Shown in pieces: positions 1-64,000 of a stretch of DNA of 64,000 nt. Below the pieces are notes generated by a model that searched no databases, was not told where the DNA came from, and worked only from the letters and a program-made list of their open reading frames with translations. Both the position numbers and the translations under genes were made by a program. Source of the stretch: Fuscibacter oryzae (GTDB lineage: Bacteria; Pseudomonadota; Alphaproteobacteria; Rhodobacterales; Rhodobacteraceae); the NCBI RefSeq assembly GCF_016765795.1, contig NZ_JAESVP010000003.1:186001-250000 (forward strand), read 5' to 3'. Position 1 is the stretch's first letter. The number at the start of each line of letters is the position of its first letter.

Positions 1-1
1 T

Positions 2-1519
2 GAGGCGGAACTGGTCGGGCAGATCACACGCGATCAGGCGGTTGATGCCATTCTGGGCCAGATGCAAGACAGCCAAAGCGCCGGAGCAGGGGCGGCGCAG
101 CGCCTTTTGGCGGAACGGCTGGCCGCAGGCAGCGATGCCGGAGCCGGGGCTTTGCGCGATCTGACGGATGCCAAGGGCAGGCTTGACAGCCTTCGCAGCC
201 AGATGGTCGCGCTGGTTGGCCTGCCGGTTGAGGGCCGCGCGCCCGGTGCCGCCGATCTGCTGCGGCAGGCGATCAGTGACGCGCAAGGTCAGGTAGAGGC
301 CGCCACTGCGCGGATCGACCACGATTTTCCGGCGCTTGCCGCCGCGACCGGGCGGCTGCCGCTGCCTTTGGCGGAAATCCGCACGCTGTTGGCCGCCGAT
401 CAGGCGTTGGTGGTGATTGTCCCGCCCGAAGGGGTGTTTGACGCGGGCCTTGTGGTGGCCATCAGCCGCGATGCGCTGGACTGGCACACCTTTCAGGCCG
501 AGGGCACTGAAGTGGACCAGGCGGTTCTGGCGCTGCGAACCGGGATAGACCTGCGGCTTGGCCTGCGCGGCGCGGCGGCCCTGTCGGCAGAAGAGGGCGA
601 GACCGGGAAGACCGCCGATTTCGACTTTGCCGCCGCATATTGGCTTTATACCCAGACGCTGGGGCAGGTGGAGGCAGTGACGCATGGCAAGGCGCATCTG
701 TTGCTGGATCTGCGCGGGGTGATGGCGACCCTGCCGCCGCAGCTTTTGCTAGCCAGCCCCGTAACGGACCCAGCCCGCGCCGACTGGCTGGTGCGCCACC
801 ATGCCATTTCCGTGCTGCCTGCGATTTCGGCGCTGCGCCCCTCTGCCGCCGCGCCCGCAGAGGGGCCATTGCAGCTTGCCGCCTTTGCCGACCCGGAGTT
901 TGGCGGTCTTGCGGCAGGAACCCGCCTTGCCCCCCTGCCTGAAACCGCCGATGAGGTGCGCGAGGTTGCCCGCGCGCTGGGCGCCGGGCCAGAGGCGCTG
1001 CACCTGTCTGCCGCCGCGTCAGAGCGGGCGGTCAAGCAGGCCGACCTGTCGAGGGTGGGCCTGCTCTATTTCGCGACCCATGGCCTGATGTCCGGCGATG
1101 ATGCCGGTCAGGGCGCGCTGGATGAACCCGCCTTGGCCCTGACACCGGGCGGCGGAGAGGACGGTTTTCTCAAGGCATCAGAGATTGCCGAGCTGCATCT
1201 GAACGCGCGCTTTGTCGTCTTGTCGGCCTGCAATACCGCCGCGGGCACCGGGCCGCGAGGAGAGGCGTTGTCCGGGTTGGTGCAGTCTTTCCTTTATGCA
1301 GGCGCGCGCGGCCTGCTGGTCAGCCACTGGCCGGTTGAAAGCCATTCCGCCGTTGCCCTGATGACCGGCCTGTTTCGCCACCGCGCCGCCGATCCGGCGA
1401 TCAGGGCCGCCCGTGCCCAGCAACTTGCCATCCTTGACATGATCGACCACCCCGCCGATCCGCGCTGGTCGCACCCGGCCTATTGGGCGCCCTTTATTCT
1501 GGTTGGAAACCCGGACTGA
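2..1519 (+). CDS. CHAT-domain (caspase-like) protein, 5' end outside the window
   Basis: The reading frame is open from base 2, with no stop before an internal ATG at 62, so the gene almost certainly begins upstream and only its C-terminal part is seen. The last 200 residues form a CHAT domain, a caspase-fold peptidase. Counting from the ATG at 62, the likely catalytic dyad is H340 in FATHG and C390 in LSACNT, followed by the conserved GARGLLVSHWPV stretch. The N-terminal part is Ala/Glu/Gln-rich and looks helical; TPR repeats often precede CHAT domains, but they would lie mostly off the window. Known CHAT proteins are proteases, sometimes in cell-death or defence modules (TPR-CHAT with gRAMP, for example). 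Partner genes cannot be judged because the upstream neighbour is missing. Both catalytic residues are intact. Confidence 0.85.
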   Translation, partial: EAELVGQITRDQAVDAILGQMQDSQSAGAGAAQRLLAERLAAGSDAGAGALRDLTDAKGRLDSLRSQMVALVGLPVEGRAPGAADLLRQAISDAQGQVEAATARIDHDFPALAAATGRLPLPLAEIRTLLAADQALVVIVPPEGVFDAGLVVAISRDALDWHTFQAEGTEVDQAVLALRTGIDLRLGLRGAAALSAEEGETGKTADFDFAAAYWLYTQTLGQVEAVTHGKAHLLLDLRGVMATLPPQLLLASPVTDPARADWLVRHHAISVLPAISALRPSAAAPAEGPLQLAAFADPEFGGLAAGTRLAPLPETADEVREVARALGAGPEALHLSAAASERAVKQADLSRVGLLYFATHGLMSGDDAGQGALDEPALALTPGGGEDGFLKASEIAELHLNARFVVLSACNTAAGTGPRGEALSGLVQSFLYAGARGLLVSHWPVESHSAVALMTGLFRHRAADPAIRAARAQQLAILDMIDHPADPRWSHPAYWAPFILVGNPD

Positions 1520-1645
1520 CTGTTTCCGGCCTTGCGGCGACCTGCGAAATCCCCAGCAATTGCTGCTTATTTTCCTAAATATCGTCACAATCTCATGGCC
1601 AATTGCCCCCAAGCGCGTGGTGCGCTGTGTCTTGAGGTTCAGATC

Positions 1646-2320
1646 ATGGCCCCGTCCCGTCTGGTATTCGCCCTTCCCGTTGCGCTGCTGCTTTCGGCCT
1701 GCGTCAGCTCCGAGCCTGCAAGCCGCAGCACGGTTGATCCGGCCAGAACGGCCACCCGGTCAGGCGGGGGCGGCCCTGTTGTCATGCAGTCTGCCTATGA
1801 TGTCGTGGGTGTCAGCGTGAATGTGCCCCAGACCTTGCGTGTGTCCGAGGCGAACTCTTTCCATCCCAGCGCCGATATCGTGTGGCACGGCGACCCCTAT
1901 GGCGACCGCTATCAGCAGGTTGCGTCGATCTTCCGTGATGCCGCAACGGCCGCGACGGGGCCGATGCATCAGGGGCGCGCCGTCAATGTGGGAATCGAGG
2001 TCATCCGCTTTCATGGTGTGACCGACAAGACCCGCTACACGATCGGGGGAACCCATTCGATGCATTTCATCCTGACGGTGACCGATGCGGCCACGGGTCA
2101 GGTTCTGGACGGTCCGCGCCGTGTTCTGGCCGATGTAAAAGCCGCAGGAGGCAATGCCGCCGTGGCCGAGGACCGTATCGGGCGCACCCAGCGTGTCGTT
2201 GTGACCGAACATCTGACTCAGGTCTTGCGCCGCGAATTGTCCACGGTGGTGACCGATCCAGAGGTGATTGGCCGCGCCCTTATGGCCGTGCCGCCGACCG
2301 CCCCGGAAACTGCGGGCTAA
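1646..2320 (+). CDS. Predicted outer-membrane or periplasmic lipoprotein, unknown function
   Basis: A 224-residue protein. The ATG at 1646 is preferred to an upstream in-frame ATG at 1532 because it follows a GAGG ribosome-binding site and gives a clean lipoprotein signal: a charged start, a hydrophobic core and the lipobox LLSAC with the lipidated Cys at residue 19. After a Ser/Thr-rich linker comes a mixed alpha/beta domain of about 170 residues without a motif I can name. It resembles conserved lipoproteins of Rhodobacteraceae with no known role. It lies 127 bases after the CHAT gene and 38 bases before the rRNA methyltransferase gene, in the same direction. Confidence 0.8.
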   Translation: MAPSRLVFALPVALLLSACVSSEPASRSTVDPARTATRSGGGGPVVMQSAYDVVGVSVNVPQTLRVSEANSFHPSADIVWHGDPYGDRYQQVASIFRDAATAATGPMHQGRAVNVGIEVIRFHGVTDKTRYTIGGTHSMHFILTVTDAATGQVLDGPRRVLADVKAAGGNAAVAEDRIGRTQRVVVTEHLTQVLRRELSTVVTDPEVIGRALMAVPPTAPETAG

Positions 2321-2358
2321 GGCTTCCCGAACCGGCAGGAAACAGATAGAGGAGGGGC

Positions 2359-3585
2359 ATGACAGCCCCTCTTTCGCATCAAGATGACGCCGCGCCACGC
2401 GGCCGCCCCGTAGTTCGCCTGCGCCCCAAGGCCGAGGCGCGTGCCATTCGCCATGGCTTTCCCTGGGTCTATGCCGATGAGCTGGCGCTGGATCGGCGCA
2501 CATCCGCGCTGCCCCCCGGCACACTGGCCGTGCTGGAAGATGACCTGCGCCGCCCGATGGGTCTGGTGACGGTCAACGTCAAATCCAAGATCGTCGCCCG
2601 CATGCTGGACCGCGACCCGGAGGCGGTAATCGATCAGGCGTGGTTCGCCCGCCGTATCGCCCATGCGCTGACCCTGCGCGACCGTCTGTTCGACGCGCCC
2701 TTCTATCGCCTGATCCATGCCGAGGCCGATGGCCTGCCCGGCGTGGTGATTGACCGCTTTGGCGATGCGGCGGTGGTTCAGCCAAACGCGGCCTGGGCCG
2801 AGGTGCATCTGGAGGCACTGGTGGCGGCGCTGGTCGCGGTGACGGGCGTCAGCACCGTCCTCAAGAACGGCTCAGGCCGCGCGCGGGGGCTGGAAGGGCT
2901 GGACGAGGAAACCGTGCTGTTGCAAGGCGCGTTGGCGGGGCCGATTGCGGTGCCGATGAACGGGGCCACCTATATGGCCGATCTGATGGGCGGGCAAAAA
3001 ACCGGCCTGTTTTATGACCAGCGCCCCAACCACGCCTTTGCTGCACGCCTGTCCAAAGGGGCGCGGGTGCTGGATATGTTTGCCCATGTCGGGGGCTTTG
3101 GCCTTGCCGCCTTGGCCGGGGGCGCGGCCAGCGCGCTGGCGGTAGATGCCAGTGCCGCCGCGCTGACCCTTGCGGGGCAGGGGGCCGCGGCGATGGGGGT
3201 GGCGGACCGCTTCGCCACCCGTCAGGGCGATGCCTTTGACGTGCTGGAGGCGCTGGGCACCGAAGCTGTGCAGTTCGACGTGGTGATCTGCGACCCGCCC
3301 GCCTTTGCCCCCGCCAAACCGGCGCTGGAGGCGGGCCTGCGCGCCTATGAACGGATCGCGCGGCTGGCGGCCCCGTTGGTGGCGCCCGGCGGCTATCTGG
3401 TTCTGTGTTCGTGCAGCCATGCGGCGGACCTGTCGGCGTTCCGCAACGCCTCGGCGCGCGGCATCGGGCGCGGTGGACGGCGTGGGCAGATATTGCATAC
3501 CGGGTTCGCCGGGCCGGACCATCCGGTGCTGCCGCAACTGGCGGAATCGAGCTATCTGAAGTCGATCTTCTTCCGGCTGGATTGA
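2359..3585 (+). CDS. RlmI-like class I SAM-dependent rRNA methyltransferase
   Basis: A 408-residue protein with the layout of RlmI, the 23S rRNA m5C1962 methyltransferase. An N-terminal PUA-type RNA-binding domain lies near residues 20-95 (HGFPWVYADEL), followed by the EEHE-like linker domain and a Rossmann methyltransferase domain. The SAM motif VLDMFAHVGGFG, the catalytic-loop motif CDPPAF near residue 311 and the CSCSH motif near 355 are all present. The start has a GAGGGG site (2351-2356) just before the ATG. The stop codon overlaps the start of the PIN-domain gene by one base, so the two are probably co-translated. The exact target nucleotide is inferred from the family. Confidence 0.9.
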   Translation: MTAPLSHQDDAAPRGRPVVRLRPKAEARAIRHGFPWVYADELALDRRTSALPPGTLAVLEDDLRRPMGLVTVNVKSKIVARMLDRDPEAVIDQAWFARRIAHALTLRDRLFDAPFYRLIHAEADGLPGVVIDRFGDAAVVQPNAAWAEVHLEALVAALVAVTGVSTVLKNGSGRARGLEGLDEETVLLQGALAGPIAVPMNGATYMADLMGGQKTGLFYDQRPNHAFAARLSKGARVLDMFAHVGGFGLAALAGGAASALAVDASAAALTLAGQGAAAMGVADRFATRQGDAFDVLEALGTEAVQFDVVICDPPAFAPAKPALEAGLRAYERIARLAAPLVAPGGYLVLCSCSHAADLSAFRNASARGIGRGGRRGQILHTGFAGPDHPVLPQLAESSYLKSIFFRLD

Positions 3586-4130
3586 TGCGCGCCGTTCTGG
3601 ACGCTTGTGTTCTTTATCCTACCGTGCTGCGCGAAATCCTGTTGGGGGTCGCGGCACGCGGAGTTTATGAGCCGATGTGGTCCGAACGGATCTTGCGCGA
3701 ATGGACCCGCGCCACCGACAAGATCGGCCCCGGTGCCATGGCGCAGGCCGAAGGCGAGGCGCTGGTGGTCAAGGCGTCCTTTCCCCGCGCCAGTGTTCGC
3801 GAACAGCCCAATATAGAGGCGCGGGTTTCGCTGCCCGACCCGAATGACGAACACGTTCTGGCGGTGGCGGTGGCCAGCCACGCCGATGCCATCGTAACCT
3901 TTAACGCCAAGGATTTCCCGCGCCCGGTGCTGGCCGAATTCGGCATCGAGCGGCGTGATCCCGACGGGTTCCTGTGGGAGTTGTGGTCCCACGCGCCACG
4001 GGACGTGGAAGCGGTCGTGACATCGGTTCACGCCACAGCCGAGCGGATGCTGGGAGAGCAGATCCCCCTGCGCAAACTGCTGAAAAAGGCGCAATTGCCC
4101 AAGCTGGCCAAGGCTTTGGCGGCGGAATAG
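3585..4130 (+). CDS. PIN-domain protein (PIN_3 type), putative RNase
   Basis: A 181-residue protein whose ATG shares its A with the TGA of the methyltransferase gene, which fixes the start. The first 110 residues are a PIN nuclease fold. Acidic residues at the expected places are D6 in VLDACVL, E34/E39 in SERILREW, D88 in DPNDEHVL and D101 in HADAIVTFN. The last 70 residues form a basic, Lys/Leu-rich tail. Many PIN proteins are VapC-type toxins with a small antitoxin gene directly upstream. Here the upstream gene is an rRNA methyltransferase and no antitoxin-like frame is seen, so this may be an RNA-processing enzyme rather than a toxin. Confidence 0.82.
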   Translation: MRAVLDACVLYPTVLREILLGVAARGVYEPMWSERILREWTRATDKIGPGAMAQAEGEALVVKASFPRASVREQPNIEARVSLPDPNDEHVLAVAVASHADAIVTFNAKDFPRPVLAEFGIERRDPDGFLWELWSHAPRDVEAVVTSVHATAERMLGEQIPLRKLLKKAQLPKLAKALAAE

Positions 4131-4138
4131 GGACCAAA

Positions 4139-4178
4139 TTTCTTCGAAGAAACTTGCAAAATCCTTCGAAGGATTTTG
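4139..4178. terminator. Two tandem TCGA-centred palindromes, bidirectional terminator candidate
   Basis: Between the convergent PIN and M48 genes lie two perfect palindromes: TTTCTTCGAAGAAA at 4139-4152, and a 22-base one at 4157-4178 with the core ATCCTTCGAAGGAT flanked by AAA and TTT. Both share the centre CTTCGAAG or CCTTCGAAGG. A and T tracts on each side fit termination in both directions. The second arm abuts the M48 stop codon. Confidence 0.65.
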
Positions 4179-4901
4179 TCACGCCCTTTGCCAGCGCCGC
4201 TCCATCGCATCAATCGCGGCAATCCGGTCGTCAATCGCCGGGTGGCTTAACAGCCACGCGGGCTGCCCGGCCTGCCCGCCAACCAGACGCTCCAGCTTGC
4301 GAAACAGCGACTTTTGCGGCCCGGTGCCGATGCCTGCCTTGGTCAGCAGGGCCGCGGCCCAGGCATCCGCCTCAAACTCATCGCGGCGCGAAAGCCGGGC
4401 CATCACCGCCATGGATACCAGCCGCGCCAGTCCTACACCTACGAAGGGCAAAAACCGCGCCAGCGCCGCCGACAAGACCACGAAGACCACATTCTGCCCG
4501 GTGAAATCGATCATCCGCCGCCGCACATGCCCCAGCGCCACATGGCCCAGCTCATGCGCGATGACGCTGGCCAGCTCATCAGCCGAAACCTCGCCTCGCG
4601 CCTTCCTCGCCAGAAAGCCGCGCGTCAGGTAAATCTGGCCATCGGGCGCGGCAAGGCCGTTTACCGCGTCAACCTCATAGACATTCACCGCAATGCGCGG
4701 CAGGTCCAGCGCATGGGCCAGACGGTCAGCCGCAGCCTCAATCTCGGGGTCATGCAGGGGCCGCGACCGGGCGGCCAATGCCTTTTTAGTCTGGCTGACC
4801 GACATGACCAGCGAGAACAGCGCGTAAACCACGGCAAGGGCAATGGGGATCAGGACGGCGACCATGCCATGGAATATGGCCAGCCATGGCGCGCGCTTCA
4901 A
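4179..4901 (-). CDS. M48-family membrane metalloprotease
   Basis: A 240-residue Ste24/HtpX-like zinc protease. One N-terminal membrane segment (about residues 10-34) is followed by the peptidase domain with the zinc site HELGH at 116-120 and the downstream EFEADAWA motif near 175-182 that supplies the third ligand. Two hydrophobic stretches near 135-168 probably insert into the membrane. It is shorter than HtpX (about 290 residues) and has no C-terminal extension. It is the last gene of a reverse-strand run with the VWA protein (34 bases upstream), which suggests a shared envelope-stress or quality-control role. That link is inference. Confidence 0.88.
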   Translation of the reverse strand: MKRAPWLAIFHGMVAVLIPIALAVVYALFSLVMSVSQTKKALAARSRPLHDPEIEAAADRLAHALDLPRIAVNVYEVDAVNGLAAPDGQIYLTRGFLARKARGEVSADELASVIAHELGHVALGHVRRRMIDFTGQNVVFVVLSAALARFLPFVGVGLARLVSMAVMARLSRRDEFEADAWAAALLTKAGIGTGPQKSLFRKLERLVGGQAGQPAWLLSHPAIDDRIAAIDAMERRWQRA

Positions 4902-4935
4902 TGGCAGGTCGCGCCCGGACAGGTTTGCGTTTCTC

Positions 4936-6117
4936 CTACCGCAGCGCCTTGATCCCGCGTGACAGGCCTTCCAGCGTCATCGGCACCATCTGGCCTGCAA
5001 AGATATCGCGGATCAGGGGGGTCGATTGGCTATGGCCCCAATGCGCCTCTGGCACCGGATTTATCCACAGGTGGTTGGGCCATTGGGTGCAGGCGCGGTG
5101 CAGCCAGACCTGACCGCTTTCCGGGTTCCAATGTTCATTGGCCCCGCCGGGGTGCAGGATTTCATAGGGTGACATCGCGGCATCACCGACGAAGATCGCC
5201 TTATAGTCGCTGCCATAGGTGCGCAGCACTTCGGCGGTTGGGGTCTGGGCGTTCCAGCGGCGGGCATTGTTGCGCCAGACACCTTCGTAAAGGCAGTTGT
5301 GAAAATAAAAGGGCACAAGCTGCTTGAACTCTGCCCGCGCGGCGCTGAACAGCTCTTCCATCACCTTGACATAGGGGTCCATGCTGCCGCCCACGTCCAG
5401 AAACAGCAGCACTTTCACGGCGTTGCGCCGTTCGGGGCGGGTTTTCACATCCAGCCAGCCCTGCTTGGCGGTGGCGCGGATCGTGCCATCCAGATCAAAT
5501 TCCTCCACCGCGCCATCGCGCGCCCATTTGCGCAACCGGCGCAGGGCCACCTTGATGTTGCGGGTGCCCAGTTCGACCTGATCATCCAGATTGCGAAACT
5601 CGCGCTTGTCCCAGACCTTGACGGCGCGCTGGTGGCGGCTGGCATCCTGCCCGATGCGGATGCCCTCGGGGTTGTAACCATAGGCGCCAAAGGGCGATGT
5701 GCCTGCGGTGCCGATCCATTTGTTGCCGCCCTGATGGCGGCCCTTCTGCTGTTCCAGCCGGGCCTTCAGCGTCTCCATCAGCGCATCAAACCCGCCAAGC
5801 GCCTGTATTTGCGCCTTTTCCTCGGCTGTCAGGTACTTTTCGGCCAGCTTGGCCAGCCAGTCGCCTGGCAGATCCAGCGCCTCGATCGCCTGTTCGGGGG
5901 AAATGGTTTCCAACCCCTTGAAGGCGGCGGCAAAGGCGCGGTCGAACCGGTCGAAATGGCGTTCGTCCTTGACCATGACAACGCGGGCAAGGTGATAGAA
6001 CCCTTCGATGTCAAGGGTCACCAGATCGGCGGCCATGGCCTGATGAAAGGCCAGAAATTCACGCAGGGAAACCGGCACTCCTTCCGCCCGCAGGGCCTGG
6101 AAGAACGGCAGGAACAT
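4936..6117 (-). CDS. CoxE-like VWA-domain protein
   Basis: A 393-residue protein of the CoxE/VWA family that works with MoxR AAA+ ATPases in metal insertion or complex maturation. The N-terminal half is helical (residues 1-125), followed by a Gly-rich linker. The VWA domain starts near 232 with the metal-site motif DVGGSMD at 241-247. The usual MIDAS form is DxSxS; the first Ser is Gly here, so metal binding may be weaker. A MoxR ATPase gene lies upstream on the same strand (8194-9033), separated by a lipoprotein gene and a small membrane peptide gene. The start ATG lies 3 bases after the stop of the small peptide gene, so the two are probably translationally coupled. Confidence 0.88.
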   Translation of the reverse strand: MFLPFFQALRAEGVPVSLREFLAFHQAMAADLVTLDIEGFYHLARVVMVKDERHFDRFDRAFAAAFKGLETISPEQAIEALDLPGDWLAKLAEKYLTAEEKAQIQALGGFDALMETLKARLEQQKGRHQGGNKWIGTAGTSPFGAYGYNPEGIRIGQDASRHQRAVKVWDKREFRNLDDQVELGTRNIKVALRRLRKWARDGAVEEFDLDGTIRATAKQGWLDVKTRPERRNAVKVLLFLDVGGSMDPYVKVMEELFSAARAEFKQLVPFYFHNCLYEGVWRNNARRWNAQTPTAEVLRTYGSDYKAIFVGDAAMSPYEILHPGGANEHWNPESGQVWLHRACTQWPNHLWINPVPEAHWGHSQSTPLIRDIFAGQMVPMTLEGLSRGIKALR

Positions 6118-6120
6118 CGC

Positions 6121-6288
6121 TTACCGCGCCATGCGGTCGATGAAGATGCTGGCGAACATGCCCAAAAGCGCGAAGGCAATGGCATAGATCGCGGCATATT
6201 GCAGAATATCCAGCCGCTTGCCGCCGCGCCGTTTTGCGGTCAGCCCGCCGATGACCGCGCCGATCACAAGGCCTGCAAGTACGATCAT
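6121..6288 (-). CDS. Small two-helix membrane protein, unknown function
   Basis: A 55-residue frame with a GGCAGGAAA ribosome-binding site 6 bases before its ATG. It has a first hydrophobic segment (IVLAGLVIGAVIGGL), a basic loop (KRRGGKR) and a second segment (YAAIYAIAFALLGMFASIFI), ending in DRMAR. This is the pattern of a membrane hairpin. It ends 3 bases before the VWA gene and starts 29 bases after the DUF2927 gene, so it sits inside the same transcription unit. Function unknown; a small regulator or anchor of the MoxR/VWA/M48 group is possible. Confidence 0.7.
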   Translation of the reverse strand: MIVLAGLVIGAVIGGLTAKRRGGKRLDILQYAAIYAIAFALLGMFASIFIDRMAR

Positions 6289-6317
6289 TCCGGTTTCCTG
6301 CCCCTGCTGCGGGGCGG

Positions 6318-7682
6318 TCAGCCCCCGTCGCGCGCGTCCAGGGCGGCGATTTCAGCCATCCGCGCGCGCATCTGTTTGTCCGAGCCGAAGCCATAGCGCG
6401 CAAGGGGTGCGGCGTCCAGATGCAGGCTGCGGGCGGCGGCGGTCTGGCCCGTCCTTTCCAGCGCGTGGGCCTTGATCAGCATCAGTGTCGCCGCCAGCGA
6501 AAAGTTCTGCGAATGCCGCGCCACGGGAATCGCATGGTCGGCAAAGGCGATGGCTTGCCGTGGCTGGCCGGTTTTCAAGGCAATCGCGGCAAGCTGCATG
6601 TCCACATGGGCCACATGCACCTCGGCGCCGGGCAGGTTGGCATAAACGCGCCGTGCCTCGGTCAGCGCCTGCACGGCGGCCTGCGGATCGAAGCCAAGCT
6701 GAGAGCGCCCCACAGCATAAAGCGCCAGCCCCAGCCGGGCATCGGTCCAGCCCTCGGCATGGGCGATGGCCAGCATCCGCTGGGCAGAGGCGGCGCGGGC
6801 CTTGCCACCCATGGGGCCAAAGGTCGCCTCGACGGCATCGGTCCAGTCATGCGGGCCGATGTCGGCAACTGTGGCGGGCAGACCGATGCCTGCGGGATTC
6901 AGGCGGGCCAAAATCGCGGGAAGGCGGGCGGCCACTTCGGCCTCTGTCATCCCGGAGTGCAGGTCTGGCGCATAGTGAATGCGCAGGATCAGCATATCGA
7001 AGGGGGTTAGCACTGCGTTGAAATTGTCGTCGTTAAAGACGGAGTCTGTCAGCCGATACAGGTCGTTCAGCGGGCCAAGCGCCTGGGCCAGTTCCTCGTG
7101 GAAACAGTCGCGCACCTCTTGCGGGCTGGTGTCAGAGGGCACAAAAATCGCCGCCCGCTGCCGTTGGGTCAACTGCCCCCAGTCTGTCAGGGCGTCGGTC
7201 CGGTGTCTGCGGTATTCGGCAAAAGAGCTGACGTTCGGCACCACGAAGCAGGCCGCCGTTGGGGCCGCGCGTGACAGGGAACGGCGCGGCAGGAATTCGA
7301 TGACAATACTGGCGCTTGATCCGGTTGCCGCCATGCGGATGTCTAGCCCCGCTTCGGCCTGCATGCGCCCGACAACGCGCTGTAATTCCGCCGCCGCCTG
7401 CTGTGGAACCGCGCCCGCCAGCGCCACAGTGACCGGCGTTTCAAACCGTGTGAGCATCGTCAGCCGCCGCCCGCTTTCCATCTGGAATTCCAGATCCAGA
7501 AAATCGCGCGCCAGATCGGCATTTCCATGCAGAGGTGCTGTCACCGCGCGCTGACCATCGGCCAGAAGCGGCAGCGCAACCAATGCCGTGGCCGGAGAAC
7601 CGGCGCGCATTGTCACCTCTGCGGCAGGGTGGGCGGTGCAGGCGGCCAGAAGCAGCAAGGGAAGAAAGATGGCACGGCGCAT
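6318..7682 (-). CDS. DUF2927-domain lipoprotein
   Basis: A 454-residue protein starting at the ATG at 7682, which gives a lipoprotein signal with lipobox LAAC and lipidated Cys15; longer upstream starts lack one. The central region (about residues 160-300) carries the DUF2927 features CFHEELAQALG and FNDDNFNAVL, including the conserved HEE that looks like half of a metal-protease site. The C-terminal 150 residues are helical and resemble TPR-like repeats (VGRSQLGFDPQAAVQALTEA). DUF2927 proteins are common in Rhodobacteraceae and unassigned. The gene lies between the MoxR and VWA genes, an uncommon placement, with about 500 bases of its own upstream region. Confidence 0.85.
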   Translation of the reverse strand: MRRAIFLPLLLLAACTAHPAAEVTMRAGSPATALVALPLLADGQRAVTAPLHGNADLARDFLDLEFQMESGRRLTMLTRFETPVTVALAGAVPQQAAAELQRVVGRMQAEAGLDIRMAATGSSASIVIEFLPRRSLSRAAPTAACFVVPNVSSFAEYRRHRTDALTDWGQLTQRQRAAIFVPSDTSPQEVRDCFHEELAQALGPLNDLYRLTDSVFNDDNFNAVLTPFDMLILRIHYAPDLHSGMTEAEVAARLPAILARLNPAGIGLPATVADIGPHDWTDAVEATFGPMGGKARAASAQRMLAIAHAEGWTDARLGLALYAVGRSQLGFDPQAAVQALTEARRVYANLPGAEVHVAHVDMQLAAIALKTGQPRQAIAFADHAIPVARHSQNFSLAATLMLIKAHALERTGQTAAARSLHLDAAPLARYGFGSDKQMRARMAEIAALDARDGG

Positions 7683-8193
7683 CAGTGAAGTCTCATTCGT
7701 AAAAAGGGCACGCAGGCAAGGCACCAAGGCAAGCTGTCCCAGGTCCGGGCTGCGGCGAGGGAAGCCCCCACTCCCCTCGCGCCGCCGGTCCGTTGCGGGT
7801 TTCCCCGCCGGTCCATTCACCCCGTTTGCCACCCTGTTTCCGCGCCCGTCTTGCCACACTGAAACAACGCGCGACAAGCCGATGATTTTCTTGCGATTCA
7901 CCAGATACGAGGCCCGAGCGGTCCTTGGTGGCAGCCGGTTGGTCCGCTCTTCGAGACAACATGCCCGCAATGTCTGTTTCTGGGCAGTCCGGTGTCAATC
8001 TTTGGATTTCCTGATTGTTTTGGCCAGACTAGCCTTGGCGGTCGTGGCGCAGCCATGTGCCAGATGTGCTGCCGTGTGATCACGGAAAGTTTCCAAGTGT
8101 TTCATAATTTGGGACTTAGGTGAATGAAACGTGGCGGAATGATGGCCAAGTTGTGGCTCTGCTGTACGAATCAGGGTTATCCACAGGCCAGCC
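7683..8193. other. 511-base intergenic region with no convincing gene
   Basis: It lies between the DUF2927 start and the MoxR stop, both on the reverse strand. Frames here are short, lack ribosome-binding sites and have no recognisable motif. A weak inverted pair GTTTCAT (8099-8105) and ATGAAAC (8124-8130) lies in an AT-richer patch, and one perfect DnaA-box-like 9-mer TTATCCACA is at 8177-8185. The promoter of the DUF2927 gene should be in the part near 7690-7900. A small RNA cannot be excluded by eye. Confidence 0.5.
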
Positions 8194-9033
8194 CTAGCGC
8201 TGCCCCCGGGCCATGAAGGCCAGCCGTTCGAACAGTTGCACATCCTGTTCATTCTTGAGCAGCGCACCATACAGGCGGGGCAGCGCATGCTTGCCCTCGC
8301 GTCGCAGGTCTTCGGGGGAAAGGTCTTCGGCCAAAAGCAGCTTCAACCAGTCCAGCGCCTCGGAGGTTGAGGGCTTTTTCTTCAACCCAGGCGTTTCGCG
8401 AATCTCGAAGAATCGCGTCAGGGCTGCGGCCAGCAGCGCCTCTTTGATGCCGGGGTAGTGCAGGCGGACGATGGCGGCCAGAACATCGGGGTCGGGAAAG
8501 CGGATGTAGTGAAAGAAGCAGCGGCGCAGGAATGCCTCTGGCAGTTCCTTTTCGTTGTTCGAGGTGATGATAACCACGGGCCGCTGACGGGCGCGCACCG
8601 TCTCGCCCGTCTCGTAGACATGGAACTCCATCCGGTCCAACTCTTGCAACAGGTCGTTCGGAAACTCGATGTCGGCCTTGTCGATCTCGTCAATCAGCAG
8701 AACCACGCGGCCTTGCGCCGCAAAAGCCTGCCACAGCTTGCCGCGGCGGATGTAATTCGCAAGCTCATGCACCCGCGCATCGCCCAACTGGCTGTCGCGC
8801 AACCGGCTGACGGCATCGTATTCATAAAGGCCCTGCTGGGCGCGGGTGGTCGATTTCACATGCCATTCGATCAGGGGCAGCCCAAGGCTGGCCGCCACCT
8901 GCCGGGCCAGCTCGGTCTTGCCGGTGCCGGGTTCGCCCTTGACCAGAAGAGGGCGTTCCAGCGCCACGGCGGCGTTGACCGCAACCTTCAGGTCATCGGT
9001 GGCGACATAGCTGGGGGTGGTGTCGAACTTCAT
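8194..9033 (-). CDS. MoxR-family AAA+ ATPase
   Basis: A 279-residue AAA+ ATPase. Walker A is GEPGTGKT at 33-40, Walker B LLIDEIDKAD at 112-121 and sensor 1 ITSNNEK, followed by the arginine-finger region AFLRRCFFHYIRFP. The ATG at 9033 with GAGG upstream is preferred over an in-frame ATG at 9138. MoxR ATPases remodel or load cofactors into target enzymes together with VWA proteins; the CoxE-like partner is at 4936-6117 on the same strand. The residues needed for ATP hydrolysis are present. The target complex is not encoded nearby. Confidence 0.92.
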   Translation of the reverse strand: MKFDTTPSYVATDDLKVAVNAAVALERPLLVKGEPGTGKTELARQVAASLGLPLIEWHVKSTTRAQQGLYEYDAVSRLRDSQLGDARVHELANYIRRGKLWQAFAAQGRVVLLIDEIDKADIEFPNDLLQELDRMEFHVYETGETVRARQRPVVIITSNNEKELPEAFLRRCFFHYIRFPDPDVLAAIVRLHYPGIKEALLAAALTRFFEIRETPGLKKKPSTSEALDWLKLLLAEDLSPEDLRREGKHALPRLYGALLKNEQDVQLFERLAFMARGQR

Positions 9034-9202
9034 GGCAGCCTCGCTGACCCTATATATTTGGCGCGACCCTAGAGGCGCCGTCAAAATGTCGCAACTGCTA
9101 GTGACAATGGTTTGGCGATAGGCTACATGCCGCGCCAACAGGAGAGCGCCACGTCAGTTGCCACCTGGCCAAGGCGCGCCGACACGACTGGAGTGTGCTG
9201 TG

Positions 9203-9625
9203 ATGAAGCCCGAAGTGTTCTTGCCTGACGACTACCGGCCGGCCGAAGACGAACCCTTCATGAATGACCGGCAGTTGGAATATTTCCGCCGCAAACTTCT
9301 GATCTGGAAACAAGAGCTTCTGGATCAGTCGGCCGAAACGCTGGACAATCTGACGGAAAGCGCCCGCAACGTGCCCGATCTGGCTGACCGCGCCAGCGAA
9401 GAGACCGACCGTGCGCTGGAACTGCGCACCCGTGACCGCCAAAGGAAACTGATCGCCAAGATCGATTCTGCGATGCGGCGGATTGATAACGGCGAATACG
9501 GCTATTGCGAGATGACCGGAGAGCCGATCAGCCTCAAGCGGCTGGATGCGCGCCCGATCGCCACCATGACGCTGGAAGCGCAAGAGCGGCACGAGCGCCG
9601 CGAAAAGGTTCACCGCGACGATTGA
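9203..9625 (+). CDS. dksA: DksA/TraR-family RNA polymerase-binding regulator with reduced zinc site
   Basis: A 140-residue protein with the DksA layout: a long coiled coil (about 25-95) whose tip is DLADRA at 59-64, matching the DxxDxA tip that enters the RNA polymerase secondary channel. A C-terminal helix carries HERREKVH. The zinc-finger region YGYCEMTGEPIS keeps only Cys102 of the usual four cysteines. One-cysteine DksA proteins are known in Rhodobacter and still act with ppGpp. The ATG at 9203 is chosen over an upstream in-frame ATG at 9158. The gene is monocistronic, with a strong terminator 49 bases downstream, and diverges from moxR. Confidence 0.92.
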   Translation: MKPEVFLPDDYRPAEDEPFMNDRQLEYFRRKLLIWKQELLDQSAETLDNLTESARNVPDLADRASEETDRALELRTRDRQRKLIAKIDSAMRRIDNGEYGYCEMTGEPISLKRLDARPIATMTLEAQERHERREKVHRDD

Positions 9626-9673
9626 CCGCCCGGTGCGGGGCTTGCGGCCCCCCACCCGATGGCCGAAGGATAA

Positions 9674-9702
9674 GCCGGGCATTTCGCCCGGCCTTTTCTT
9701 TT
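9674..9702 (+). terminator. Rho-independent terminator after dksA
   Basis: A GCCGGGC / GCCCGGC stem (9674-9680 with 9686-9692), loop ATTTC, followed by TTTTCTTTT. It lies 48 bases after the dksA stop and just before the ribosome-binding site of the next gene. Confidence 0.85.
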
Positions 9703-9715
9703 CCGGGGGTATGGC

Positions 9716-10894
9716 ATGGCGCAAGAGGTGACGATCCTCGGGGCGGGGGTGGCGGGCCTTGCCGTGGCGCGCGCCCTGGCGCGGCAGGGCTGGCAGGTAC
9801 TGGTGCTGGAGCAGGCCGACGCCATCCGAGAGGTGGGGGCAGGCCTGCAAATCGGGCCAAATGGTGCGGCGGTGATCGATGCGCTGGGTCTGGGCGATGC
9901 GATGCGTGCGGCCTCGGTGCGCGCACAGGCGGTGGCGCTGAAAGACGGGCTCTCGGGCGCGAACGTGCTGCGGATGGATATGGCGGCGCATTACCCGGCG
10001 CTTGGCTGGCATTTCCTGCACCGCGCCGATCTGATCGACATTCTGGCCAATGGTGCGCGCGAGGCGGGCGTGCAGATCCGCCTGCTGCACAAGATTGATC
10101 AGGTTGATCTGTCCGGCCCGCGCCCGCGCATCGTGACCGCGCAAGGGGCCGAGTTTCTGCCCGGCACCCTGATCGGGGCCGACGGGCTGCATTCGCCGAC
10201 GCGCGCCGCGCTGAACGGGGCCGCCGCGCCGTTCTTTACCGGGCAGGTCGCCTGGCGTGCCGTGGTGCCAGAGATGCCGGGCGCCGACGCGGTGGCCGAG
10301 GTGCATATGGGCCCGGGCCGCCACCTGGTCAGCTATCCCTTGCGGGGCGGGCGTTGGCGCAACATCGTCGCGGTAGAAGAGCGCAAGGCCTGGGTGCAGG
10401 AAAGCTGGTCACTGCGCGATGATGCGATGGAGTTGCGTCTGGCGTTTCAGGGCTTTGCGCCGCGGGTGCAGGGCTGGCTGGAACAGGCGCAGGATGTCTG
10501 GCTGTGGGGACTGTTCCGCCATCCGATAGCACCGGTCTGGCAGCGGGTGATGCCCGAAGGCGCGGTGGCGATTCTCGGCGATGCCGCGCATCCAACGCTG
10601 CCGTTTCTGGCGCAGGGCGCAAGTATGGCGCTGGAGGATGCCTGGTCGCTGGCGCAGGCGCTGGGGCAGGGCCAGCAGACGTTGCCAGCCTGGCAGGCGG
10701 CGCGTGCGCCGCGTTGCGCGCGGATCGTCCAGGCGGCGAACAGAAATGCCCGAGCCTATCATCTGTCGGGTTTGCCACGGTTTGTCGGCCATACCGCGCT
10801 GCGCATCGGCAATGCGGTGGCCCCCGATCTGGCGTTGAAACGGTTCGACTGGCTTTACGGGTTTGACGTGACCAAGGCGCGGACGGGTGCCTAG
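9716..10894 (+). CDS. FAD-dependent aromatic-ring monooxygenase (salicylate hydroxylase-like)
   Basis: A 392-residue flavoprotein of the group A (PHBH/salicylate hydroxylase) type. Present are the FAD dinucleotide fold LGAGVAGLAVA (residues 8-18), a conserved GLQIGPNGA segment, the DG region GADGLHSPTRAAL near 158-171 and the GDAAHPTLPFLAQGA motif near 288-302 that binds the FAD ribityl chain. These enzymes use NAD(P)H and oxygen to hydroxylate an aromatic ring. The substrate cannot be read from sequence and no aromatic pathway genes flank it. The ribosome-binding site GGGGG is 7 bases upstream. Its stop codon overlaps that of the convergent Hint gene (CTAG at 10891-10894). Confidence 0.88.
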   Translation: MAQEVTILGAGVAGLAVARALARQGWQVLVLEQADAIREVGAGLQIGPNGAAVIDALGLGDAMRAASVRAQAVALKDGLSGANVLRMDMAAHYPALGWHFLHRADLIDILANGAREAGVQIRLLHKIDQVDLSGPRPRIVTAQGAEFLPGTLIGADGLHSPTRAALNGAAAPFFTGQVAWRAVVPEMPGADAVAEVHMGPGRHLVSYPLRGGRWRNIVAVEERKAWVQESWSLRDDAMELRLAFQGFAPRVQGWLEQAQDVWLWGLFRHPIAPVWQRVMPEGAVAILGDAAHPTLPFLAQGASMALEDAWSLAQALGQGQQTLPAWQAARAPRCARIVQAANRNARAYHLSGLPRFVGHTALRIGNAVAPDLALKRFDWLYGFDVTKARTGA

Positions 10895-11379
10895 GTCGAG
10901 ACGGCCAAAGCGGCTGCGGGGCAGCACAGATCCAGCCCGCCCGCCATCACCACAGCCTCCGACGTCAGTCGCAGGGTAACGAAATGGGCAAGGGCCACGC
11001 GCTCTTGCCGGATGAACTCTCCATCCACCAGTTGCGAGACGGGAACAGCGGCCTCTGCCACGCCCCACAGCGCCTTGGCGCGCCAGTCACGCACCAGAAC
11101 GCGCTGATCGGGGGCAAGGCGCACCTCGGCTCCGGGGCGGCCGATGCCCAGCGTATCTGGGCTGACCACAATCACCTGCGCATCCTGCTGGCTGCGGATT
11201 TCGATTTCCACCACCTTTGCTATGCCGCGCCGGGTGATCACCCGGTCGCCCAGCCCCAACAGTTCTACCGGCAGCTCGCCCTCGGCGGTCATCACCTGCG
11301 TTCCGGCCAGAAAGCCGATCGCTTCGGGGGGCTCGGTTGCGGCAGTTTTAGACTGATGGGCAAGGTCAAGCGTGGTCAT
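10891..11379 (-). CDS. Hint-domain protein without the splicing cysteine
   Basis: A 162-residue protein with a Hint (hedgehog/intein) fold of the Hint_2 kind common in Rhodobacteraceae. It shows FLAGTQVMTAEGELPVE, then LGLGDRVITRRG near 42-52 and the block LAPDQRVLVRD near 88-98. In active inteins and hog domains the first block starts with a nucleophilic Cys or Ser; here the residues are Gly-Phe-Leu, so self-splicing is not expected. Stand-alone Hint_2 proteins are often linked to secreted or RTX-like proteins, but none is near. It converges on the monooxygenase with a 4-base overlap at the stops. Confidence 0.8.
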   Translation of the reverse strand: MTTLDLAHQSKTAATEPPEAIGFLAGTQVMTAEGELPVELLGLGDRVITRRGIAKVVEIEIRSQQDAQVIVVSPDTLGIGRPGAEVRLAPDQRVLVRDWRAKALWGVAEAAVPVSQLVDGEFIRQERVALAHFVTLRLTSEAVVMAGGLDLCCPAAALAVST

Positions 11380-11568
11380 TGCAACCTCGGGAAGAAGCTG
11401 CGGTCAATTTTCTCGTCAAATGCGGTCTGAATGTGGCGTGCTGCGGTCATTTCGGTGGACTGTCATTGCCCCGTGCCTTGCGCTTTTTCCTCTCGCATCC
11501 TGCAACGGGCTTTGTTAGAAGGGCGCGGATTTGCGGGGCAGGCCAGCCGGTCTGCTCTGTGGCAATTC

Positions 11569-11653
11569 GCGGGTGTGGCGGAACTGGCAGACGCACCGGA
11601 TTTAGGTTCCGGCGCCGCAAGGCGTGGGGGTTCGACTCCCTTCACCCGCACCA
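11569..11653 (+). tRNA. tRNA-Leu, anticodon UAG
   Basis: An 85-base class II tRNA. The acceptor arms GCGGGTG (11569-11575) and CACCCGC (11643-11649) pair perfectly, followed by discriminator A and encoded CCA (11651-11653). The anticodon arm is CCGGA / TCCGG with loop TTTAGGT, giving anticodon UAG (Leu, CUA). The long variable arm and the T loop GTTCGACTC are clear. It sits 24 bases before tig. Confidence 0.96.
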
Positions 11654-11677
11654 GTATTGGATTGAGAAGGACGAGAT

Positions 11678-13012
11678 ATGCAGGTCACCGAGACCCTGAA
11701 AGACGGCCTGAAGCGCGCCTACACCATCACGGTGTCGGCGGCCGAGCTGGAAGCCAAAGTGCAGGAAAAACTGCTTGAGGCCCAGCCCGACATTGAAATC
11801 AAGGGCTTCCGCAAGGGCAAGGTTCCTCTGGCGATCCTGAAAAAGCAATTCGGCCAGCGCCTGACGGGCGATGCGATGCAAGATGCCATCGACGGCGCGA
11901 TGAAAGACCATTTCGAGAAGACCGGCGACCGCCCGGCGCTGCAACCCGAAGTCAAGATGGTTGGCGGCGAAGAGTGGAAAGAGGGTCAGGATGTCGTGGT
12001 CGAGATGGCCTACGAAGCCCTGCCGCCGATTCCCGAGCTGGATACCGCCAAGATCACGCTGGAACGTCTGGTCGTGAAGGCCGACGAAGGTGCCGTGGAA
12101 GAGGCGCTGAAGAATCTGGCCGACAACGCCAAGAACTTCGAGGCCCGCAAGAAGGGATCGAAGGCCAAGTCGGGCGATCAGGTCGTGATCGACTTCAAGG
12201 GCTCGGTTGACGGCGATTATTTCGAAGGCGGCGCTGGCGAGGATTACCCGCTGGTTCTGGGTTCGAACAGCTTCATCCCCGGTTTCGAGGATCAACTTGT
12301 CGGCACCAAGGCCGGTGAAGAAGTGAAGGTCGAAGTGTCCTTCCCGGAAAACTATGGTGCCGCACATCTGGCCGGCAAGGCCGCTGTGTTCGAAACCACC
12401 GTCAAGGAAGTGCGCGAGCCGAAGGCCGCCGAGATCGACGACGAGCTGGCCAAGAAGTTCGGCGCCGAAGATCTGGCTGCGCTGAAGGGTCAGATCACCT
12501 CGCGTCTGGAAGACGAATACAAAGGTGCCTCGCGCGCCGTGATGAAACGGTCGCTGCTGGATCAACTGGACGGTCTGGTGCAGTTCGATCTGCCCGCGAA
12601 ACTGGTCGAGGCGGAAGCCAGCCAGATCGCCCACCAGCTGTGGCACGAGGAAAACCCCGATCACCACGGCCATGACCACGGCTCGATCGAAACCACGGAT
12701 GAGCATAAAAAGCTGGCCGAACGCCGCGTGCGTCTGGGGCTGCTGCTGGCCGAAATCGGTCGCAAGGCCGATGTCGAGGTGTCCGACGCCGAGATGACCC
12801 AGGCCGTTCTGGCCGCTGCCCGCCAGTATCCGGGCCAGGAACGCGCCTTCTTTGAATTCGTGCAGAAGAACGCCCAGATGCAACAGCAACTGCGCGCGCC
12901 GCTGTATGAAGACAAGGTGGTTGATCACATCGTGGCCGGTGCCAAGGTGACCGACAAGGAAATCGGCAAGGACGATTTGCAAAAGGCCGTCGAGGCGCTG
13001 GACGAGTTCTAA
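11678..13012 (+). CDS. tig: Trigger factor, ribosome-bound chaperone and prolyl isomerase
   Basis: A 444-residue protein of typical trigger-factor length. The N-terminal ribosome-binding domain has the signature GFRKGKVP near residues 43-50 that docks on L23. The FKBP-like PPIase domain lies near 150-245 ([14 protein letters not shown], then [11 protein letters not shown]), and the helical C-terminal chaperone domain includes a His-rich stretch (HHGHDHG) near 328. The start ATG follows a GAGA site. It directly follows tRNA-Leu. In many proteobacteria clpP-clpX-lon follow tig; here a convergent permease gene follows. Confidence 0.97.
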
Positions 13013-13033
13013 GCGCTCCTTGCAGGCAACAGA

Positions 13034-13978
13034 TCAGGCCGCGCCTTTGGGTGCGGCCTTTTCGTTTGGCTCATCGGCCCGCACCACATACAGCCCCGCG
13101 CCGATGATGATGGTGATGCCCAGCCAGCCCAACGCATTGGGCAGGTCGCCCCAGAACAGCCAGCCCCACAGGATGCCCCAGAAGGCGAAGGTGAACTCGA
13201 ACGGGGCCACCACCGAATTGGCGGCGATGCGATAGGCTTGGGTCAACAGCGTCAGGCCGATGGCCGCGATGCCGCCGCAGGCGCACATCAGCAGGGCGTC
13301 CTGCGTAGTGGGCCAGACCCAGCCGCGCGTCAGGAAGGCCAGGCTGGCATGGCCCGCCCCCTCATGCGCGCCGGTGCCATAGACCAGCGCCAGCGCCGCC
13401 GCGCACAGCAGGAACGCGATATTGCCCCAAAAGGCCAACGCGGCGGCACTGTCGCGCACGCCCATGATGCGGGCGGCCACCATCGACCCGGCATAGGCCG
13501 CGCCGCAAAAGATGGGCAGCAGCGCCGCCCAGTCGAACAGATCGCCGCCGGGCTGCACCATGATCACCACGCCCGCGAACCCTGCCGCCAAAGCCAGCCA
13601 GCGGCGCGGGCTGACCCGCTCCTTCAGCACCAGCGCCGACAGCAGGGTGATCATCAGTGGTGCGGTGAAATACAGCGCCACCGTCGTTGCCATCGGCAAC
13701 GCCGCAAGCGCCAGATAATACGCGGTGTAAGCCAGAAAGTTCAGCACCCCCCGCACCAGCATCAGCGGCCATGTCGGGCTGACCAGCCCGCGCAGGGTGC
13801 CATCCATCAGCTTGGTGATCACCAGCAGGCAGGGAATGGCCGTCAGGCTGCGCAGCACCATCGCCTGATGCAGCGGATAACTGCCCGACAGCAGCTTCAG
13901 AATCAGATCCTGCACCGAAAAAATCGCGATCCCCGCGATCAGATATAGAATGCCCAAGGTGGTGGAAGAGGTGCGCAT
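13034..13978 (-). CDS. DMT-superfamily permease (two EamA domains)
   Basis: A 314-residue inner-membrane protein with about ten hydrophobic segments arranged as two EamA repeats (about residues 8-140 and 152-300). The typical LKERVSPRRWLALAAGFAGV ends repeat one, and PFEFTFAFWGILWGWLFWGD lies in repeat two. Such transporters export metabolites or amino acids; the substrate is not readable. The C-terminal tail is short and charged (ADEPNEKAAPKGAA). It stands alone between tig and the ribosomal protein operon. Confidence 0.9.
   Translation of the reverse strand: MRTSSTTLGILYLIAGIAIFSVQDLILKLLSGSYPLHQAMVLRSLTAIPCLLVITKLMDGTLRGLVSPTWPLMLVRGVLNFLAYTAYYLALAALPMATTVALYFTAPLMITLLSALVLKERVSPRRWLALAAGFAGVVIMVQPGGDLFDWAALLPIFCGAAYAGSMVAARIMGVRDSAAALAFWGNIAFLLCAAALALVYGTGAHEGAGHASLAFLTRGWVWPTTQDALLMCACGGIAAIGLTLLTQAYRIAANSVVAPFEFTFAFWGILWGWLFWGDLPNALGWLGITIIIGAGLYVVRADEPNEKAAPKGAA
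13037..13062 (+). terminator. Terminator of tig, overlapping the 3' end of the convergent permease gene
   Basis: A GGCCGC / GCGGCC stem (13037-13042 with 13053-13058) followed by TTTT. It begins 24 bases after the tig stop and lies within the last codons of the permease gene on the other strand. Confidence 0.65.
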
Positions 13979-14044
13979 GACGGCAGGCTAGCCAGGGGCG
14001 GCGCGCGCGCTGTCCTGTTCCCGACGCCCGCTGTCGGGCAAACG

Positions 14045-14074
14045 AAAACCGCGCCCCGATTGCTCGGGGCGCGG
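14045..14074 (-). terminator. Rho-independent terminator of the rpsF-rpsR-rplI operon
   Basis: A perfect 11-base stem, CCGCGCCCCGA at 14049-14059 with its complement at 14064-14074 and a TTGC loop. Read on the reverse strand it is followed by TTTT (14048-14045). It lies just downstream of rplI. Confidence 0.9.
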
Positions 14075-14100
14075 CTGCCGATCCCTGGTCAGGGAAAGGA

Positions 14101-14670
14101 TTACTCGTCGTTGGCGGCAGCGCCGACTTCGTCGAACAGCTCGGCAATCTCGAACTCGGCCGCGGCTTCCGCCTCGGCTGCCAGTTCCTGGATCGACTTG
14201 CCCGAAGCTTGAAGTTCGGCTTCTTCAACCGAGCGGGCCACGTTCAGATTGATCGTGGACGATACTTCGGGGTGCAGGACCACGGTCACGGTGTGGATGC
14301 CCAGATCCTTGATCGGCTTGTCCATCACAACCTGGTCGCGCTTGACGGTGAAGCCGGCAGCGGTCGCGGCTTCGGCTGCGTCACGGGGCGAAACCGACCC
14401 GTAAAGCGCGCCCGAATCCGAGGCGGACCGAATCACCACAAAGGTCTGGCCGTCCAGTTTGGCGGCCACAACTTCGGCTTCCTTCTTGGTCTCGAGGTTT
14501 GTGGCCTCAAGCTGGGCCTTCTTGGCCTCGAAGGATTTGATGTTGTTGGCATTGGCACGCAGGGCCTTGCCTTGCGGCAAGAGGAAGTTGCGTGCGTAGC
14601 CGTCCTTGACGTTGACGACTTCGCCCATCTGGCCAAGCTTGGCCACGCGCTGAAGCAGGATAACTTGCAT
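14101..14670 (-). CDS. rplI: 50S ribosomal protein L9
   Basis: A 189-residue L9 with the N-terminal rRNA-binding domain [19 protein letters not shown] and [15 protein letters not shown], the long connecting helix (about 42-75) and the C-terminal domain. It is about 40 residues longer than E. coli L9; the extra part is a Glu/Ala-rich acidic tail ([18 protein letters not shown]), as in other Rhodobacteraceae. It is the third gene of the S6-S18-L9 operon, 13 bases after rpsR, and ends before a strong terminator. Confidence 0.97.
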
Positions 14671-14683
14671 GTGCCTGTCTCCC

Positions 14684-14911
14684 TTACTTCACGGCATAGG
14701 GCAGCAGGGCCAGGAAGCGGGCGCGCTTGATGGCTTGCGCCAGTTCACGCTGCTTCTTGGCCGAGACCGCGGTGATACGGGACGGAACGATCTTGCCACG
14801 CTCCGAGATGTAGCGTTGCAGCAGACGGGTGTCCTTGAAGTCGATCGCCGGTGCATTGTCACCCGAGAACGGGCAGACCTTGCGGCGGCGGAAAAACGGT
14901 TTGTTCGCCAT
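14684..14911 (-). CDS. rpsR: 30S ribosomal protein S18
   Basis: A 75-residue S18 of normal length. It has the N-terminal basic RRRKVCPF, then [19 protein letters not shown] and the RNA-binding helix [14 protein letters not shown]. It heterodimerises with S6 in the 30S platform, and the S6 gene lies directly upstream. Cys12 is the only cysteine near the former zinc-ribbon position, so this is the C-minus type. Confidence 0.97.
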
Positions 14912-14933
14912 GGTTTATGCTCCTGTTTTCAGA

Positions 14934-15371
14934 TCAGCGACGGAAACCGCCCGAACGCTCGGGACGATCGCCGAACGAGGGACGCTCACGACGTTCGCCA
15001 CCGAAACCGCCTTCAGGACGGTCACCGCGGTCGCCGCGTTCACGCTCGTCGCGCTTTTGCATCTGAACCGAGGGGCCCTCGGCATGGGTATCGACCTTGA
15101 TCGTCAAGACGCGCATGACATCGTCATGCAGACGCATCAGGCGTTCCATTTCCTGCACGGCGGCCGCGGGTGCGTCCGACTTGAGCAGGGCATAGTGGCC
15201 CTTGCGGTTCTTGTTGATCTTGTAGGCCATCGTCTTGACGCCCCAGTATTCGGATTCGACGACTTTGCCGCCGTTGTCCGAAAGGACGGTCGAGAAATGT
15301 TCCACCAGGCCTTCAGCCTGCGCGTTGGACAGGTCCTGACGCGAAATAAAGACATGCTCGTACAGCGGCAT
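14934..15371 (-). CDS. rpsF: 30S ribosomal protein S6 with Arg/Gly/Asp-rich tail
   Basis: A 145-residue S6 starting at ATG 15371 (MPLYEHVFI), with GGAG upstream. A GTG two codons earlier is less likely. The core S6 fold occupies about 1-100 (YWGVKTMAYKINKNRKGHYA). Residues 105-145 form a low-complexity tail with repeats of DRGDRPE and GERRERPSFGDRPE, long for S6 but usual in alphaproteobacteria. First gene of the S6-S18-L9 operon. In many bacteria the S6-S18 complex represses its own mRNA; I did not resolve such a leader here. Confidence 0.96.
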   Translation of the reverse strand: MPLYEHVFISRQDLSNAQAEGLVEHFSTVLSDNGGKVVESEYWGVKTMAYKINKNRKGHYALLKSDAPAAAVQEMERLMRLHDDVMRVLTIKVDTHAEGPSVQMQKRDERERGDRGDRPEGGFGGERRERPSFGDRPERSGGFRR

Positions 15372-15524
15372 GTGCACTCCGGTTCTGTCAGGCGCATTTC
15401 ATAGGACGGGCAAACCCTTTGCTGCGGCCCGTCCACGAGAGGCTGCGCCGGTTCATGGAAAATGCAGCAAAGGATGCGGCCTTATACAGAAGAACCTGCC
15501 CGATGCAAGCGCGCGTTCCCCCTG

Positions 15525-15616
15525 TTCCTCTTGGCAGAAATACTCCGGGGGGATGAGCGATCAGAAATCGTCCAGTGGACGATTTCCGCGAAGAACGCCC
15601 GGCCCGTGGCCGGGCC
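15525..15616. repeat. Dispersed element copy plus two hairpins in the gap upstream of rpsF
   Basis: The gap between rpsF and the PACE gene (15372-15644) has no gene. At 15525-15552 it holds a reverse-strand copy of the window's recurrent element (read in reverse: GGAGTATTTCTGCCAAGAGG). At 15564-15586 there is a perfect hairpin, GAAATCGTCC / GGACGATTTC with loop AGT, and at 15601-15616 GGCCCG / CGGGCC. The hairpins lie downstream of the reverse-strand PACE gene and can act as its terminator. The rpsF promoter must lie between about 15375 and 15520. Confidence 0.6.
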
Positions 15617-15644
15617 GGACCGGGACTGGGGGCTGGCCCCGCTT

Positions 15645-16064
15645 CTACAGTGCCGAGGCAGGCAGGCCGAACACCCGGTCGAACGCCCATGTAAAGCCAA
15701 AAGTATAAACCGCAAAGAACACCAGCAGCCCGGCATCATAGGCCAGCGCCTGCCAAAGCGTGACATCCATCCACCACGCCAGGAACGGCACCATCAGGAT
15801 CAGCAGGCCACCTTCAAACAGCGCGCCATGCGCGATGCGGCGGCGAAAGGAGCGGCCCTTGACGGTCTGACGCCGCTCCCACGCCTCAAACCCCGCGTTG
15901 AAGGCATAGTTGAAGAGCAGCGCAATGATCATCGACCCCAGCGCCGCGCCACCCGCGGTCTTTGCATCCTGATCGGAAAAGGCCAGCCGGCCGAGGGTAG
16001 AGATGATCAGGCCGATCGCTTCGAACAGGACGGCATAGATCACGCGGCGCAGGACAGGGGACAC
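15645..16064 (-). CDS. PACE-family multidrug efflux protein (GTG start)
   Basis: A 139-residue membrane protein made of two bacterial-transmembrane-pair repeats, the PACE (AceI-like) layout of four helices. Repeat one contains GSMIIALLFNYAFNAGFEAWE and repeat two HGALFEGGLLILMVPFLAWW. The C terminus FTWAFDRVFGLP is typical. No ATG fits; the GTG at 16064 gives the family start M-SPVLRRV and the usual length. The reverse-strand frame stays open further upstream, but that part is the shadow of fabD. PACE pumps export biocides such as chlorhexidine and, physiologically, short-chain diamines. It diverges from fabD. Confidence 0.85.
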   Translation of the reverse strand: MSPVLRRVIYAVLFEAIGLIISTLGRLAFSDQDAKTAGGAALGSMIIALLFNYAFNAGFEAWERRQTVKGRSFRRRIAHGALFEGGLLILMVPFLAWWMDVTLWQALAYDAGLLVFFAVYTFGFTWAFDRVFGLPASAL

Positions 16065-16180
16065 ATCTGGATCATGGCGCGCGACCCTGAAGCCGCCGTC
16101 GGCGACCGTCAAGAGCTTGCGCCGATTGCAGGATGGGTTCGGAAAGGTTAAGCGGGGAAAAGACCATCGAGGGGGACGGG

Positions 16181-17113
16181 ATGAGCCGCGCATTCGTATT
16201 TCCGGGGCAAGGGGCGCAAGCCATCGGCATGGGCAAGGCCTTGGCCGAGGCCTATCCGGCCGCCAGAGCCGTGTTCGATGAGGTGGATGACGCGCTGGAA
16301 GAAAAGCTGTCGGCGCTGATCTGGGGCGGTGACATTGCCGAACTGACGCTGACGCAGAACGCGCAACCCGCGCTGATGGCAACATCGATGGCGGCGATTG
16401 CAGCTTTGGGGGCCGAGGGCTTGGGCATCCAGCAGGGCGATTTCGTCGCTGGGCATTCCTTGGGGGAATATTCGGCGCTGTGCGCGGCGGGGTCGCTAAG
16501 CCTGTCCGACACCGCCCGCCTGCTGCGCATTCGCGGCAAGGCCATGCAAGAGGCGGTTCCGGTGGGCGTGGGCGCGATGGCCGCCCTGCTGGGGCTGGAT
16601 TTTGCCACCGCGACCGAAGTCGCGGCAGAGGCCGCGCAGGGCGAGGTCTGTCAGGCCGCCAATGACAATGACCCCGCGCAGGTGGTGGTGTCCGGCCACA
16701 AGGCCGCGGTCGAGCGGGCGGTCGAGATTGCCAAGGCCAAGGGTGCAAAGCGCGCGCTGATGCTGCCGGTTTCCGCCCCTTTTCACTGCGCGCTGATGCA
16801 ACCCGCCGCTGCCGTGATGGCCGAGGCACTGGCGGGCGTGGTGATCCATGCCCCCAAGGTGCCGCTGGTCGCCAATGTGCGGGCCGAGGCGGTGACCGAG
16901 CCGGACCGCATCCGGCAATTGCTGGTGGCGCAGGTGACGGGATCGGTGCGCTGGCGGGAATCGGTGCTGTGGATGGCGGGTGCCGGTGTGGCAGAATACT
17001 GGGAAATCGGGGCAGGCAAGGCGCTGTCGGGCATGATCAAGCGCATCATCGGGGGCGATGTGGTGCTGAAGGCCGTTGGCACACCCGAGGATGTGGCCGC
17101 GCTGAAGGCCTGA
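16181..17113 (+). CDS. fabD: Malonyl-CoA:ACP transacylase
   Basis: A 310-residue FabD. The N-terminal motif FPGQGAQAIGMG (7-18), the nucleophile motif GHSLGEYSAL with Ser93, and the C-terminal GxGxxL region (EIGAGKALSGMIKRI) are all in place. It loads malonyl groups onto ACP for fatty acid elongation. The ATG at 16181 follows GAGGGGGA and is preferred to 16133. It is followed by fabG (97 bases, with a dispersed repeat between) and acpP. Confidence 0.97.
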   Translation: MSRAFVFPGQGAQAIGMGKALAEAYPAARAVFDEVDDALEEKLSALIWGGDIAELTLTQNAQPALMATSMAAIAALGAEGLGIQQGDFVAGHSLGEYSALCAAGSLSLSDTARLLRIRGKAMQEAVPVGVGAMAALLGLDFATATEVAAEAAQGEVCQAANDNDPAQVVVSGHKAAVERAVEIAKAKGAKRALMLPVSAPFHCALMQPAAAVMAEALAGVVIHAPKVPLVANVRAEAVTEPDRIRQLLVAQVTGSVRWRESVLWMAGAGVAEYWEIGAGKALSGMIKRIIGGDVVLKAVGTPEDVAALKA

Positions 17114-17132
17114 GGCCGGCGCCTGCGGACAG

Positions 17133-17186
17133 CGCCGGGGGCTTCGCGCCTCCGGACCCCCGCGGGATATTTATGAACAGATGAAG
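17133..17186. repeat. Dispersed intergenic element between fabD and fabG
   Basis: A GC-rich head with possible CCGG/CCGG pairing (CCGGGGGCTTCGCGCCTCCGG at its core region) is followed by ATATTTATGAACAGATGAAG at 17167-17186. The same tail occurs at 42328 and 52522. It lies between co-directional fab genes. Confidence 0.75.
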
Positions 17187-17210
17187 ACCTTCTGGGTGGG
17201 GGAGTTTGCA

Positions 17211-17948
17211 ATGTTTGATCTGACCGGAAAATCCGCGCTGGTGACGGGCGCGTCGGGCGGGATCGGGGGCGAGGTGGCGCGCGCGCTGCACGCGGCGGGG
17301 GCCACCGTCGGCCTGTCGGGCACGCGGGTCGAGCCGCTGGAGGCGCTGGCCGCCGAACTGGGCAGCCGGGCGAATGTGCTGCCCTGCAACCTGTCGGTTG
17401 CCGAAGAGGTCGAGGCGCTGATGAAGCGCGCGACCGAGGCGATGGGGCAGGTGGATATTCTGGTCAACAACGCCGGGATCACCCGTGACGGGTTGATGAT
17501 GCGCATGTCGGATGACGATTGGGCGCAGGTGATCGAGGTCAACCTGACCTCGTCCTTCCGCCTCTGCCGGGCGGCGTTGCGCGGCATGATGAAGGCGCGC
17601 TGGGGGCGGATCATCAATATCACATCCGTCGTCGGCACGGCGGGCAATCCGGGGCAGGCCAATTATGCCGCCGCCAAGGCCGGCCTGCAGGGCCTGTCGA
17701 AATCGCTGGCGCAAGAGGTTGCGACGCGCGGCATCACGGTGAACTGTGTCGCCCCCGGTCTGGTGGAAACCGCGATGACCGAAAAGCTGAACGACGAGCA
17801 GCGCGCGCGCATTCTGGCCGATGTGCCGGTGGGCCGGATGGGCAAGCCAGTCGAGATCGCGGCAGCGGTGCTGTATCTGGCCTCGCAGGAGGCGGCCTAT
17901 GTGACGGGCGCCACGCTTCATGTGAATGGCGGCGGCAACATGGCGTAA
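17211..17948 (+). CDS. fabG: 3-oxoacyl-ACP reductase
   Basis: A 245-residue classical SDR. It has the NADPH motif TGASGGIG at 12-19, the NNAG motif at 86-89 and the catalytic residues Ser139, Tyr152 and Lys156 (ITSVVG, then NYAAAK). The tail GATLHVNGGGNMA is typical of FabG. It reduces 3-oxoacyl-ACP in fatty acid synthesis. The ATG at 17211 with GGGGGAG upstream is used; an in-frame ATG at 17181 lies inside the dispersed repeat and is rejected. Lies between fabD and acpP. Confidence 0.97.
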   Translation: MFDLTGKSALVTGASGGIGGEVARALHAAGATVGLSGTRVEPLEALAAELGSRANVLPCNLSVAEEVEALMKRATEAMGQVDILVNNAGITRDGLMMRMSDDDWAQVIEVNLTSSFRLCRAALRGMMKARWGRIINITSVVGTAGNPGQANYAAAKAGLQGLSKSLAQEVATRGITVNCVAPGLVETAMTEKLNDEQRARILADVPVGRMGKPVEIAAAVLYLASQEAAYVTGATLHVNGGGNMA

Positions 17949-18062
17949 CGGGTTGACCTGGGCACCGGGTCGCGGCCAATGTTCTTGCCATGCCCGCGCG
18001 GCTTTGCTATCAGCCGCGCCAAAGACAGCCGGGGCACGTCGCCCCCTTGATGAGGAAGTGAC

Positions 18063-18296
18063 ATGAGCGACATCGCCGAGCGCGTTAAGAAGATCGTCGT
18101 CGAGCATCTCGGCGCCGAAGCCGACAAGGTGACCGAGAATGCCTCGTTCATCGACGACCTGGGCGCAGACAGCCTTGATACGGTCGAGCTGGTCATGGCG
18201 TTCGAAGAAGAATTCGGCATCGAGATTCCCGATGACGCCGCCGAAACCATCCAGACCTTCGGCGATGCGGTAAAGTTCATCTCGGGCGCTGTCTGA
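18063..18296 (+). CDS. acpP: Acyl carrier protein
   Basis: A 77-residue acidic ACP. The phosphopantetheine attachment Ser37 lies in [10 protein letters not shown], within the usual four-helix layout. The ribosome-binding site GAGGAAG is just upstream. A strong terminator follows, so fabF, which often comes next in related genomes, is not part of this operon here; the next gene is an arginase-family member. Confidence 0.97.
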
Positions 18297-18316
18297 GATC
18301 TTTCGCAGGTTTATGG

Positions 18317-18343
18317 AAAGGGCGGCCTTCGGGCCGCCTTTTT
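18317..18343 (+). terminator. Rho-independent terminator after acpP
   Basis: A GGCGGCC / GGCCGCC stem (18321-18327 with 18332-18338), TTCG loop, followed by TTTTT. It separates the fab operon from the arginase-family pair. Confidence 0.92.
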
Positions 18344-18421
18344 CATTTTCGGCTCGTGGGAAGCGGCTTGCCTCTGCCAGAGGGCTGCGGTCTGATGGGC
18401 AAAACCAGCAGGAGGTCGCAG

Positions 18422-19360
18422 ATGGCAACACTTGGCACGATGTTCGGGGCAGGGGCCGCGCGCGGGTTTCTGGGCCTGCCCGATGCGCCCGATCTGGCGG
18501 CGCTGGCGGCTGATGTTGTGATTCTGGGCGCTGATGGTTGCACTCCCTATGCCAGCGTTGGGCATTATTGCGCGGGGGGCGCGGCGGCGATCCGGGCGGC
18601 GGGCGCGCAATGGGCGGCCTCGCAGCAGGCGATGAATTTCGATCTGGGGCAGGCGGTCATTCCTGGCGGTGCGCGGATCGTGGATGCGGGCGATCTGGCG
18701 ATTTCGCAAGACGCCGCCGCCAACCGCGCTTTGCTGCGCGATGCGGCGGGCAAGGTGCTGGCGGCGGGGGCCGTGCCGGTTTTGCTGGGCGGGGACGATT
18801 CGTTGCCCATTCCGTTGTTGCAGGCGCTGGAGACGAAGGGGCCGCTGACCATTCTGCAAATCGATGCCCATATCGACTGGCGCGATGATGTGGGGGGCGA
18901 GCGCTGGGGCCTGTCATCAACCATGCGCCGCGCCTCCGAGATGGCGCATGTGGAGCGGATCATTCAGGTCGGCCAACGGGGCATCGGCTCTGCCCGGCCG
19001 GGCGATGCGCGGGCGGCAGAGGAATGGGGGGTAACCTTTGTTCCGGCGCGTGAGGTGGCGGCGCAGGGCATCGGCCGGGCGCTGTCGCTGATCCCCGAGG
19101 ACGCGAATATCGCGGTCTGTCTGGATGTGGACGCGCTGGACCCGGCGATCATGCCTGCCGTGATCGGGCGCGCGGCGGGGGGCCTGACCTATTGGCAGGT
19201 TTTCGAGCTGATCGCGGGGGCAGCGGCGCGCGGGCGGATCGTCAGCTTCGACATGGTGGAGTTCATGGCCAGCCGCGACATCGACGGACAGGGGGCACTG
19301 GTTGCGGCGCAGTTGCTGGCCGGGGTCTTGGGTGTTCTGGCAGGGCAGGTAGAGAAATGA
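18422..19360 (+). CDS. Arginase/agmatinase-family protein with altered metal ligand
   Basis: A 312-residue ureohydrolase. The start ATG at 18422 is fixed by a strong GGAGG six bases upstream; an ATG at 18395 has no such site. The second metal motif DAHID (D148, H150, D152) and the third, LDVDALDP (D235, D237), are intact. In the first motif the usual GGDHS is GGDDS, so the conserved His ligand is Asp126. Either the manganese site is altered or the protein is a specialised or non-catalytic subunit. Its TGA overlaps the ATG of the next, fully canonical family member, suggesting coupled translation and possibly a hetero-oligomer. The substrate (agmatine, guanidinobutyrate or another guanidine) cannot be read. 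Confidence 0.88.
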   Translation: MATLGTMFGAGAARGFLGLPDAPDLAALAADVVILGADGCTPYASVGHYCAGGAAAIRAAGAQWAASQQAMNFDLGQAVIPGGARIVDAGDLAISQDAAANRALLRDAAGKVLAAGAVPVLLGGDDSLPIPLLQALETKGPLTILQIDAHIDWRDDVGGERWGLSSTMRRASEMAHVERIIQVGQRGIGSARPGDARAAEEWGVTFVPAREVAAQGIGRALSLIPEDANIAVCLDVDALDPAIMPAVIGRAAGGLTYWQVFELIAGAAARGRIVSFDMVEFMASRDIDGQGALVAAQLLAGVLGVLAGQVEK

Positions 19361-20307
19361 GCAAGTTCAATCAACCGCTTGGTGGCAATGACATGCCGCG
19401 CTTTGGGGGGCCGGCCACGATGATGCGGCTGCCTTCGCAGGCGGATGCGGCGGGGCTGGATGTGGCTTTTGTCGGCATTCCGATGGACATCGGCACCTCG
19501 AACCGGCCCGGCACGCGGTTGGGCCCGCGCCAGATCCGCGACGAGTCCCGGATGCTGCGGCCTTATAACATGGCGACGGGGGCGGCACCGTTTGAACATT
19601 TGCAGGTGGCCGATATTGGGGATGTACCGATCAACACCTTTGATCTGAAAAAGTCGGTCGATATCATCACGTCGTTTTATGACGACGTGCTGGCAAAAGG
19701 CGCTCTCCCCCTGACGCTGGGGGGCGACCACACGCTGACCTGGCCCATTCTGCGGGCGATCAAGAAGAAACATGGTCCCGTGGCGCTGATCCATGTCGAT
19801 GCCCATGCCGACATCAACGACACGATGTTCGGCGAAAAGGTCGCGCATGGCTGCCCCTTTCGCCGGGCGTTTGAGGATGGCTGTCTGATCAATGACAAGG
19901 TATTCCAGATCGGGCTGCGCGGCACAGGATACAGCCCCGAGGATTTCGACTGGGGCCGCAAGAACGGTTGGACGGTCGTGCAAGCGGAAGAGTGCTGGCA
20001 CAAATCGCTGAAACCCTTGATGGAAGAGGTTCGGGCGAAGATCGGCGATGCGCCGGTTTACCTTTCCTATGACATCGACAGCCTTGACCCCGCCTTTGCC
20101 CCCGGCACCGGCACGGTGGAACCGGGTGGCCTGACCATCTGGCAGGGGCTGGAGATTGTGCGCGGCTGTGCGGGCCTGAACCTTGTGGGCGGTGATCTGG
20201 TGGAGGTCTCGCCCCCCTATGACCCAAGCGGTAACACCGCGCTGGTGGGGGCGAACCTGCTCTATGAAATGCTGTGCGTGCTGCCGGGGGTGCCGCAGGG
20301 GCGGTGA
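19357..20307 (+). CDS. speB: Agmatinase/guanidinobutyrase-type ureohydrolase
   Basis: A 316-residue member of the arginase family with all metal motifs: GGDHT (H125), DAHAD (D148, H150, D152) and YDIDSLDP (D239, D241), plus GTVEPGGLT. It hydrolyses a guanidino group to urea plus an amine. The segment EKVAHGCPFRRAFEDG is closer to guanidinobutyrase-type enzymes than to E. coli agmatinase, so the symbol speB is only a family label. The start overlaps the stop of the paralogous gene by 4 bases (ATGA). A composite palindromic repeat follows and purB comes next. Confidence 0.88.
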   Translation: MSKFNQPLGGNDMPRFGGPATMMRLPSQADAAGLDVAFVGIPMDIGTSNRPGTRLGPRQIRDESRMLRPYNMATGAAPFEHLQVADIGDVPINTFDLKKSVDIITSFYDDVLAKGALPLTLGGDHTLTWPILRAIKKKHGPVALIHVDAHADINDTMFGEKVAHGCPFRRAFEDGCLINDKVFQIGLRGTGYSPEDFDWGRKNGWTVVQAEECWHKSLKPLMEEVRAKIGDAPVYLSYDIDSLDPAFAPGTGTVEPGGLTIWQGLEIVRGCAGLNLVGGDLVEVSPPYDPSGNTALVGANLLYEMLCVLPGVPQGR

Positions 20308-20421
20308 CACCCTCACCCCTCCCTCTCCCCTAGGGGAGAGGGAGGGCACCCATCGGCCAAGGGGCGCAACTTGCCCATGGCAGACCCCCGCTCCCTCGGG
20401 GGAGAGGGTAGGGTGAGGGGG
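20308..20421. repeat. Composite palindromic repeat, CTCTCCCC/GGGGAGAG family
   Basis: It lies between the ureohydrolase gene and purB. A perfect 30-base palindrome at 20317-20346 is centred on CCCCTAGGGG. Outer arms form a larger inverted repeat: CACCCTCACCCCT at the left end and a copy of GGGGAGAGGGTAGGGTGAGG near 20399-20419. The same kind of element occurs at 48925-49066 and 55016-55055. It may act as a terminator or REP-like element. Confidence 0.8.
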
Positions 20422-20489
20422 CGCCCCCTTGCACCATCCCCCCCCCTCGGTCTAAGGCAGCCCCGACCCCGCAAAAGAAAGGCCGCCCG

Positions 20490-21791
20490 ATGATCCCGCG
20501 CTATTCCCGCCCTGACATGGTTGCCATCTGGGAGCCGCAGACCCGCTTTCGCATCTGGTACGAGATCGAGGCGCATGCCTGCGACGCGCAGGCCGCCCTT
20601 GGCGTGATCCCCAAGGCCAATGCCGAAGCGGTCTGGAAGGCGAAGGACGTGGAGTTCAACGTCGCCCGCATCGACGAGATCGAGGCGGTGACCAAGCATG
20701 ACGTCATCGCCTTTCTGACCCATCTGGCCGAGATCATCGGCAATGATGAGGCACGGTTTGTCCATCAGGGCATGACCAGCAGCGATGTGCTGGACACCAC
20801 GTTGAACATTCAGCTTGTCCGCGCCAGCGACCTGTTGCTGAAGGGCCTCGACCGCGTTCTGGCTGCGCTGAAAGCCCGCGCTTATGAGCATAAGGATTCG
20901 GTCCGCATCGGCCGCAGCCACGGCATCCATGCCGAACCCACCACCATGGGCCTGACCTTCGCGCGCTTTTATGCCGAGATGGAGCGCGGCAAGCGCCGCC
21001 TTCTGGCCGCCCGCGAAGAAATACGCACCGGCGCGATTTCGGGCGCGGTCGGCACATTCGCCAATATCGACCCGCGGGTTGAGGAATACGTCTGCGAAAA
21101 GCTGGACCTGATCCCTGAAACCATCAGCACCCAGGTCATTCCGCGCGACCGCCATGCCATGTTCTTTGCTACCCTTGGCGTCATCGCCAGCAGCATCGAA
21201 AACATCGCCATTGAGATCCGCCACATGCAGCGCACCGAGGTGCTGGAGGCCGAAGAGTTCTTCTCTCCCGGCCAAAAGGGCAGCTCTGCCATGCCGCATA
21301 AACGCAACCCCGTGCTGACCGAAAACCTGACCGGTCTTGCCCGTCTGGTCCGCATGTCGGTGGTGCCGGCGTTGGAAAATGTCGCCCTTTGGCACGAGCG
21401 TGACATCAGCCATTCATCGGTGGAGCGTGCCATCGGCCCCGATACCACGATCACTCTGGATTTCGCGCTGCACCGTCTGGCGGGTGTGGTGGAAAAGCTG
21501 GTGGTCTACCCGGATAACATGCTGAAGAACATGAACAAGTTCAAAGGACTGGTCATGTCGCAGCGCGTTCTTCTGGCGCTGACGCAGGCGGGTGTGTCGC
21601 GCGAAGACAGCTATCGGCTGGTGCAACGCAACGCGATGAAGGTCTGGGAAAAAGGTGCCGATTTCAAAACCGAGCTTCTGGCCGACCCAGAGGTGACCGC
21701 TGCCCTGTCGCCCGCCGAGATCGAGGAAAAGTTCGACCTTGGTTATCACACCAAGCATGTCGATACCATTTTCGCCCGCGTTTTCGGCTGA
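20490..21791 (+). CDS. purB: Adenylosuccinate lyase
   Basis: A 433-residue lyase of the fumarase/aspartase superfamily that removes fumarate from SAICAR and from adenylosuccinate in purine synthesis. The superfamily signature GSSAMPHKRNP lies near residues 267-277, with TSSDVLDT near 95 and the catalytic-His region GRSHGIHAEPTT near 140. Its length is typical of the short bacterial PurB. The ribosome-binding site AAAGAAAGG precedes the ATG. It is followed by a terminator. Confidence 0.97.
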   Translation: MIPRYSRPDMVAIWEPQTRFRIWYEIEAHACDAQAALGVIPKANAEAVWKAKDVEFNVARIDEIEAVTKHDVIAFLTHLAEIIGNDEARFVHQGMTSSDVLDTTLNIQLVRASDLLLKGLDRVLAALKARAYEHKDSVRIGRSHGIHAEPTTMGLTFARFYAEMERGKRRLLAAREEIRTGAISGAVGTFANIDPRVEEYVCEKLDLIPETISTQVIPRDRHAMFFATLGVIASSIENIAIEIRHMQRTEVLEAEEFFSPGQKGSSAMPHKRNPVLTENLTGLARLVRMSVVPALENVALWHERDISHSSVERAIGPDTTITLDFALHRLAGVVEKLVVYPDNMLKNMNKFKGLVMSQRVLLALTQAGVSREDSYRLVQRNAMKVWEKGADFKTELLADPEVTAALSPAEIEEKFDLGYHTKHVDTIFARVFG

Positions 21792-21802
21792 TCAATGAAG
21801 CC

Positions 21803-21836
21803 CTGACGCCCGTTCCGACGGGCGGGCGTCAGTTTT
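21803..21836 (+). terminator. Rho-independent terminator after purB
   Basis: The stem CTGACGCCC (21803-21811) pairs with GGGCGTCAG (21824-21832) and is followed by TTTT. It lies 11 bases after the purB stop. Confidence 0.85.
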
Positions 21837-21901
21837 GGCAAAACGTGCATCGGCAATTGTGGATTCCGTGTTAGCTTTTTCAAAGCAACCGGAGAAAACC
21901 C

Positions 21902-22438
21902 ATGCGCCTTTTGCACGCCATCGCGCTCTTCGCCACCTTGCCCTTTGCGGCCCTTGCCGTTGGTTCGGATGACAGCGATCCGCCAAAGCCAACCCAGACC
22001 ACGACCCAATGCAAGAACGGCGAGGTCTGGGATGAAGCGCAGCAGAAATGCGTTCCGCCGCAGCACAATGACCTGAGCAATGACACCCGGTTCCGCGCGG
22101 TGCGCGAACTGGCTTGGGCCGGGCGCTATGACGATGCCATGCTGGTCCTGTCGTCGATGACCGAGGGTGAGACGGATCGCGTTCTGACTTATCGCGGTTT
22201 TATCCTGCGCAAATCGGGCAATATCGAACAGGGCATCGTGGCCTATGAGGCGGCGCTGAAGCTGAACCCCCACAACATCCTGACGCACAGCTATTACGGC
22301 CAGTTGCTGGTCGAGATGAACGAGGTGGATGCCGCGCGCGTGCATCTTGCCGCGATCCGGGCTGATGGCGGGCAGGGAACCTGGGCTGAAGCCTCTTTGG
22401 CCCACGCCATCGATACCGGGCTGACCTATACCTACTGA
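21902..22438 (+). CDS. Secreted TPR-like protein with C-x2-G-x2-W-x6-C motif
   Basis: A 178-residue protein with a signal peptide (residues 1-19, ending AALA). Near the new N terminus is C37-x2-G40-x2-W43-D44-x5-C50, followed by a helical region with TPR character (residues 65-160; GNIEQGIVAYEAALKLNPHN is a clear TPR helix pair). It is probably periplasmic. The same cysteine/tryptophan spacing recurs in the small protein encoded 20 bases downstream. TPR regions mediate protein contacts; no specific role can be given. Confidence 0.8.
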   Translation: MRLLHAIALFATLPFAALAVGSDDSDPPKPTQTTTQCKNGEVWDEAQQKCVPPQHNDLSNDTRFRAVRELAWAGRYDDAMLVLSSMTEGETDRVLTYRGFILRKSGNIEQGIVAYEAALKLNPHNILTHSYYGQLLVEMNEVDAARVHLAAIRADGGQGTWAEASLAHAIDTGLTYTY

Positions 22439-22458
22439 CCTTGCGCAAAGGGGGCGGC

Positions 22459-22623
22459 ATGAAAGTTCTGGCTGTTATGGCGTTGTGTCTTGTTTCCGGG
22501 GCGGCAGATGCCCAACAGCAATCCGTACCGCCCGGCGGGCACGATTGCGAAAGCCAACCCAGTTGTGCCACGGGAACCCTGTGGAATCCCGGCACGAAAA
22601 CCTGCGAGGCGGTGTCCAGCTAA
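22459..22623 (+). CDS. Small secreted cysteine-containing protein
   Basis: A 54-residue protein with a signal peptide (residues 1-18, ending AADA). The mature peptide of about 36 residues has C30 and the motif C36-x2-G39-x2-W42-N43-x5-C49, the same spacing as in the TPR-like protein upstream. GGGGGCGGC provides the ribosome-binding site. The pattern recalls small carbohydrate- or chitin-binding type folds, but this is only a resemblance. It is probably co-transcribed with the upstream gene. Confidence 0.65.
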   Translation: MKVLAVMALCLVSGAADAQQQSVPPGGHDCESQPSCATGTLWNPGTKTCEAVSS

Positions 22624-22678
22624 GGCGGCGTTAACCGGACCCTGCCAGTCTGACCTTGACCCGGGAATCGAGGCGGAT

Positions 22679-23752
22679 ATGTCAGAACGGCAGGCTTTGG
22701 CGCGAATTGAACCTGTAAAGCGGGCGGTGGCGATTCCGTCGGCCCCCAAGCCACGGGTACCCAGCCCGCGCGAAAAGGCGGCCATCATCGTGCGGTTCCT
22801 GCTGGCCGAGGGGGCAGAGATACCGCTGTCGCGCCTGCCCGAACACATGCAATCCTCGTTAACCGAGCAGATGGGCCAGATGCGGCTGGTGGATCGCACC
22901 ACCCTTGCCAGCGTCGTCGAAGAGTTTCTGGCAGAGCTGGAGCAGGTTGGCATGGCCTTTCCTGGTGGTATCGAAGATGCCTTGTCGGTGATGGGGGGGC
23001 ATATTTCGCCCAATGCCGCCAACCGGTTGCGCCGCCTTGCCGGGGCCTCTGCCAAGGCCGATCCCTGGGACCGGCTGACGCAACTGCCAACCGACCGCCT
23101 GCTGCCAGTGCTGGAAGAGGAAAGCGCCGAGGTGGCGGCGGTGATGCTGTCAAAGCTGCCGGTGGCGCGGTCGGCGGAACTCTTGGGCATGCTGCCGGGC
23201 GACCGGGCACGGCGGGTGGCCTTTGCCGTCTCGATGACCGGGAATGTCGATCCTGAAACCGTGCGCCGGATAGGCCTGTCGCTGGCCACCCAACTGGATG
23301 CCCAGCCGCCCCGCGCGTTCGAGGCGGGACCAGTGGAACGGGTGGGCGCGATCCTGAACATCTCGCCCGCGCTGACCCGCGAAGATGTGTTGAAAGGGCT
23401 GGAGGAAGAGGATCGCAGATTTGCCGATCAGGTGCGCAAGGCGATTTTCACCTTTGCCCATATTCCCACCCGGCTGTCGCCCCGCGATGTGCCAAAGGTG
23501 ATTCGCGTTGTCGATCAGACGGTTCTGGTCAGTGCCCTTGCGGGGGCCAGTGGCGAGGCGGATGCGACGACGGCCGAATTCCTCCTTGCCAATGTCTCGC
23601 AACGCATGGCGCAGGCTTTGCGCGAAGAGATCGCCGGGCGCGGCAAGGTGCGCGAGAAGGACGCCGAAGAGGCGATGGCTGCGGTTGTCACCTCGATCCG
23701 GCAGTTGGAGGGGGCGGGTGAGTTGAACCTGATCCGCGAGGAGGACGAATAG
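22679..23752 (+). CDS. FliG paralogue (flagellar motor switch family), orphan copy
   Basis: A 357-residue protein with the FliG domain order. The N domain (about 28-105) begins REKAAIIVRFLLAEG, the middle domain covers about 130-210 (LLPVLEEESAEVAAVMLSKL) and the C domain 245-345 (RDVPKVIRVVDQTVLVSALAG). The C domain has the NVSQRMAQAL motif, but ALAG replaces the usual ALKG and some torque-helix charges are missing. FliG couples the flagellar rotor to the stator. No other flagellar gene is in the window, so this is an isolated copy, perhaps with a changed role. The ATG at 22679 follows GAGGCGG. Confidence 0.82.
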   Translation: MSERQALARIEPVKRAVAIPSAPKPRVPSPREKAAIIVRFLLAEGAEIPLSRLPEHMQSSLTEQMGQMRLVDRTTLASVVEEFLAELEQVGMAFPGGIEDALSVMGGHISPNAANRLRRLAGASAKADPWDRLTQLPTDRLLPVLEEESAEVAAVMLSKLPVARSAELLGMLPGDRARRVAFAVSMTGNVDPETVRRIGLSLATQLDAQPPRAFEAGPVERVGAILNISPALTREDVLKGLEEEDRRFADQVRKAIFTFAHIPTRLSPRDVPKVIRVVDQTVLVSALAGASGEADATTAEFLLANVSQRMAQALREEIAGRGKVREKDAEEAMAAVVTSIRQLEGAGELNLIREEDE

Positions 23753-23798
23753 CCACAGACTTGCTATCCTGCCGCATATGAACCGTTAGGAGCGCATC

Positions 23799-24440
23799 AT
23801 GGAACGAGTCGTCGGCAAGGTCGTGACGGTGGAATTTGACGGCAAACGCTGCGTCCATTCGCGCAACTGCGTGCTGTCTCATCCAGAGGTTTTTGTGCCA
23901 AACGTGCAGGGTGAGTGGATTTTTCCAGATGCCGCCACACCAGAGGCGGTGCTGCAAATTGGCCTCAACTGCCCCTCTGGCGCCATCCGGGTGCGGCGGA
24001 ACGACGGGGCGGCCAGCTCTGATGCAGCGCCCGTGGTCAACCTGCTGCGTCTGCGCGAAAACGGCCCCCTGGCGTTGGAGGCGCCAATTCTGATCGGCGG
24101 TCAGCAGCAGGTCGCGTCGCGTGCAACGCTGTGCCGGTGCGGGCATTCCGCGAACAAGCCCTATTGCGATGGAAGCCATACCGCCGCGGGGTTCGTCGCA
24201 ACCGGAGAGGTGGCCGCAAAAGACAGCCAACCTCTGGAGCAGCGCAATGGCCCGGTCGAGGTTGTCGCCCAGCCCGACGGCCCGCTGAAGGTGACCGGCA
24301 ACCTAGAGGTGGTGTCGGGCACGGGCCGCACCCTCAACCGGGCAACAAGGCTGTTCCTGTGCCGCTGTGGCCATTCGGCGAACAAGCCGTATTGCGATGG
24401 CAGCCACAAGGCTGCGGGATTCACAGCGCCGGGGGTTTAA
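23799..24440 (+). CDS. Iron-sulfur protein: one Fer4_19-like domain and two CDGSH domains
   Basis: A 213-residue three-domain protein. Residues 5-68 (Cys18, Cys24, Cys58; CVHSRNCV and LNCPSGAI) match the small 4Fe-4S mono-cluster domain of the YjdI/Fer4_19 kind. Two copies of CRCGHSANKPYCDGSH follow, with ligands C112, C114, C123, H127 and C188, C190, C199, H203; each binds a 2Fe-2S cluster in the mitoNEET manner. The two CDGSH blocks are identical over 16 residues. A role in redox sensing or cluster transfer is inferred. AGGAG precedes the ATG. Confidence 0.9.
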   Translation: MERVVGKVVTVEFDGKRCVHSRNCVLSHPEVFVPNVQGEWIFPDAATPEAVLQIGLNCPSGAIRVRRNDGAASSDAAPVVNLLRLRENGPLALEAPILIGGQQQVASRATLCRCGHSANKPYCDGSHTAAGFVATGEVAAKDSQPLEQRNGPVEVVAQPDGPLKVTGNLEVVSGTGRTLNRATRLFLCRCGHSANKPYCDGSHKAAGFTAPGV

Positions 24441-24456
24441 GCCACGGGGGCTTAGG

Positions 24457-24485
24457 CGCCCCATCCCGACCCGTGGAATGGGGCG
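24457..24485. terminator. Hairpin between convergent CDGSH and dddP genes
   Basis: CGCCCCAT (24457-24464) and ATGGGGCG (24478-24485) form an 8-base stem with a 13-base loop. There is no long T tract on either side, so termination strength is uncertain. The rest of 24441-24552 holds nothing I recognise. Confidence 0.45.
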
Positions 24486-24552
24486 TAAGGTGATGGCCGG
24501 GCGACCATCGCAGCCCGATTTATGCCATGTGAACCCCCTCCCGGCGCGCTGA

Positions 24553-25890
24553 CTATCCCAGCAGACGGGGATCAAATGGATATTTCGTCAGATTCTCGAA
24601 CCCCGTCTCGGTGATCAGAACCTGATCTTCCAGCTTGATCGAGAAGTTGCCCCCTTCGGGTGAAACCAGCGCCTCGACGCACAAGACCATCCCCGGCTCC
24701 AGCGCCACCTCGAAGGCCCCGTCCACCCAGGCATCGGCATAGGGCACAAAGGGCCATTCGTCGCACAGGCCAACTCCGTGCATCTTGCAAGAATACTTCT
24801 GCTTCCAGTACTGGCCGTCCAACTGGTGGCCGTTGTGCGTCAGCTCCTTGATCGTGACACCCGGTTTCAGCATCGCCATGTTCTCGCGGATGTGGTCCAT
24901 GCCGTGGTTCATCGCCGAAATCATCGCATTGGTCGGGCGCCCGTCCCCCACCCACCATGTCCGCGAGATATCGATGCAGATGCCATAGCTGCCGATCAGA
25001 TCGGTATCAAAGGCGACAATCTCGTTATTCTGCACGATCCGGGGCCCACATTCCTGAAACCACGGGTTGGTACGCGGACCCGATGCCAGAAGCCGCGTCT
25101 CGATCCACTCTCCCCCACGCCGGATGTTGCCCTTGTGCAGCTCTGCCCAGATGTCATCTTCGGAAACGCCGCCCTTGGGCACGTTTTCACGGGTAAACGC
25201 CTCCATCCCGGCGATGGCGCTTTCGCAGGCATAGGCGGCGCAGCGCATCGCCAGAATTTCGTCGGGGCCCTTCACGGCACGGGCGCGTTCGGTGATAACC
25301 TCGCCCTCCAGCACCTCAAACCCGGCGCGTTCCAGCGCGCGCAACCCGTGGACCATGATCTTGTCCACGGCCAGCCGACGGTTGGTGCCGGCATGGGCGC
25401 GCATCACCTCGTCCACTTGGCCGGCGAAAGCCTTGGCATCGCCCGCCGTTGCATCACCGCAGACGTTGTAAAAGAAACTCGCGCCGTGGCGCAGTTCGGC
25501 CACCAGCGGGTTGAAAGTCACCAGAAACGGCGCCTGTTTGTATTCCCAGACCACCATATGGCCATCGGCGCACAAAAGGCAGGCGCGGAACGGGTTGTGG
25601 CTGTTCCAAAGCTGCATATTGGTGGTGTCGGTCACATAGCGGATGTTCAGCGGGTCAAACATCAGTACGCCGCCCACATCGCGGTTGATCAATTGCTGGG
25701 TCAGCCGCCGCCAGCGATATTCCCGCATCTTTGCCAGATCGGGCGGCACCAGCCCCGCCGCCTGCCATTCGCCAAAGGCCAGTTGCGTTGGCCCGATCTC
25801 GACCCGGTCATTGTCATTCGGGGTGCCGTCGGCCAGTCGGTCGGCGCGGGCGGGGTCAATCTTGCGGCGGGTTTCAGCATAAGAGGTCAT
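24553..25890 (-). CDS. dddP: DMSP lyase DddP (M24 peptidase-fold metalloenzyme)
   Basis: A 445-residue M24-family protein that matches DddP from Roseovarius and Ruegeria along its length, from my memory of those sequences: EIGPTQLAFGEW, then LMFDPLNIRYVTDTTNMQLW, TRLLASGPRTNPWFQECGP and FDTDLIGSYGICIDISRTWW. The metal ligands fall at D295, D297, D307, H371, E406 and E421, the set reported for DddP crystal structures. DddP cleaves dimethylsulfoniopropionate to DMS and acrylate in the cytoplasm. No DMSP transporter or acrylate genes are adjacent. It converges on the CDGSH gene and diverges from the HODM-like gene. The ribosome-binding site is weak. Confidence 0.88.
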   Translation of the reverse strand: MTSYAETRRKIDPARADRLADGTPNDNDRVEIGPTQLAFGEWQAAGLVPPDLAKMREYRWRRLTQQLINRDVGGVLMFDPLNIRYVTDTTNMQLWNSHNPFRACLLCADGHMVVWEYKQAPFLVTFNPLVAELRHGASFFYNVCGDATAGDAKAFAGQVDEVMRAHAGTNRRLAVDKIMVHGLRALERAGFEVLEGEVITERARAVKGPDEILAMRCAAYACESAIAGMEAFTRENVPKGGVSEDDIWAELHKGNIRRGGEWIETRLLASGPRTNPWFQECGPRIVQNNEIVAFDTDLIGSYGICIDISRTWWVGDGRPTNAMISAMNHGMDHIRENMAMLKPGVTIKELTHNGHQLDGQYWKQKYSCKMHGVGLCDEWPFVPYADAWVDGAFEVALEPGMVLCVEALVSPEGGNFSIKLEDQVLITETGFENLTKYPFDPRLLG

Positions 25891-25976
25891 GGCGGGTTCC
25901 GGATTTGTGTTGTGCCCAGCTTCGCGCCACCGGTGTCAAAGGCATGCCAGTTGACGACATTTCCCGTCGCCTATTG

Positions 25977-26009
25977 CCTTCACATTGGCCCAAGCATCCC
26001 CGCCGGAGG
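25977..26009 (-). repeat. Dispersed intergenic element copy between dddP and HODM-like gene
   Basis: Read on the reverse strand it gives GGCGGGGATGCTTGGGCCAA and then TGTGAAGG, close to the copy at 31636-31664 (GGCGGGGATATTTGGGCCAG). GCCCAAGC (25988-25995) also pairs with GCTTGGGC (26040-26047), so the element could fold into the leader of the downstream gene. Confidence 0.6.
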
Positions 26010-26058
26010 CTCCGCACGCGGGGCTTGCGCTGGGTTCGGGCTTGGGCGAAGAACGGGC

Positions 26059-26841
26059 ATGACCGATCCGATCCTGCAAACCCGCCTGCCATTCGCCCCC
26101 TGGATGGACCCGCGCACCGCGCGCTTGCCGGGCATTCTGCAGGTCGAGGGCGACGACTGGTTGCGGGTTGATGATGCCTTTGCCGCCCAGATGGCAGAGC
26201 GCGACCGCCTGCTGGCCACCCGGCCGGAGATGGTGGTCGGAATGCTGGACAGCGCAGGCCCGGCGGCGGGCGAGCTTTATGCCGAGGTTCTTGCCCGGCT
26301 TGGCCGGACGCCCGGCTATCATGTCGGCGCCAGCACGGTGCAGCGCCCCGATGGCGTAACGGTTGCGCTGGACCCGGCGCAGCCGATGGCCACCTTGCTG
26401 CGGCTGGTGCAGGAAGATCTGTGCCTGATGGAAAAGCACGGGGACGAACATGTGCTGACCGCCGCTGCCCTGTGCTTTCCGGCAAGCTGGTGGTTGGGGG
26501 AAAAGCTGGGCCGTCCACTGTTGGGCATTCATGTGCCGGTGCCCAGCTATGATGCCGATATTGCCCGAAGGGTGCAGCGGTTGTTCGATGCGATCCGGGC
26601 GGAACAGCCGCTTTGGCGGGCCAATGCGCTGATTTACCGCGACCCGACGCTGCATCAGCCGCGCCGCGAGGATGACCCGCGCATCGACCGCCACGGCGGG
26701 TCTTTTGTGCGCTCTGAACGGCAGGTGTTGCGGCGACTGCCCCGGACCGGCGCCGTGGTATTTTCGATCCACACCTATGTGGTGCGGATCGAAACGCTTA
26801 CTCCGGCAGAATTTGACGGCTTGCAGAAAGCCCAGCGCTGA
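26059..26841 (+). CDS. DUF3445 protein, heme-dependent oxidative N-demethylase-like
   Basis: A 260-residue protein of the DUF3445 family, which includes a fungal heme-dependent oxidative N-demethylase acting on dimethylamine. Visible landmarks are PFAPWMDPRTARLPGI at the N terminus, the LVQEDLCLMEK segment near residues 115-125 and LCFPASWWLGEKLGRPLLGIH near 138-158. The C-terminal SERQVLRRLPRTGAVVFSIHTYVV is also typical. It probably binds heme through a PAS-like core. The reaction in bacteria is not firmly known. The gene diverges from dddP with 168 bases between them. Confidence 0.8.
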   Translation: MTDPILQTRLPFAPWMDPRTARLPGILQVEGDDWLRVDDAFAAQMAERDRLLATRPEMVVGMLDSAGPAAGELYAEVLARLGRTPGYHVGASTVQRPDGVTVALDPAQPMATLLRLVQEDLCLMEKHGDEHVLTAAALCFPASWWLGEKLGRPLLGIHVPVPSYDADIARRVQRLFDAIRAEQPLWRANALIYRDPTLHQPRREDDPRIDRHGGSFVRSERQVLRRLPRTGAVVFSIHTYVVRIETLTPAEFDGLQKAQR

Positions 26842-26859
26842 ACCCGACGGGATCGGTGA

Positions 26860-27681
26860 TCAGGTCAGTGCCGCCAGGCTATGAACCAGATCGGTGTTCG
26901 ACACCGCGATCATCAGGCTTGCCAACGTCATGGCGCGGGAAGAGAACCGCATGTCGCCGCCCTTCAGAAATCCATAGGCCATCACCAGAGCTGCGACAGG
27001 CGCGTTCACGGCAAGCAGCGAGGCATTCATGGCGTGGGCGGCCAGTTGCAGCGGGCGCGACGGCTGTTCAACCTGTTGCACGTCGTCGCCACAAGGATAC
27101 AGCGCTTCGCGCAGGCGGCCCAACTCTGGGTCATGCCAGCGTGCTGCCTCGCCCTCGGGTTGGGCCTGCATCTCCTTGGCGTCTTCGGCCATGGTGATCT
27201 CCAGATCCGCTGCTGCCTCGCGGGCGGCCTCTTCGTTCAGCATTTCGCCGATGTTCGGCGTGGTCAGCCGGGGCAGGGCATCGACCAACTCGTCCAGCGT
27301 CTCTGAGGTGGCGATGCCGGGGATGTGATGCCACAGCACAGCTTCATGCGGGATGCGGCGCTGCACACGCTCGGCCAGTTGCACGCACATCGTGTCATGG
27401 GCCGGGAACTGCCCGGCCACCGCCGCGATGGGCGAGGGGCCGACCGAGATGGTCAGGCAGGACAGGCGGTCGAGGCCGATACCCTCGCTCCAGCCCAACA
27501 GAATGCGTGTGCCCGGCATGTCGAACAGCGCGATATCTTCGCAATCCCACGTCAGATTGACGGCGCAAGACGCAAACCGACTAAGCACCGAGTCGAGGTC
27601 GCCGACCAGCCGCGCAAAGTTCACCTGGGTTTCAGCAGCACACACAAGCTGACAAATCGTACCTGGCATGGACTGTCCCAT
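26860..27681 (-). CDS. Conserved protein of unknown function with C-terminal hydrophobic segments
   Basis: A 273-residue protein. The ATG at 27681 follows GGAGGG and is preferred to an in-frame ATG at 27753. Residues 1-140 are a soluble alpha/beta region (CAVNLTWDCEDIALFDMPG, then RILLGWSEGIGLDRLSCLTI). Residues 150-205 are Glu-rich and helical (EMLNEEAAREAAADLEITM), and residues 220-265 contain one or two hydrophobic stretches that could span the membrane. I do not recognise the family. A perfect CtrA-type box lies 73 bases upstream of the start, suggesting cell-cycle or motility-linked control. Confidence 0.75.
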   Translation of the reverse strand: MGQSMPGTICQLVCAAETQVNFARLVGDLDSVLSRFASCAVNLTWDCEDIALFDMPGTRILLGWSEGIGLDRLSCLTISVGPSPIAAVAGQFPAHDTMCVQLAERVQRRIPHEAVLWHHIPGIATSETLDELVDALPRLTTPNIGEMLNEEAAREAAADLEITMAEDAKEMQAQPEGEAARWHDPELGRLREALYPCGDDVQQVEQPSRPLQLAAHAMNASLLAVNAPVAALVMAYGFLKGGDMRFSSRAMTLASLMIAVSNTDLVHSLAALT

Positions 27682-27753
27682 AGCGCCCTCCGATATCTGA
27701 ACAACCTGACCGTGTAGGCGGATTGTGCCCTGAAACTGGTTCGAATGTGGCAA

Positions 27754-27769
27754 TTAATAGGCAATTAAC
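27754..27769. promoter_or_regulatory. CtrA-type binding site (TTAA-N7-TTAAC)
   Basis: TTAA at 27754-27757, seven bases, then TTAAC at 27765-27769 is an exact match to the alphaproteobacterial CtrA box. It also appears as a direct repeat GGCAATTAA spaced one helical turn (27749 and 27760). It lies upstream of the reverse-strand gene starting at 27681. Confidence 0.65.
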
Positions 27770-27843
27770 CAAATGCCCGGTTTCGTTTCAGTTTTTTCGA
27801 CCTGACGCCGCTGGTTGAACGATTGTTGGGTCTTCCGTACCCG

Positions 27844-27909
27844 ACCTATCCGAAAAGACATGTCCTTCCGGGTGGCACCTGTCCGAAAAGACAGGTCTTC
27901 CAGGACAGG
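27844..27909. repeat. Two tandem 33-base units with TCCGAAAAGACA core
   Basis: Units start at 27844 and 27877, exactly 33 bases apart. They share ACCT-TCCGAAAAGACA-GTC-TTCC with a few changes. The second unit forms a CCTGTC / GACAGG hairpin with loop CGAAAA, and GGACAGG recurs at 27903-27909. A partial third unit may lie before (GGGTCTTCCGTACCCG). The repeat sits between the glnA terminator and the CtrA-box promoter region. Function unknown. Confidence 0.7.
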
Positions 27910-27924
27910 TTTGGCGAATCACCA

Positions 27925-27958
27925 AAGGAAAAGGCCGCCCGTTTCGGGGCGGCCTTTC
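27925..27958 (-). terminator. Rho-independent terminator of glnBA
   Basis: GGCCGCCC (27933-27940) pairs with GGGCGGCC (27947-27954). On the reverse strand it is followed by TTTTCCTTT. It lies 20 bases after the glnA stop. Confidence 0.88.
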
Positions 27959-27977
27959 CAACACATTGTTGCCCTGA

Positions 27978-29387
27978 TCAGCAGGAGTAGTACATCGCAT
28001 ATTCAACCGGGTGGGGTGTATGCTCATAGGCGTACACTTCTTCCCACTTCAGGCCGATATAGGCGTCAAGCTGCTCTTTCGAGAACACGCCGCCTGCCAG
28101 CAGGAAGTCCATGTCCTTCTCCAGCTCTTCCAGCGCTTCGCGCAGGGAACCGCAGACGGTCGGGATTTCCGCCAGTTCTTCGGGCGGCAGGTCGTACAGA
28201 TCCTTGTCCGAAGCCGGGCCGGGATCGATCTTGTTCTTGATGCCGTCCAGACCTGCCATCAGCAGGGCCGCAAAGGCCAGATAGGGGTTCGCCGCCGGAT
28301 CGGGGAAACGCGCCTCGACGCGCTTGGCCTTCGGCGATTCCGTCCACGGAATACGAACGCAGCCCGACCGGTTGCGGGCCGAGTATGCGCGCAGAACCGG
28401 GGCTTCAAAGCCGGGGATCAGACGCTTGTAGCTGTTGGTCGACGGGTTGGTCAGCGCGTTCAGCGCCTTGGCGTGCTTCAGGATGCCGCCGATGAAGTAC
28501 AGGGCTTCCTGCGACAGGTCGGCATACTTGTCACCGGCGAACAGGGGCTTGCCGTCCTTCCAGATCGACATGTTGACGTGCATCCCCGACCCGTTGTCGC
28601 CCTTCATGGGCTTGGGCATGAAGGTCACCGACTTGCCATAGGCGGCGGCGACGTTGTGGATGACGTACTTGTACTTCTGGATATTGTCGGCCTGTTCGAC
28701 CAGACCACCGAAGATCATGCCCAGCTCGTGCTGGCAGGTGGCGACCTCGTGGTGGTGCTTGTCCACCTTGATGCCGATGCGCTTCATCGTGGACAGCATC
28801 TCGCCGCGCAGATCCTGCGCTTCGTCGATCGGGTTCACCGGGAAATAGCCACCCTTGTGACCCGCGCGATGCGCCTGGTTGCCAGACTCGTATTCCGTAT
28901 CGGTGTTCCAGGCCGCCGCATGGGCGTCGATCTGGTAGGCCACCTTTTGCGGCGTGACCGAATAGCGCACGTCGTCAAAGATGAAGAATTCAGCTTCGGG
29001 GCCGCAATAGAACGCATCGCCCAAGCCCGAGGATTTCAGGTAGGCTTCGGCCTTCTTGGCAATCTGGCGGGGGCAGCGGTCATAGGCTTCTCCGGTGTCC
29101 GGCTCGACCACGTCGCAATGCACGCACAGGGTTTTTTCGGCGTAGAACGGGTCCATATAGACCGACGACGCATCCGGCATCAGTTTCATGTCGGACTGGT
29201 CGATCGACTTCCAGCCGGCGATGGAGGAACCATCGAACATGAAGCCTTCTTCAAAGAAGTCTTCATCCACCAGGTCGGTCACCAGGGTGACGTGCTGAAG
29301 TTTGCCTTTGGGGTCGGTGAAACGAATATCGAGATATTCGATTTCCTCGTCCTTGATCAGCTTCAGAGCTTTTGCAACTGCGCTCAT
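27978..29387 (-). CDS. glnA: Glutamine synthetase type I
   Basis: A 469-residue GSI-beta. The beta-grasp N domain ([14 protein letters not shown]) is followed by the metal and ammonia site ([19 protein letters not shown]) and the ATP motif [18 protein letters not shown]. The adenylylation loop [11 protein letters not shown] near residue 395 carries the target Tyr. It forms glutamine from glutamate and ammonia in the cytoplasm as a dodecamer, and is regulated by GlnE adenylylation under PII control. It lies 53 bases downstream of glnB on the same strand, the standard glnBA operon of alphaproteobacteria. Confidence 0.98.
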
Positions 29388-29440
29388 CTGACTGCCTTTC
29401 GGTTTTCAGGGTTTCGTTTCAGGCGGTTGGGCCTGGGTTC

Positions 29441-31576
<2,136 letters not shown>

Positions 31577-31580
31577 CCCC

Positions 31581-31664
31581 TTCATCTTGGCATAAATATC
31601 CCCCGCGGAGCGTCCCTTGGCTGGCCAAAGCTGCCTCCGGCGGGGATATTTGGGCCAGTATGAA
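31581..31664. repeat. Inverted pair of dispersed elements between convergent nnr and xthA
   Basis: The left arm (31581-31608, read in reverse GGGGGATATTTATGCCAAGA) and the right arm (31637-31664, GGCGGGGATATTTGGGCCAG) are two copies of the dispersed element facing each other. They form a large imperfect palindrome between two convergent genes. A bidirectional terminator is the simplest role. Confidence 0.75.
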
Positions 31665-31665
31665 A

Positions 31666-32445
31666 TCAGGCGTCGAGTTCGACCCAGACCGGCACATGAT
31701 CGGACGGTTTCACCCCGCCGCGCACGGCCTTGTCGATGCCGGAGGACATGAGCAGATCTGCGGCTTGGGGGCTGCACATCAGATGGTCGATGCGGATGCC
31801 GTTGTTCCTTTCCCATGCGCCGGCCTGAAAATCCCAGAAGGAGTAATGGCCGGGGCCGGGGTGCTGGATGCGGAAGGCATCGGTCAGGCCGAGATGTTCC
31901 AGCCGGCGAAAGGCCGCGCGGGATTGGGGCAGGAACAGCGCGTCGGTTGTCCAGGCCTCGGGCTTTGCCGCGTCCTGTGCTTCGGGGATCACATTGTAAT
32001 CGCCGAGGAAGATCAGTGGCAGTTCATCGGCCATAAGGGTGCGCGCCCGCGCCTCCATCCGGGCCATCCACGCCAGTTTGTAATCATACTTCGGCCCCGG
32101 CGCGGGGTTGCCGTTGGGCAGGTACAACCCGCAGACCCGAACCTTGCGCGCGCCCTGAACCGTCGCCTCGATCCAGCGGGCCTGTTCGTCACTGTCATCG
32201 CCGGGCAGGCCGCGGACCACATCGGTCATCGGCAGCTTCGACAGGATCGCCACACCGTTGAAGCCTTTTTGGCCATGGGTTTCCACCTGATACCCCAGCG
32301 CCTCAAACACCTCGCGCGGGAAGTTTTCGTCGACCGATTTGATCTCTTGCAGGCAGACCACATCAGGGCGGGCCTGTTCCAGCCATTCGGGCAGGGCCTC
32401 GATCCGGGCCTTGATGCCGTTGATGTTGAAGGTGGCGATCTTCAT
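31666..32445 (-). CDS. xthA: Exodeoxyribonuclease III
   Basis: A 259-residue EEP-family nuclease. It has MKIATFNINGIKAR at the start, CLQEIKSVDENFP (the metal-binding Glu), GLYLPNGN, the LGDYNVIPEAQD motif and the catalytic C-terminal SDHVPVWVEL. It acts as AP endonuclease and 3'-5' exonuclease in base-excision repair. AGGAG lies ahead of the ATG. It converges on nnr across the inverted element pair. Confidence 0.95.
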   Translation of the reverse strand: MKIATFNINGIKARIEALPEWLEQARPDVVCLQEIKSVDENFPREVFEALGYQVETHGQKGFNGVAILSKLPMTDVVRGLPGDDSDEQARWIEATVQGARKVRVCGLYLPNGNPAPGPKYDYKLAWMARMEARARTLMADELPLIFLGDYNVIPEAQDAAKPEAWTTDALFLPQSRAAFRRLEHLGLTDAFRIQHPGPGHYSFWDFQAGAWERNNGIRIDHLMCSPQAADLLMSSGIDKAVRGGVKPSDHVPVWVELDA

Positions 32446-32472
32446 GGGCGGCTCTCCTGCCTTTTGCCCGTT

Positions 32473-33180
32473 CTAGGGCGCGGGCTGGTTCGCGGCAAGC
32501 CAAAGGGCATCCAGCGCGTCGATCTGGGCCAGATCAAAGCGGTCGGCCTCCTCCCAATAGCGGCCAGAGGGGCTGTGATAGTTCAGCGCCCTCTCCCGCG
32601 CCAAGGCCTGCGCGGCCAGTTCGGTATTGAAGGGCTGGAGGCGCAGCTCGGCCAAACCCTGCAACATCGCGCGCGGCCAGACCAGCCGCGACGGCCCTTC
32701 CGACAGGTTGACGGCGGCACAGCCCGCCATGGCGGCCAGAATGCGGAAGCGGGCCGATTTCGCCTCTAGCGAGCGCAGGGTGATATCGGCGCGCAGCGGG
32801 TCCGGCGTGCCTGTTCCGTAGAAATGGGTCGGTCCGGTGGCGGGGTAGTGCATGTCACAGCCATAGGCGGCAATCACACGGGGCTTTAGCGTGTGGAGTA
32901 TCCAATAGGCAGTGGTAAAGGCCATTGTTCCGCCTGCATAAAGAAATCCGCCCAAGGCGTTTTGGGCAGGTACGAAATCTTCTTGGGTTATCAGGCGTTG
33001 ATCCGGCCCGGCAATGGGGCGGCGGTCTTCGGGGAAGTCCCATGGAAAGATCGCATCGTCCCAATCGGGGCGGATACGCCAGGCGTTGTTGATGGCGACA
33101 ATCCGGTCAAACCCGGCTCGGGGCCAATCTGCGGCCTGCACCGCCTGCGGGCCGGACCCCAGCATAAGAACCACCGTCAC
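32473..33180 (-). CDS. Conserved protein, possibly glycosyltransferase-like (DUF115-type fold)
   Basis: A 235-residue soluble protein with a GTG start behind GGGGG. The opening VVLMLGSGPQAVQA and AINNAWRIRPDWDDAIFPWD look like a nucleotide-binding Rossmann strand-loop. The middle segment VIAAYGCDMHYPATGPTHFY, followed by GTGTPDPL, resembles DUF115 or sialyltransferase-like proteins that carry a GCDMxYP...THFYG pattern. I cannot name a family with certainty. It lies 27 bases upstream of xthA on the same strand and may be co-transcribed with it. Confidence 0.7.
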   Translation of the reverse strand: MTVVLMLGSGPQAVQAADWPRAGFDRIVAINNAWRIRPDWDDAIFPWDFPEDRRPIAGPDQRLITQEDFVPAQNALGGFLYAGGTMAFTTAYWILHTLKPRVIAAYGCDMHYPATGPTHFYGTGTPDPLRADITLRSLEAKSARFRILAAMAGCAAVNLSEGPSRLVWPRAMLQGLAELRLQPFNTELAAQALARERALNYHSPSGRYWEEADRFDLAQIDALDALWLAANQPAP

Positions 33181-33252
33181 AACGCCCCCATCACCTGTTT
33201 TCCCGCGACAGTTAGGGCGCGGGCGGCGATTGTCACGATGAAAGCGATGGTG

Positions 33253-33585
33253 TCAGATCGAAAAACTCGTCCCGCAGCCGCAGGACGCCGTGGCATTGGG
33301 GTTTTCCACCACGAACCGCGCGCCGATCAGCTCTTCGGTAAAGTCGATCACCGCGTTTTGCAGGAAGGGCAGGGACACGCTGTCCACCACCACCTTGGCG
33401 CCATTCTTTTCCAGCACCAGATCGTCCGAGGCCGGATCATCCAGCCGGATGTCATACTGAAACCCGGAACAGCCGCCGCCCAGCACGCCCACGCGCAGGG
33501 GTTTGGCATCGCCGGTCAGGTCGGCAATCTCGGCCAGCCGGGCAAAGGCGCGGTCGGTCACACGGGGGGGCAAGGTCAGGGTCAT
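33253..33585 (-). CDS. erpA: A-type iron-sulfur carrier protein (ErpA/IscA family)
   Basis: A 110-residue HesB-type protein with the three conserved cysteines: Cys39 in GGGCSGFQY, and Cys102 and Cys104 in SCGCGTSF. It accepts or delivers Fe-S clusters to target proteins. The length and sequence fit ErpA better than SufA. It diverges from dgt; this erpA-dgt arrangement is common in Rhodobacteraceae. The ribosome-binding site is weak. Confidence 0.93.
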   Translation of the reverse strand: MTLTLPPRVTDRAFARLAEIADLTGDAKPLRVGVLGGGCSGFQYDIRLDDPASDDLVLEKNGAKVVVDSVSLPFLQNAVIDFTEELIGARFVVENPNATASCGCGTSFSI

Positions 33586-33657
33586 GGTTTGTTCGCGTGT
33601 TCAGGGCCGGATGGGTTGAATATAAGGCGGCGCAACGCCCCGAACAAGGACGAGCCG

Positions 33658-34821
33658 ATGCTTGCCCCCTTTGCCTGCCAGCCCGAGGCCTCTCGGGGTC
33701 GGCTTTTCACCGAACAGATGTCGTCTTTCCGCAGCCCGTTTCAGCGAGATCGTGACCGGATCATCCATTCGTCGGCCTTTCGCCGGCTGAAGCACAAGAC
33801 GCAGGTCTTTGTGGAACATGAAGGCGATTACTACCGCACCCGCCTGACCCATTCGATCGAGGTGGCGCAGGTGGCGCGCACCATCTCGGGCGTTCTGCGC
33901 CTGAACACCGATCTGGCCGAGGCGATCGCGCTGGCCCATGACCTTGGCCACACGCCCTTTGGCCATACCGGTGAGGATGCGCTGGAACTGCTGATGCAGC
34001 CCTATGGCGGGTTTGACCACAACGCGCAGGCGCTGCGCATCGTCACCCGGCTGGAAAAGCATTACGCCGATTTCGACGGGCTGAACCTGACATGGGAAAC
34101 CTTGGAAGGGATCGCCAAGCACAACGGCCCGGTGACTGGTCCCAACGCCGATGCCAAGCACGCAGGCCCGCTGCCCTATGCGCTGGCCGAGGTGAATGCG
34201 ATGTGGGATCTGGAACTGCACACCCATGCAAGCGCCGAGGCGCAGGTGGCGGCGATTGCCGATGACGTGGCCTATTCGCACCACGACCTGCACGATGGGC
34301 TGCGTTCGGGCCTTTTCACCGAGGCCGACCTGATGGAGCTGCCCGTCACCGGCCCGGCCTTTGATGAGGTGGACCGCCTCTATCCCGGCCTTGATAAATC
34401 CCGTCGCCGGCATGAGGCGTTGCGCCGTGTGTTCGGTCGCATGGTTGAGGATGTGATTGCCGTCGCGCAGGGCCGACTTGACGCGGCACAGCCGAAATCG
34501 GTCGATGAAATCCGCCACATGGGCACCACCATCATCCGGTTTTCAAAGCCGCTGTATCAGGAACTGAAGGCGATCCGGTCGTTCCTGTTCACCCGCATGT
34601 ACCGTGCGCCTTCGGTGGTGGCGATGCGGGCCGAGGTGACACAGGTATTCAACGGGCTGTTCACCTTGTTTCAGGCGCACCCCGACCGGTTGCCCGAAGA
34701 ATGGCAGGCAGATGTGGCCATGGCGCAGGATGATACCGCCCTTGCCCGGGTGATTGCCGATTATGTGGCTGGCATGACCGACCGCTTTGCACTGCAAGAA
34801 GGCAAGCGGCTGTTGGGGTAG
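33658..34821 (+). CDS. dgt: dGTP triphosphohydrolase-like HD-domain protein
   Basis: A 387-residue HD phosphohydrolase of the shorter Dgt class. The motifs are RTRLTHSIEVAQVARTI (His65) and ALAHDLGHTPFGHTGEDAL (His94-Asp95), with a distal Asp in YSHHDLHDGL. It hydrolyses dNTPs to deoxynucleosides and triphosphate. The ATG at 33658 follows AAGGA; the frame is open much further upstream, but that part is antisense to other genes. It converges on dsbB. Confidence 0.93.
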   Translation: MLAPFACQPEASRGRLFTEQMSSFRSPFQRDRDRIIHSSAFRRLKHKTQVFVEHEGDYYRTRLTHSIEVAQVARTISGVLRLNTDLAEAIALAHDLGHTPFGHTGEDALELLMQPYGGFDHNAQALRIVTRLEKHYADFDGLNLTWETLEGIAKHNGPVTGPNADAKHAGPLPYALAEVNAMWDLELHTHASAEAQVAAIADDVAYSHHDLHDGLRSGLFTEADLMELPVTGPAFDEVDRLYPGLDKSRRRHEALRRVFGRMVEDVIAVAQGRLDAAQPKSVDEIRHMGTTIIRFSKPLYQELKAIRSFLFTRMYRAPSVVAMRAEVTQVFNGLFTLFQAHPDRLPEEWQADVAMAQDDTALARVIADYVAGMTDRFALQEGKRLLG

Positions 34822-34843
34822 GTGGTGCGTCTTTGGGCCAAGC

Positions 34844-34864
34844 GGTGCGTCTCAAGTACGCACC
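34844..34864. terminator. GGTGCGT/ACGCACC hairpin between convergent dgt and dsbB
   Basis: GGTGCGT at 34844-34850 pairs with ACGCACC at 34858-34864; a second GGTGCGT lies at 34824-34830. The hairpin abuts the dsbB stop codon. A similar GGTGCGTGA hairpin sits after hutU (42359-42378). Confidence 0.55.
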
Positions 34865-34865
34865 A

Positions 34866-35327
34866 TCAACGCCGCCGCGCCGCCGCGATCCAAAAGCCCA
34901 CCAGCACCAGCGACAGGATCGCGTTCCAGCCCGGCATGGAAATGCCCATCATCGCCCAAGCGATCTTGTCACAGGCGGCAGGGGCACCCACCGTGATGTC
35001 GGTGTTCAAGAGGTCGGCGCCCGACACCCCCTCCATCGTGTTGACGGTGCAGGTCGCCAGACCCTCCCACCACTTTTGCTCTACCCCCACATGGAACAGG
35101 CCGATCCCCGCGCTGGTCAGCGGGGCCAAGGCCCCCAGCATCGGCAACGCCCGGCCCGGAATGGCCAGCGCCAGCGCGCCAATCCCCACTGCCGCCATAT
35201 GCGGATAGCGCTGATACCAGCACAGCACACAAGGCGCGAGGCCGCCGATATACTGAAAGGCAAAGGCCCCCAGCACCAAGGCCAGCGACCCGGCGGCCGC
35301 GATCAGGATCAGGTGGTTGCGCGTCAT
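34866..35327 (-). CDS. dsbB: Disulfide bond formation protein B
   Basis: A 153-residue inner-membrane protein with four hydrophobic helices. The first redox pair is Cys33-Cys36 in APCVLCWYQRYPH; the second is Cys93 and Cys119 on the periplasmic loop (LATCTVNTMEG, then GAPAACDK). DsbB re-oxidises DsbA and passes electrons to quinone. The yqaA-like gene lies 7 bases upstream on the same strand. No dsbA is in the window. Confidence 0.93.
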   Translation of the reverse strand: MTRNHLILIAAAGSLALVLGAFAFQYIGGLAPCVLCWYQRYPHMAAVGIGALALAIPGRALPMLGALAPLTSAGIGLFHVGVEQKWWEGLATCTVNTMEGVSGADLLNTDITVGAPAACDKIAWAMMGISMPGWNAILSLVLVGFWIAAARRR

Positions 35328-35334
35328 TTAACCC

Positions 35335-35919
35335 TCATGCAAAACGCCAGATTGCCCAGCCGATGGCCGCCGCCGCCGTAAGGCCGGCAGCAATCCAGGC
35401 AAAGCGCCGCTCGACAAAGGCGGCCATGGCCACACCGTATTTTTGCAGCAGCCAAGCCAGCAGATAGAACCGCCCGCCGCGTGCGATGATCGCCGACAGG
35501 ATGAACCATTTCAGGTCAAACCCGATCACACCCGACAGGATGGTGACCACCTTCATCGGCGGAATATGGGAAAAGCCCGAGGTGACCAGCATCAGCAGAA
35601 TGGCCGCATCGCCGGTGCCACCCTTCATCGCCTCAAAATCGTCAATCTTGCCGGCGGCTTCCAGCATGGGCCGGGCCACAAGATCAAAGAAGTAATGCCC
35701 GATCACCCAACCGAAAACGCCCCCCAGCACCGACATGACCGAGGCGATCAGCGCATAGCGCATGGCGCGTTCGGGCCGTGACAGGCACATCGGCACGAAC
35801 AGCACATCGGCGGGAATCGGGAAGAAAGAGCTTTCGGTAAAGCTGATCACCCCCAGCGCCTTGGGCGCATGTCGCGACCCGGCCCAGGTGAGTGTCCAGT
35901 TGTATAGCCTGCGGAACAT
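35335..35919 (-). CDS. yqaA: YqaA/DedA-type membrane protein
   Basis: A 194-residue membrane protein of the SNARE-associated/VTT group (YqaA). It opens MFRRLYNWTLTWAGSRHAPK and contains SFTESSFFPIPADVLFVPMC (the conserved E-x5-P-x2 loop), a GxFGWVIGHYFFD segment and the re-entrant SGFSHIPPMKVVTILSGVIG. Related DedA proteins move lipids such as undecaprenyl phosphate or support membrane energetics. The ATG at 35919 is supported by homology of this N terminus. It is probably co-transcribed with dsbB. Confidence 0.88.
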   Translation of the reverse strand: MFRRLYNWTLTWAGSRHAPKALGVISFTESSFFPIPADVLFVPMCLSRPERAMRYALIASVMSVLGGVFGWVIGHYFFDLVARPMLEAAGKIDDFEAMKGGTGDAAILLMLVTSGFSHIPPMKVVTILSGVIGFDLKWFILSAIIARGGRFYLLAWLLQKYGVAMAAFVERRFAWIAAGLTAAAAIGWAIWRFA

Positions 35920-36038
35920 GCAGAGCCCCCTTGGTTCGGTGTCCTTTGGCCATGCCGCGCCCCGAAGGTCAAGTTGGACGATTTGCACCTTGGCGTGATC
36001 CCGGTATGATCGGGCCATTAGGTGCGGGGAGTGTGACA

Positions 36039-36896
36039 ATGGAATGGCGTGGACGCGAGCAAAGCCGGAATATCGAAGACCGGCGCCGGATGGGCGGTGG
36101 CGGTGTGCGGGCCGGGGGCATTGGCGGCGTCGGTGTAATTGCCGTCGTGGTGATCGGCTACTTTCTGGGCATCGACGTGACGCCCCTGCTGAATGACACA
36201 TCCGTGACCGGCGGAGGTCAGGTGACCCAAGGCGAGCTGACGGCAGAAGACAATGCAGCGGGCGAATTCGTCTCGGTCAATCTGCGCTATACCGAAAAGA
36301 TCTGGGACCAGGTGTTCCAGGAGCAGGTCGGCCAACCCTATCAGCCGGTGACGCTGGTGTTGTACAAGGGTGTCACGCAGTCGGCCTGCGGTAGCGCATC
36401 GGGGGCGACGGGGCCGTTCTACTGTCCGGGCGACAAGAAGGTATATCTGGACACCGAATTCTTTACGACCATGCAGCAGCAACTGGGCGCGGGCGGCGAT
36501 TTCGCCATGGCCTATGTGGTGGCGCACGAGGTCGCGCATCATGTGCAGGACGAGTTGGGCATCCTGGGCAAAGCCAATGATTATCGTCAGCGTGTCAGCG
36601 AGGCGGAAAGCAATGAGATTTCCGTGCGCATCGAATTGCAGGCTGATTGCCTGTCTGGCGTCTGGGCGCGCGCCGTGCAGGACCGTTTCGGCGCGATCCA
36701 GCAGGGCGATTTCGAAGAGGCGTTCAATGCCGCCAAGCAGATCGGCGATGACACGCTGCAACGCAGTGCAGGCCGCGTTCCCATGCCCGAAAGCTTCACC
36801 CACGGCACCTCTGCCCAAAGGTCGGGCTGGTTTGCCAAAGGGCTGAAGTCGGGCCAGATGGAAGTTTGCGACACCTTCGCTGCCCAACAGCTCTGA
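36039..36896 (+). CDS. YpfJ-type neutral zinc metallopeptidase
   Basis: A 285-residue protein of the YpfJ family. A charged N-terminal region (WRGREQSRNIEDRR) and one membrane segment (residues 28-44) lead to an outer domain. The zinc site HEVAHH is at 163-168 and the family tail GWFAKGLKSGQMEVCDTF closes the protein. Substrates are unknown. The start ATG follows GGGGAG. A tRNA-Leu gene lies 46 bases after the stop. Confidence 0.93.
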   Translation: MEWRGREQSRNIEDRRRMGGGGVRAGGIGGVGVIAVVVIGYFLGIDVTPLLNDTSVTGGGQVTQGELTAEDNAAGEFVSVNLRYTEKIWDQVFQEQVGQPYQPVTLVLYKGVTQSACGSASGATGPFYCPGDKKVYLDTEFFTTMQQQLGAGGDFAMAYVVAHEVAHHVQDELGILGKANDYRQRVSEAESNEISVRIELQADCLSGVWARAVQDRFGAIQQGDFEEAFNAAKQIGDDTLQRSAGRVPMPESFTHGTSAQRSGWFAKGLKSGQMEVCDTFAAQQL

Positions 36897-36942
36897 AACC
36901 CCATTGAGCCTGTCGCGCGGACCTTGTAAGAGAGGCCCGCGT

Positions 36943-37026
36943 GCGGGTGTGGCGGAATGGTAGACGCGACAGACTCAAACTCTGTTTCCGCAAGGAGTGT
37001 CGGTTCGAGTCCGACCACCCGCACCA
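36943..37026 (+). tRNA. tRNA-Leu, anticodon CAA
   Basis: An 84-base class II tRNA with acceptor GCGGGTG (36943-36949) / CACCCGC (37016-37022), discriminator A and encoded CCA (37024-37026). The anticodon arm is ACAGA / TCTGT with loop CTCAAAC, giving CAA (Leu, UUG). A long variable arm and T loop GTTCGAGTC are present. The acceptor stem is identical to that of the other tRNA-Leu at 11569. Confidence 0.96.
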
Positions 37027-37033
37027 GAATTTC

Positions 37034-37615
37034 CTATTTCATTTTAGGTGCGTAGCACGCAACAAGCGTTGCTGCTGCCTGTCCGGCAGCGATGAAATAG
37101 GCCGGGTCGCGGTGCGTCAGCGATGCGGAAAAGGCGCCGTCCAGCAACAGAATGATTTGTCGCGCCAACAGTTTGGCAGGTGTCAGGCCAGCGACGTCCA
37201 GTTGTTCGGCAAGCCACGTCTCGAACCCCGCTTTGTGGCGCGCACCGACCTTGACGGCAGGGTGGCCGGGCAGGGCGGCGAGTTCCGCAGTTGTCCGCAG
37301 AAAGCCGCAGCCTTTCCATTTTGGATGACGTGCCACCTTGGCCAGTTCGTCAAAAATCGCCTGCACTTTTGCTGGCACTCCACCCTCTGCTGCCACGAAC
37401 CATGCCGTCATGCGGGCCAGATTCGGCTGATCACGCGCCTCCAGATAGGCGGCGATCAACTCGTCCTTGCTGGTGAAGTGGTAATAGAGCGTGCGTTTGG
37501 TCACACCTGCCGCCGCAGCCACAGCATCAACGCTGACCCGGCCTATCCCCTCGGCATAAAACAGTTTTTCGGCGGCATTAAGGATGCGGGCGCGGGTATC
37601 GGTCTGGGGTTTCAT
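37034..37615 (-). CDS. TetR-family transcriptional regulator
   Basis: A 193-residue repressor-type protein. The N-terminal HTH (residues 5-50) reads RILNAAEKLFYAEGIGRVSV, then AVAAAAGVTKRTLYYHFTSK, the TetR signature. The C-terminal ligand domain is about 140 residues and unassigned. The gene diverges from the enoyl-CoA hydratase, and an almost perfect 26-base palindrome lies 7 bases upstream of its start. It therefore probably represses both itself and the hydratase, and may sense an acyl-CoA or related compound. Confidence 0.92.
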   Translation of the reverse strand: MKPQTDTRARILNAAEKLFYAEGIGRVSVDAVAAAAGVTKRTLYYHFTSKDELIAAYLEARDQPNLARMTAWFVAAEGGVPAKVQAIFDELAKVARHPKWKGCGFLRTTAELAALPGHPAVKVGARHKAGFETWLAEQLDVAGLTPAKLLARQIILLLDGAFSASLTHRDPAYFIAAGQAAATLVACYAPKMK

Positions 37616-37621
37616 GGCTCT

Positions 37622-37647
37622 ATGTATACTGACTAGTGAGTATACAT
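37622..37647. promoter_or_regulatory. 26-base palindromic operator for the TetR regulator
   Basis: Outer arms ATGTATAC (37622-37629) and GTATACAT (37640-37647) are exact complements. The centre TGACTAGTGA is symmetric except for one base pair. It lies in the 81-base gap between the divergent TetR and hydratase genes. Confidence 0.82.
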
Positions 37648-37696
37648 TATCTGAAATATCCACATCCTGCCAATATCTTGTACTAGGAGGGATGCG

Positions 37697-38503
37697 ATGA
37701 CGGATCTTGTTTTGATGGAAACCGATGGCCCGGTGGCTTTGCTGACGCTGAACCGCCCTGCCAAACTGAACGCGCTGAGTTATGAGTTGATCGACAGGCT
37801 GCTGGCGCGGCTGGATGATATTGAAGGCGACGCCCGTCTGCGCGGTGTCATCCTGACCGGCGCGGGGCGTGCCTTTTCGGCGGGCGGCGATATTCCGCAA
37901 TTTGCGGCTTCGGTCGGGCAGGGGCCGCATATTGCCCTGCGCGACTTTGTGGCGCGGGGGCAGCGGTTGACCGCGCGGATCGAGGCGTTTCGCAAGCCGC
38001 TGATCGTGGCGGTGAACGGTCTTGCCTATGGGGGCGGGTGCGAGATCACCGAGGCAGCCCCCCTTGCCATCGCCAGCGACCACGCCTTGTTTGCCAAGCC
38101 AGAGGTCAGGCTGGCGATGCCGCCCACCTTTGGCGGCACGCAGCGGCTGCCGCGCCTTGCCGGGCGCAAGCGGGCGATGGAGTTGCTGCTGACGGGCGAT
38201 GTCTTTGCGCCCTATCGGGCGCTGGATATGGGGCTGGTCAATGCCGTGGTGGCGCATGACGCGCTGATCCCGGCCACGCGGCTCCTCCTGGACCGTATTC
38301 TGGCCCATTCGCCGCTGGCGATAGAGGCGGTGATGATGGCGGTCACGCGCGGCCTGAACATGCCCATCGCCGAAGGTTTGCTGGTCGAGGCAGAGCAATT
38401 CGCCCGCATGGCCCCCACCGCCGATCTGGCAGAGGGGTTGGCGGCTTGGCTCGACCGCCGTCCTGCCAGCTATACCGGATTCTGGAATGCGACGGCTGGA
38501 TGA
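37697..38503 (+). CDS. Enoyl-CoA hydratase/isomerase family protein
   Basis: A 268-residue crotonase-fold protein: LLTLNRPAKLNALSYELID, the oxyanion-hole segments GAGRAFSAGGDIPQF and NGLAYGGGCEI, then the trimer helix GTQRLPRLAGRKRAMELLLTG. The usual first catalytic Glu region reads GGGCEITEAAPLAIAS. It acts on an acyl-CoA, probably in beta-oxidation or a side pathway. AGGAGG precedes the ATG. Its expression is probably controlled by the divergent TetR gene through the palindrome at 37622-37647. Confidence 0.9.
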   Translation: MTDLVLMETDGPVALLTLNRPAKLNALSYELIDRLLARLDDIEGDARLRGVILTGAGRAFSAGGDIPQFAASVGQGPHIALRDFVARGQRLTARIEAFRKPLIVAVNGLAYGGGCEITEAAPLAIASDHALFAKPEVRLAMPPTFGGTQRLPRLAGRKRAMELLLTGDVFAPYRALDMGLVNAVVAHDALIPATRLLLDRILAHSPLAIEAVMMAVTRGLNMPIAEGLLVEAEQFARMAPTADLAEGLAAWLDRRPASYTGFWNATAG

Positions 38504-38571
38504 GGCGGCTGACTGACAGGCCCCCTTGCCACTGTGACCCAAAGCGGGAAGGTGGGGCCAAGGAGATTCCC

Positions 38572-40470
38572 ATGGCCCACAGTCACGAACATGATGCCGA
38601 CGATCCGTCTGCGCCCGCGCTGACCTTGCTGACCATCTTCGGCCTGCTGGCCGGGCTGGCGGCGGAATATGGCGGGGCGCCCCCCTTCGCGCAGTGGTTC
38701 GGCTATGGGCTGGCCTATTTGGCGGGGGGGCTGCCCGCGCTGCGCGGCGCGCTGGAAGAGCTGTGGCACGACCATGTGCTGGATATCGACCTGCTGATGG
38801 TGGCGGCTGCGCTGGCCGCCGCCTCGGTCGGGGCGCCGACCGAAGGGGCGATCCTGCTGGCGCTGTTCAGCTTGTCCTCGATGCTGGAAGGTCGCGCGAT
38901 GGGCCGGGCGCGCCGCGCGGTCGAGGCGCTGATGGCGCTGCGGCCGGATACCGCTCTTCGCCGCACCGCCACCGGCATCGAAGAGGTTCCGGCAGCTTCG
39001 CTGGTTGCCGGTGACATCGTGGTTCTGCGCCCTGGTGCGCGGGTGCCGGTGGATGGGGTGGTGATCGAGGGCCACGGCTCGCTGGATGAAAGCACGATCA
39101 CCGGCGAATCGATGCCGCTGGCCAAAGGACCGGGCGCGCAATTGTTCGAGGCGACGGTGAACCTGGACGGCATTCTGGGCATGCGGGTCAGCAAGGCGCT
39201 GGCCGATAGCACGGTAGCCCGCATGATCCGGCTGGTGACAGAGGCGCAGGCGGCGCGGTCGCCGTCAGAGCGGTTTTCGGAATGGTTTGGCCAGCGCTAT
39301 ACGGTTGCGGTGCTGGTGGGGTCAATTCTGGCCTATGTCATCATGCGGCTGATCGGGCTGGTGCATGGCGATGCGATGTACCGCGCGGCGACCTTGCTGG
39401 TGGCGGCCAGCCCCTGCGCCGTGGTGATCTCGGTTCCCGCAGCGATTCTGTCGGCACTGTCTGCGGCGGCGCGGGGCGGCGTGCTGTTCAAGGGCGGGGC
39501 CGCGCTGGAAACGCTGGCGGCGGTGCGGGCCTATGCCTTTGACAAGACCGGCACCCTCACCACCGGGCGCGCAGATCTGGTGGCGATTGCCGCACCGGAT
39601 ATGGAGGACGACGACTTCCTGTCCCGCCTGGTCGCACTGGAGGCGCAGTCGGAACATCCCGTCGCCGGTGCCCTGCGCCGGGCGGCGGCAGAGCGTGGCA
39701 TCGCGGTGGCCGAACGCACCGGCGTGCGCAGCATCCCTTCAGAGGGAATCGTGGCGGGTGAGGGCGAAGCCTGGGCCGGAAATCCGCGACTGGTGGCGCG
39801 GATGGGGGCGGCGGTGGATCACCCCGCAGTGCAGGCACTGGCGGCGGGCGATTCAACGACGATCTATTACGGCGAAGGCGCCCGCTTGCTGGGGGCGGTG
39901 GCGGTGGCCGATACGGCGCGGTCTTCGTCGGCTGCCAGCCTGTCGGCGCTGCGCGACAATGGCGTGACTGGCATTGCCATGATGACGGGCGACAGGCGGG
40001 CGGTAGCCGACCGGATCGGTGGCGATCTGGGCCTGCGCCCGGACGAGATTCACGCCGATCTTTTGCCACAAGACAAGGTGGCGCTGGTGGCGGGGCTGGC
40101 CAAACATGGCAAGGTGGCCTTTGTCGGCGATGGTGTGAACGATGCCGCCGCCCTTGCGCGGGCAGATGTGGGCATCGCCATGGGGGCTGCGGGCAGCGAG
40201 GTGGCTTTGCAGGCCGCTGATGTGGCGCTGCTGTCGGATGAGATGACGCAGCTTGCCGCCGCGCACCGCCTTGCACGGCGGACGGCGGGGATCATCCGGC
40301 AGAACCTGATCTTTGCGCTGGGGATGATGGTCATTCTGGTCGTGGGGGCCTTGTGGGGTGAACTGCCCTTGCCGCTGGCGGTGGTGGGGCATGAGGGCGG
40401 TACGGTTCTGGTGGTGCTGAACGGGTTGCGGTTGCTGGCAGACCCGATCCGGCGTGGCGCGAAGGGGTAG
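38572..40470 (+). CDS. P1B-4-type metal-transporting ATPase
   Basis: A 632-residue P-type ATPase. The actuator motif TGES is at 177-180, the membrane metal motif is SPC (280-282), the phosphorylation site DKTGTLTTG has Asp324, followed by SEHPVA and GDGVNDAAAL. The C-terminal membrane motif HEGGT near 607-611, together with SPC rather than CPC, marks subgroup P1B-4 (CoaT/CtpD/PfeT-like), linked to cobalt, iron(II) or zinc export. It has no N-terminal metal-binding domain, only a short His-rich start (HSHEHDADD). AAGGAG precedes the ATG. No metal regulator is adjacent; the closest regulator is TetR across the hydratase gene. Confidence 0.92.
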   Translation: MAHSHEHDADDPSAPALTLLTIFGLLAGLAAEYGGAPPFAQWFGYGLAYLAGGLPALRGALEELWHDHVLDIDLLMVAAALAAASVGAPTEGAILLALFSLSSMLEGRAMGRARRAVEALMALRPDTALRRTATGIEEVPAASLVAGDIVVLRPGARVPVDGVVIEGHGSLDESTITGESMPLAKGPGAQLFEATVNLDGILGMRVSKALADSTVARMIRLVTEAQAARSPSERFSEWFGQRYTVAVLVGSILAYVIMRLIGLVHGDAMYRAATLLVAASPCAVVISVPAAILSALSAAARGGVLFKGGAALETLAAVRAYAFDKTGTLTTGRADLVAIAAPDMEDDDFLSRLVALEAQSEHPVAGALRRAAAERGIAVAERTGVRSIPSEGIVAGEGEAWAGNPRLVARMGAAVDHPAVQALAAGDSTTIYYGEGARLLGAVAVADTARSSSAASLSALRDNGVTGIAMMTGDRRAVADRIGGDLGLRPDEIHADLLPQDKVALVAGLAKHGKVAFVGDGVNDAAALARADVGIAMGAAGSEVALQAADVALLSDEMTQLAAAHRLARRTAGIIRQNLIFALGMMVILVVGALWGELPLPLAVVGHEGGTVLVVLNGLRLLADPIRRGAKG

Positions 40471-40479
40471 GCGTCGGCG

Positions 40480-40527
40480 GCGGGGGCGCTTCGCCCCCGC
40501 ACCCCCCGAGGATATTTAGAGAAGGGG
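40480..40527. repeat. Dispersed element copy with perfect GC hairpin
   Basis: GCGGGGGCG (40480-40488) pairs with CGCCCCCGC (40492-40500). A C-run and GAGGATATTTAGAGAAGGGG follow. It lies after the ATPase gene and just before the SDR start, so it may both terminate the former and supply the AAGGGGAA ribosome-binding site of the latter. Confidence 0.7.
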
Positions 40528-40537
40528 AACTGGTTTG

Positions 40538-41269
40538 ATGAGCGGTAAAACCATTCTGATCACCGGCGCAGGCTCTGGCATTGGCCGGGCCACGGCGCGG
40601 GCCTTTCATGCGGCGGGCTGGCGCGTGGCCCTGATGGGGCGACGAGAGGCGGCGCTGCGCGAGACCTTGGCCGAGGGGCTGATCCTGCCCGCCGATGTGG
40701 GCGACCCGGCACAGGTTCAGGCGGCGTTTGACAGGCTGGCGGCGGAATGGGGGCGGCTGGATGTGCTGTTCAACAATGCAGGCCAGGCGGCCCCTGCGGC
40801 CCCGATTGATGAGATTCCGGTGGAAAGCTGGCTGTCGGTGATGAATGCCAACATCAACGGCATGTTTCTGGTGGCGCGCGCCGCCTTTGGCCTGATGCGG
40901 CGGCAAGACCCGCAGGGCGGGCGCATCATCAACAACGGCTCGATCTCGGCCCATGTGCCGCGCCCCGGATCGGCGCCTTATACCATGTCGAAACATGCGG
41001 TGACGGGGCTGACGCGGACGCTTGGCCTGGACGGGCGGCGGTTCAATATCGCCTGTGGGCAGATCGACATTGGCAACGCGCTGACCGAGATGGCGGCGGC
41101 CTTTCCCGGCGGCGTGCCGCAGGCGGATGGCGCGGTTCGGGCAGAGCCGGTGATGGATGTGGCCCATGTCTCGGATGCGGTGCTGCACATGGCGGGGCTG
41201 CCGCTGTCGGTCAATATTCCGTTCCTGACCATAATGGCGCGCGACATGCCCTATATCGGGCGCGGCTAG
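40538..41269 (+). CDS. SDR-family oxidoreductase
   Basis: A 243-residue classical short-chain dehydrogenase. It has the TGAGSGIGRATA coenzyme loop near residue 8, NNAG, and the catalytic Ser in NNGSISAHVPRPG with Tyr and Lys in APYTMSKHA. The alcohol or ketone substrate is not readable. The ribosome-binding site AGGGGAAC comes from the preceding dispersed element. The PHP-domain gene follows in the same direction. Confidence 0.88.
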   Translation: MSGKTILITGAGSGIGRATARAFHAAGWRVALMGRREAALRETLAEGLILPADVGDPAQVQAAFDRLAAEWGRLDVLFNNAGQAAPAAPIDEIPVESWLSVMNANINGMFLVARAAFGLMRRQDPQGGRIINNGSISAHVPRPGSAPYTMSKHAVTGLTRTLGLDGRRFNIACGQIDIGNALTEMAAAFPGGVPQADGAVRAEPVMDVAHVSDAVLHMAGLPLSVNIPFLTIMARDMPYIGRG

Positions 41270-41338
41270 GGGGTGGGCGCGGATGGGCTAGCGCCTGTCA
41301 CATTCCCCGCCTAGCCTGCGCCGCAAAGGAGACTCACC

Positions 41339-42292
41339 ATGACCCTGCGCGACCCTGCCTTTACCGCCCCCGGCCGTTTCTGGCGCGGCAATCTGCACAC
41401 CCATTCCACCAATTCCGACGGTGTTCTGCCGCCCGAGGAGGTCTGCCGCCGGTACCGCGCCGAGGGCTATGACTTTCTGGCGCTGACCGATCACTTCGTC
41501 GGCCTCTGGGGCTATCCGATTTCCGACACCACCGGCTATCGGACCAATGATTTCACCACGATTCTGGGGGCCGAACTGCATTCCGGCGCGATGGCCAATG
41601 GCGAGTTATGGCATATTCTGGCGGTGGGTCTGCCGCCGGATTTCAAACCCTCGAACAGCCCGCATTTCACGCCGGTCGCGGGGCAGGAAACGGCGGCCCA
41701 GATCGCGCAGCGCGCGGTCGATGCCGGGGCCTTTGTGGCGATTGCCCATCCGCAATGGTCTGGGCTGACGCTGGAAGATGCGCGGGGCGTGACGGCGGCC
41801 CATGCGGTGGAAATCTATAACCACGGCTGTGCGGCGGGGTGCGACCGGCCCGATGGCTTTGCGATTGCCGATCTGTTGCTGACCGAGGGGCGGCACCTGA
41901 CCATGGTGGCCACCGACGACGCGCATTTCAGCGAGCCGGATTTCTTTGGCGGCTGGGTGATGGTCAAGGCGCAGGAAAACACGCCCGAGTCTTTGCTGGC
42001 GGCGCTGAAGGCCGGGCATTTCTATTCATCGCAAGGCCCCGAGCTGCGCGACGTGCGGATCGAGGGGAATATGGTGGTGGTGGAATCCTCTGCCGTTGTG
42101 TCGGTTATCGCCATCGGCTGGGGCACCGGGGCCAAGGGCGTGCATGGCCATTCGATGACCCGCACCGAGGTGCCGCTGGACCGGTTGAACGGATCGCCTT
42201 GGGTGCGTGTGGCGGTGATCGATGCGGCGGGCAAGCGGGCCTGGTCGAACCCGATCTGGCGCGAGGCGGGGGCGAACCCGCGCCGGGGCTAA
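41339..42292 (+). CDS. PHP-domain metallohydrolase (CehA/McbA-like)
   Basis: A 317-residue PHP-fold protein. The N-terminal metal motif is LHTHSTNSDG, followed by FLALTDHFVG, a conserved Glu in GAELHSG, AIAHPQWSG and ATDDAHF: the four PHP metal-ligand blocks. PHP hydrolases act on phosphoesters or, in CehA/McbA, on carbaryl-type esters. GGAG lies upstream of the ATG. It is followed by a dispersed repeat and converges on the hut operon. Confidence 0.88.
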   Translation: MTLRDPAFTAPGRFWRGNLHTHSTNSDGVLPPEEVCRRYRAEGYDFLALTDHFVGLWGYPISDTTGYRTNDFTTILGAELHSGAMANGELWHILAVGLPPDFKPSNSPHFTPVAGQETAAQIAQRAVDAGAFVAIAHPQWSGLTLEDARGVTAAHAVEIYNHGCAAGCDRPDGFAIADLLLTEGRHLTMVATDDAHFSEPDFFGGWVMVKAQENTPESLLAALKAGHFYSSQGPELRDVRIEGNMVVVESSAVVSVIAIGWGTGAKGVHGHSMTRTEVPLDRLNGSPWVRVAVIDAAGKRAWSNPIWREAGANPRRG

Positions 42293-42300
42293 GGGCAGGA

Positions 42301-42350
42301 CCGGGGGCTTACCCCCGGACCCCCAGGATATTTATGAACAGATGATGAGG
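42301..42350. repeat. Dispersed element copy after the PHP gene
   Basis: A perfect CCGGGGG / CCCCCGG hairpin (42301-42307 with 42312-42318) is followed by ACCCCCAGGATATTTATGAA and CAGATGATGAGG. The tail is identical to the copy at 52522-52545 over more than 20 bases. Confidence 0.82.
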
Positions 42351-42358
42351 CGGGGGAG

Positions 42359-42378
42359 GGTGCGTGATTTCACGCACC
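42359..42378 (-). terminator. Hairpin downstream of hutU
   Basis: GGTGCGTGA (42359-42367) and TCACGCACC (42370-42378) form a perfect 9-base stem with a 2-base loop, 5 bases after the hutU stop on the reverse strand. No T tract follows. It shares GGTGCGT with the hairpin at 34844. Confidence 0.55.
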
Positions 42379-42382
42379 TGCC

Positions 42383-44068
42383 TTAGTTCCCCAGGATGCC
42401 CGGCAGGCGCAGGCCGTGTTCGCGCGCGCAATCCAGCGCGATGTCATAGCCCGCATCAGCATGGCGCCAGACACCCGAGGCGGGGTCGTTCCACAAGACC
42501 CGCTCCAACCGTTTGGCGGCCTCTGGCGTGCCATCGGCGACGATGACCACGCCGGAATGCTGGCTGAACCCCATGCCGACGCCGCCGCCATGGTGCAGCG
42601 ACACCCAGGTGGCACCCGAGGCTGTGTTCATCAGCGCATTCAGCAGCGGCCAATCCGAGACGGCATCAGAGCCGTCTTTCATGGCTTCCGTCTCGCGGTT
42701 GGGCGAGGCGACGGAGCCGCTGTCCAGATGATCGCGACCGATCACGATGGGGGCCTTGAGCTCTCCGCTCGCCACCATCTCGTTGAACATCAGGCCGGCG
42801 CGGTGACGGTCACCGAGGCCGATCCAGCAGATGCGGGCGGGCAGGCCCTGAAACGCGATGCGCTCTGCGGCCATGTCAAGCCAGCGGTGGAGGTGGTGGT
42901 TTTCCGGGAACAGCTTTTTCATCGCCGCGTCGGTCTTGCGGATGTCTTCCGGGTCGCCCGACAGGGCGCACCAGCGGAAGGGGCCGATGCCCTTACAGAA
43001 CAGCGGGCGGATATAGGCGGGCACGAAGCCGGGGAAGGCGAAGGCGTTATCAAGGCCTTCGTCCTGCGCGACCTGCCGGATGTTATTGCCGTAATCGAGC
43101 GTCGGCACATCGGCGTTCCAGAAATCGACCATCGCGGCGACATGTTGCTTCATGCTGGCGCGGGCGGCGGATTCAACCGCAGTCGGATCGGTTTCCTGCT
43201 TGGCGCGCCATTCGCCCACCGTCCAGCCCGCCGGACAATAGCCGTGCAGCGGGTCATGGGCGGAGGTCTGGTCGGTTACGATGTCGGGGCGCATCCCGCC
43301 CGCTTTCATCCGGGCGTAGATTTCGGGGAACACCTCGGCGGCATTGCCCAGAAGGCCTACGGACTTCGCCTCTCCCTTTGCCGTCCAGTTGGCAATCATG
43401 GCGAGGGCTTCATCCAGCGTCTTCGCTTTGGCATCCAAATATCTGGTGCGAATACGGAAATCGATCCGCGTCTCATCAACTTCGACGGCCAGACAGCAGG
43501 CCCCGGCGAAGACCGCCGCCAAGGGCTGCGCGCCGCCCATGCCGCCCAGACCGCCGGTCAGAATCCACTTGCCGGTCAGGTCACCGTTGTAATGCTGGCG
43601 ACCCGCTTCCGCGAAGGTTTCATAGGTGCCCTGCACGATGCCTTGGGTGCCGATGTAGATCCACGACCCAGCCGTCATCTGGCCGTACATCATCAGGCCC
43701 TTGCGATCCAATTCGTTGAAATGCTGCCAGTTGGCCCAATGCGGCACGAGGTTGGAATTGGCGATCAGCACACGCGGCGCATCGGCATGGGTGCGGATGA
43801 CGGCAATCGGCTTGCCGGACTGCACGATCAGCGTTTCCTCTGGTCCAAGGTCTTTCAGGCTGGCGACAATGCGGTCAAAATCGTTCCAGGTGCGGGCAGC
43901 GCGGCCGATTCCGCCGTAAACCACCAGCTCATGCGGGTTTTCGGCAACGTCTGGGTGCAGGTTGTTCATCAGCATCCGCATCGCAGCCTCTGCCCCCCAG
44001 GTTTTGGCGGTCTTTTCGGGGCCGGTCGGCGGATAGATGTCGCGTGTGTTGTGGCGCGGGTTGGTCAT
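42383..44068 (-). CDS. hutU: Urocanate hydratase
   Basis: A 561-residue urocanase of normal length. It uses NAD+ as electrophile to convert urocanate to imidazolonepropionate. Landmarks are [20 protein letters not shown], the family motif [40 protein letters not shown], and the NAD-linked [18 protein letters not shown] near 415 onward. The start ATG at 44068 is used rather than 44080. Third gene of the hutI-hutH-hutU unit, 8 bases after hutH. Confidence 0.97.
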
Positions 44069-44076
44069 GGCGGGCC

Positions 44077-45606
44077 TCACAGGGTGGGGAAGGTCAGGGC
44101 GGTGGATTGTACGATTGTGCTATCGCCGATCAGCGCGGCGGCGGCGGCCAGATCGGGGGCAAGATAGCGGTCGTCGCCAAGGGTGGCGACGCGGGTGCGC
44201 AGCGCGGCAACCGCCTTTTGCAAGGGCACTGAAGTGGGCAGGGGTGCCCGGAAATCAATGCCTTGCGCGGCGCAGATCGCCTCGACCCCCAGAATGTGGT
44301 TCAGGTTTTCGACCATCCGCCCCAGACGGCGCGCGCCATGGGCGGCCATTGAAACATGGTCCTCTTGGTTGGCGCTGGTGGGGGTGCTGTCGATCACGGT
44401 CGGATGGGCGAGGTGCTTGTTTTCGCTCATCAAGGCCGCCGTCGTCACCTCGGCGATCATCAGGCCAGAGTTCAGGCCGGGTCGGGGCGTGAGAAATGCG
44501 GGCAGATCGAACGACAGTGTCGGGTCCACCATCAGTGCCACGCGGCGTTGGGCAATCGCCCCGATCTCGCTGATCGCCATGGCGATCATGTCGGCGGCGA
44601 AACCCACGGGCTCGGCATGGAAATTTCCGCCCGAAACGATGCGGCCATCGGACAGGACCAGCGGGTTGTCGGTCGCCGCATTCGCCTCAATCTCCAGCGT
44701 GCGGGCGGCCATGCGCAGCACGTCCATCGCGGCACCGGTCACCTGCGGCTGACAGCGGATGCAATAGGGGTCTTGTACGCGGCTGTCGCCCTCGCGGTGG
44801 CTTTCGCGGATCACCGAACCGTCCAGCAGGGCGCGCAGGGTCGCCGCAGCCTTGATCTGGCCGGGCTGGCCGCGCAGGCTGTGAATTTCGGGTTCGAGTG
44901 GTGCGGTCGATCCCATGATGGCATCGGTCGAAAGGGCCGAGGTCACCAAGGCGCCCTGCGCCGCCGTCCACGCCCCGAACAGGCCCGCCAGCGCATAGGC
45001 GGTGGAAAACTGGGTGCCGTTGATCAGGCCAAGCCCCTCTTTCGGGCCAAGCGTGATCGGGGAAAGCCCTGCTTCTTCAAGCGCCTGTCGTGCGGGCTTG
45101 ATCTGGCCTGCGAACTCGGCCTCACCATGGCCCAGCATCACCGCCGTCATATGGGCAAGGGGCGCAAGATCACCGCTGGCCCCGACTGAACCTTGGGCGG
45201 GCACCACGGGTGTCACACCCTTTGCCAGCATGTTCTGCAAGAGATCAACCACCAGCCAGCGCACGCCCGAGGCCCCGCGCGCCAGTGACAAAAGTTTGAG
45301 CGTCATCATCAGCCGCGTGGTGGCGCGGGGCATCGGCTCGCCCACACCGCAGGAATGCGACAGGATCAGGTTTTCTTGCAGCTTTGCCGTATCTTGCGCG
45401 GCGATCTTCAGGCTGGCAAGTTTGCCGAAGCCGGTGTTCACGCCATAGACCGGCACATCCCCAGCGGCAGCCGCGGCAATATGGGCGGCAGCCGCCTCAA
45501 TCGGCGCGCGCGCGGTGTCGGCCAGACGGGCGGTCGCTTCGGTGCGCCAGATGCGTTCCAGTTGGGCAAGGGTGGTCTGGCCGGGAATCAGGATTTCAGG
45601 CGTCAA
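44077..45606 (-). CDS. hutH: Histidine ammonia-lyase (TTG start)
   Basis: A 509-residue lyase. The Ala143-Ser144-Gly145 triad in [14 protein letters not shown] cyclises to the MIO group that removes ammonia from histidine. Tyr54 in [11 protein letters not shown] and the C-terminal [20 protein letters not shown] motif are typical. No ATG fits the family start. A TTG at 45606, five bases after a good GGAGG, gives the expected N terminus L(M)TPEILIPG; the frame upstream reads only through hutI. It overlaps the end of hutI by 11 bases, indicating coupled translation. Confidence 0.95.
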
Positions 45607-46795
45607 TTTGGCCTCCGAACATGCGGGCAAGAAGGGGCGTCGCCCCGATGGTGTAGGAAAGTTGTGCCGGGTGGGTGGCATCCCACAGGCACAGATCGGC
45701 CAGTTGGCCGGGGGTGATGGTGCCCCGGTCGGTCAGGCCAAGGGCGCGGGCGGCATGGGTGGTGGCACCCAAAAGCGTCTCTTCCGGGGTCATGCGGAAC
45801 AGGGTGCAGGCCATGTTCATCGTCAGCGGCAAGGACGCGACGGGGGCTGTGCCGGGGTTGAAATCGGTGGCGACGGCCATGGGAATGCCCGCATCGCGCA
45901 GCGCCTGAATTGGCGGCTTTTGGGTCTCGCGCAGGGTATAGAAGGCGCCGGGCAGGATGACGGCGACAGTGCCCGCTGCGGCCATGGCCGCAATACCGTC
46001 AGCGCCCAGATATTCGATATGATCCGCCGACAATGCGCCAAACCGGGCGGCCAGAAGGGTGCCTTTCTGGTCCGACAATTGTTCAGCATGCAGCTTGACG
46101 GGCAAGCCCATGGCCCGGGCCGCAGTGAACAGGCGTTCCACCTGATCTGGCAAAAAGGCAATGCCTTCGCAAAAGGCATCGACCGCATCGACCAGCCCTT
46201 CGGCATGGGCGGCGCGCAGCGAGGGGATTGCCACCTGTTCGATGTAATCCATTGCGCGGCCAGCGTATTCCGGCGGAATGGCATGGGCGGCAAGGTGGGT
46301 GGTCTGCACGCGCAAGGGGCGGTGGCTGGCGATCTGGCGCGCCACGCGCAGCATTTTCAGCTCATCCTCAACGCTCAGGCCATAGCCGGATTTGACCTCG
46401 ATCGTCGTGGCACCTGCTGCCATCATCAGGTCGGCGCGGGCAAGGGCCTGCTCCAGCAGCACCTCTTCACTGGCCGCTCGGGTGGCGCGGACGGTCGAGA
46501 GGATGCCGCCCCCGGCGCGAGCGACCTCTTCGTAACTCGCGCCGTTCAGCCGCATTTCGAATTCCAACGCACGGTTGCCGCCAAAGACGATATGGCTGTG
46601 GCAATCGATCAGGCCGGGGGTCAGCAGATGCCCGCCGCAGTCGTGGCTGGGCAGGGCGGCATAGGCTTCGGGTATTTCGGACATCCGTCCAACCCACAGA
46701 ATCCGGTCTGCTTCAACCGCGACCGCGCCCCCTTCGATCAGGCCATAACCGCCTGCCATCGTCGCCACCGTGGCATTGGTCAGAAGAATCGCCAT
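45596..46795 (-). CDS. hutI: Imidazolonepropionase
   Basis: A 399-residue amidohydrolase. The metal motif is [19 protein letters not shown], followed by [35 protein letters not shown] and the catalytic [11 protein letters not shown] near 316. It opens imidazolonepropionate to formiminoglutamate. First gene of the reverse-strand hut operon; its start is 72 bases from that of hutF, with a palindrome between them. Confidence 0.96.
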
Positions 46796-46827
46796 ACCGC
46801 TTGCCTTATGTCTGAGGTTGGCGCTAA

Positions 46828-46841
46828 TATGTCTGCACATA
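46828..46841. promoter_or_regulatory. Candidate HutC operator between hutI and hutF
   Basis: TATGT (46828-46832) and ACATA (46837-46841) form a perfect inverted repeat with a 4-base spacer. A second TTATGTCTG half-site lies at 46807-46815. The position between divergent hut genes and the presence of a HutC gene downstream support an operator role. Confidence 0.55.
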
Positions 46842-46867
46842 ATGACCGCTGTCAAGTCGAGGGTGCC

Positions 46868-48229
46868 ATGACCGTGATCTACGCCAAAACCGCTTTGCTG
46901 CCCGAGGGCTGGGCAAGGGATGTTATGGTGGTGGTCGAAGCGGGGCGGATCGCCTCGGTCGAAACCGGTGTGGCGGGGCCAGCGCAGGGCGGCGCGGTGG
47001 ATTGCCTGCTGCCCGCCATGGTCAACCTGCATTCCCACGCGTTTCAGCGGGCGATGGCTGGGCTGACCGAGCGGCGCGGCAAGACCAATGACAGCTTCTG
47101 GACCTGGCGCGAGTTGATGTATCGCTTCCTTGGCCGCCTGACGCCCGCGGACGCGCAGGCCATCGCTGCCATGGTGATGATGGAGATGGCCGAGGCGGGC
47201 TATGCCGCCGTGGCCGAATTCCACTATTTGCACCACGCGCCGACCGGGCCTTATGACGATCTGGCTGAAATGTCGGGGCGGATCGCGGCAGCGGCCCATG
47301 AAACCGGGCTGGGGCTGACGCTGCTGCCGGTTCTTTATGAGCGGGGCGGTTGCGATGGCCGCGCGCTGAACGAGGGGCAGCGGCGGTTCGGCAATGACCC
47401 CGACCGGTTTGCGCGGCTGTGGCAGGGGGCGGCGGGCCATGTGAAGCGGCTTGGGCCGGATGCCAACATGGGGGCGGCCCCGCATTCGCTGCGCGCTGCC
47501 ACGCCGCATGGGTTGCGCATCGCGGCGGGGCTGTGCCCGACGATGCCGGTGCATATCCATGTGGCCGAGCAGGAGGCCGAGGTGGCCGAGGTGGTGGCCG
47601 CGACCGGGCAGCGCCCGGTGGACTGGCTGCTGAAGAATGTTGAACTGACCCAGCGCTGGTGCCTGATCCATGCCACCCAGATGACACCCGAGGAAGCGGT
47701 GGGCATGGCAAAATCGGGCGCGGTGGCGGGGCTGTGCCCGATCACCGAAAGCAATCTGGGCGACGGCATTTTTGATGGCCTGCGGTTTCGCGGGGCGGGG
47801 GGCGCGTTCGGCGTTGGGTCGGATTCCAACGTGCGGATCTCACTGTCCGAGGAGTTGCGGACGCTGGAATATTCGCAGCGGCTGGCCGGCAAGGGCCGGG
47901 CGATGCTGGCCGAAGAGGGGCGGTCGACCGGCCGGGTGCTGTATGAAGAGGCGGCGCGGGGCGGAGCCTTGGCCGGGGGGCGGCAATCGGGGGCGATTGC
48001 GCCGGGCATGTGGGCCGATCTGGTGGCCTTGGATTGTTCCGGCCCGGATATGGAATTTGCGGCGGGCGATACCTTGCTGGATACGTTCATATTTGCGGGC
48101 GACGACAGGATGGTGGCCGAGGTCTGGTCTGCCGGGCGCCATATCGTGACCGGTGGGCGGCATACCGAGCGCGATGGCATCGTGGGGCGCTATCGGGGCG
48201 CGATGGCCCGGCTGCGGGACGCGCTGTGA
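46868..48229 (+). CDS. hutF: Formimidoylglutamate deiminase
   Basis: A 453-residue amidohydrolase related to HutI and guanine deaminase. It has MVNLHSHAFQRAMAGL (metal HxH), EFHYLHHAPTGPYDD, HIHVAEQEAEVAEV, LIHATQM and the metal Asp in GVGSDSNVRISLSEELR. It turns formiminoglutamate into formylglutamate and ammonia. The start MTVIYAKTALLPEGW matches the family; an upstream in-frame ATG at 46829 lies in the operator region and is not used. This enzyme implies the five-step route, which needs a formylglutamate deformylase (HutG) not found in the window. Confidence 0.95.
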   Translation: MTVIYAKTALLPEGWARDVMVVVEAGRIASVETGVAGPAQGGAVDCLLPAMVNLHSHAFQRAMAGLTERRGKTNDSFWTWRELMYRFLGRLTPADAQAIAAMVMMEMAEAGYAAVAEFHYLHHAPTGPYDDLAEMSGRIAAAAHETGLGLTLLPVLYERGGCDGRALNEGQRRFGNDPDRFARLWQGAAGHVKRLGPDANMGAAPHSLRAATPHGLRIAAGLCPTMPVHIHVAEQEAEVAEVVAATGQRPVDWLLKNVELTQRWCLIHATQMTPEEAVGMAKSGAVAGLCPITESNLGDGIFDGLRFRGAGGAFGVGSDSNVRISLSEELRTLEYSQRLAGKGRAMLAEEGRSTGRVLYEEAARGGALAGGRQSGAIAPGMWADLVALDCSGPDMEFAAGDTLLDTFIFAGDDRMVAEVWSAGRHIVTGGRHTERDGIVGRYRGAMARLRDAL

Positions 48230-48912
48230 TTTCCGGCTGGGAGGGCATCCGCGAAGAGGTGCTGCGCCGCATTCGCGTGCGTGACTGGCCGCCGGGTGAG
48301 ACGATTCCAACCGAGGAAGAGCTGGCGGCAGAGTTCGGCGTGGCGCGCGCCACGGTGAACCGTGCCTTGCGCGAACTGGCGGGCGCGGGGGTGCTGGAGC
48401 GGCGGCGCAAGGCGGGCACGCGGGTGGCGCTGTTGCCCGTGCGCAAGGCCACGCTGGATATTCCGGTGATACGCCAAGAGGTTGAGGCGCGGGGGCAGGT
48501 GCATGGCTTTACCCTGCTGACCCGAACCGAGGGCGCGCCGCCGGTGCCTGTTGCCTCTCGTCTTGGCCTTGGGCCATCGGCGCGGGCGATCTATCTGGAG
48601 ACGCTGCATCTGGCCGACGGTCGGCCATTCGTGTTTGAGACCCGCTGGCTGAACCCGGCGGTTCTGCCAAAGCCGCTGCCGGATTTTGGTGTGGTCAGCG
48701 CCAATGAATGGCTGGTGGCGCATGTGTCCTATGAAACCGGCGATATCGCCTTTACCGCCGAAGCGGCGGATGCGCGTGAGGCGGCGGTGCTGGGCGTGGC
48801 CGAAGGGGCCGCGCTGTTCGTGACAGAGCGGACGACCTGGACAGCAGAGGCCGCGATCACGCTGGTGCGGCTGGCGCATGTGCCGGGCTATCGGTTGCAG
48901 ACGATGATCTGA
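48226..48912 (+). CDS. hutC: Histidine utilisation repressor (GntR/HutC family, GTG start)
   Basis: A 228-residue GntR-family regulator. The winged HTH near residues 5-70 reads PPGETIPTEEELAAEFGVAR, then ATVNRALRELAGAGVLERRR. The UTRA ligand domain (about 85-225) contains FVFETRWLNPAVLP and is expected to bind urocanate. The GTG at 48226 overlaps the hutF stop (GTGA), so hutF and hutC are translationally coupled. It is probably the regulator of both divergent hut units. Confidence 0.94.
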   Translation: MISGWEGIREEVLRRIRVRDWPPGETIPTEEELAAEFGVARATVNRALRELAGAGVLERRRKAGTRVALLPVRKATLDIPVIRQEVEARGQVHGFTLLTRTEGAPPVPVASRLGLGPSARAIYLETLHLADGRPFVFETRWLNPAVLPKPLPDFGVVSANEWLVAHVSYETGDIAFTAEAADAREAAVLGVAEGAALFVTERTTWTAEAAITLVRLAHVPGYRLQTMI

Positions 48913-48924
48913 GGGGCTGCGGTC

Positions 48925-49066
48925 GCCCCCTCACCCTGACCCTCTCCCCCGAGGGGAGAGGGGAGGCGCTTTTCTGGCGCGGTACGCCCTGTGGCAAGGG
49001 GCACCATACTGACCAATTGGTCGCCGCTCCCTCTCCCCTCTGGGCACAGGGCCGGGGTAAGGGGGC
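48925..49066. repeat. Composite palindromic repeat, CTCTCCCC/GGGGAGAG family
   Basis: It fills the gap between convergent hutC and the LysR gene. A palindromic core CTCTCCCCCGAGGGGAGAG (48942-48960) is flanked by CCCCCTCACCCTGA on the left and an imperfect mirrored GGGCCGGGGTAAGGGGG on the right, the same layout as 20308-20421. The middle has CAATTGG-type symmetry (ACCAATTGGT near 49013-49022). Confidence 0.75.
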
Positions 49067-49936
49067 TTACGCCTCCTCGACCTCCACATTCTTGGTCAGC
49101 CGCCGATAGACAATGCGGCGCAGGCGGCGGTGCAGCGGACTGATGCGGTGGCGCAAATGGGTGGCGCAATAGACCGGCTGGCGCAGGACGGGCGCATCCG
49201 AAACCGCGCGGAACCGCCCGCTTTCAATCAGCGCAGCGGCGCTTTTTTCCAAGACATAGCCCGACCCGCCGGTGGCTTGCAGCATCGACACCACCGCCGC
49301 GCTTTGCCCGACCGAGATGGGGGCCGCAGCAAGATCGGGGGTGACCTGACGGTGCATCTCTTCAAACGCAGGCGAGAAATGGGCAAAGACAAAGCGGGCG
49401 GGGGTGACCTCGGCCAGTTTGTCCACCTCGGTTGAAATCATCTGATAGGCCACCTCTCCTACATTGTCGAAATGCAGGTCGGGGTGCGGTTTCGGGGCGA
49501 ACATCACCGCGAAATCCAGCGTGCCGGTCAGCAGGTCGGCGCACATCTGGTTGGAATAGTCCGGCTCTATATAAAAGGCGGTGTCGGGAAAGTTGCGGCG
49601 AAAGCCTGCCACCCAATCGCCCAGATATTGCGCCGACAGGTCGTTCTGGATGCCCACCCGCACCAGATGCGCCGCTTGCTGGGGCACGATGATGCGGCGC
49701 TTGGCCTCGTTCCATTCGTGGCGCAGCATGCGGGCGTGGGTTTCGAACCGCGTGCCTTCGGTCGTCAGGTCGGTGCCCGCGCGCGACCGGGTGAACAGCC
49801 GCACGCCCACCGCCTGTTCCAGCGTTTGAACGCGGGCCGAGACGGTGGATTGCGTCACGCGCAGACGTTCCGCCGTGCGGTGAAAGCTGCGGGTTTCCAC
49901 AAGGTCAAGAAACGTGTCGAGAAGTTCGATCTGCAT
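49067..49936 (-). CDS. LysR-family transcriptional regulator
   Basis: A 289-residue LTTR. The HTH MQIELLDTFLDLVETRSFHR and ERLRVTQSTVSARVQTLEQA opens the protein; the effector domain (about 90-280) includes VRVGIQNDLSAQYLGDWVAG. It diverges from the FAD-folate dehydrogenase gene and probably controls the methylated-compound cluster 50055-59156. Inverted TGATC motifs lie in the shared 118-base promoter region. Confidence 0.93.
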   Translation of the reverse strand: MQIELLDTFLDLVETRSFHRTAERLRVTQSTVSARVQTLEQAVGVRLFTRSRAGTDLTTEGTRFETHARMLRHEWNEAKRRIIVPQQAAHLVRVGIQNDLSAQYLGDWVAGFRRNFPDTAFYIEPDYSNQMCADLLTGTLDFAVMFAPKPHPDLHFDNVGEVAYQMISTEVDKLAEVTPARFVFAHFSPAFEEMHRQVTPDLAAAPISVGQSAAVVSMLQATGGSGYVLEKSAAALIESGRFRAVSDAPVLRQPVYCATHLRHRISPLHRRLRRIVYRRLTKNVEVEEA

Positions 49937-49951
49937 GGCTGCCCCGGACAG

Positions 49952-49983
49952 TGATCAGGTAGTCTGATCGTTTTTCCCGATCA
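49952..49983. promoter_or_regulatory. Candidate LysR operator with TGATC repeats
   Basis: TGATCA (49952-49957) is followed by the inverted pair TGATCG (49965-49970) and CGATCA (49978-49983) with a 7-base spacer. All lie within 50 bases of the LysR start, in the divergent promoter region. Confidence 0.55.
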
Positions 49984-50054
49984 TAAGCCGCTTCGCCGCC
50001 GGATTGAAAGGTGGAATCCGCCGGAGGATAGTTACGCCAAAGACGGGGAGCAAA

Positions 50055-52484
50055 ATGAGCGATTTTCCAACATCGGCGCGGGTTGTGATCATTGGCGGCG
50101 GCGCGGTGGGGGTTTCCTCGCTGTATCATCTGGCCAAGGCCGGGTGGACCGATTGCCTGCTGCTGGAAAAGAACGAGCTGACGGCGGGCAGCACCTGGCA
50201 CGCGGCGGGCAATGTGCCGACGTTTTCGTCAAGCTGGTCGATCATGAACATGCAGCGCTATTCGGCAGAGCTGTATCGGCGGCTGGGGGCCGAAGTTGAC
50301 TATCCGATGAATTATCACGTCACCGGATCGGTGCGTCTGGCCCATACCAAGGAACGCTTGCAAGAGTTTCAGCGGGTGGTCGGCATGGGGCGCTATCAGG
50401 GAATGGACCTGAAGATCCTGACCCCGGATGAGGTGAAGGAGGTCTATCCCTTCCTTGAAACCCACGATCTGACCGGCGCGCTGCACGACCCCTATGATGG
50501 CGACATCGACCCCGCGCAACTGACGCAGGCTTTGGCCAAGGGTGCGCGGCAAATGGGCGCGCGGATTGAGCGGTTCTGCCCGGTGGATGGCGTGGAATGG
50601 ACCGGGACCGAGTGGATCATTTCCACCCCCAAGGGCGATGTGCGGGCCGAATATGTGGTGAACGCTGCCGGGTATTATGCCCGCGAGGTTGGCCGCATGT
50701 TTGGCCGCGAGGTGCCGATGATGGTGATGAGCCATCAGTACATGCTGTTCGACACCATTCCCGAGCTGGAGGCGTGGTCCAAGGATGTGGGCCACAAGCT
50801 GCCGCTGCTGCGCGATGTGGATTCCAGCTACTATCTGCGGCAGGAAAAGAACGGTTTCAACCTTGGCCCCTATGAGCGCAACTGCAAGGCGCACTGGATT
50901 TCCAAGGACGACCCCTTCCCGCAGGACTTCAGCTTCCAACTTTTCCCCGATGATCTGGAGCGGTTGGAGTGGCACATCGCCGATGCCATGGCCCGCGTGC
51001 CGCTGCTGGAAAAAGCCCCGCTGACGAAGGTGATCAACGGCCCGATTCCTTACGCCCCCGATGGCAACCCGCTGATCGGGCCAATGCCCGGCGTGCCCAA
51101 TGCGTTTGAGGCTTGCGTCTTTACCTTCGGCATTTGTCAGGCCGGGGGGGCGGGCAAGGTGCTGGCCGAATGGATCACCGAAGGGGCGACCGAATGGGAT
51201 ATGTGGTCCTGCGACCCCCGCCGCTTTACCGGGTTTGAGGATGAGGATTACTGCATCCAGAAGGGGATGGAGGTTTACGGCCACGAATACGGTATCCATT
51301 TCCCCCACCACGCTTGGCCCGCCGCGCGGGGCAAAAAGCTGTCGGCGGTGCATGAACGCACCAAGGCTTTGGGCGCGGTTTATGGCGCCTATAACGGGTG
51401 GGAGCGGGCCTTGTGGTATGCCCGCCCCGGAGATGACACATCCGAGGCGGGCACCCAGACATGGGACCGGGAAGGCCCTTGGTTTGCTGCTGTAAAGGCG
51501 GAATGCGAGGCGGTGCGGGATGGCGTCGGCGTGCTGGACCTGCCGGGGTTCAGCCGGTTCGAGCTGGAAGGGCCGGGGGCGGCCGACTGGCTAAGCCGCC
51601 AGATCACCGGCAAACTGCCCGCCGTGGGCCGCATGGGCCTGGCCTATTTCGCCGATGACAAGGGCCGCATCGTCACCGAAATGTCGGTGGTGCGGCGCGA
51701 GGAGGAGGCCTTTACCCTGATCACGGCAGCCCTTGCGCAAAGCCATGACGGCGAATGGTTGAAGCGGCATCTGGCCGAGGGTCTGACCCTGCGCGACCGG
51801 ACCGAGGATTTCACTTGCCTGATCGTGACCGGGCCAAAGTCGCGCGATCTGCTGGCGGGGCTGACCGGGGCTGACCTTTCGGCGAAATGGCTGAGCGTGC
51901 AGCCCGCAGCGGTTGCCGGGCAGGATTGCGCGCTGTTCCGCGTCAGCTTTGCGGGGGAATTGGGCTGGGAAATTCATGCGACCCCGGCACGGATGCCCGC
52001 AATCTATGATGCGGTGATTGCGGCGGGGGCAAAGCCCTTTGGCATGTTCGCGCTGAACAGCTTGCGCGTGGAAAAGGGCTATCGCGCGTGGAAGGGCGAT
52101 CTTTCAACCGATTACACCGTGCTGCAAGGCGGGCTGGAGCGGTTTGTCGATTGGTCAAAACCCGCGTTCCGGGGCAAGGCCGCGCTGGAGGCGGAAAAGC
52201 AGCGCGGGGTGGCCAAGCGGTTCTGCACGCTGGTGATCGAGGCTGGAGAGCAGGATCCGCCGTACATGTCCACCATCTGGCACGGCGGCAAGGTCGTGGG
52301 CGAGCTGACCTCTGGCTATTACGGGCATCGGGTGGGGGCTGTGATCGGCCTTGGGATGTTGCGGGCCGATCTGAATGTGCCGGGGGTGAAGGTGGAGGTC
52401 GAGATTTTCGGCACGCTCTACCCCGCCACGGTGCAGGCAGATCAGCCGCTGTGGGATGCCAAGAACGAGCGTATCCGCGCGTGA
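50055..52484 (+). CDS. FAD/folate-dependent N-methyl amine dehydrogenase (DMGDH/sarcosine dehydrogenase-like), copy 1
   Basis: An 809-residue protein with the DMGDH/SARDH layout: an FAD-binding DAO domain (residues 1-370; VVIIGGGAVGVSSLYHLAK, then TAGSTWHAAG with the His that carries FAD covalently), an FAO_M linker, and GcvT plus GcvT_C folate domains from about 420. The conserved Asp in VGVLDLPGFSRFELEG is present. Such enzymes oxidise an N-methyl group and hand the carbon to tetrahydrofolate. GGGGAG precedes the ATG. It is the first gene of the cluster controlled by the divergent LysR regulator. The exact amine is unknown. Confidence 0.88.
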   Translation: MSDFPTSARVVIIGGGAVGVSSLYHLAKAGWTDCLLLEKNELTAGSTWHAAGNVPTFSSSWSIMNMQRYSAELYRRLGAEVDYPMNYHVTGSVRLAHTKERLQEFQRVVGMGRYQGMDLKILTPDEVKEVYPFLETHDLTGALHDPYDGDIDPAQLTQALAKGARQMGARIERFCPVDGVEWTGTEWIISTPKGDVRAEYVVNAAGYYAREVGRMFGREVPMMVMSHQYMLFDTIPELEAWSKDVGHKLPLLRDVDSSYYLRQEKNGFNLGPYERNCKAHWISKDDPFPQDFSFQLFPDDLERLEWHIADAMARVPLLEKAPLTKVINGPIPYAPDGNPLIGPMPGVPNAFEACVFTFGICQAGGAGKVLAEWITEGATEWDMWSCDPRRFTGFEDEDYCIQKGMEVYGHEYGIHFPHHAWPAARGKKLSAVHERTKALGAVYGAYNGWERALWYARPGDDTSEAGTQTWDREGPWFAAVKAECEAVRDGVGVLDLPGFSRFELEGPGAADWLSRQITGKLPAVGRMGLAYFADDKGRIVTEMSVVRREEEAFTLITAALAQSHDGEWLKRHLAEGLTLRDRTEDFTCLIVTGPKSRDLLAGLTGADLSAKWLSVQPAAVAGQDCALFRVSFAGELGWEIHATPARMPAIYDAVIAAGAKPFGMFALNSLRVEKGYRAWKGDLSTDYTVLQGGLERFVDWSKPAFRGKAALEAEKQRGVAKRFCTLVIEAGEQDPPYMSTIWHGGKVVGELTSGYYGHRVGAVIGLGMLRADLNVPGVKVEVEIFGTLYPATVQADQPLWDAKNERIRA

Positions 52485-52495
52485 CGGCGGGCGGA

Positions 52496-52546
52496 CCGGG
52501 GGCCAGCCCCCGGACCCCCGGGATATTTATGAACAGATGATGAGGG
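52496..52546. repeat. Dispersed element copy between the two dehydrogenase genes
   Basis: A perfect CCGGGGG / CCCCCGG hairpin (52496-52502 with 52507-52513) is followed by ACCCCCGGGATATTTATGAA and CAGATGATGAGGG. It matches the copy at 42301-42350 almost base for base. Its last bases GATGAGGG may serve as the ribosome-binding site of the next gene. Confidence 0.85.
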
Positions 52547-52554
52547 ACTGGGCT

Positions 52555-55011
52555 GTGGCGAACATTCCGACGAAAACGCGGGCGGTGGTGATTGGCGGCG
52601 GGGTGTCGGGCTGTTCGGTGGCCTATCATCTGGCCAAGGCCGGTTGGGAGGTTGTGCTGTTGGAGCGGAAGCGCCTGACCTCTGGCACGACCTGGCATGC
52701 GGCGGGGCTGATCGGTCAGTTGCGCGCCAACCAGAACATGACGCGGTTGGCCAAATATTCGGCAGAGCTTTATTATCAGTTGGAGGCGGAAACCGGCGTT
52801 GCCACCGGGATGAAGCGGGTGGGGTCGATGACCGTTGCGCTGACCGAGGCGCGGATGGAAGAGATTCAGCGTCAGGCGACGATTGCCAAGATCTTTGGTG
52901 TTGAGGTGCATCGGATTACGCCGGATGAGGTGAAGGCGCTGTATCCGCATCTGAACATCGAAGGCGTTGTCGGCGGCGTGCATCTGCCGAATGATGGCCA
53001 GTGCGATCCGGCTAACATCACCATGGCCTTGGCCAAGGGGGCCCGGATGGCGGGTGCCAAGCTGTTTGAAAACGTCAAGGTCGTGAAGGTCACCGAAGGG
53101 CCAGCGCCGGGTGGCGCGCGGCGGGTGACGGGGGTGGATTATGAGGGGCCTGAGGGGCCGGGGCATATTGACGCCGATGTGGTGGTGAACTGCGGCGGTA
53201 TGTGGGGGCGTGATCTGGCGGCGCAGAATGGGGTGACGGTGCCGCTGCACGCGGCAGAGCATTTCTATCTGGTGACCGAACCCGTTCAGGGCTTGGGCGA
53301 TATGCCGGTGCTGCGGGTGGTCGATGAATGCGCCTATTACAAATCGGATGCCGGCAAGATGATGCTGGGCGCGTTCGAGCCGAAGGCCAAGCCTTGGGGC
53401 ATGGGCGGCATTCGCGAGGATTTCGAGTTCGACACGCTGCCCGAGGATTGGGATCACTTCATGCCCATTCTGGAAATGGCGATGAACCGGATGCCGATGT
53501 TCCAGACCACGGGCATCCATACCTTCTTCAACGGGCCGGAGAGTTTCACCCCCGATGACCGCTATTACCTTGGGCCTGCGCCCGAGCTAGGGGGGTATTG
53601 GGTGGCCGCGGGGTATAACTCGATCGGTATCATCTCTTCGGGCGGGGCGGGGATGGCCCTTGCGCGCTGGATCACCGAGGGCGAGCCGCCGTTTGATCTG
53701 TGGGACGTGGATATTCGCCGTGCCCAGCCGTTCCAGAAGAACCGCAAGTATCTGAAGGAACGGGTCAGCGAGACCCTGGGCCTCTTGTATGCCGACCACT
53801 ATCCCTATCGGCAGGTTGAGACCAGCCGCGGGGTGCGCCGCACGCCGCTGCATGAGCATCTGAAAGCCAAAGGCGCTGTGTTCGGCGAGGTTGCGGGCTG
53901 GGAGCGGGTGAACTGGTTCGCCAATGCGGGGCAGGAGCGGGAGTATCGCTATAGCTGGGGCCGCCAGAACTGGTTTGACAACCAAAAGGCCGAGCATATG
54001 GCGGTGCGGACGGGCGTTGGCCTGTTCGACATGACCAGTTTCGGCAAGATCAGGGTCGAGGGGCGCGATGCCTGCGCCTTTCTGAACCGGGTTTGCAGCG
54101 CCCAGATGGATGTGGAGCCGGGCAAGATCGTCTATACCATGTTCCTGAACGAACGTGGCGGGGTTGAGGCCGACCTGACCGTGACACGCCTGTCAGAGCG
54201 CAGCTATCTGCTGGTGGTGCCGGGGGCGACCTTGCAGCGTAACCTCGCTTGGCTGCGTGATCATGTGGCCGAGGATTTCGCTGTGATCACCGATGTGACG
54301 GCGGGCGAGGCGGTGCTGTGCGTGATGGGGCCGAAGGCGCGCGATCTGATGCAGGCGGTATCGCCCAATGATTTTTCCAACGCAGCGCATCCCTTTGGCA
54401 CGGCCAAGGAGATTGAGATTGGTTATGGCATCGCCCGCGCCCATCGGGTGACCTATGTCGGCGAATTGGGGTGGGAGATTTACCCATCGGCGGATCAGGC
54501 CGCCCATGTGTTCGAGGTGCTGGCCGAGGCGGGTGAGGCCCATGGGCTGAAGCTGTGCGGGCTGCACGCGCTGGATAGCTGCCGGATCGAAAAGGCCTAT
54601 CGCCACTGGGGCCATGACATCACGGATGAGGACCATGTGGTCGAGGCCGGGCTTGGCTTTGCGGTGTCAAAGAAAAAGCCCGCGTTCATCGGGCGCGAGG
54701 CGGTGTTGAGGACGCAAGAGGCCGGGCTGGCCCGTCGTCTGGTGCAGTTCCGCCTGAAAGCCCCCGAGCCGCTGCTGTTCCATAATGAGGCGGTGGTGCG
54801 GGATGGCAAGATCGTCGGCCCGGTGACTTCGGCGAATTACGGGCATTTTCTGGGGGGGGCCATCGGCATGGGCTATGTGCCCTGCGCCGGCGAGACCGAG
54901 GCGGAGATGCTGGCCTCGACCTATGAGATCGAGGTGGCGGGGGTGCGCCATGCGGCCGAGGCCAGTCTGATGCCGATGTATGACCCGAAATCGGAGCGGG
55001 TGAAGGGGTAG
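52555..55011 (+). CDS. FAD/folate-dependent N-methyl amine dehydrogenase, copy 2 (GTG start proposed)
   Basis: An 818-residue paralogue of the preceding gene with the same domains: VVIGGGVSGCSVAYHLAKAG, covalent-FAD motif TSGTTWHAAG, FAO_M, and GcvT domains with VGLFDMTSFGKIRVEG and GELGWEIYPS. In-frame ATGs at 52537 and 52540 lie inside the dispersed repeat. The GTG at 52555 (VANIPTKTRAVVIGGG) has GAGGG upstream and fits the usual N terminus, so I prefer it; the difference is six residues. Two consecutive demethylations, for example dimethylglycine to sarcosine to glycine, would suit two such enzymes, but this is inference. Confidence 0.87.
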   Translation: MANIPTKTRAVVIGGGVSGCSVAYHLAKAGWEVVLLERKRLTSGTTWHAAGLIGQLRANQNMTRLAKYSAELYYQLEAETGVATGMKRVGSMTVALTEARMEEIQRQATIAKIFGVEVHRITPDEVKALYPHLNIEGVVGGVHLPNDGQCDPANITMALAKGARMAGAKLFENVKVVKVTEGPAPGGARRVTGVDYEGPEGPGHIDADVVVNCGGMWGRDLAAQNGVTVPLHAAEHFYLVTEPVQGLGDMPVLRVVDECAYYKSDAGKMMLGAFEPKAKPWGMGGIREDFEFDTLPEDWDHFMPILEMAMNRMPMFQTTGIHTFFNGPESFTPDDRYYLGPAPELGGYWVAAGYNSIGIISSGGAGMALARWITEGEPPFDLWDVDIRRAQPFQKNRKYLKERVSETLGLLYADHYPYRQVETSRGVRRTPLHEHLKAKGAVFGEVAGWERVNWFANAGQEREYRYSWGRQNWFDNQKAEHMAVRTGVGLFDMTSFGKIRVEGRDACAFLNRVCSAQMDVEPGKIVYTMFLNERGGVEADLTVTRLSERSYLLVVPGATLQRNLAWLRDHVAEDFAVITDVTAGEAVLCVMGPKARDLMQAVSPNDFSNAAHPFGTAKEIEIGYGIARAHRVTYVGELGWEIYPSADQAAHVFEVLAEAGEAHGLKLCGLHALDSCRIEKAYRHWGHDITDEDHVVEAGLGFAVSKKKPAFIGREAVLRTQEAGLARRLVQFRLKAPEPLLFHNEAVVRDGKIVGPVTSANYGHFLGGAIGMGYVPCAGETEAEMLASTYEIEVAGVRHAAEASLMPMYDPKSERVKG

Positions 55012-55015
55012 GCTG

Positions 55016-55055
55016 CCCCCTCACCCCGGCCCTCTCCCCCTAGGGGAGAGGGGGA
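55016..55055. repeat. Short copy of the CTCTCCCC palindromic repeat
   Basis: CCCCCTCACCCCGGCCCTCTCCCCC is followed by TAGGGGAGAGGGGGAGG, a one-palindrome version of the composite repeats at 20308 and 48925. It starts 4 bases after the dehydrogenase stop. Confidence 0.75.
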
Positions 55056-55098
55056 GGTGCGAGGTTGGGCAGGGCAGGATTGGCGGCAAATGGCGCAT

Positions 55099-55123
55099 GA
55101 GTATTTGGGCCAAGAGGAAGGGG
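55099..55123 (+). repeat. Dispersed element tail upstream of the MttB-family gene
   Basis: GAGTATTTGGGCCAAGAGGA and the following AGGGG match the variant seen at 15525-15552. The AAGGGG end lies 9 bases before the ATG and probably is the ribosome-binding site. Confidence 0.6.
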
Positions 55124-55131
55124 AACGGGCG

Positions 55132-56709
55132 ATGAGCGAAACTGGCAATGAGGTCGGCGAGATGTGCGAACCCGCGCGGGCGCGGCGGGAAAGCGGGCGG
55201 TCCGGTGGGCGCGCGGCGCGGGTTGCCTTGCGCGCGGCCCCCTTGGCCGAGGATGTGCGTCCGGTGCGGGGTGGCCTGCCGGGGGGGCAGTATAAACCGC
55301 TGACCGAGGCGGGGATTGCCCAGATCCATGCGGCGGCGCTGGATGCGCTGGAGCAGATCGGGTTGAGCCAGGCGCCGAAATCGGGGGTGGAGGTGATGAC
55401 CGCCGCCGGGGCCATTCAGGGCAGCGACGGGCGGCTGCGGTTTCCGCGCGCATTGGTTGAGGATATGCTGGCGGTGGCGGCGCGGAATATCACGCTGCAT
55501 GCCCGCGACCCCAAGCATGACCTGCATCTGTCGGGCAGCAATGTGCATTACGGCACGGCGGGGGCGGCGGTGCATATCGTCGATCCAGTGACGCTGGAGT
55601 ATCGCGACAGTACGGCGCAGGATTTGTATGATGCCGCGCGGTTGGTCGATAACCTCGACAACATCCACTTTTACCAGCGCACGATGGTGTGCCGCGATGT
55701 GGTGGACAACAAGGAGATGGACCTGAACACGCTTTATGGGTGCCTTGCAGGCACCAGAAAGCACGTGGGGACCAGCTTCAGCGACCCGAGCCACGTCGCC
55801 GACTGCTTTGACATGCTCTATATGGTGGCGGGGGGCGAGGAGAAATGGCTGGAGCGGCCGTTTGTCAGTAACTCCAACTGTTTCGTCGTGCCGCCGATGA
55901 AATTCGCCGAGGAAAGCTGTATCACGATGGAGGATTGTATCCGCCGCGGGATGCCGATGCTGCTGCTAAGCGCTGGGCAGGCGGGGGCGACGGCCCCGGC
56001 GCCGATTGCGCTGACCATCGTGCAGGCGGTGGCGGAATGTCTGGCCGGGGTGGTCTATGCCAATGCGGTGAAAAAGGGCGCGCCCTGTATCTTTGGCACC
56101 TGGCCCTTTGTCAGCGACCTACGCACCGGGGCGATGAGTGGCGGTAGCGCGGAACAGGCGCTGTTGACGGCCGGTTGCGCGCAGATGCACCGATTCTATG
56201 ACCTGCCGGGGGGTGCGGCAAGCGGCATTTCCGACAGCAAGCTGCCCGACATGCAGGCCGGCTGGGAACAGGGGATCACCAACTCGCTCGCCGGTCTGGC
56301 GGGCCTCAACATGTGTTATGAGGCGGTGGGGATGCATGCCAGCCTGCTTGGCTTCTGTCTGGAAAGCCTTGTGCTGGGCGATGACCTTCTGGGGCAGGCG
56401 ATGCGTCTGGTGCGCGGGATTGATGTTACACCCGACAGCACCAGCCTGGATGCGATGAAAGAAGTCTGTCTGGGCGGGCCGGGGCATTATCTGGGCAGTG
56501 ACCAGACGCTGAAGCTGATGCAGACCGAATATATCTATCCCAAGGTCGGTAACCGGATGAGCCCCAAGGAATGGAACGAGGCGGGCAAGCCCCTGCTGCT
56601 GGACACCGCCATGGCAAGGAAGAATGACATCCTGTCCAAGGCGGGTTGCGTGGTGGACCCCGAGATTGACCGGGCGATCCGCGCCCGCTTCAACATCTAT
56701 TTCCGCTAG
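55132..56709 (+). CDS. MttB-family methyltransferase, non-pyrrolysine (glycine betaine-type candidate)
   Basis: A 525-residue member of the trimethylamine methyltransferase superfamily. After a basic, disordered start of 60 residues the TIM-barrel reads LHARDPKHDLHLSGSNVHYG, then HVGTSFSDPSHVADCFDMLY and GAMSGGSAEQALLTAGCAQM. Archaeal MttB has an in-frame amber codon for pyrrolysine; this gene has none, so it belongs to the non-Pyl group that includes glycine betaine:corrinoid methyltransferase (MtgB). A corrinoid partner protein would be needed and is not in the window. The neighbouring FAD-folate dehydrogenases would process the demethylated product. The substrate is inferred. Confidence 0.88.
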   Translation: MSETGNEVGEMCEPARARRESGRSGGRAARVALRAAPLAEDVRPVRGGLPGGQYKPLTEAGIAQIHAAALDALEQIGLSQAPKSGVEVMTAAGAIQGSDGRLRFPRALVEDMLAVAARNITLHARDPKHDLHLSGSNVHYGTAGAAVHIVDPVTLEYRDSTAQDLYDAARLVDNLDNIHFYQRTMVCRDVVDNKEMDLNTLYGCLAGTRKHVGTSFSDPSHVADCFDMLYMVAGGEEKWLERPFVSNSNCFVVPPMKFAEESCITMEDCIRRGMPMLLLSAGQAGATAPAPIALTIVQAVAECLAGVVYANAVKKGAPCIFGTWPFVSDLRTGAMSGGSAEQALLTAGCAQMHRFYDLPGGAASGISDSKLPDMQAGWEQGITNSLAGLAGLNMCYEAVGMHASLLGFCLESLVLGDDLLGQAMRLVRGIDVTPDSTSLDAMKEVCLGGPGHYLGSDQTLKLMQTEYIYPKVGNRMSPKEWNEAGKPLLLDTAMARKNDILSKAGCVVDPEIDRAIRARFNIYFR

Positions 56710-56797
56710 GGCCGATTGCGCCGGACGGGCCAGCCGGACTAGGCTGGCCCGGTAAATGAGAGCGGTGATACGCCGCCAGTCCGACAGGAGAGATACG

Positions 56798-58234
56798 ATG
56801 ACCATTTCCAAGCATATCGGCCAGTTCTACATCAACGGCGGCTGGGTTGACCCGCTGCCCGGTGCCACCAAATTCGGCGTTGAAAACCCCGCAACCGAAG
56901 AGATCGTGGGCGAGGTGGCGCTGGGCACCGCCGCCGATGCCGACCGCGCGATTGCAGCGGCCCGCGCGGCGTTTGATGGCTGGACGGTGACACCGCTGAA
57001 AGACCGCATCGCCTTGGTCCGCCGCATTCTGGAGGTGTATAATTCCCGGTATGAGGAATTCGCCCAAGCCATGTCGACCGAGATGGGTGCGCCGATCGAA
57101 TGGGCGCGGGGCGCACAGGCATGGGCGGGGCAGGTGCATATTGAAAGCACCATCAAGGCCGCCGAAGAGATGCAGTGGGAATACATGCGCGGTTCGACCC
57201 GGATCGTGCTGGAAGGCATCGGGGTTTGCGCGCTGATCACGCCATGGAACTGGCCGATGAACCAGATCGCCTGCAAGGTGGCGCCTGCGCTGATTGCCGG
57301 TTGCACCATGGTGCTGAAACCGTCGGAAATCGCGCCGCTGTCGGGCCTGCTGTTTGCCGAGGTTTGCCATGAGGCGGGTGTGCCGCCGGGCGTGTTCAAC
57401 ATGGTCAACGGCAATGGGCCGGAGGTGGGCGCGCGGATGTCTTCGCACCCCGAGGTGGATATGGTCAGCTTTACCGGCTCGACCCGCGCGGGCACGGCGA
57501 TTGCCGCCGCCGCGGCCCCGACGGTGAAGCGCGTGGCGCAGGAGTTGGGTGGCAAGTCGCCCAACATCATCCTGCGTTCGGCTGATCTGGCCGAAGCGGT
57601 GAAGGCGGGCGTTGCGGGCTGTTTCGGCAACACCGGGCAAAGCTGTGACGCGCCGACCCGCATGTTCGTGCCGCGCGATCTGCATGACGAGGCGCTTGGC
57701 TACGCCAAGGAAGCCGCGGATGAGGTGGTGGTCGGCGACCCGCGCGACACGGCAACAACGATGGGGCCGCTGGTGTCAAAGCTGCAATTCGACAAGGTGC
57801 AGCGGCTGATTCAGGCCGGGATTGATGAGGGCGCGACGCTGGTTTGTGGCGGCATTGGCCGGCCCGTGGGGGTGAACCGCGGCTGGTTCGTGCGCCCGAC
57901 GATCTTTGGTGATGTGACCAATGAAATGACCGTCTCGCGCGAGGAGATCTTTGGCCCGGTGCTGGCGATCCTGCCCTATGACGATCTGGATCACGCGGTC
58001 ACCATGGCGAACGATACGCCTTACGGCCTTGCCGCCTATATCGCCGGCCCGGTCGAGGAGGCCAAGCCGCTGGCGCGCCGCCTGCGGGCGGGCACCATCA
58101 ACCTGAATTATCCCGATTGGGATACGTTTGCGCCATTCGGGGGCTACAAGCAATCGGGCAACGGGCGTGAATATGCCGACTGGGGCATCCATGATTTCTG
58201 CGAAATCAAGGGTGTGGTCGGCTGGGGCGCATAA
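56798..58234 (+). CDS. Aldehyde dehydrogenase family protein
   Basis: A 478-residue NAD(P)-dependent ALDH. The cofactor motif TPWNWPMNQI is near 148-157, FTGSTRAG near 225, the general base Glu249 lies in QELGGKSPN, and the nucleophile is Cys283 in NTGQSCDAPTR. The closing block PFGGYKQSGNGREYADWGIH is typical. It oxidises an aldehyde to an acid; betaine, formaldehyde or semialdehyde substrates are possible in this cluster. ACAGGAG precedes the ATG at 56798. It sits 88 bases after the MttB gene. Confidence 0.93.
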   Translation: MTISKHIGQFYINGGWVDPLPGATKFGVENPATEEIVGEVALGTAADADRAIAAARAAFDGWTVTPLKDRIALVRRILEVYNSRYEEFAQAMSTEMGAPIEWARGAQAWAGQVHIESTIKAAEEMQWEYMRGSTRIVLEGIGVCALITPWNWPMNQIACKVAPALIAGCTMVLKPSEIAPLSGLLFAEVCHEAGVPPGVFNMVNGNGPEVGARMSSHPEVDMVSFTGSTRAGTAIAAAAAPTVKRVAQELGGKSPNIILRSADLAEAVKAGVAGCFGNTGQSCDAPTRMFVPRDLHDEALGYAKEAADEVVVGDPRDTATTMGPLVSKLQFDKVQRLIQAGIDEGATLVCGGIGRPVGVNRGWFVRPTIFGDVTNEMTVSREEIFGPVLAILPYDDLDHAVTMANDTPYGLAAYIAGPVEEAKPLARRLRAGTINLNYPDWDTFAPFGGYKQSGNGREYADWGIHDFCEIKGVVGWGA

Positions 58235-58256
58235 GCGCCCCGAACGGGGGGAACGA

Positions 58257-59156
58257 ATGAAATACGGATATATCGGCCTGGGCAACCTGGGCGGCCACAT
58301 CGCCATGTCGCTGATCAAGGCGGGGCATCAGGTCGTGGTCTATGACCGCGACCCCGCCTTGGCCGAACGGCATGTGGCGGCGGGGGCGGTTCTGGCCACC
58401 TCGGTCACCGATCTGGCGGGGCAGGTGGATCATGTGTTCACCTGCCTGCCATCGCCTGCCGTCAGCGAACTGGTTCTGGCGGAAATGCTGATCACCCTGA
58501 AGCCGGGGGCGACATGGATCGAAAATTCGACCATCGGGCGAGATGATATCCGGCGGTTGGGCGGGCTGGCGAAAGGGTCCGACATCCGGTTGCTGGAGGC
58601 GCCGGTGACCGGCGGTGTGCATCTGGCGGCGCGGGGCGAAATCACCGTGCTGGTGGGGGGCGATGCCGATCTGTTTGCGCTGCATGAACCGGCGCTGCGC
58701 GCGATTGGCAACCGCATCTTCCACATGGGGCCGTTGGGGTCTGCGGCGGTGATCAAGGTCATCACCAACATGCTGGCCTTCATCCATCTGGTGGCGGATG
58801 GCGAGGCGCTGATGCTGGCCAAACGCGGCGGGCTGGACCTGAAAACCGCGTGGGAGGCGATTGCCGCCTCATCCGGCAGCAGTTTCGTGCATGAAACGGA
58901 AGGCCAGCTTATCCTGAACGGCAGCTATGACATTGCTTTCAGCATGGACCTTGCCTTGAAAGACCTTGGCTTTGCCATGGGTTTCGGCCGCGAATTCGGC
59001 GTGCCGCTGGATCTGGCCGGAATGACGGCGCAGACCTTTGTCAAGGGCAAGGCGGCCTACGGCGGGGCGGCGCAATCGACCCAGATCGTGAAATTGCTGG
59101 AAGATGCGTTGGGAACCGACCTGCGGGCCGAAGGGTTCCCGGCACGGCTGGAATGA
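58257..59156 (+). CDS. Beta-hydroxyacid dehydrogenase (3-hydroxyisobutyrate dehydrogenase family)
   Basis: A 299-residue NAD(P)-dependent enzyme. The Rossmann motif is YIGLGNLGGHIA, the family substrate motif is EAPVTGGVHLAARGEITVLV (DAPVSGG in relatives) and the catalytic Lys is in GSAAVIKVITNML near 166. Related members reduce succinic or tartronate semialdehyde. It starts 22 bases after the aldehyde dehydrogenase gene, so both probably act on the same carbon skeleton. GGGGGAACG precedes the ATG. Confidence 0.92.
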   Translation: MKYGYIGLGNLGGHIAMSLIKAGHQVVVYDRDPALAERHVAAGAVLATSVTDLAGQVDHVFTCLPSPAVSELVLAEMLITLKPGATWIENSTIGRDDIRRLGGLAKGSDIRLLEAPVTGGVHLAARGEITVLVGGDADLFALHEPALRAIGNRIFHMGPLGSAAVIKVITNMLAFIHLVADGEALMLAKRGGLDLKTAWEAIAASSGSSFVHETEGQLILNGSYDIAFSMDLALKDLGFAMGFGREFGVPLDLAGMTAQTFVKGKAAYGGAAQSTQIVKLLEDALGTDLRAEGFPARLE

Positions 59157-59229
59157 AGGCAATTCATTGCGATTGACGAATGCCTCCCACTGGCACAGTT
59201 TGAACGCAGGTGTATGGAGCAACCTGTTC

Positions 59230-59640
59230 ATGCGTATCTTTTTTCTTTTGGCCACGTTGGCCTTTGGTTTGACTCACGCGGCCGCAACCGCCGCAAAACC
59301 CGTGACTTATATCTGCAATCTGGAGGTGGGGCGGCGCATGAACTGGGTGCCGAAGCAACTGGTCGTGTTGATCGAGCCGGGGGCAAAGACCGCTTTGGTC
59401 AATGATCCGATCATCCAGTATTTCCTGAAAAAGCCGATGACGGCAAAGGTGACAGCCGATAACGGGCAGCGTCTTGGGTTGGGCTGGTCATATATGGTGA
59501 CCGACGGAAAAGGCCGCGACAAAAGCGAGATGATCTATAGCGCGATCATCCGTAAATCCGACATGCATGTCAGCATGCGGGCGGTTCCTGCGGGCTATGA
59601 CAACACCTTTTCCGCCGGTGGCTCCTGCAAGAAGCAATGA
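59230..59640 (+). CDS. Small secreted protein of unknown function
   Basis: A 136-residue protein with a clear signal peptide (residues 1-22, MRIFFLLATLAFGLTHAAAT). The mature part has Cys at both ends (YICNLEV near residue 28 and GGSCKKQ at the C terminus), probably forming a disulfide, and a beta-rich middle (LVVLIEPGAKTALVND). I do not recognise the family. It lies between the dehydrogenase gene and sodB in the same direction, with GGAG upstream. Confidence 0.72.
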   Translation: MRIFFLLATLAFGLTHAAATAAKPVTYICNLEVGRRMNWVPKQLVVLIEPGAKTALVNDPIIQYFLKKPMTAKVTADNGQRLGLGWSYMVTDGKGRDKSEMIYSAIIRKSDMHVSMRAVPAGYDNTFSAGGSCKKQ

Positions 59641-59723
59641 TTCTGGCGGCGACTCCTTGACCTTCCGGCTTTGCGGGGCCTTATTCCCCCTAGTCCAAAT
59701 CCGCGACGAACAGGAGATGTCAG

Positions 59724-60326
59724 ATGGCTTTCACCCTTCCCGATCTGCCCTATGCCCACGATGCGCTTGCCTCGCTTGGCATGTCGAAGGAGACGCTGGA
59801 ATACCACCACGACCTGCACCACAAGGCCTATGTTGACAACGGCAACAAGCTGATTGCCGGGACCGAGTGGGAAACCAAGTCGCTGGAAGAGATCGTCAAA
59901 GGCACCTATGCTGCCGGTTCGGTTGCCCAGAACGGTATTTTCAACAACGCCTCGCAGCATTGGAATCACAACCTGTTCTGGGAAGTGATGGGGCCGGGCG
60001 AAGACAAGAAAATCCCCGGTGCGCTGGAAAAGGCGCTGACCGAGGCATTCGGTTCGGTCGCCAAGTTCAAGGAAGATTTCGCCGCCGCCGGTGCCGGTCA
60101 GTTCGGGTCGGGCTGGGCCTGGCTGGTCAAGGATGCCTCGGGTGCGCTAAAGATCACCAAGACCGAAAACGGCGTGAACCCGCTGTGCTTTGGTCAGACC
60201 GCGCTCTTGGGTTGTGATGTGTGGGAACATTCCTACTACATCGATTTCCGCAACAAGCGCCCGGCCTACCTGACCAACTTCCTAGAAAAGCTGGTCAACT
60301 GGGAAGCGGTTGCTGCCAAGCTGTAA
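59724..60326 (+). CDS. sodB: Superoxide dismutase, Fe/Mn type
   Basis: A 200-residue SOD. The metal ligands lie in LEYHHDLHHKAYV (His27 region), QHWNHNLFW, and DVWEHSYYIDF (Asp and His). AGQFGSGWAWLV is the family core. The Gly/Gln pattern around AAAGAGQFG fits iron-type SodB of alphaproteobacteria. It removes superoxide in the cytoplasm. AGGAG precedes the ATG and a strong terminator follows. Confidence 0.96.
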   Translation: MAFTLPDLPYAHDALASLGMSKETLEYHHDLHHKAYVDNGNKLIAGTEWETKSLEEIVKGTYAAGSVAQNGIFNNASQHWNHNLFWEVMGPGEDKKIPGALEKALTEAFGSVAKFKEDFAAAGAGQFGSGWAWLVKDASGALKITKTENGVNPLCFGQTALLGCDVWEHSYYIDFRNKRPAYLTNFLEKLVNWEAVAAKL

Positions 60327-60345
60327 GCCCACAGCAGCAAAGATC

Positions 60346-60375
60346 AAAGGCCCGCCGGTTTCGGCGGGCCTTTTT
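60346..60375 (+). terminator. Rho-independent terminator after sodB
   Basis: AAAGGCCCGCC (60346-60356) pairs with GGCGGGCCTTT (60363-60373) around loop GGTTTC, followed by more Ts. It lies 20 bases after the sodB stop and also separates it from the convergent FkbM gene. Confidence 0.92.
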
Positions 60376-60394
60376 CGTTCCACCGTGCAACGGC

Positions 60395-61270
60395 TCAATC
60401 GGTCCGCAGATGCGCAGGCAGGGCGTCCACATAGCTTGCCGGCAAGTTCGGATCGACTGCGCCGCGCCGCACGAGTTCATCAAGGCACAGGAGCGCAAGC
60501 GAATGGCTGTCAAACGTGGCGCAGGCAAGCAAGGCCAGATGGCCAACCTGTCCCGAAGACCAGCCTGAGATGCCCGTCAGATCGCGCACATAAACCGCGT
60601 CACCGTCGATCAGCTGATCTGCCAGCCGCCGGGGCCGAAGCCGCGCGGACTGAGAGTTGGGCAGCATGAGTGATTTGTTGAACATGAACTTGTGCAACTC
60701 AAATCCCAGGGCGCGCAACTGGGTGTCGATGCCACCCAGCATCGGTTCGCCCTCATAAAGCCGCTGATAGCGCAATTCGATGATGACGCAGACGCACTGT
60801 TGCATCACACGGCTTGCGGCGGCCAGCACGGCCCCCTCGCCGCCCTGAATGTCGATCTTCAGCATGTCGAATTCCGGAAGATCGGGCAGATCGTCCAGTG
60901 CTGCGGTCTGCATCTGTATCTGCTCGCGCATCTGCCCCCAACGCGGCCGGCCGATGACCGCCAGCCCCGGTTCATAAGGCGGCAAGGTCGAGGTCATGCC
61001 CGAAGACCGCATCACATGCAGGGTGACGGGAGTGCCGTCGCCCACGGCCACCGGAAAATAGGTTTCGTTCGGCGACGGGCGTTTTTGCAAGGCGGCATAG
61101 GCCGAGGGCTGCGGCTCGAACCCGACGATCCGGCAGCCGCCCGCCGCCAGCAGGGCCGAATAGGGCGCAGGATTGACCGGATTGGCCCCGACATCGGTGA
61201 TCGTTGTCAGCCGGGGCAGGGACAGCGCCTTTTGCAACAGGGCGGCAGGCGCGGAAAGGGTCTCGGTCAT
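60395..61270 (-). CDS. FkbM-family methyltransferase
   Basis: A 291-residue SAM-dependent methyltransferase. Motif I is ITDVGANPVNPAPYSALL near 24-41, then IVGFEPQPSAYAAL, and the family motif FDMLKIDIQGGEGAVLAAA with EIELRYQ-like downstream (VIIELRYQRLYEG). FkbM enzymes O-methylate sugars or polyketides. The C-terminal 90 residues are specific to this protein. It converges on sodB; the LOG gene lies 76 bases upstream on the same strand. Confidence 0.87.
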   Translation of the reverse strand: MTETLSAPAALLQKALSLPRLTTITDVGANPVNPAPYSALLAAGGCRIVGFEPQPSAYAALQKRPSPNETYFPVAVGDGTPVTLHVMRSSGMTSTLPPYEPGLAVIGRPRWGQMREQIQMQTAALDDLPDLPEFDMLKIDIQGGEGAVLAAASRVMQQCVCVIIELRYQRLYEGEPMLGGIDTQLRALGFELHKFMFNKSLMLPNSQSARLRPRRLADQLIDGDAVYVRDLTGISGWSSGQVGHLALLACATFDSHSLALLCLDELVRRGAVDPNLPASYVDALPAHLRTD

Positions 61271-61346
61271 GAACTATCTGGGCCATTGTTTCTGTTTTCA
61301 GAACGCTAGCCCAGCGAAATCGGGTTGGAAAGGTGCGATCCGCCGG

Positions 61347-61907
61347 TTACCGCGCGAAGGCGGATTGCAGTCTGGCTTCGGCGGCGGGCACATCCGGCAC
61401 AACCTGAAACAGCCCCAGCATCGAGGTGTCGGCAAAGCCCTCGGCAACGATATGTTGCAACAGGCTGACCAGCGGCTGCCAATAGCCCTGCACATCCAGT
61501 AGCAGGATCGGTTTGCGGTGCAGACCGATCTGCGCCCAGGTCAGCACCTCGAAAAACTCATCAAGGCTGCCTGCGCCGCCCGGCAGCACGACCACGGCGT
61601 CAGAGTTCATGAACATCACCTTTTTGCGTTCGTGCATGTCTTCGGTGATGACGAACTGGGTGACCTGACGGCGGCCCTTTTCCAGCCCGATCAGATGGGT
61701 GGGGATGATGCCCATGGCGGTGGCCCCGGCCTCTTGTGCGGCGCGCGCCACCTCTCCCATCAGGCCGATGTCGCCTGCGCCATAGACCAGCCGCCAGCCG
61801 TTTTGCGCCAGCGTGCGGCCGAAATCGCGGGCGGCCTGGGCATGGGCGGGGTTCTTGCCGGGACGCGCGCCGCAGAAGACACAGATCGAGCGCAGCTTGT
61901 CGGACAT
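61347..61907 (-). CDS. LOG-family nucleotide 5'-monophosphate phosphoribohydrolase
   Basis: A 186-residue LOG (TIGR00730) protein. [16 protein letters not shown] at the N terminus, [17 protein letters not shown], and the signature [20 protein letters not shown] give the phosphate-binding and catalytic Glu region. LOG proteins release cytokinin bases from riboside monophosphates or act on AMP-like nucleotides. The ATG at 61907 follows GGGGGA; the frame continues upstream only as the shadow of the LysM gene. Confidence 0.92.
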
Positions 61908-62010
61908 CGCAATCCCCCGGTGGAATCCAGTTGCTTTCCCGGCATCTATAGGGGTTCCTGAAGCAAAGGAAAGCAGCGGCCGGGAACAGGCCGCGCGATC
62001 GGGGGGAAAC

Positions 62011-63435
62011 ATGGCTGGTGAAGGTGGAAAAAGCGGCGCGATGGGCGTTGCGGCGGGGGCAGGGGTGGCGGCGGTTGTCGTCGTAGCGGCCTGGCTGGGG
62101 TTGAGCGGCCCGCCAAGCGGGGCACCTGATGTGCCACAGGACAAGGCTGCGGAACCGGCAGTTGAGGGGGCAGCGCCTGCACCCGCGGCGCAACCTGCCG
62201 CCGAGGCGGTGCCCGCGGCTGCACCGACCCAGGCGACGCCTGAGCAGACTGCCCCTGGGCAGACCACCCCCGACCAGACCACACCGGAACAAGTAACACC
62301 CGAACCGCCAGCTGCCATGTTGCCCGCATTCGATGTGGTGCGCGTTGCCCCGGATGGTGCGGCCACGGTCGCAGGCTCTGCCGCGCCCGATGCAGCCGTG
62401 TCCTTGCGGATCGACGGGGCCGAGGTGGCGGCGGGCAAGGCGGACGGGCAGGGCAAGTTTGCGCTGCTGTTCACCATGCCGCCTGCGGACGCTCCGCGCC
62501 TGATGCAACTTGTGACGATTGTCGGCGGGGTTGAGACTGCCGCAAAAGAGATGGTCGCGGTTGCGCCGGTTGCCGCCCCGAAGGTGGCCGAGGTGGCACC
62601 TCAGCCCGCCGCCGAACCCGCCGCTGGTGTTACAGCCGAGGCCACGGCCACAATAGCAGAGACCACCGAAGCCGCGCAGCCCAGTTTCACCTCTCCCCCC
62701 GCCGCGCTGCTGGTGGCGGGCAGCGGCGTCAAGGTGCTGCAATCAGGGGCCGCGCCGACGCCCGGTTTTGCCCCCGCGCTGACCATCGATTCCATCGCCT
62801 ATACCGCCGACGGGGCGGTGCAGGTCGGCGGGCGCGGCCAGCATGGGCAGGATGTGCGTCTGTATCTGGACCAGAAATCCGTGGCGACCGCCCCTGTGGA
62901 GATGGATGGCGCCTGGACGGTGACCCTGCCCGATGTTGCGCCGGGCCTTTACACCCTGCGGGCCGATCTGGTGATGCCAGATGGCAAGGTGACCGCCCGG
63001 TTCGAGACCCCGTTCAAGCGCGAGACGACCGAGGCGCTGGCCGCTGCCTTGGGCAGCGGAGCGGGTGCCCCACAACCGGCAGAACCCACCCCGACCGCCG
63101 AGCCGCAGCCAGGTGCCACGCCGGAACCGGCAACGGCAACCGATGCCACTGAAACCACCGCCGCAGAACCAGCCGCCCCCCAACCCGCGGCGCCCCAGCC
63201 TGCCACCGCCCAGCCTGCCGCCGCCCCGCCTGCCGCCGCCCAGCCCGCAGTGGCCCCGCCGCCTGCTCCCCTGACGGTCACGGTTCAGCCCGGCTATACC
63301 CTGTGGGGCATTGCCAAAACCGAATTCGGCGACGGCGTGATGTATGTTCAGGTGTTCGAGGCGAACAAGGACCGCATCCGTGACCCCGATCTGATCTATC
63401 CGGGGCAGGTGTTTACGATTCCAAAGGCGCCCTAG
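62011..63435 (+). CDS. LysM-domain envelope protein with Pro/Ala-rich linkers
   Basis: A 474-residue protein. One membrane anchor (residues 11-30) is followed by a Pro/Ala/Thr linker. Two beta-sandwich repeats come next: [20 protein letters not shown] near 107-126 and [20 protein letters not shown] near 260-280. A second long linker, rich in APQPA units, leads to a C-terminal LysM domain (residues 425-474; [19 protein letters not shown], then [12 protein letters not shown]) that binds peptidoglycan. The layout fits an envelope tether. The last 23 bases overlap the ArsR gene on the other strand. GGGGGGAA precedes the ATG. Confidence 0.88.
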
Positions 63436-63823
63436 GCGCGTCCTGCGGCACCGTAGGCGCGGCCTCTGGCGTGGATGCAGCCTCAATCACGGGCGCTGCC
63501 ACGGCGCGCCCGTGGCGGCAGCAGGCCACCACCTCTGGGTGTTCAAGGCAGCAGTCGGTCAGCAGAAATGCAATGGTCTCACCCAAGCCGCCCGCGTCGA
63601 TTGCATAGATCACGTTGCGCGCCACCTTGCGCGCTCCGACCAGACCCGCCTGTTCCAACTGGGCCAGATGGAACGACAACCGAGAGGCCGACAGCCCCAT
63701 CTGGCGCGCGATCTCTCCCGCAGCCAGCCCGTCTGCGCCATGCGGCACCAACAGGCGCACAAGGGCCAGCCGGTCCTCGTTCGCCAGCGCCTGCAAGGCC
63801 GAGAGGGCTTTACTCTGCTTCAT
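63413..63823 (-). CDS. ArsR/SmtB-family regulator with Cys/His-rich tail
   Basis: A 136-residue winged-HTH regulator. [20 protein letters not shown] and [20 protein letters not shown] are the ArsR core. A cluster of Cys91, Cys92, His95, Cys101, Cys102 and His104 ([17 protein letters not shown]) follows, a likely metal or metalloid sensing site outside the usual alpha-3 position. The tail is Pro/Ala-rich. The 3' end overlaps the LysM gene by 23 bases. TTCAAC...GTTGAA lies just upstream. A target operon may be to the right of the window. Confidence 0.88.
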
Positions 63824-63825
63824 TC

Positions 63826-63849
63826 TTCAACTACTCATGAAACGTTGAA
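63826..63849. promoter_or_regulatory. Candidate ArsR operator
   Basis: TTCAAC (63826-63831) and GTTGAA (63844-63849) are exact inverted repeats separated by 12 bases, directly upstream of the ArsR start. This matches the general form of ArsR-family sites. Confidence 0.6.
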
Positions 63850-63921
63850 TGATTAGGGATACCGCAGTTCGGCCCCGCAATCAACCGCCAGGACATCCAA
63901 GACCCTCCGTCAAGATCCCCT

Positions 63922-64000
63922 TCAGGACCCCAGCACGATGCGCAGAAGCACCGCAACCAGCGCCGACCTTTCCACAACCGAAGCCAGTGGTCTGCAAACC
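63922..64000 (-). CDS. Possible 3' end of a membrane-protein gene, cut by the window edge
   Basis: On the reverse strand a frame is open from the window edge to a TGA at 63922-63924. It encodes about 25 residues ending VVERSALVAVLLRIVLGS, which are hydrophobic like the last helix of a permease. It would lie upstream of the ArsR gene on the same strand. The fragment is too short to assign and may not be coding. Confidence 0.3.
   Translation of the reverse strand, partial: VCRPLASVVERSALVAVLLRIVLGS

Follow-up and report, generated by a model that had tools for sequence, protein, structure and literature searches.

The locus described here raises the question of whether a 445-residue M24-fold protein of Fuscibacter oryzae is a DMSP lyase of the DddP type, and how the surroundings of its gene are to be understood. 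The gene lies in a window (the whole stretch of DNA analysed) of 64,000 nucleotides, for which a sequence-only reading had proposed a DddP in an unusual neighbourhood. The first part of this proposal was borne out by the equivalog model NF043017, by relatives in the PDB and by phylogeny, while most of the claimed surprise about the neighbourhood dissolves. Very probably the gene is a dddP, coding for a DMSP lyase of the DddP type and standing at the site normal for it family-wide, with an inverted repeat upstream that is perhaps an operator; synteny suggests vertical inheritance of the gene. The features of the locus are listed in Table 1.

Table 1. Coordinates of the features at the dddP locus in the window
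Feature	Coordinates	Strand	Basis
purB, conserved locus marker	20490..21791	+	TIGR00928; synteny
fliG-like flagellar motor switch protein, part of the conserved syntenic block	22565..23752	+	Pfam FliG_N, FliG_M, FliG_C
Iron-sulfur protein with two CDGSH domains and Fer4_19, 213 aa, convergent with dddP	23799..24440	+	Pfam
dddP, DMSP lyase DddP, 445 aa, M24 'pita-bread' fold	24553..25890	-	NF043017, phmmer to 4rzy, nine active-site residues, tree, pN/pS
Candidate operator, 17-bp inverted repeat	25954..25970	.	Alignment and upstream pattern counts
HODM-like protein (PF11927), 260 aa, divergent from dddP	26059..26841	+	Pfam, 175.8 bits; 42 bits to PDB 5lte
glnA, conserved locus marker	27978..29387	-	TIGR00653; synteny
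glnB, after glnA	29441-29788		

The dddP gene is a single intact open reading frame of 445 codons, as had been read from the sequence, and the Pfam model Peptidase_M24 matches its product with 93.9 bits. The cut-off of NF043017, the NCBIfam equivalog model for DddP, is 600 bits, and the product reaches 839.5. A phmmer search of the PDB gave 706 bits with 4rzy (the 4rzy group, three distinct sequences, spanning 701–706) and 678 bits with 4b28, while the next best matches, prolidases (proline dipeptidases), fall to 44 bits. Entries 4rzy, 4rzz, 4s00 and 4s01 are taken to be structures of DddP from Ruegeria lacuscaerulensis, presumably a marine host, and 4b28 that of DddP from R. denitrificans. 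Entry 4S01 represents the complex of DddP with acrylate (PMC10686828). Comparison with five relatives gave pN/pS values of 0.09–0.27, with differences mostly in third codon positions; the gene is under purifying selection. The genome (3.8 Mb, 21 contigs, 97.6% complete) contains one DddP only, the second-best match having 35.5 bits. A plus-strand open frame, 24778–26841, runs antisense across part of dddP and continues into the HODM-like gene; its portion before 26059 is taken as a presumed GC-rich antisense artefact, and the portion from 26059 matches the Pfam HODM family.

Alignment with the R. lacuscaerulensis enzyme 4rzy, which is full-length and collinear in numbering from residue 8 onward, showed the presence of D295, D297, D307, H371, E406 and E421, so that all six metal ligands named by the sequence-only reading were confirmed at their positions, together with W95, Y366 and D377; the nine residues are identical in the two proteins. 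D297, D307, H371, E406 and E421 are assumed to be metal-ligand numbers of DddP, as given by that reading, and W95 is likewise assumed to be the number of the active-site tryptophan. Asp295 is named as a residue of DddP, and Y366 and D377, in DddP numbering, as catalytic in PMC4108388. Of 118 sequences, 109 retain all nine residues; those that do not are one M24 peptidase, one relative of about 40% identity and seven sequences of 30–36% identity. Because eight of the nine relatives of about 40% identity, which belong to the same family, retain the complete set, the metal ligands alone do not discriminate DddP and the residue argument by itself is insufficient with respect to these relatives; they are separated by the tree, and the window protein is supported by NF043017, the scan with which covered the window protein, with the relatives of about 40% identity outside it.

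The maximum-likelihood tree comprised 59 rows, with a single M24 peptidase row as outgroup. The window protein was found in a clade of 37 rows (support 100/99) together with 4rzy and the DddP of Roseovarius nubinhibens ISM, its nearest neighbour being L054 (94% identity), followed by L003 and by Tabrizicola and Gemmobacter rows, and the relatives of about 40% identity (L157–L164 and L176_2) fall outside this clade, unlike the window protein. As caveats on this tree, 15 out of 56 inner branches are open, a number of long branches come together, the branch of the M24 outgroup is very long, and the 37-row clade takes in one row of 61% identity (L172) that had been labelled apart beforehand. Membership of the M24 creatinases or Xaa-Pro peptidases, with only a resemblance to DddP, would agree with the assignment to Peptidase_M24 and with the sharing of the nine residues by eight of the nine relatives of about 40% identity, so that the residues alone do not decide; M24 peptidases, however, reach at most 44 bits against 706 for DddP, the equivalog cut-off is passed by about 240 bits, and the protein lies inside the DddP clade, not outside it, where the sequence-only reading would have expected a peptidase. 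On bit scores, equivalog model and tree, this identity was rejected, its probability being practically nil. Among the relatives of about 40% identity, L158–L164 and L176_2 form a DddP-like clade of their own (100/100), in which seven of eight keep the nine active-site residues; L157 is separate from it.

The DddP of R. nubinhibens, for which knock-out and E. coli assays are reported (PMC4108388, PMC5395565), shares 304 of 442 residues with the window protein and belongs to the same supported clade. Mechanism and metal data for DddP are given in PMC4108388 and PMC5395565, and RdDddP is a homodimer with a binuclear iron-rich centre (PMC4108388). By analogy with these characterised homologues, the metal content, dimer and reaction of the window DddP would be as follows: an M24-fold homodimer with a di-metal, mainly iron, centre would grip the carboxylate of DMSP, its sulfonium end would be gripped by W95 and Y366, and D377 would abstract the alpha-proton, leading to beta-elimination of DMSP, a compound of algae, to gaseous dimethyl sulfide and acrylate. 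The acrylate would presumably be dealt with by genes that lie in other parts of the genome (AcuI, contig 3). Since the identity as DddP is strongly supported, the window protein likely has DMS-forming capacity.

Among the nine proteins scanned between 20490 and 29791, Pfam identified the CDGSH/Fer4_19 and HODM_asu-like proteins as the neighbours of dddP, and no DMSP-transport or acrylate genes were found, both in agreement with the sequence-only reading. The HODM-like protein scores 175.8 bits with PF11927, the cut-off of which is 25, yet reaches only 42 bits with HODM itself, the haem-dependent oxidative N-demethylase of PDB 5lte. The fliG-like protein gave 133 bits with TIGR00207, below the NCBIfam fliG threshold of 226.7, and the open reading frame at 26863–27753 has no family match. 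The block purB–TPR–fliG (20490–23752) is oriented relative to dddP in the opposite way to most relatives; the same orientation in L054 suggests a local inversion, which is probable. Beside purB, at 18356–20307, two tandem open reading frames were judged by eye to be ureohydrolase-like (agmatinase/arginase type).

The surroundings of dddP were compared in a sample of 198 genomes of the family. At a threshold of E ≤ 1e-60 DddP is matched in 118 of them, and at E ≤ 1e-20 HODM is matched in 142; the pairing counts refer to the 117 dddP genomes with rows of at least 51% identity. Both genes were found in 98 genomes, and in 92 of these they lie within 3 kb of each other in divergent orientation, with a median gap of 148 bp; no HODM match was obtained in 19 of the 117 dddP genomes. 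For named genomes, 79 dddP loci remained after removal of one duplicate, and a divergent HODM gene within 3 kb is present in 50 of the 76 having at least 1.2 kb upstream. The block nnr–glnB–glnA ... HODM–dddP ... purB–(TPR)–fliG is found again, not always without gaps, in genera ranging from Tabrizicola to Leisingera and Ruegeria: among 42 loci with full flanks, glnA or purB is kept in 38 and HODM in 27 of those 38. The description of the neighbourhood as unusual was therefore rejected, since a HODM gene beside dddP is the rule in the family and the gene order with its glnA/purB site recurs family-wide; the window dddP sits at its normal site, divergent from the HODM-like gene. The CDGSH gene is an exception to the conserved order, being found at only 6 of 69 named-genome dddP loci with more than 1.5 kb downstream, so the surprise expressed earlier about this neighbour is not explained away. 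In R. nubinhibens glnB and glnA lie upstream of dddP as in the window; unlike the window, its dddP has neither an adjacent HODM gene nor an exact CGAC...GTCG repeat upstream.

That repeat is the one new and testable item at the locus. In the window it lies in the dddP–HODM intergenic region and reads GCGAC-N7-GTCGT on the minus strand, its first base lying 80 nt ahead of the ATG of dddP. An alignment of 19 dddP–HODM intergenic regions showed little conservation besides the start codons and CGAC...GTCGC. Of 92 dddP upstream regions, 56 show the exact pattern CGAC-N5..11-GTCG between -45 and -115 and 36 lack it; none of 226 upstream regions of purB, fliG, glnB, glnA, nnr, TPR and CDGSH genes has it. 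CGAC heads all 256 four-base palindromes upstream of dddP with these 56 occurrences, the runner-up, the overlapping GCGA, having 28; in random 260-bp pieces CGAC...GTCG occurs in 2.7% at that position range and in 9.0% over the whole piece. A spacer of 7 prevails among loci of at least 74% identity (26 of 39), and one of 10 is seen in half of the less similar loci (9 of 18); the 37 loci below 74% identity, of which 18 have the repeat, were outside the alignment. A stricter scan for GCGAC-N5..8-GTCGC was too narrow for the less similar loci and was replaced. The pattern was picked after the 19-row alignment and the spacer widened after upstream sequences had been inspected, so all these counts, with position and spacer ranges set after viewing the sequences, are post hoc and descriptive.

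By class of locus, the repeat was found in 47 of 65 loci with the dddP–HODM pair, in 10 of 28 dddP loci without HODM and in 1 of 37 HODM-only loci, for which 260 bp were scored. Its occurrence thus goes with dddP, the more so when HODM is there as well. Counted from HODM, 40 of 64 cases have it between -45 and -115, largely in the same intergenic regions as those counted for dddP. The CGAC-N7-10-GTCG repeat may be an operator shared by the dddP and HODM promoters. Open-access literature, with the original dddP papers outside this scope, yielded no description of a CGAC...GTCG repeat at dddP; the one paper that brings dddP together with a promoter and an inverted repeat treats another operon, acuR–acuI–dddL, as far as its accessible parts extend. 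AcuR was not adopted as the regulator: its operator in R. sphaeroides, TAATAGAC-n6-GTCTATTA (PMC3017554), has just the GAC...GTC core in common with the repeat. A gene of the TetR type, situated some 1 kb from acuI, has a weak CecR match (94.5 bits against a cut-off of 365). RegA/PrrA became a candidate because its sites are degenerate GCG inverted repeats with a variable spacer (PMC4263372, PMC5359404) and the genome encodes a PrrA-type regulator (C18; 316.9 bits, cut-off 250). The fit of the window repeat to such sites is loose and proves little, as no strong consensus for PrrA was found according to the accessible parts of PMC4263372; regulation by RegA/PrrA through the repeat is only a lead. 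The conserved repeat provides a concrete handle for studying dddP regulation.

The distribution of the repeat by class, its position upstream of HODM and the divergent arrangement kept in 92 of 98 genomes could be read as a sign of more than adjacency: dddP and the HODM-like gene would work together as a pair, co-regulated via the shared repeat and acting on linked substrates. HODM is also more common in genomes with dddP (98 of 117) than in those without (44 of 81), a comparison that ignores shared ancestry and incomplete genomes; in G124, one of the 44 genomes counted as HODM-only, a contig end truncates dddP. Such a pairing is nevertheless considered unlikely. Synteny extends over the whole block, and proximity can therefore be explained without a functional link; HODM keeps the same site where dddP is missing, with glnA on the same stretch in 28 and glnA or purB in 29 of the 38 HODM-only loci examined (out of 44); and at the four full-flank loci where dddP lies away from glnA/purB, HODM accompanies it in one. 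Neither marker is present on the other nine HODM-only stretches, on one of which (L119) dddP is cut by the contig end. The persistence of HODM at the glnA/purB site fits repeated loss of dddP from it. Open-access literature, the earliest dddP papers being outside this scope, contained no link between dddP and HODM or dimethylamine monooxygenase; the strain of PMC12930554 lacks dddP, and work on dimethylamine monooxygenase is merely cited there, as far as the accessible parts of that paper extend. A more specific form of the pairing is a long shot: dimethyl sulfide, the product of DddP, is the sulfur analogue of dimethylamine, and the HODM-like protein would oxidatively demethylate it to methanethiol and formaldehyde, both genes being switched through CGAC-N7-10-GTCG by redox control of the RegBA/PrrBA type. 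If the HODM-like protein did act on dimethyl sulfide, the locus would be a compact route from DMSP to methanethiol.

Other genes of possible relevance to DMSP, namely acuI, a DmdA-like gene and a DMSP_lyase-type cupin gene, were found elsewhere in the genome on different contigs (C3, C5 and C17), and a dedicated DMSP cassette was accordingly discarded. AcuI scores 415 bits with the YhdH/AcuI model TIGR02823 and 479 bits with the solved AcuI 5gxe/5gxf, and 398 bits with the stricter NF051456, below its cut-off of 440. The DmdA-like protein has 257 bits with 3tfh, which is taken to be DmdA of Pelagibacter, the record title reading GcvT-like aminomethyltransferase; with 355.7 bits in the NCBIfam DmdA model, below the cut-off of 410, its identity as DmdA is not claimed. 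Nor is the cupin claimed as a second lyase, as it has no NCBIfam model match and only 33 bits with the solved DMSP lyase 5cu1, with a PF16867 score of 125 bits, above the cut-off. A search of the whole genome revealed no BCCT transporter, and three OpuAC-type binding proteins exceed the Pfam cut-off.

With the AcuI, DmdA-like and cupin proteins of this genome as queries, tblastn gave no match in the 79 named-genome dddP loci (flanks of at most 8 kb, many shorter), and no recognised DMSP gene was found among the immediate neighbour open reading frames scanned at the relocated dddP genes (L023, L047, L048, L052, L056 and L068). For Rhodobacteraceae, and this includes lineages with MAGs from ponds and lakes, a dddP without other DMSP genes alongside is a normal arrangement; the absence of a DMSP cluster is therefore no ground to dismiss DMS-forming potential. 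At L068 the open reading frame adjoining the relocated dddP belongs to the MttB methyltransferase family. On C5 the DmdA-like gene (5727–6896 of L117) lies directly downstream, on the same strand, of an open reading frame at 6859–8061, judged by eye to be of the methionine gamma-lyase type; the two are possibly a methanethiol-releasing pair. Thirteen GCV_T-domain matches above the Pfam cut-off were detected in the genome; nine lie in open frames exceeding 800 aa, and two of the thirteen are inside the window (about 51348–52142 and 53848–54663). They amount to a rich set of aminomethyltransferase-type enzymes, at a guess sarcosine- or dimethylglycine-like.

The natural substrate requires separate consideration. 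Characterised DddPs have Km values of 14–17 mM (PMC5395565), because of which another natural substrate is possible, and DMSOP is a known second substrate of DddP (PMC10686828). The supply of DMSP in the inland waters of some close relatives is uncertain: record titles contain 'pond' for L011, L035 and L041 and 'ErkenSummer' for L027. In this lineage DddP might accordingly serve mainly for DMSOP or for some other sulfonium or betaine-like acid and cleave DMSP as a side activity; the millimolar Km (PMC5395565), the pond or lake labels of some relatives, the genome without BCCT and the slight preference of R. nubinhibens DddP for DMSOP in E. coli (PMC10686828) would be in favour of this. This is quite unlikely, however, given that most DddPs favour DMSP (PMC10686828) and that all nine active-site residues are unchanged. 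In Rhizobium sp. P38BS-XIX (L012, 6908–14135) the gene for a DddP of 81% identity lies away from the glnA/purB block, preceded by a LysR gene and followed by one for an OpuAC-type betaine-binding protein; ProP is encoded close by, and the arrangement looks like horizontal transfer into an osmolyte-uptake setting. This relocated gene in an osmolyte-type setting also speaks against a non-DMSP role, as it is consistent with chemistry of the DMSP kind in close relatives of the window protein, and with an osmolyte of the DMSP class without singling out DMSP. Cleavage of DMSP is the preferred reading for the window protein.

Among the loci compared, L078 and L079 have the same size (23042) and range, one being filed under Roseobacter and the other under a 'Flavobacteriia' MAG; the latter label is probably a mis-assignment.
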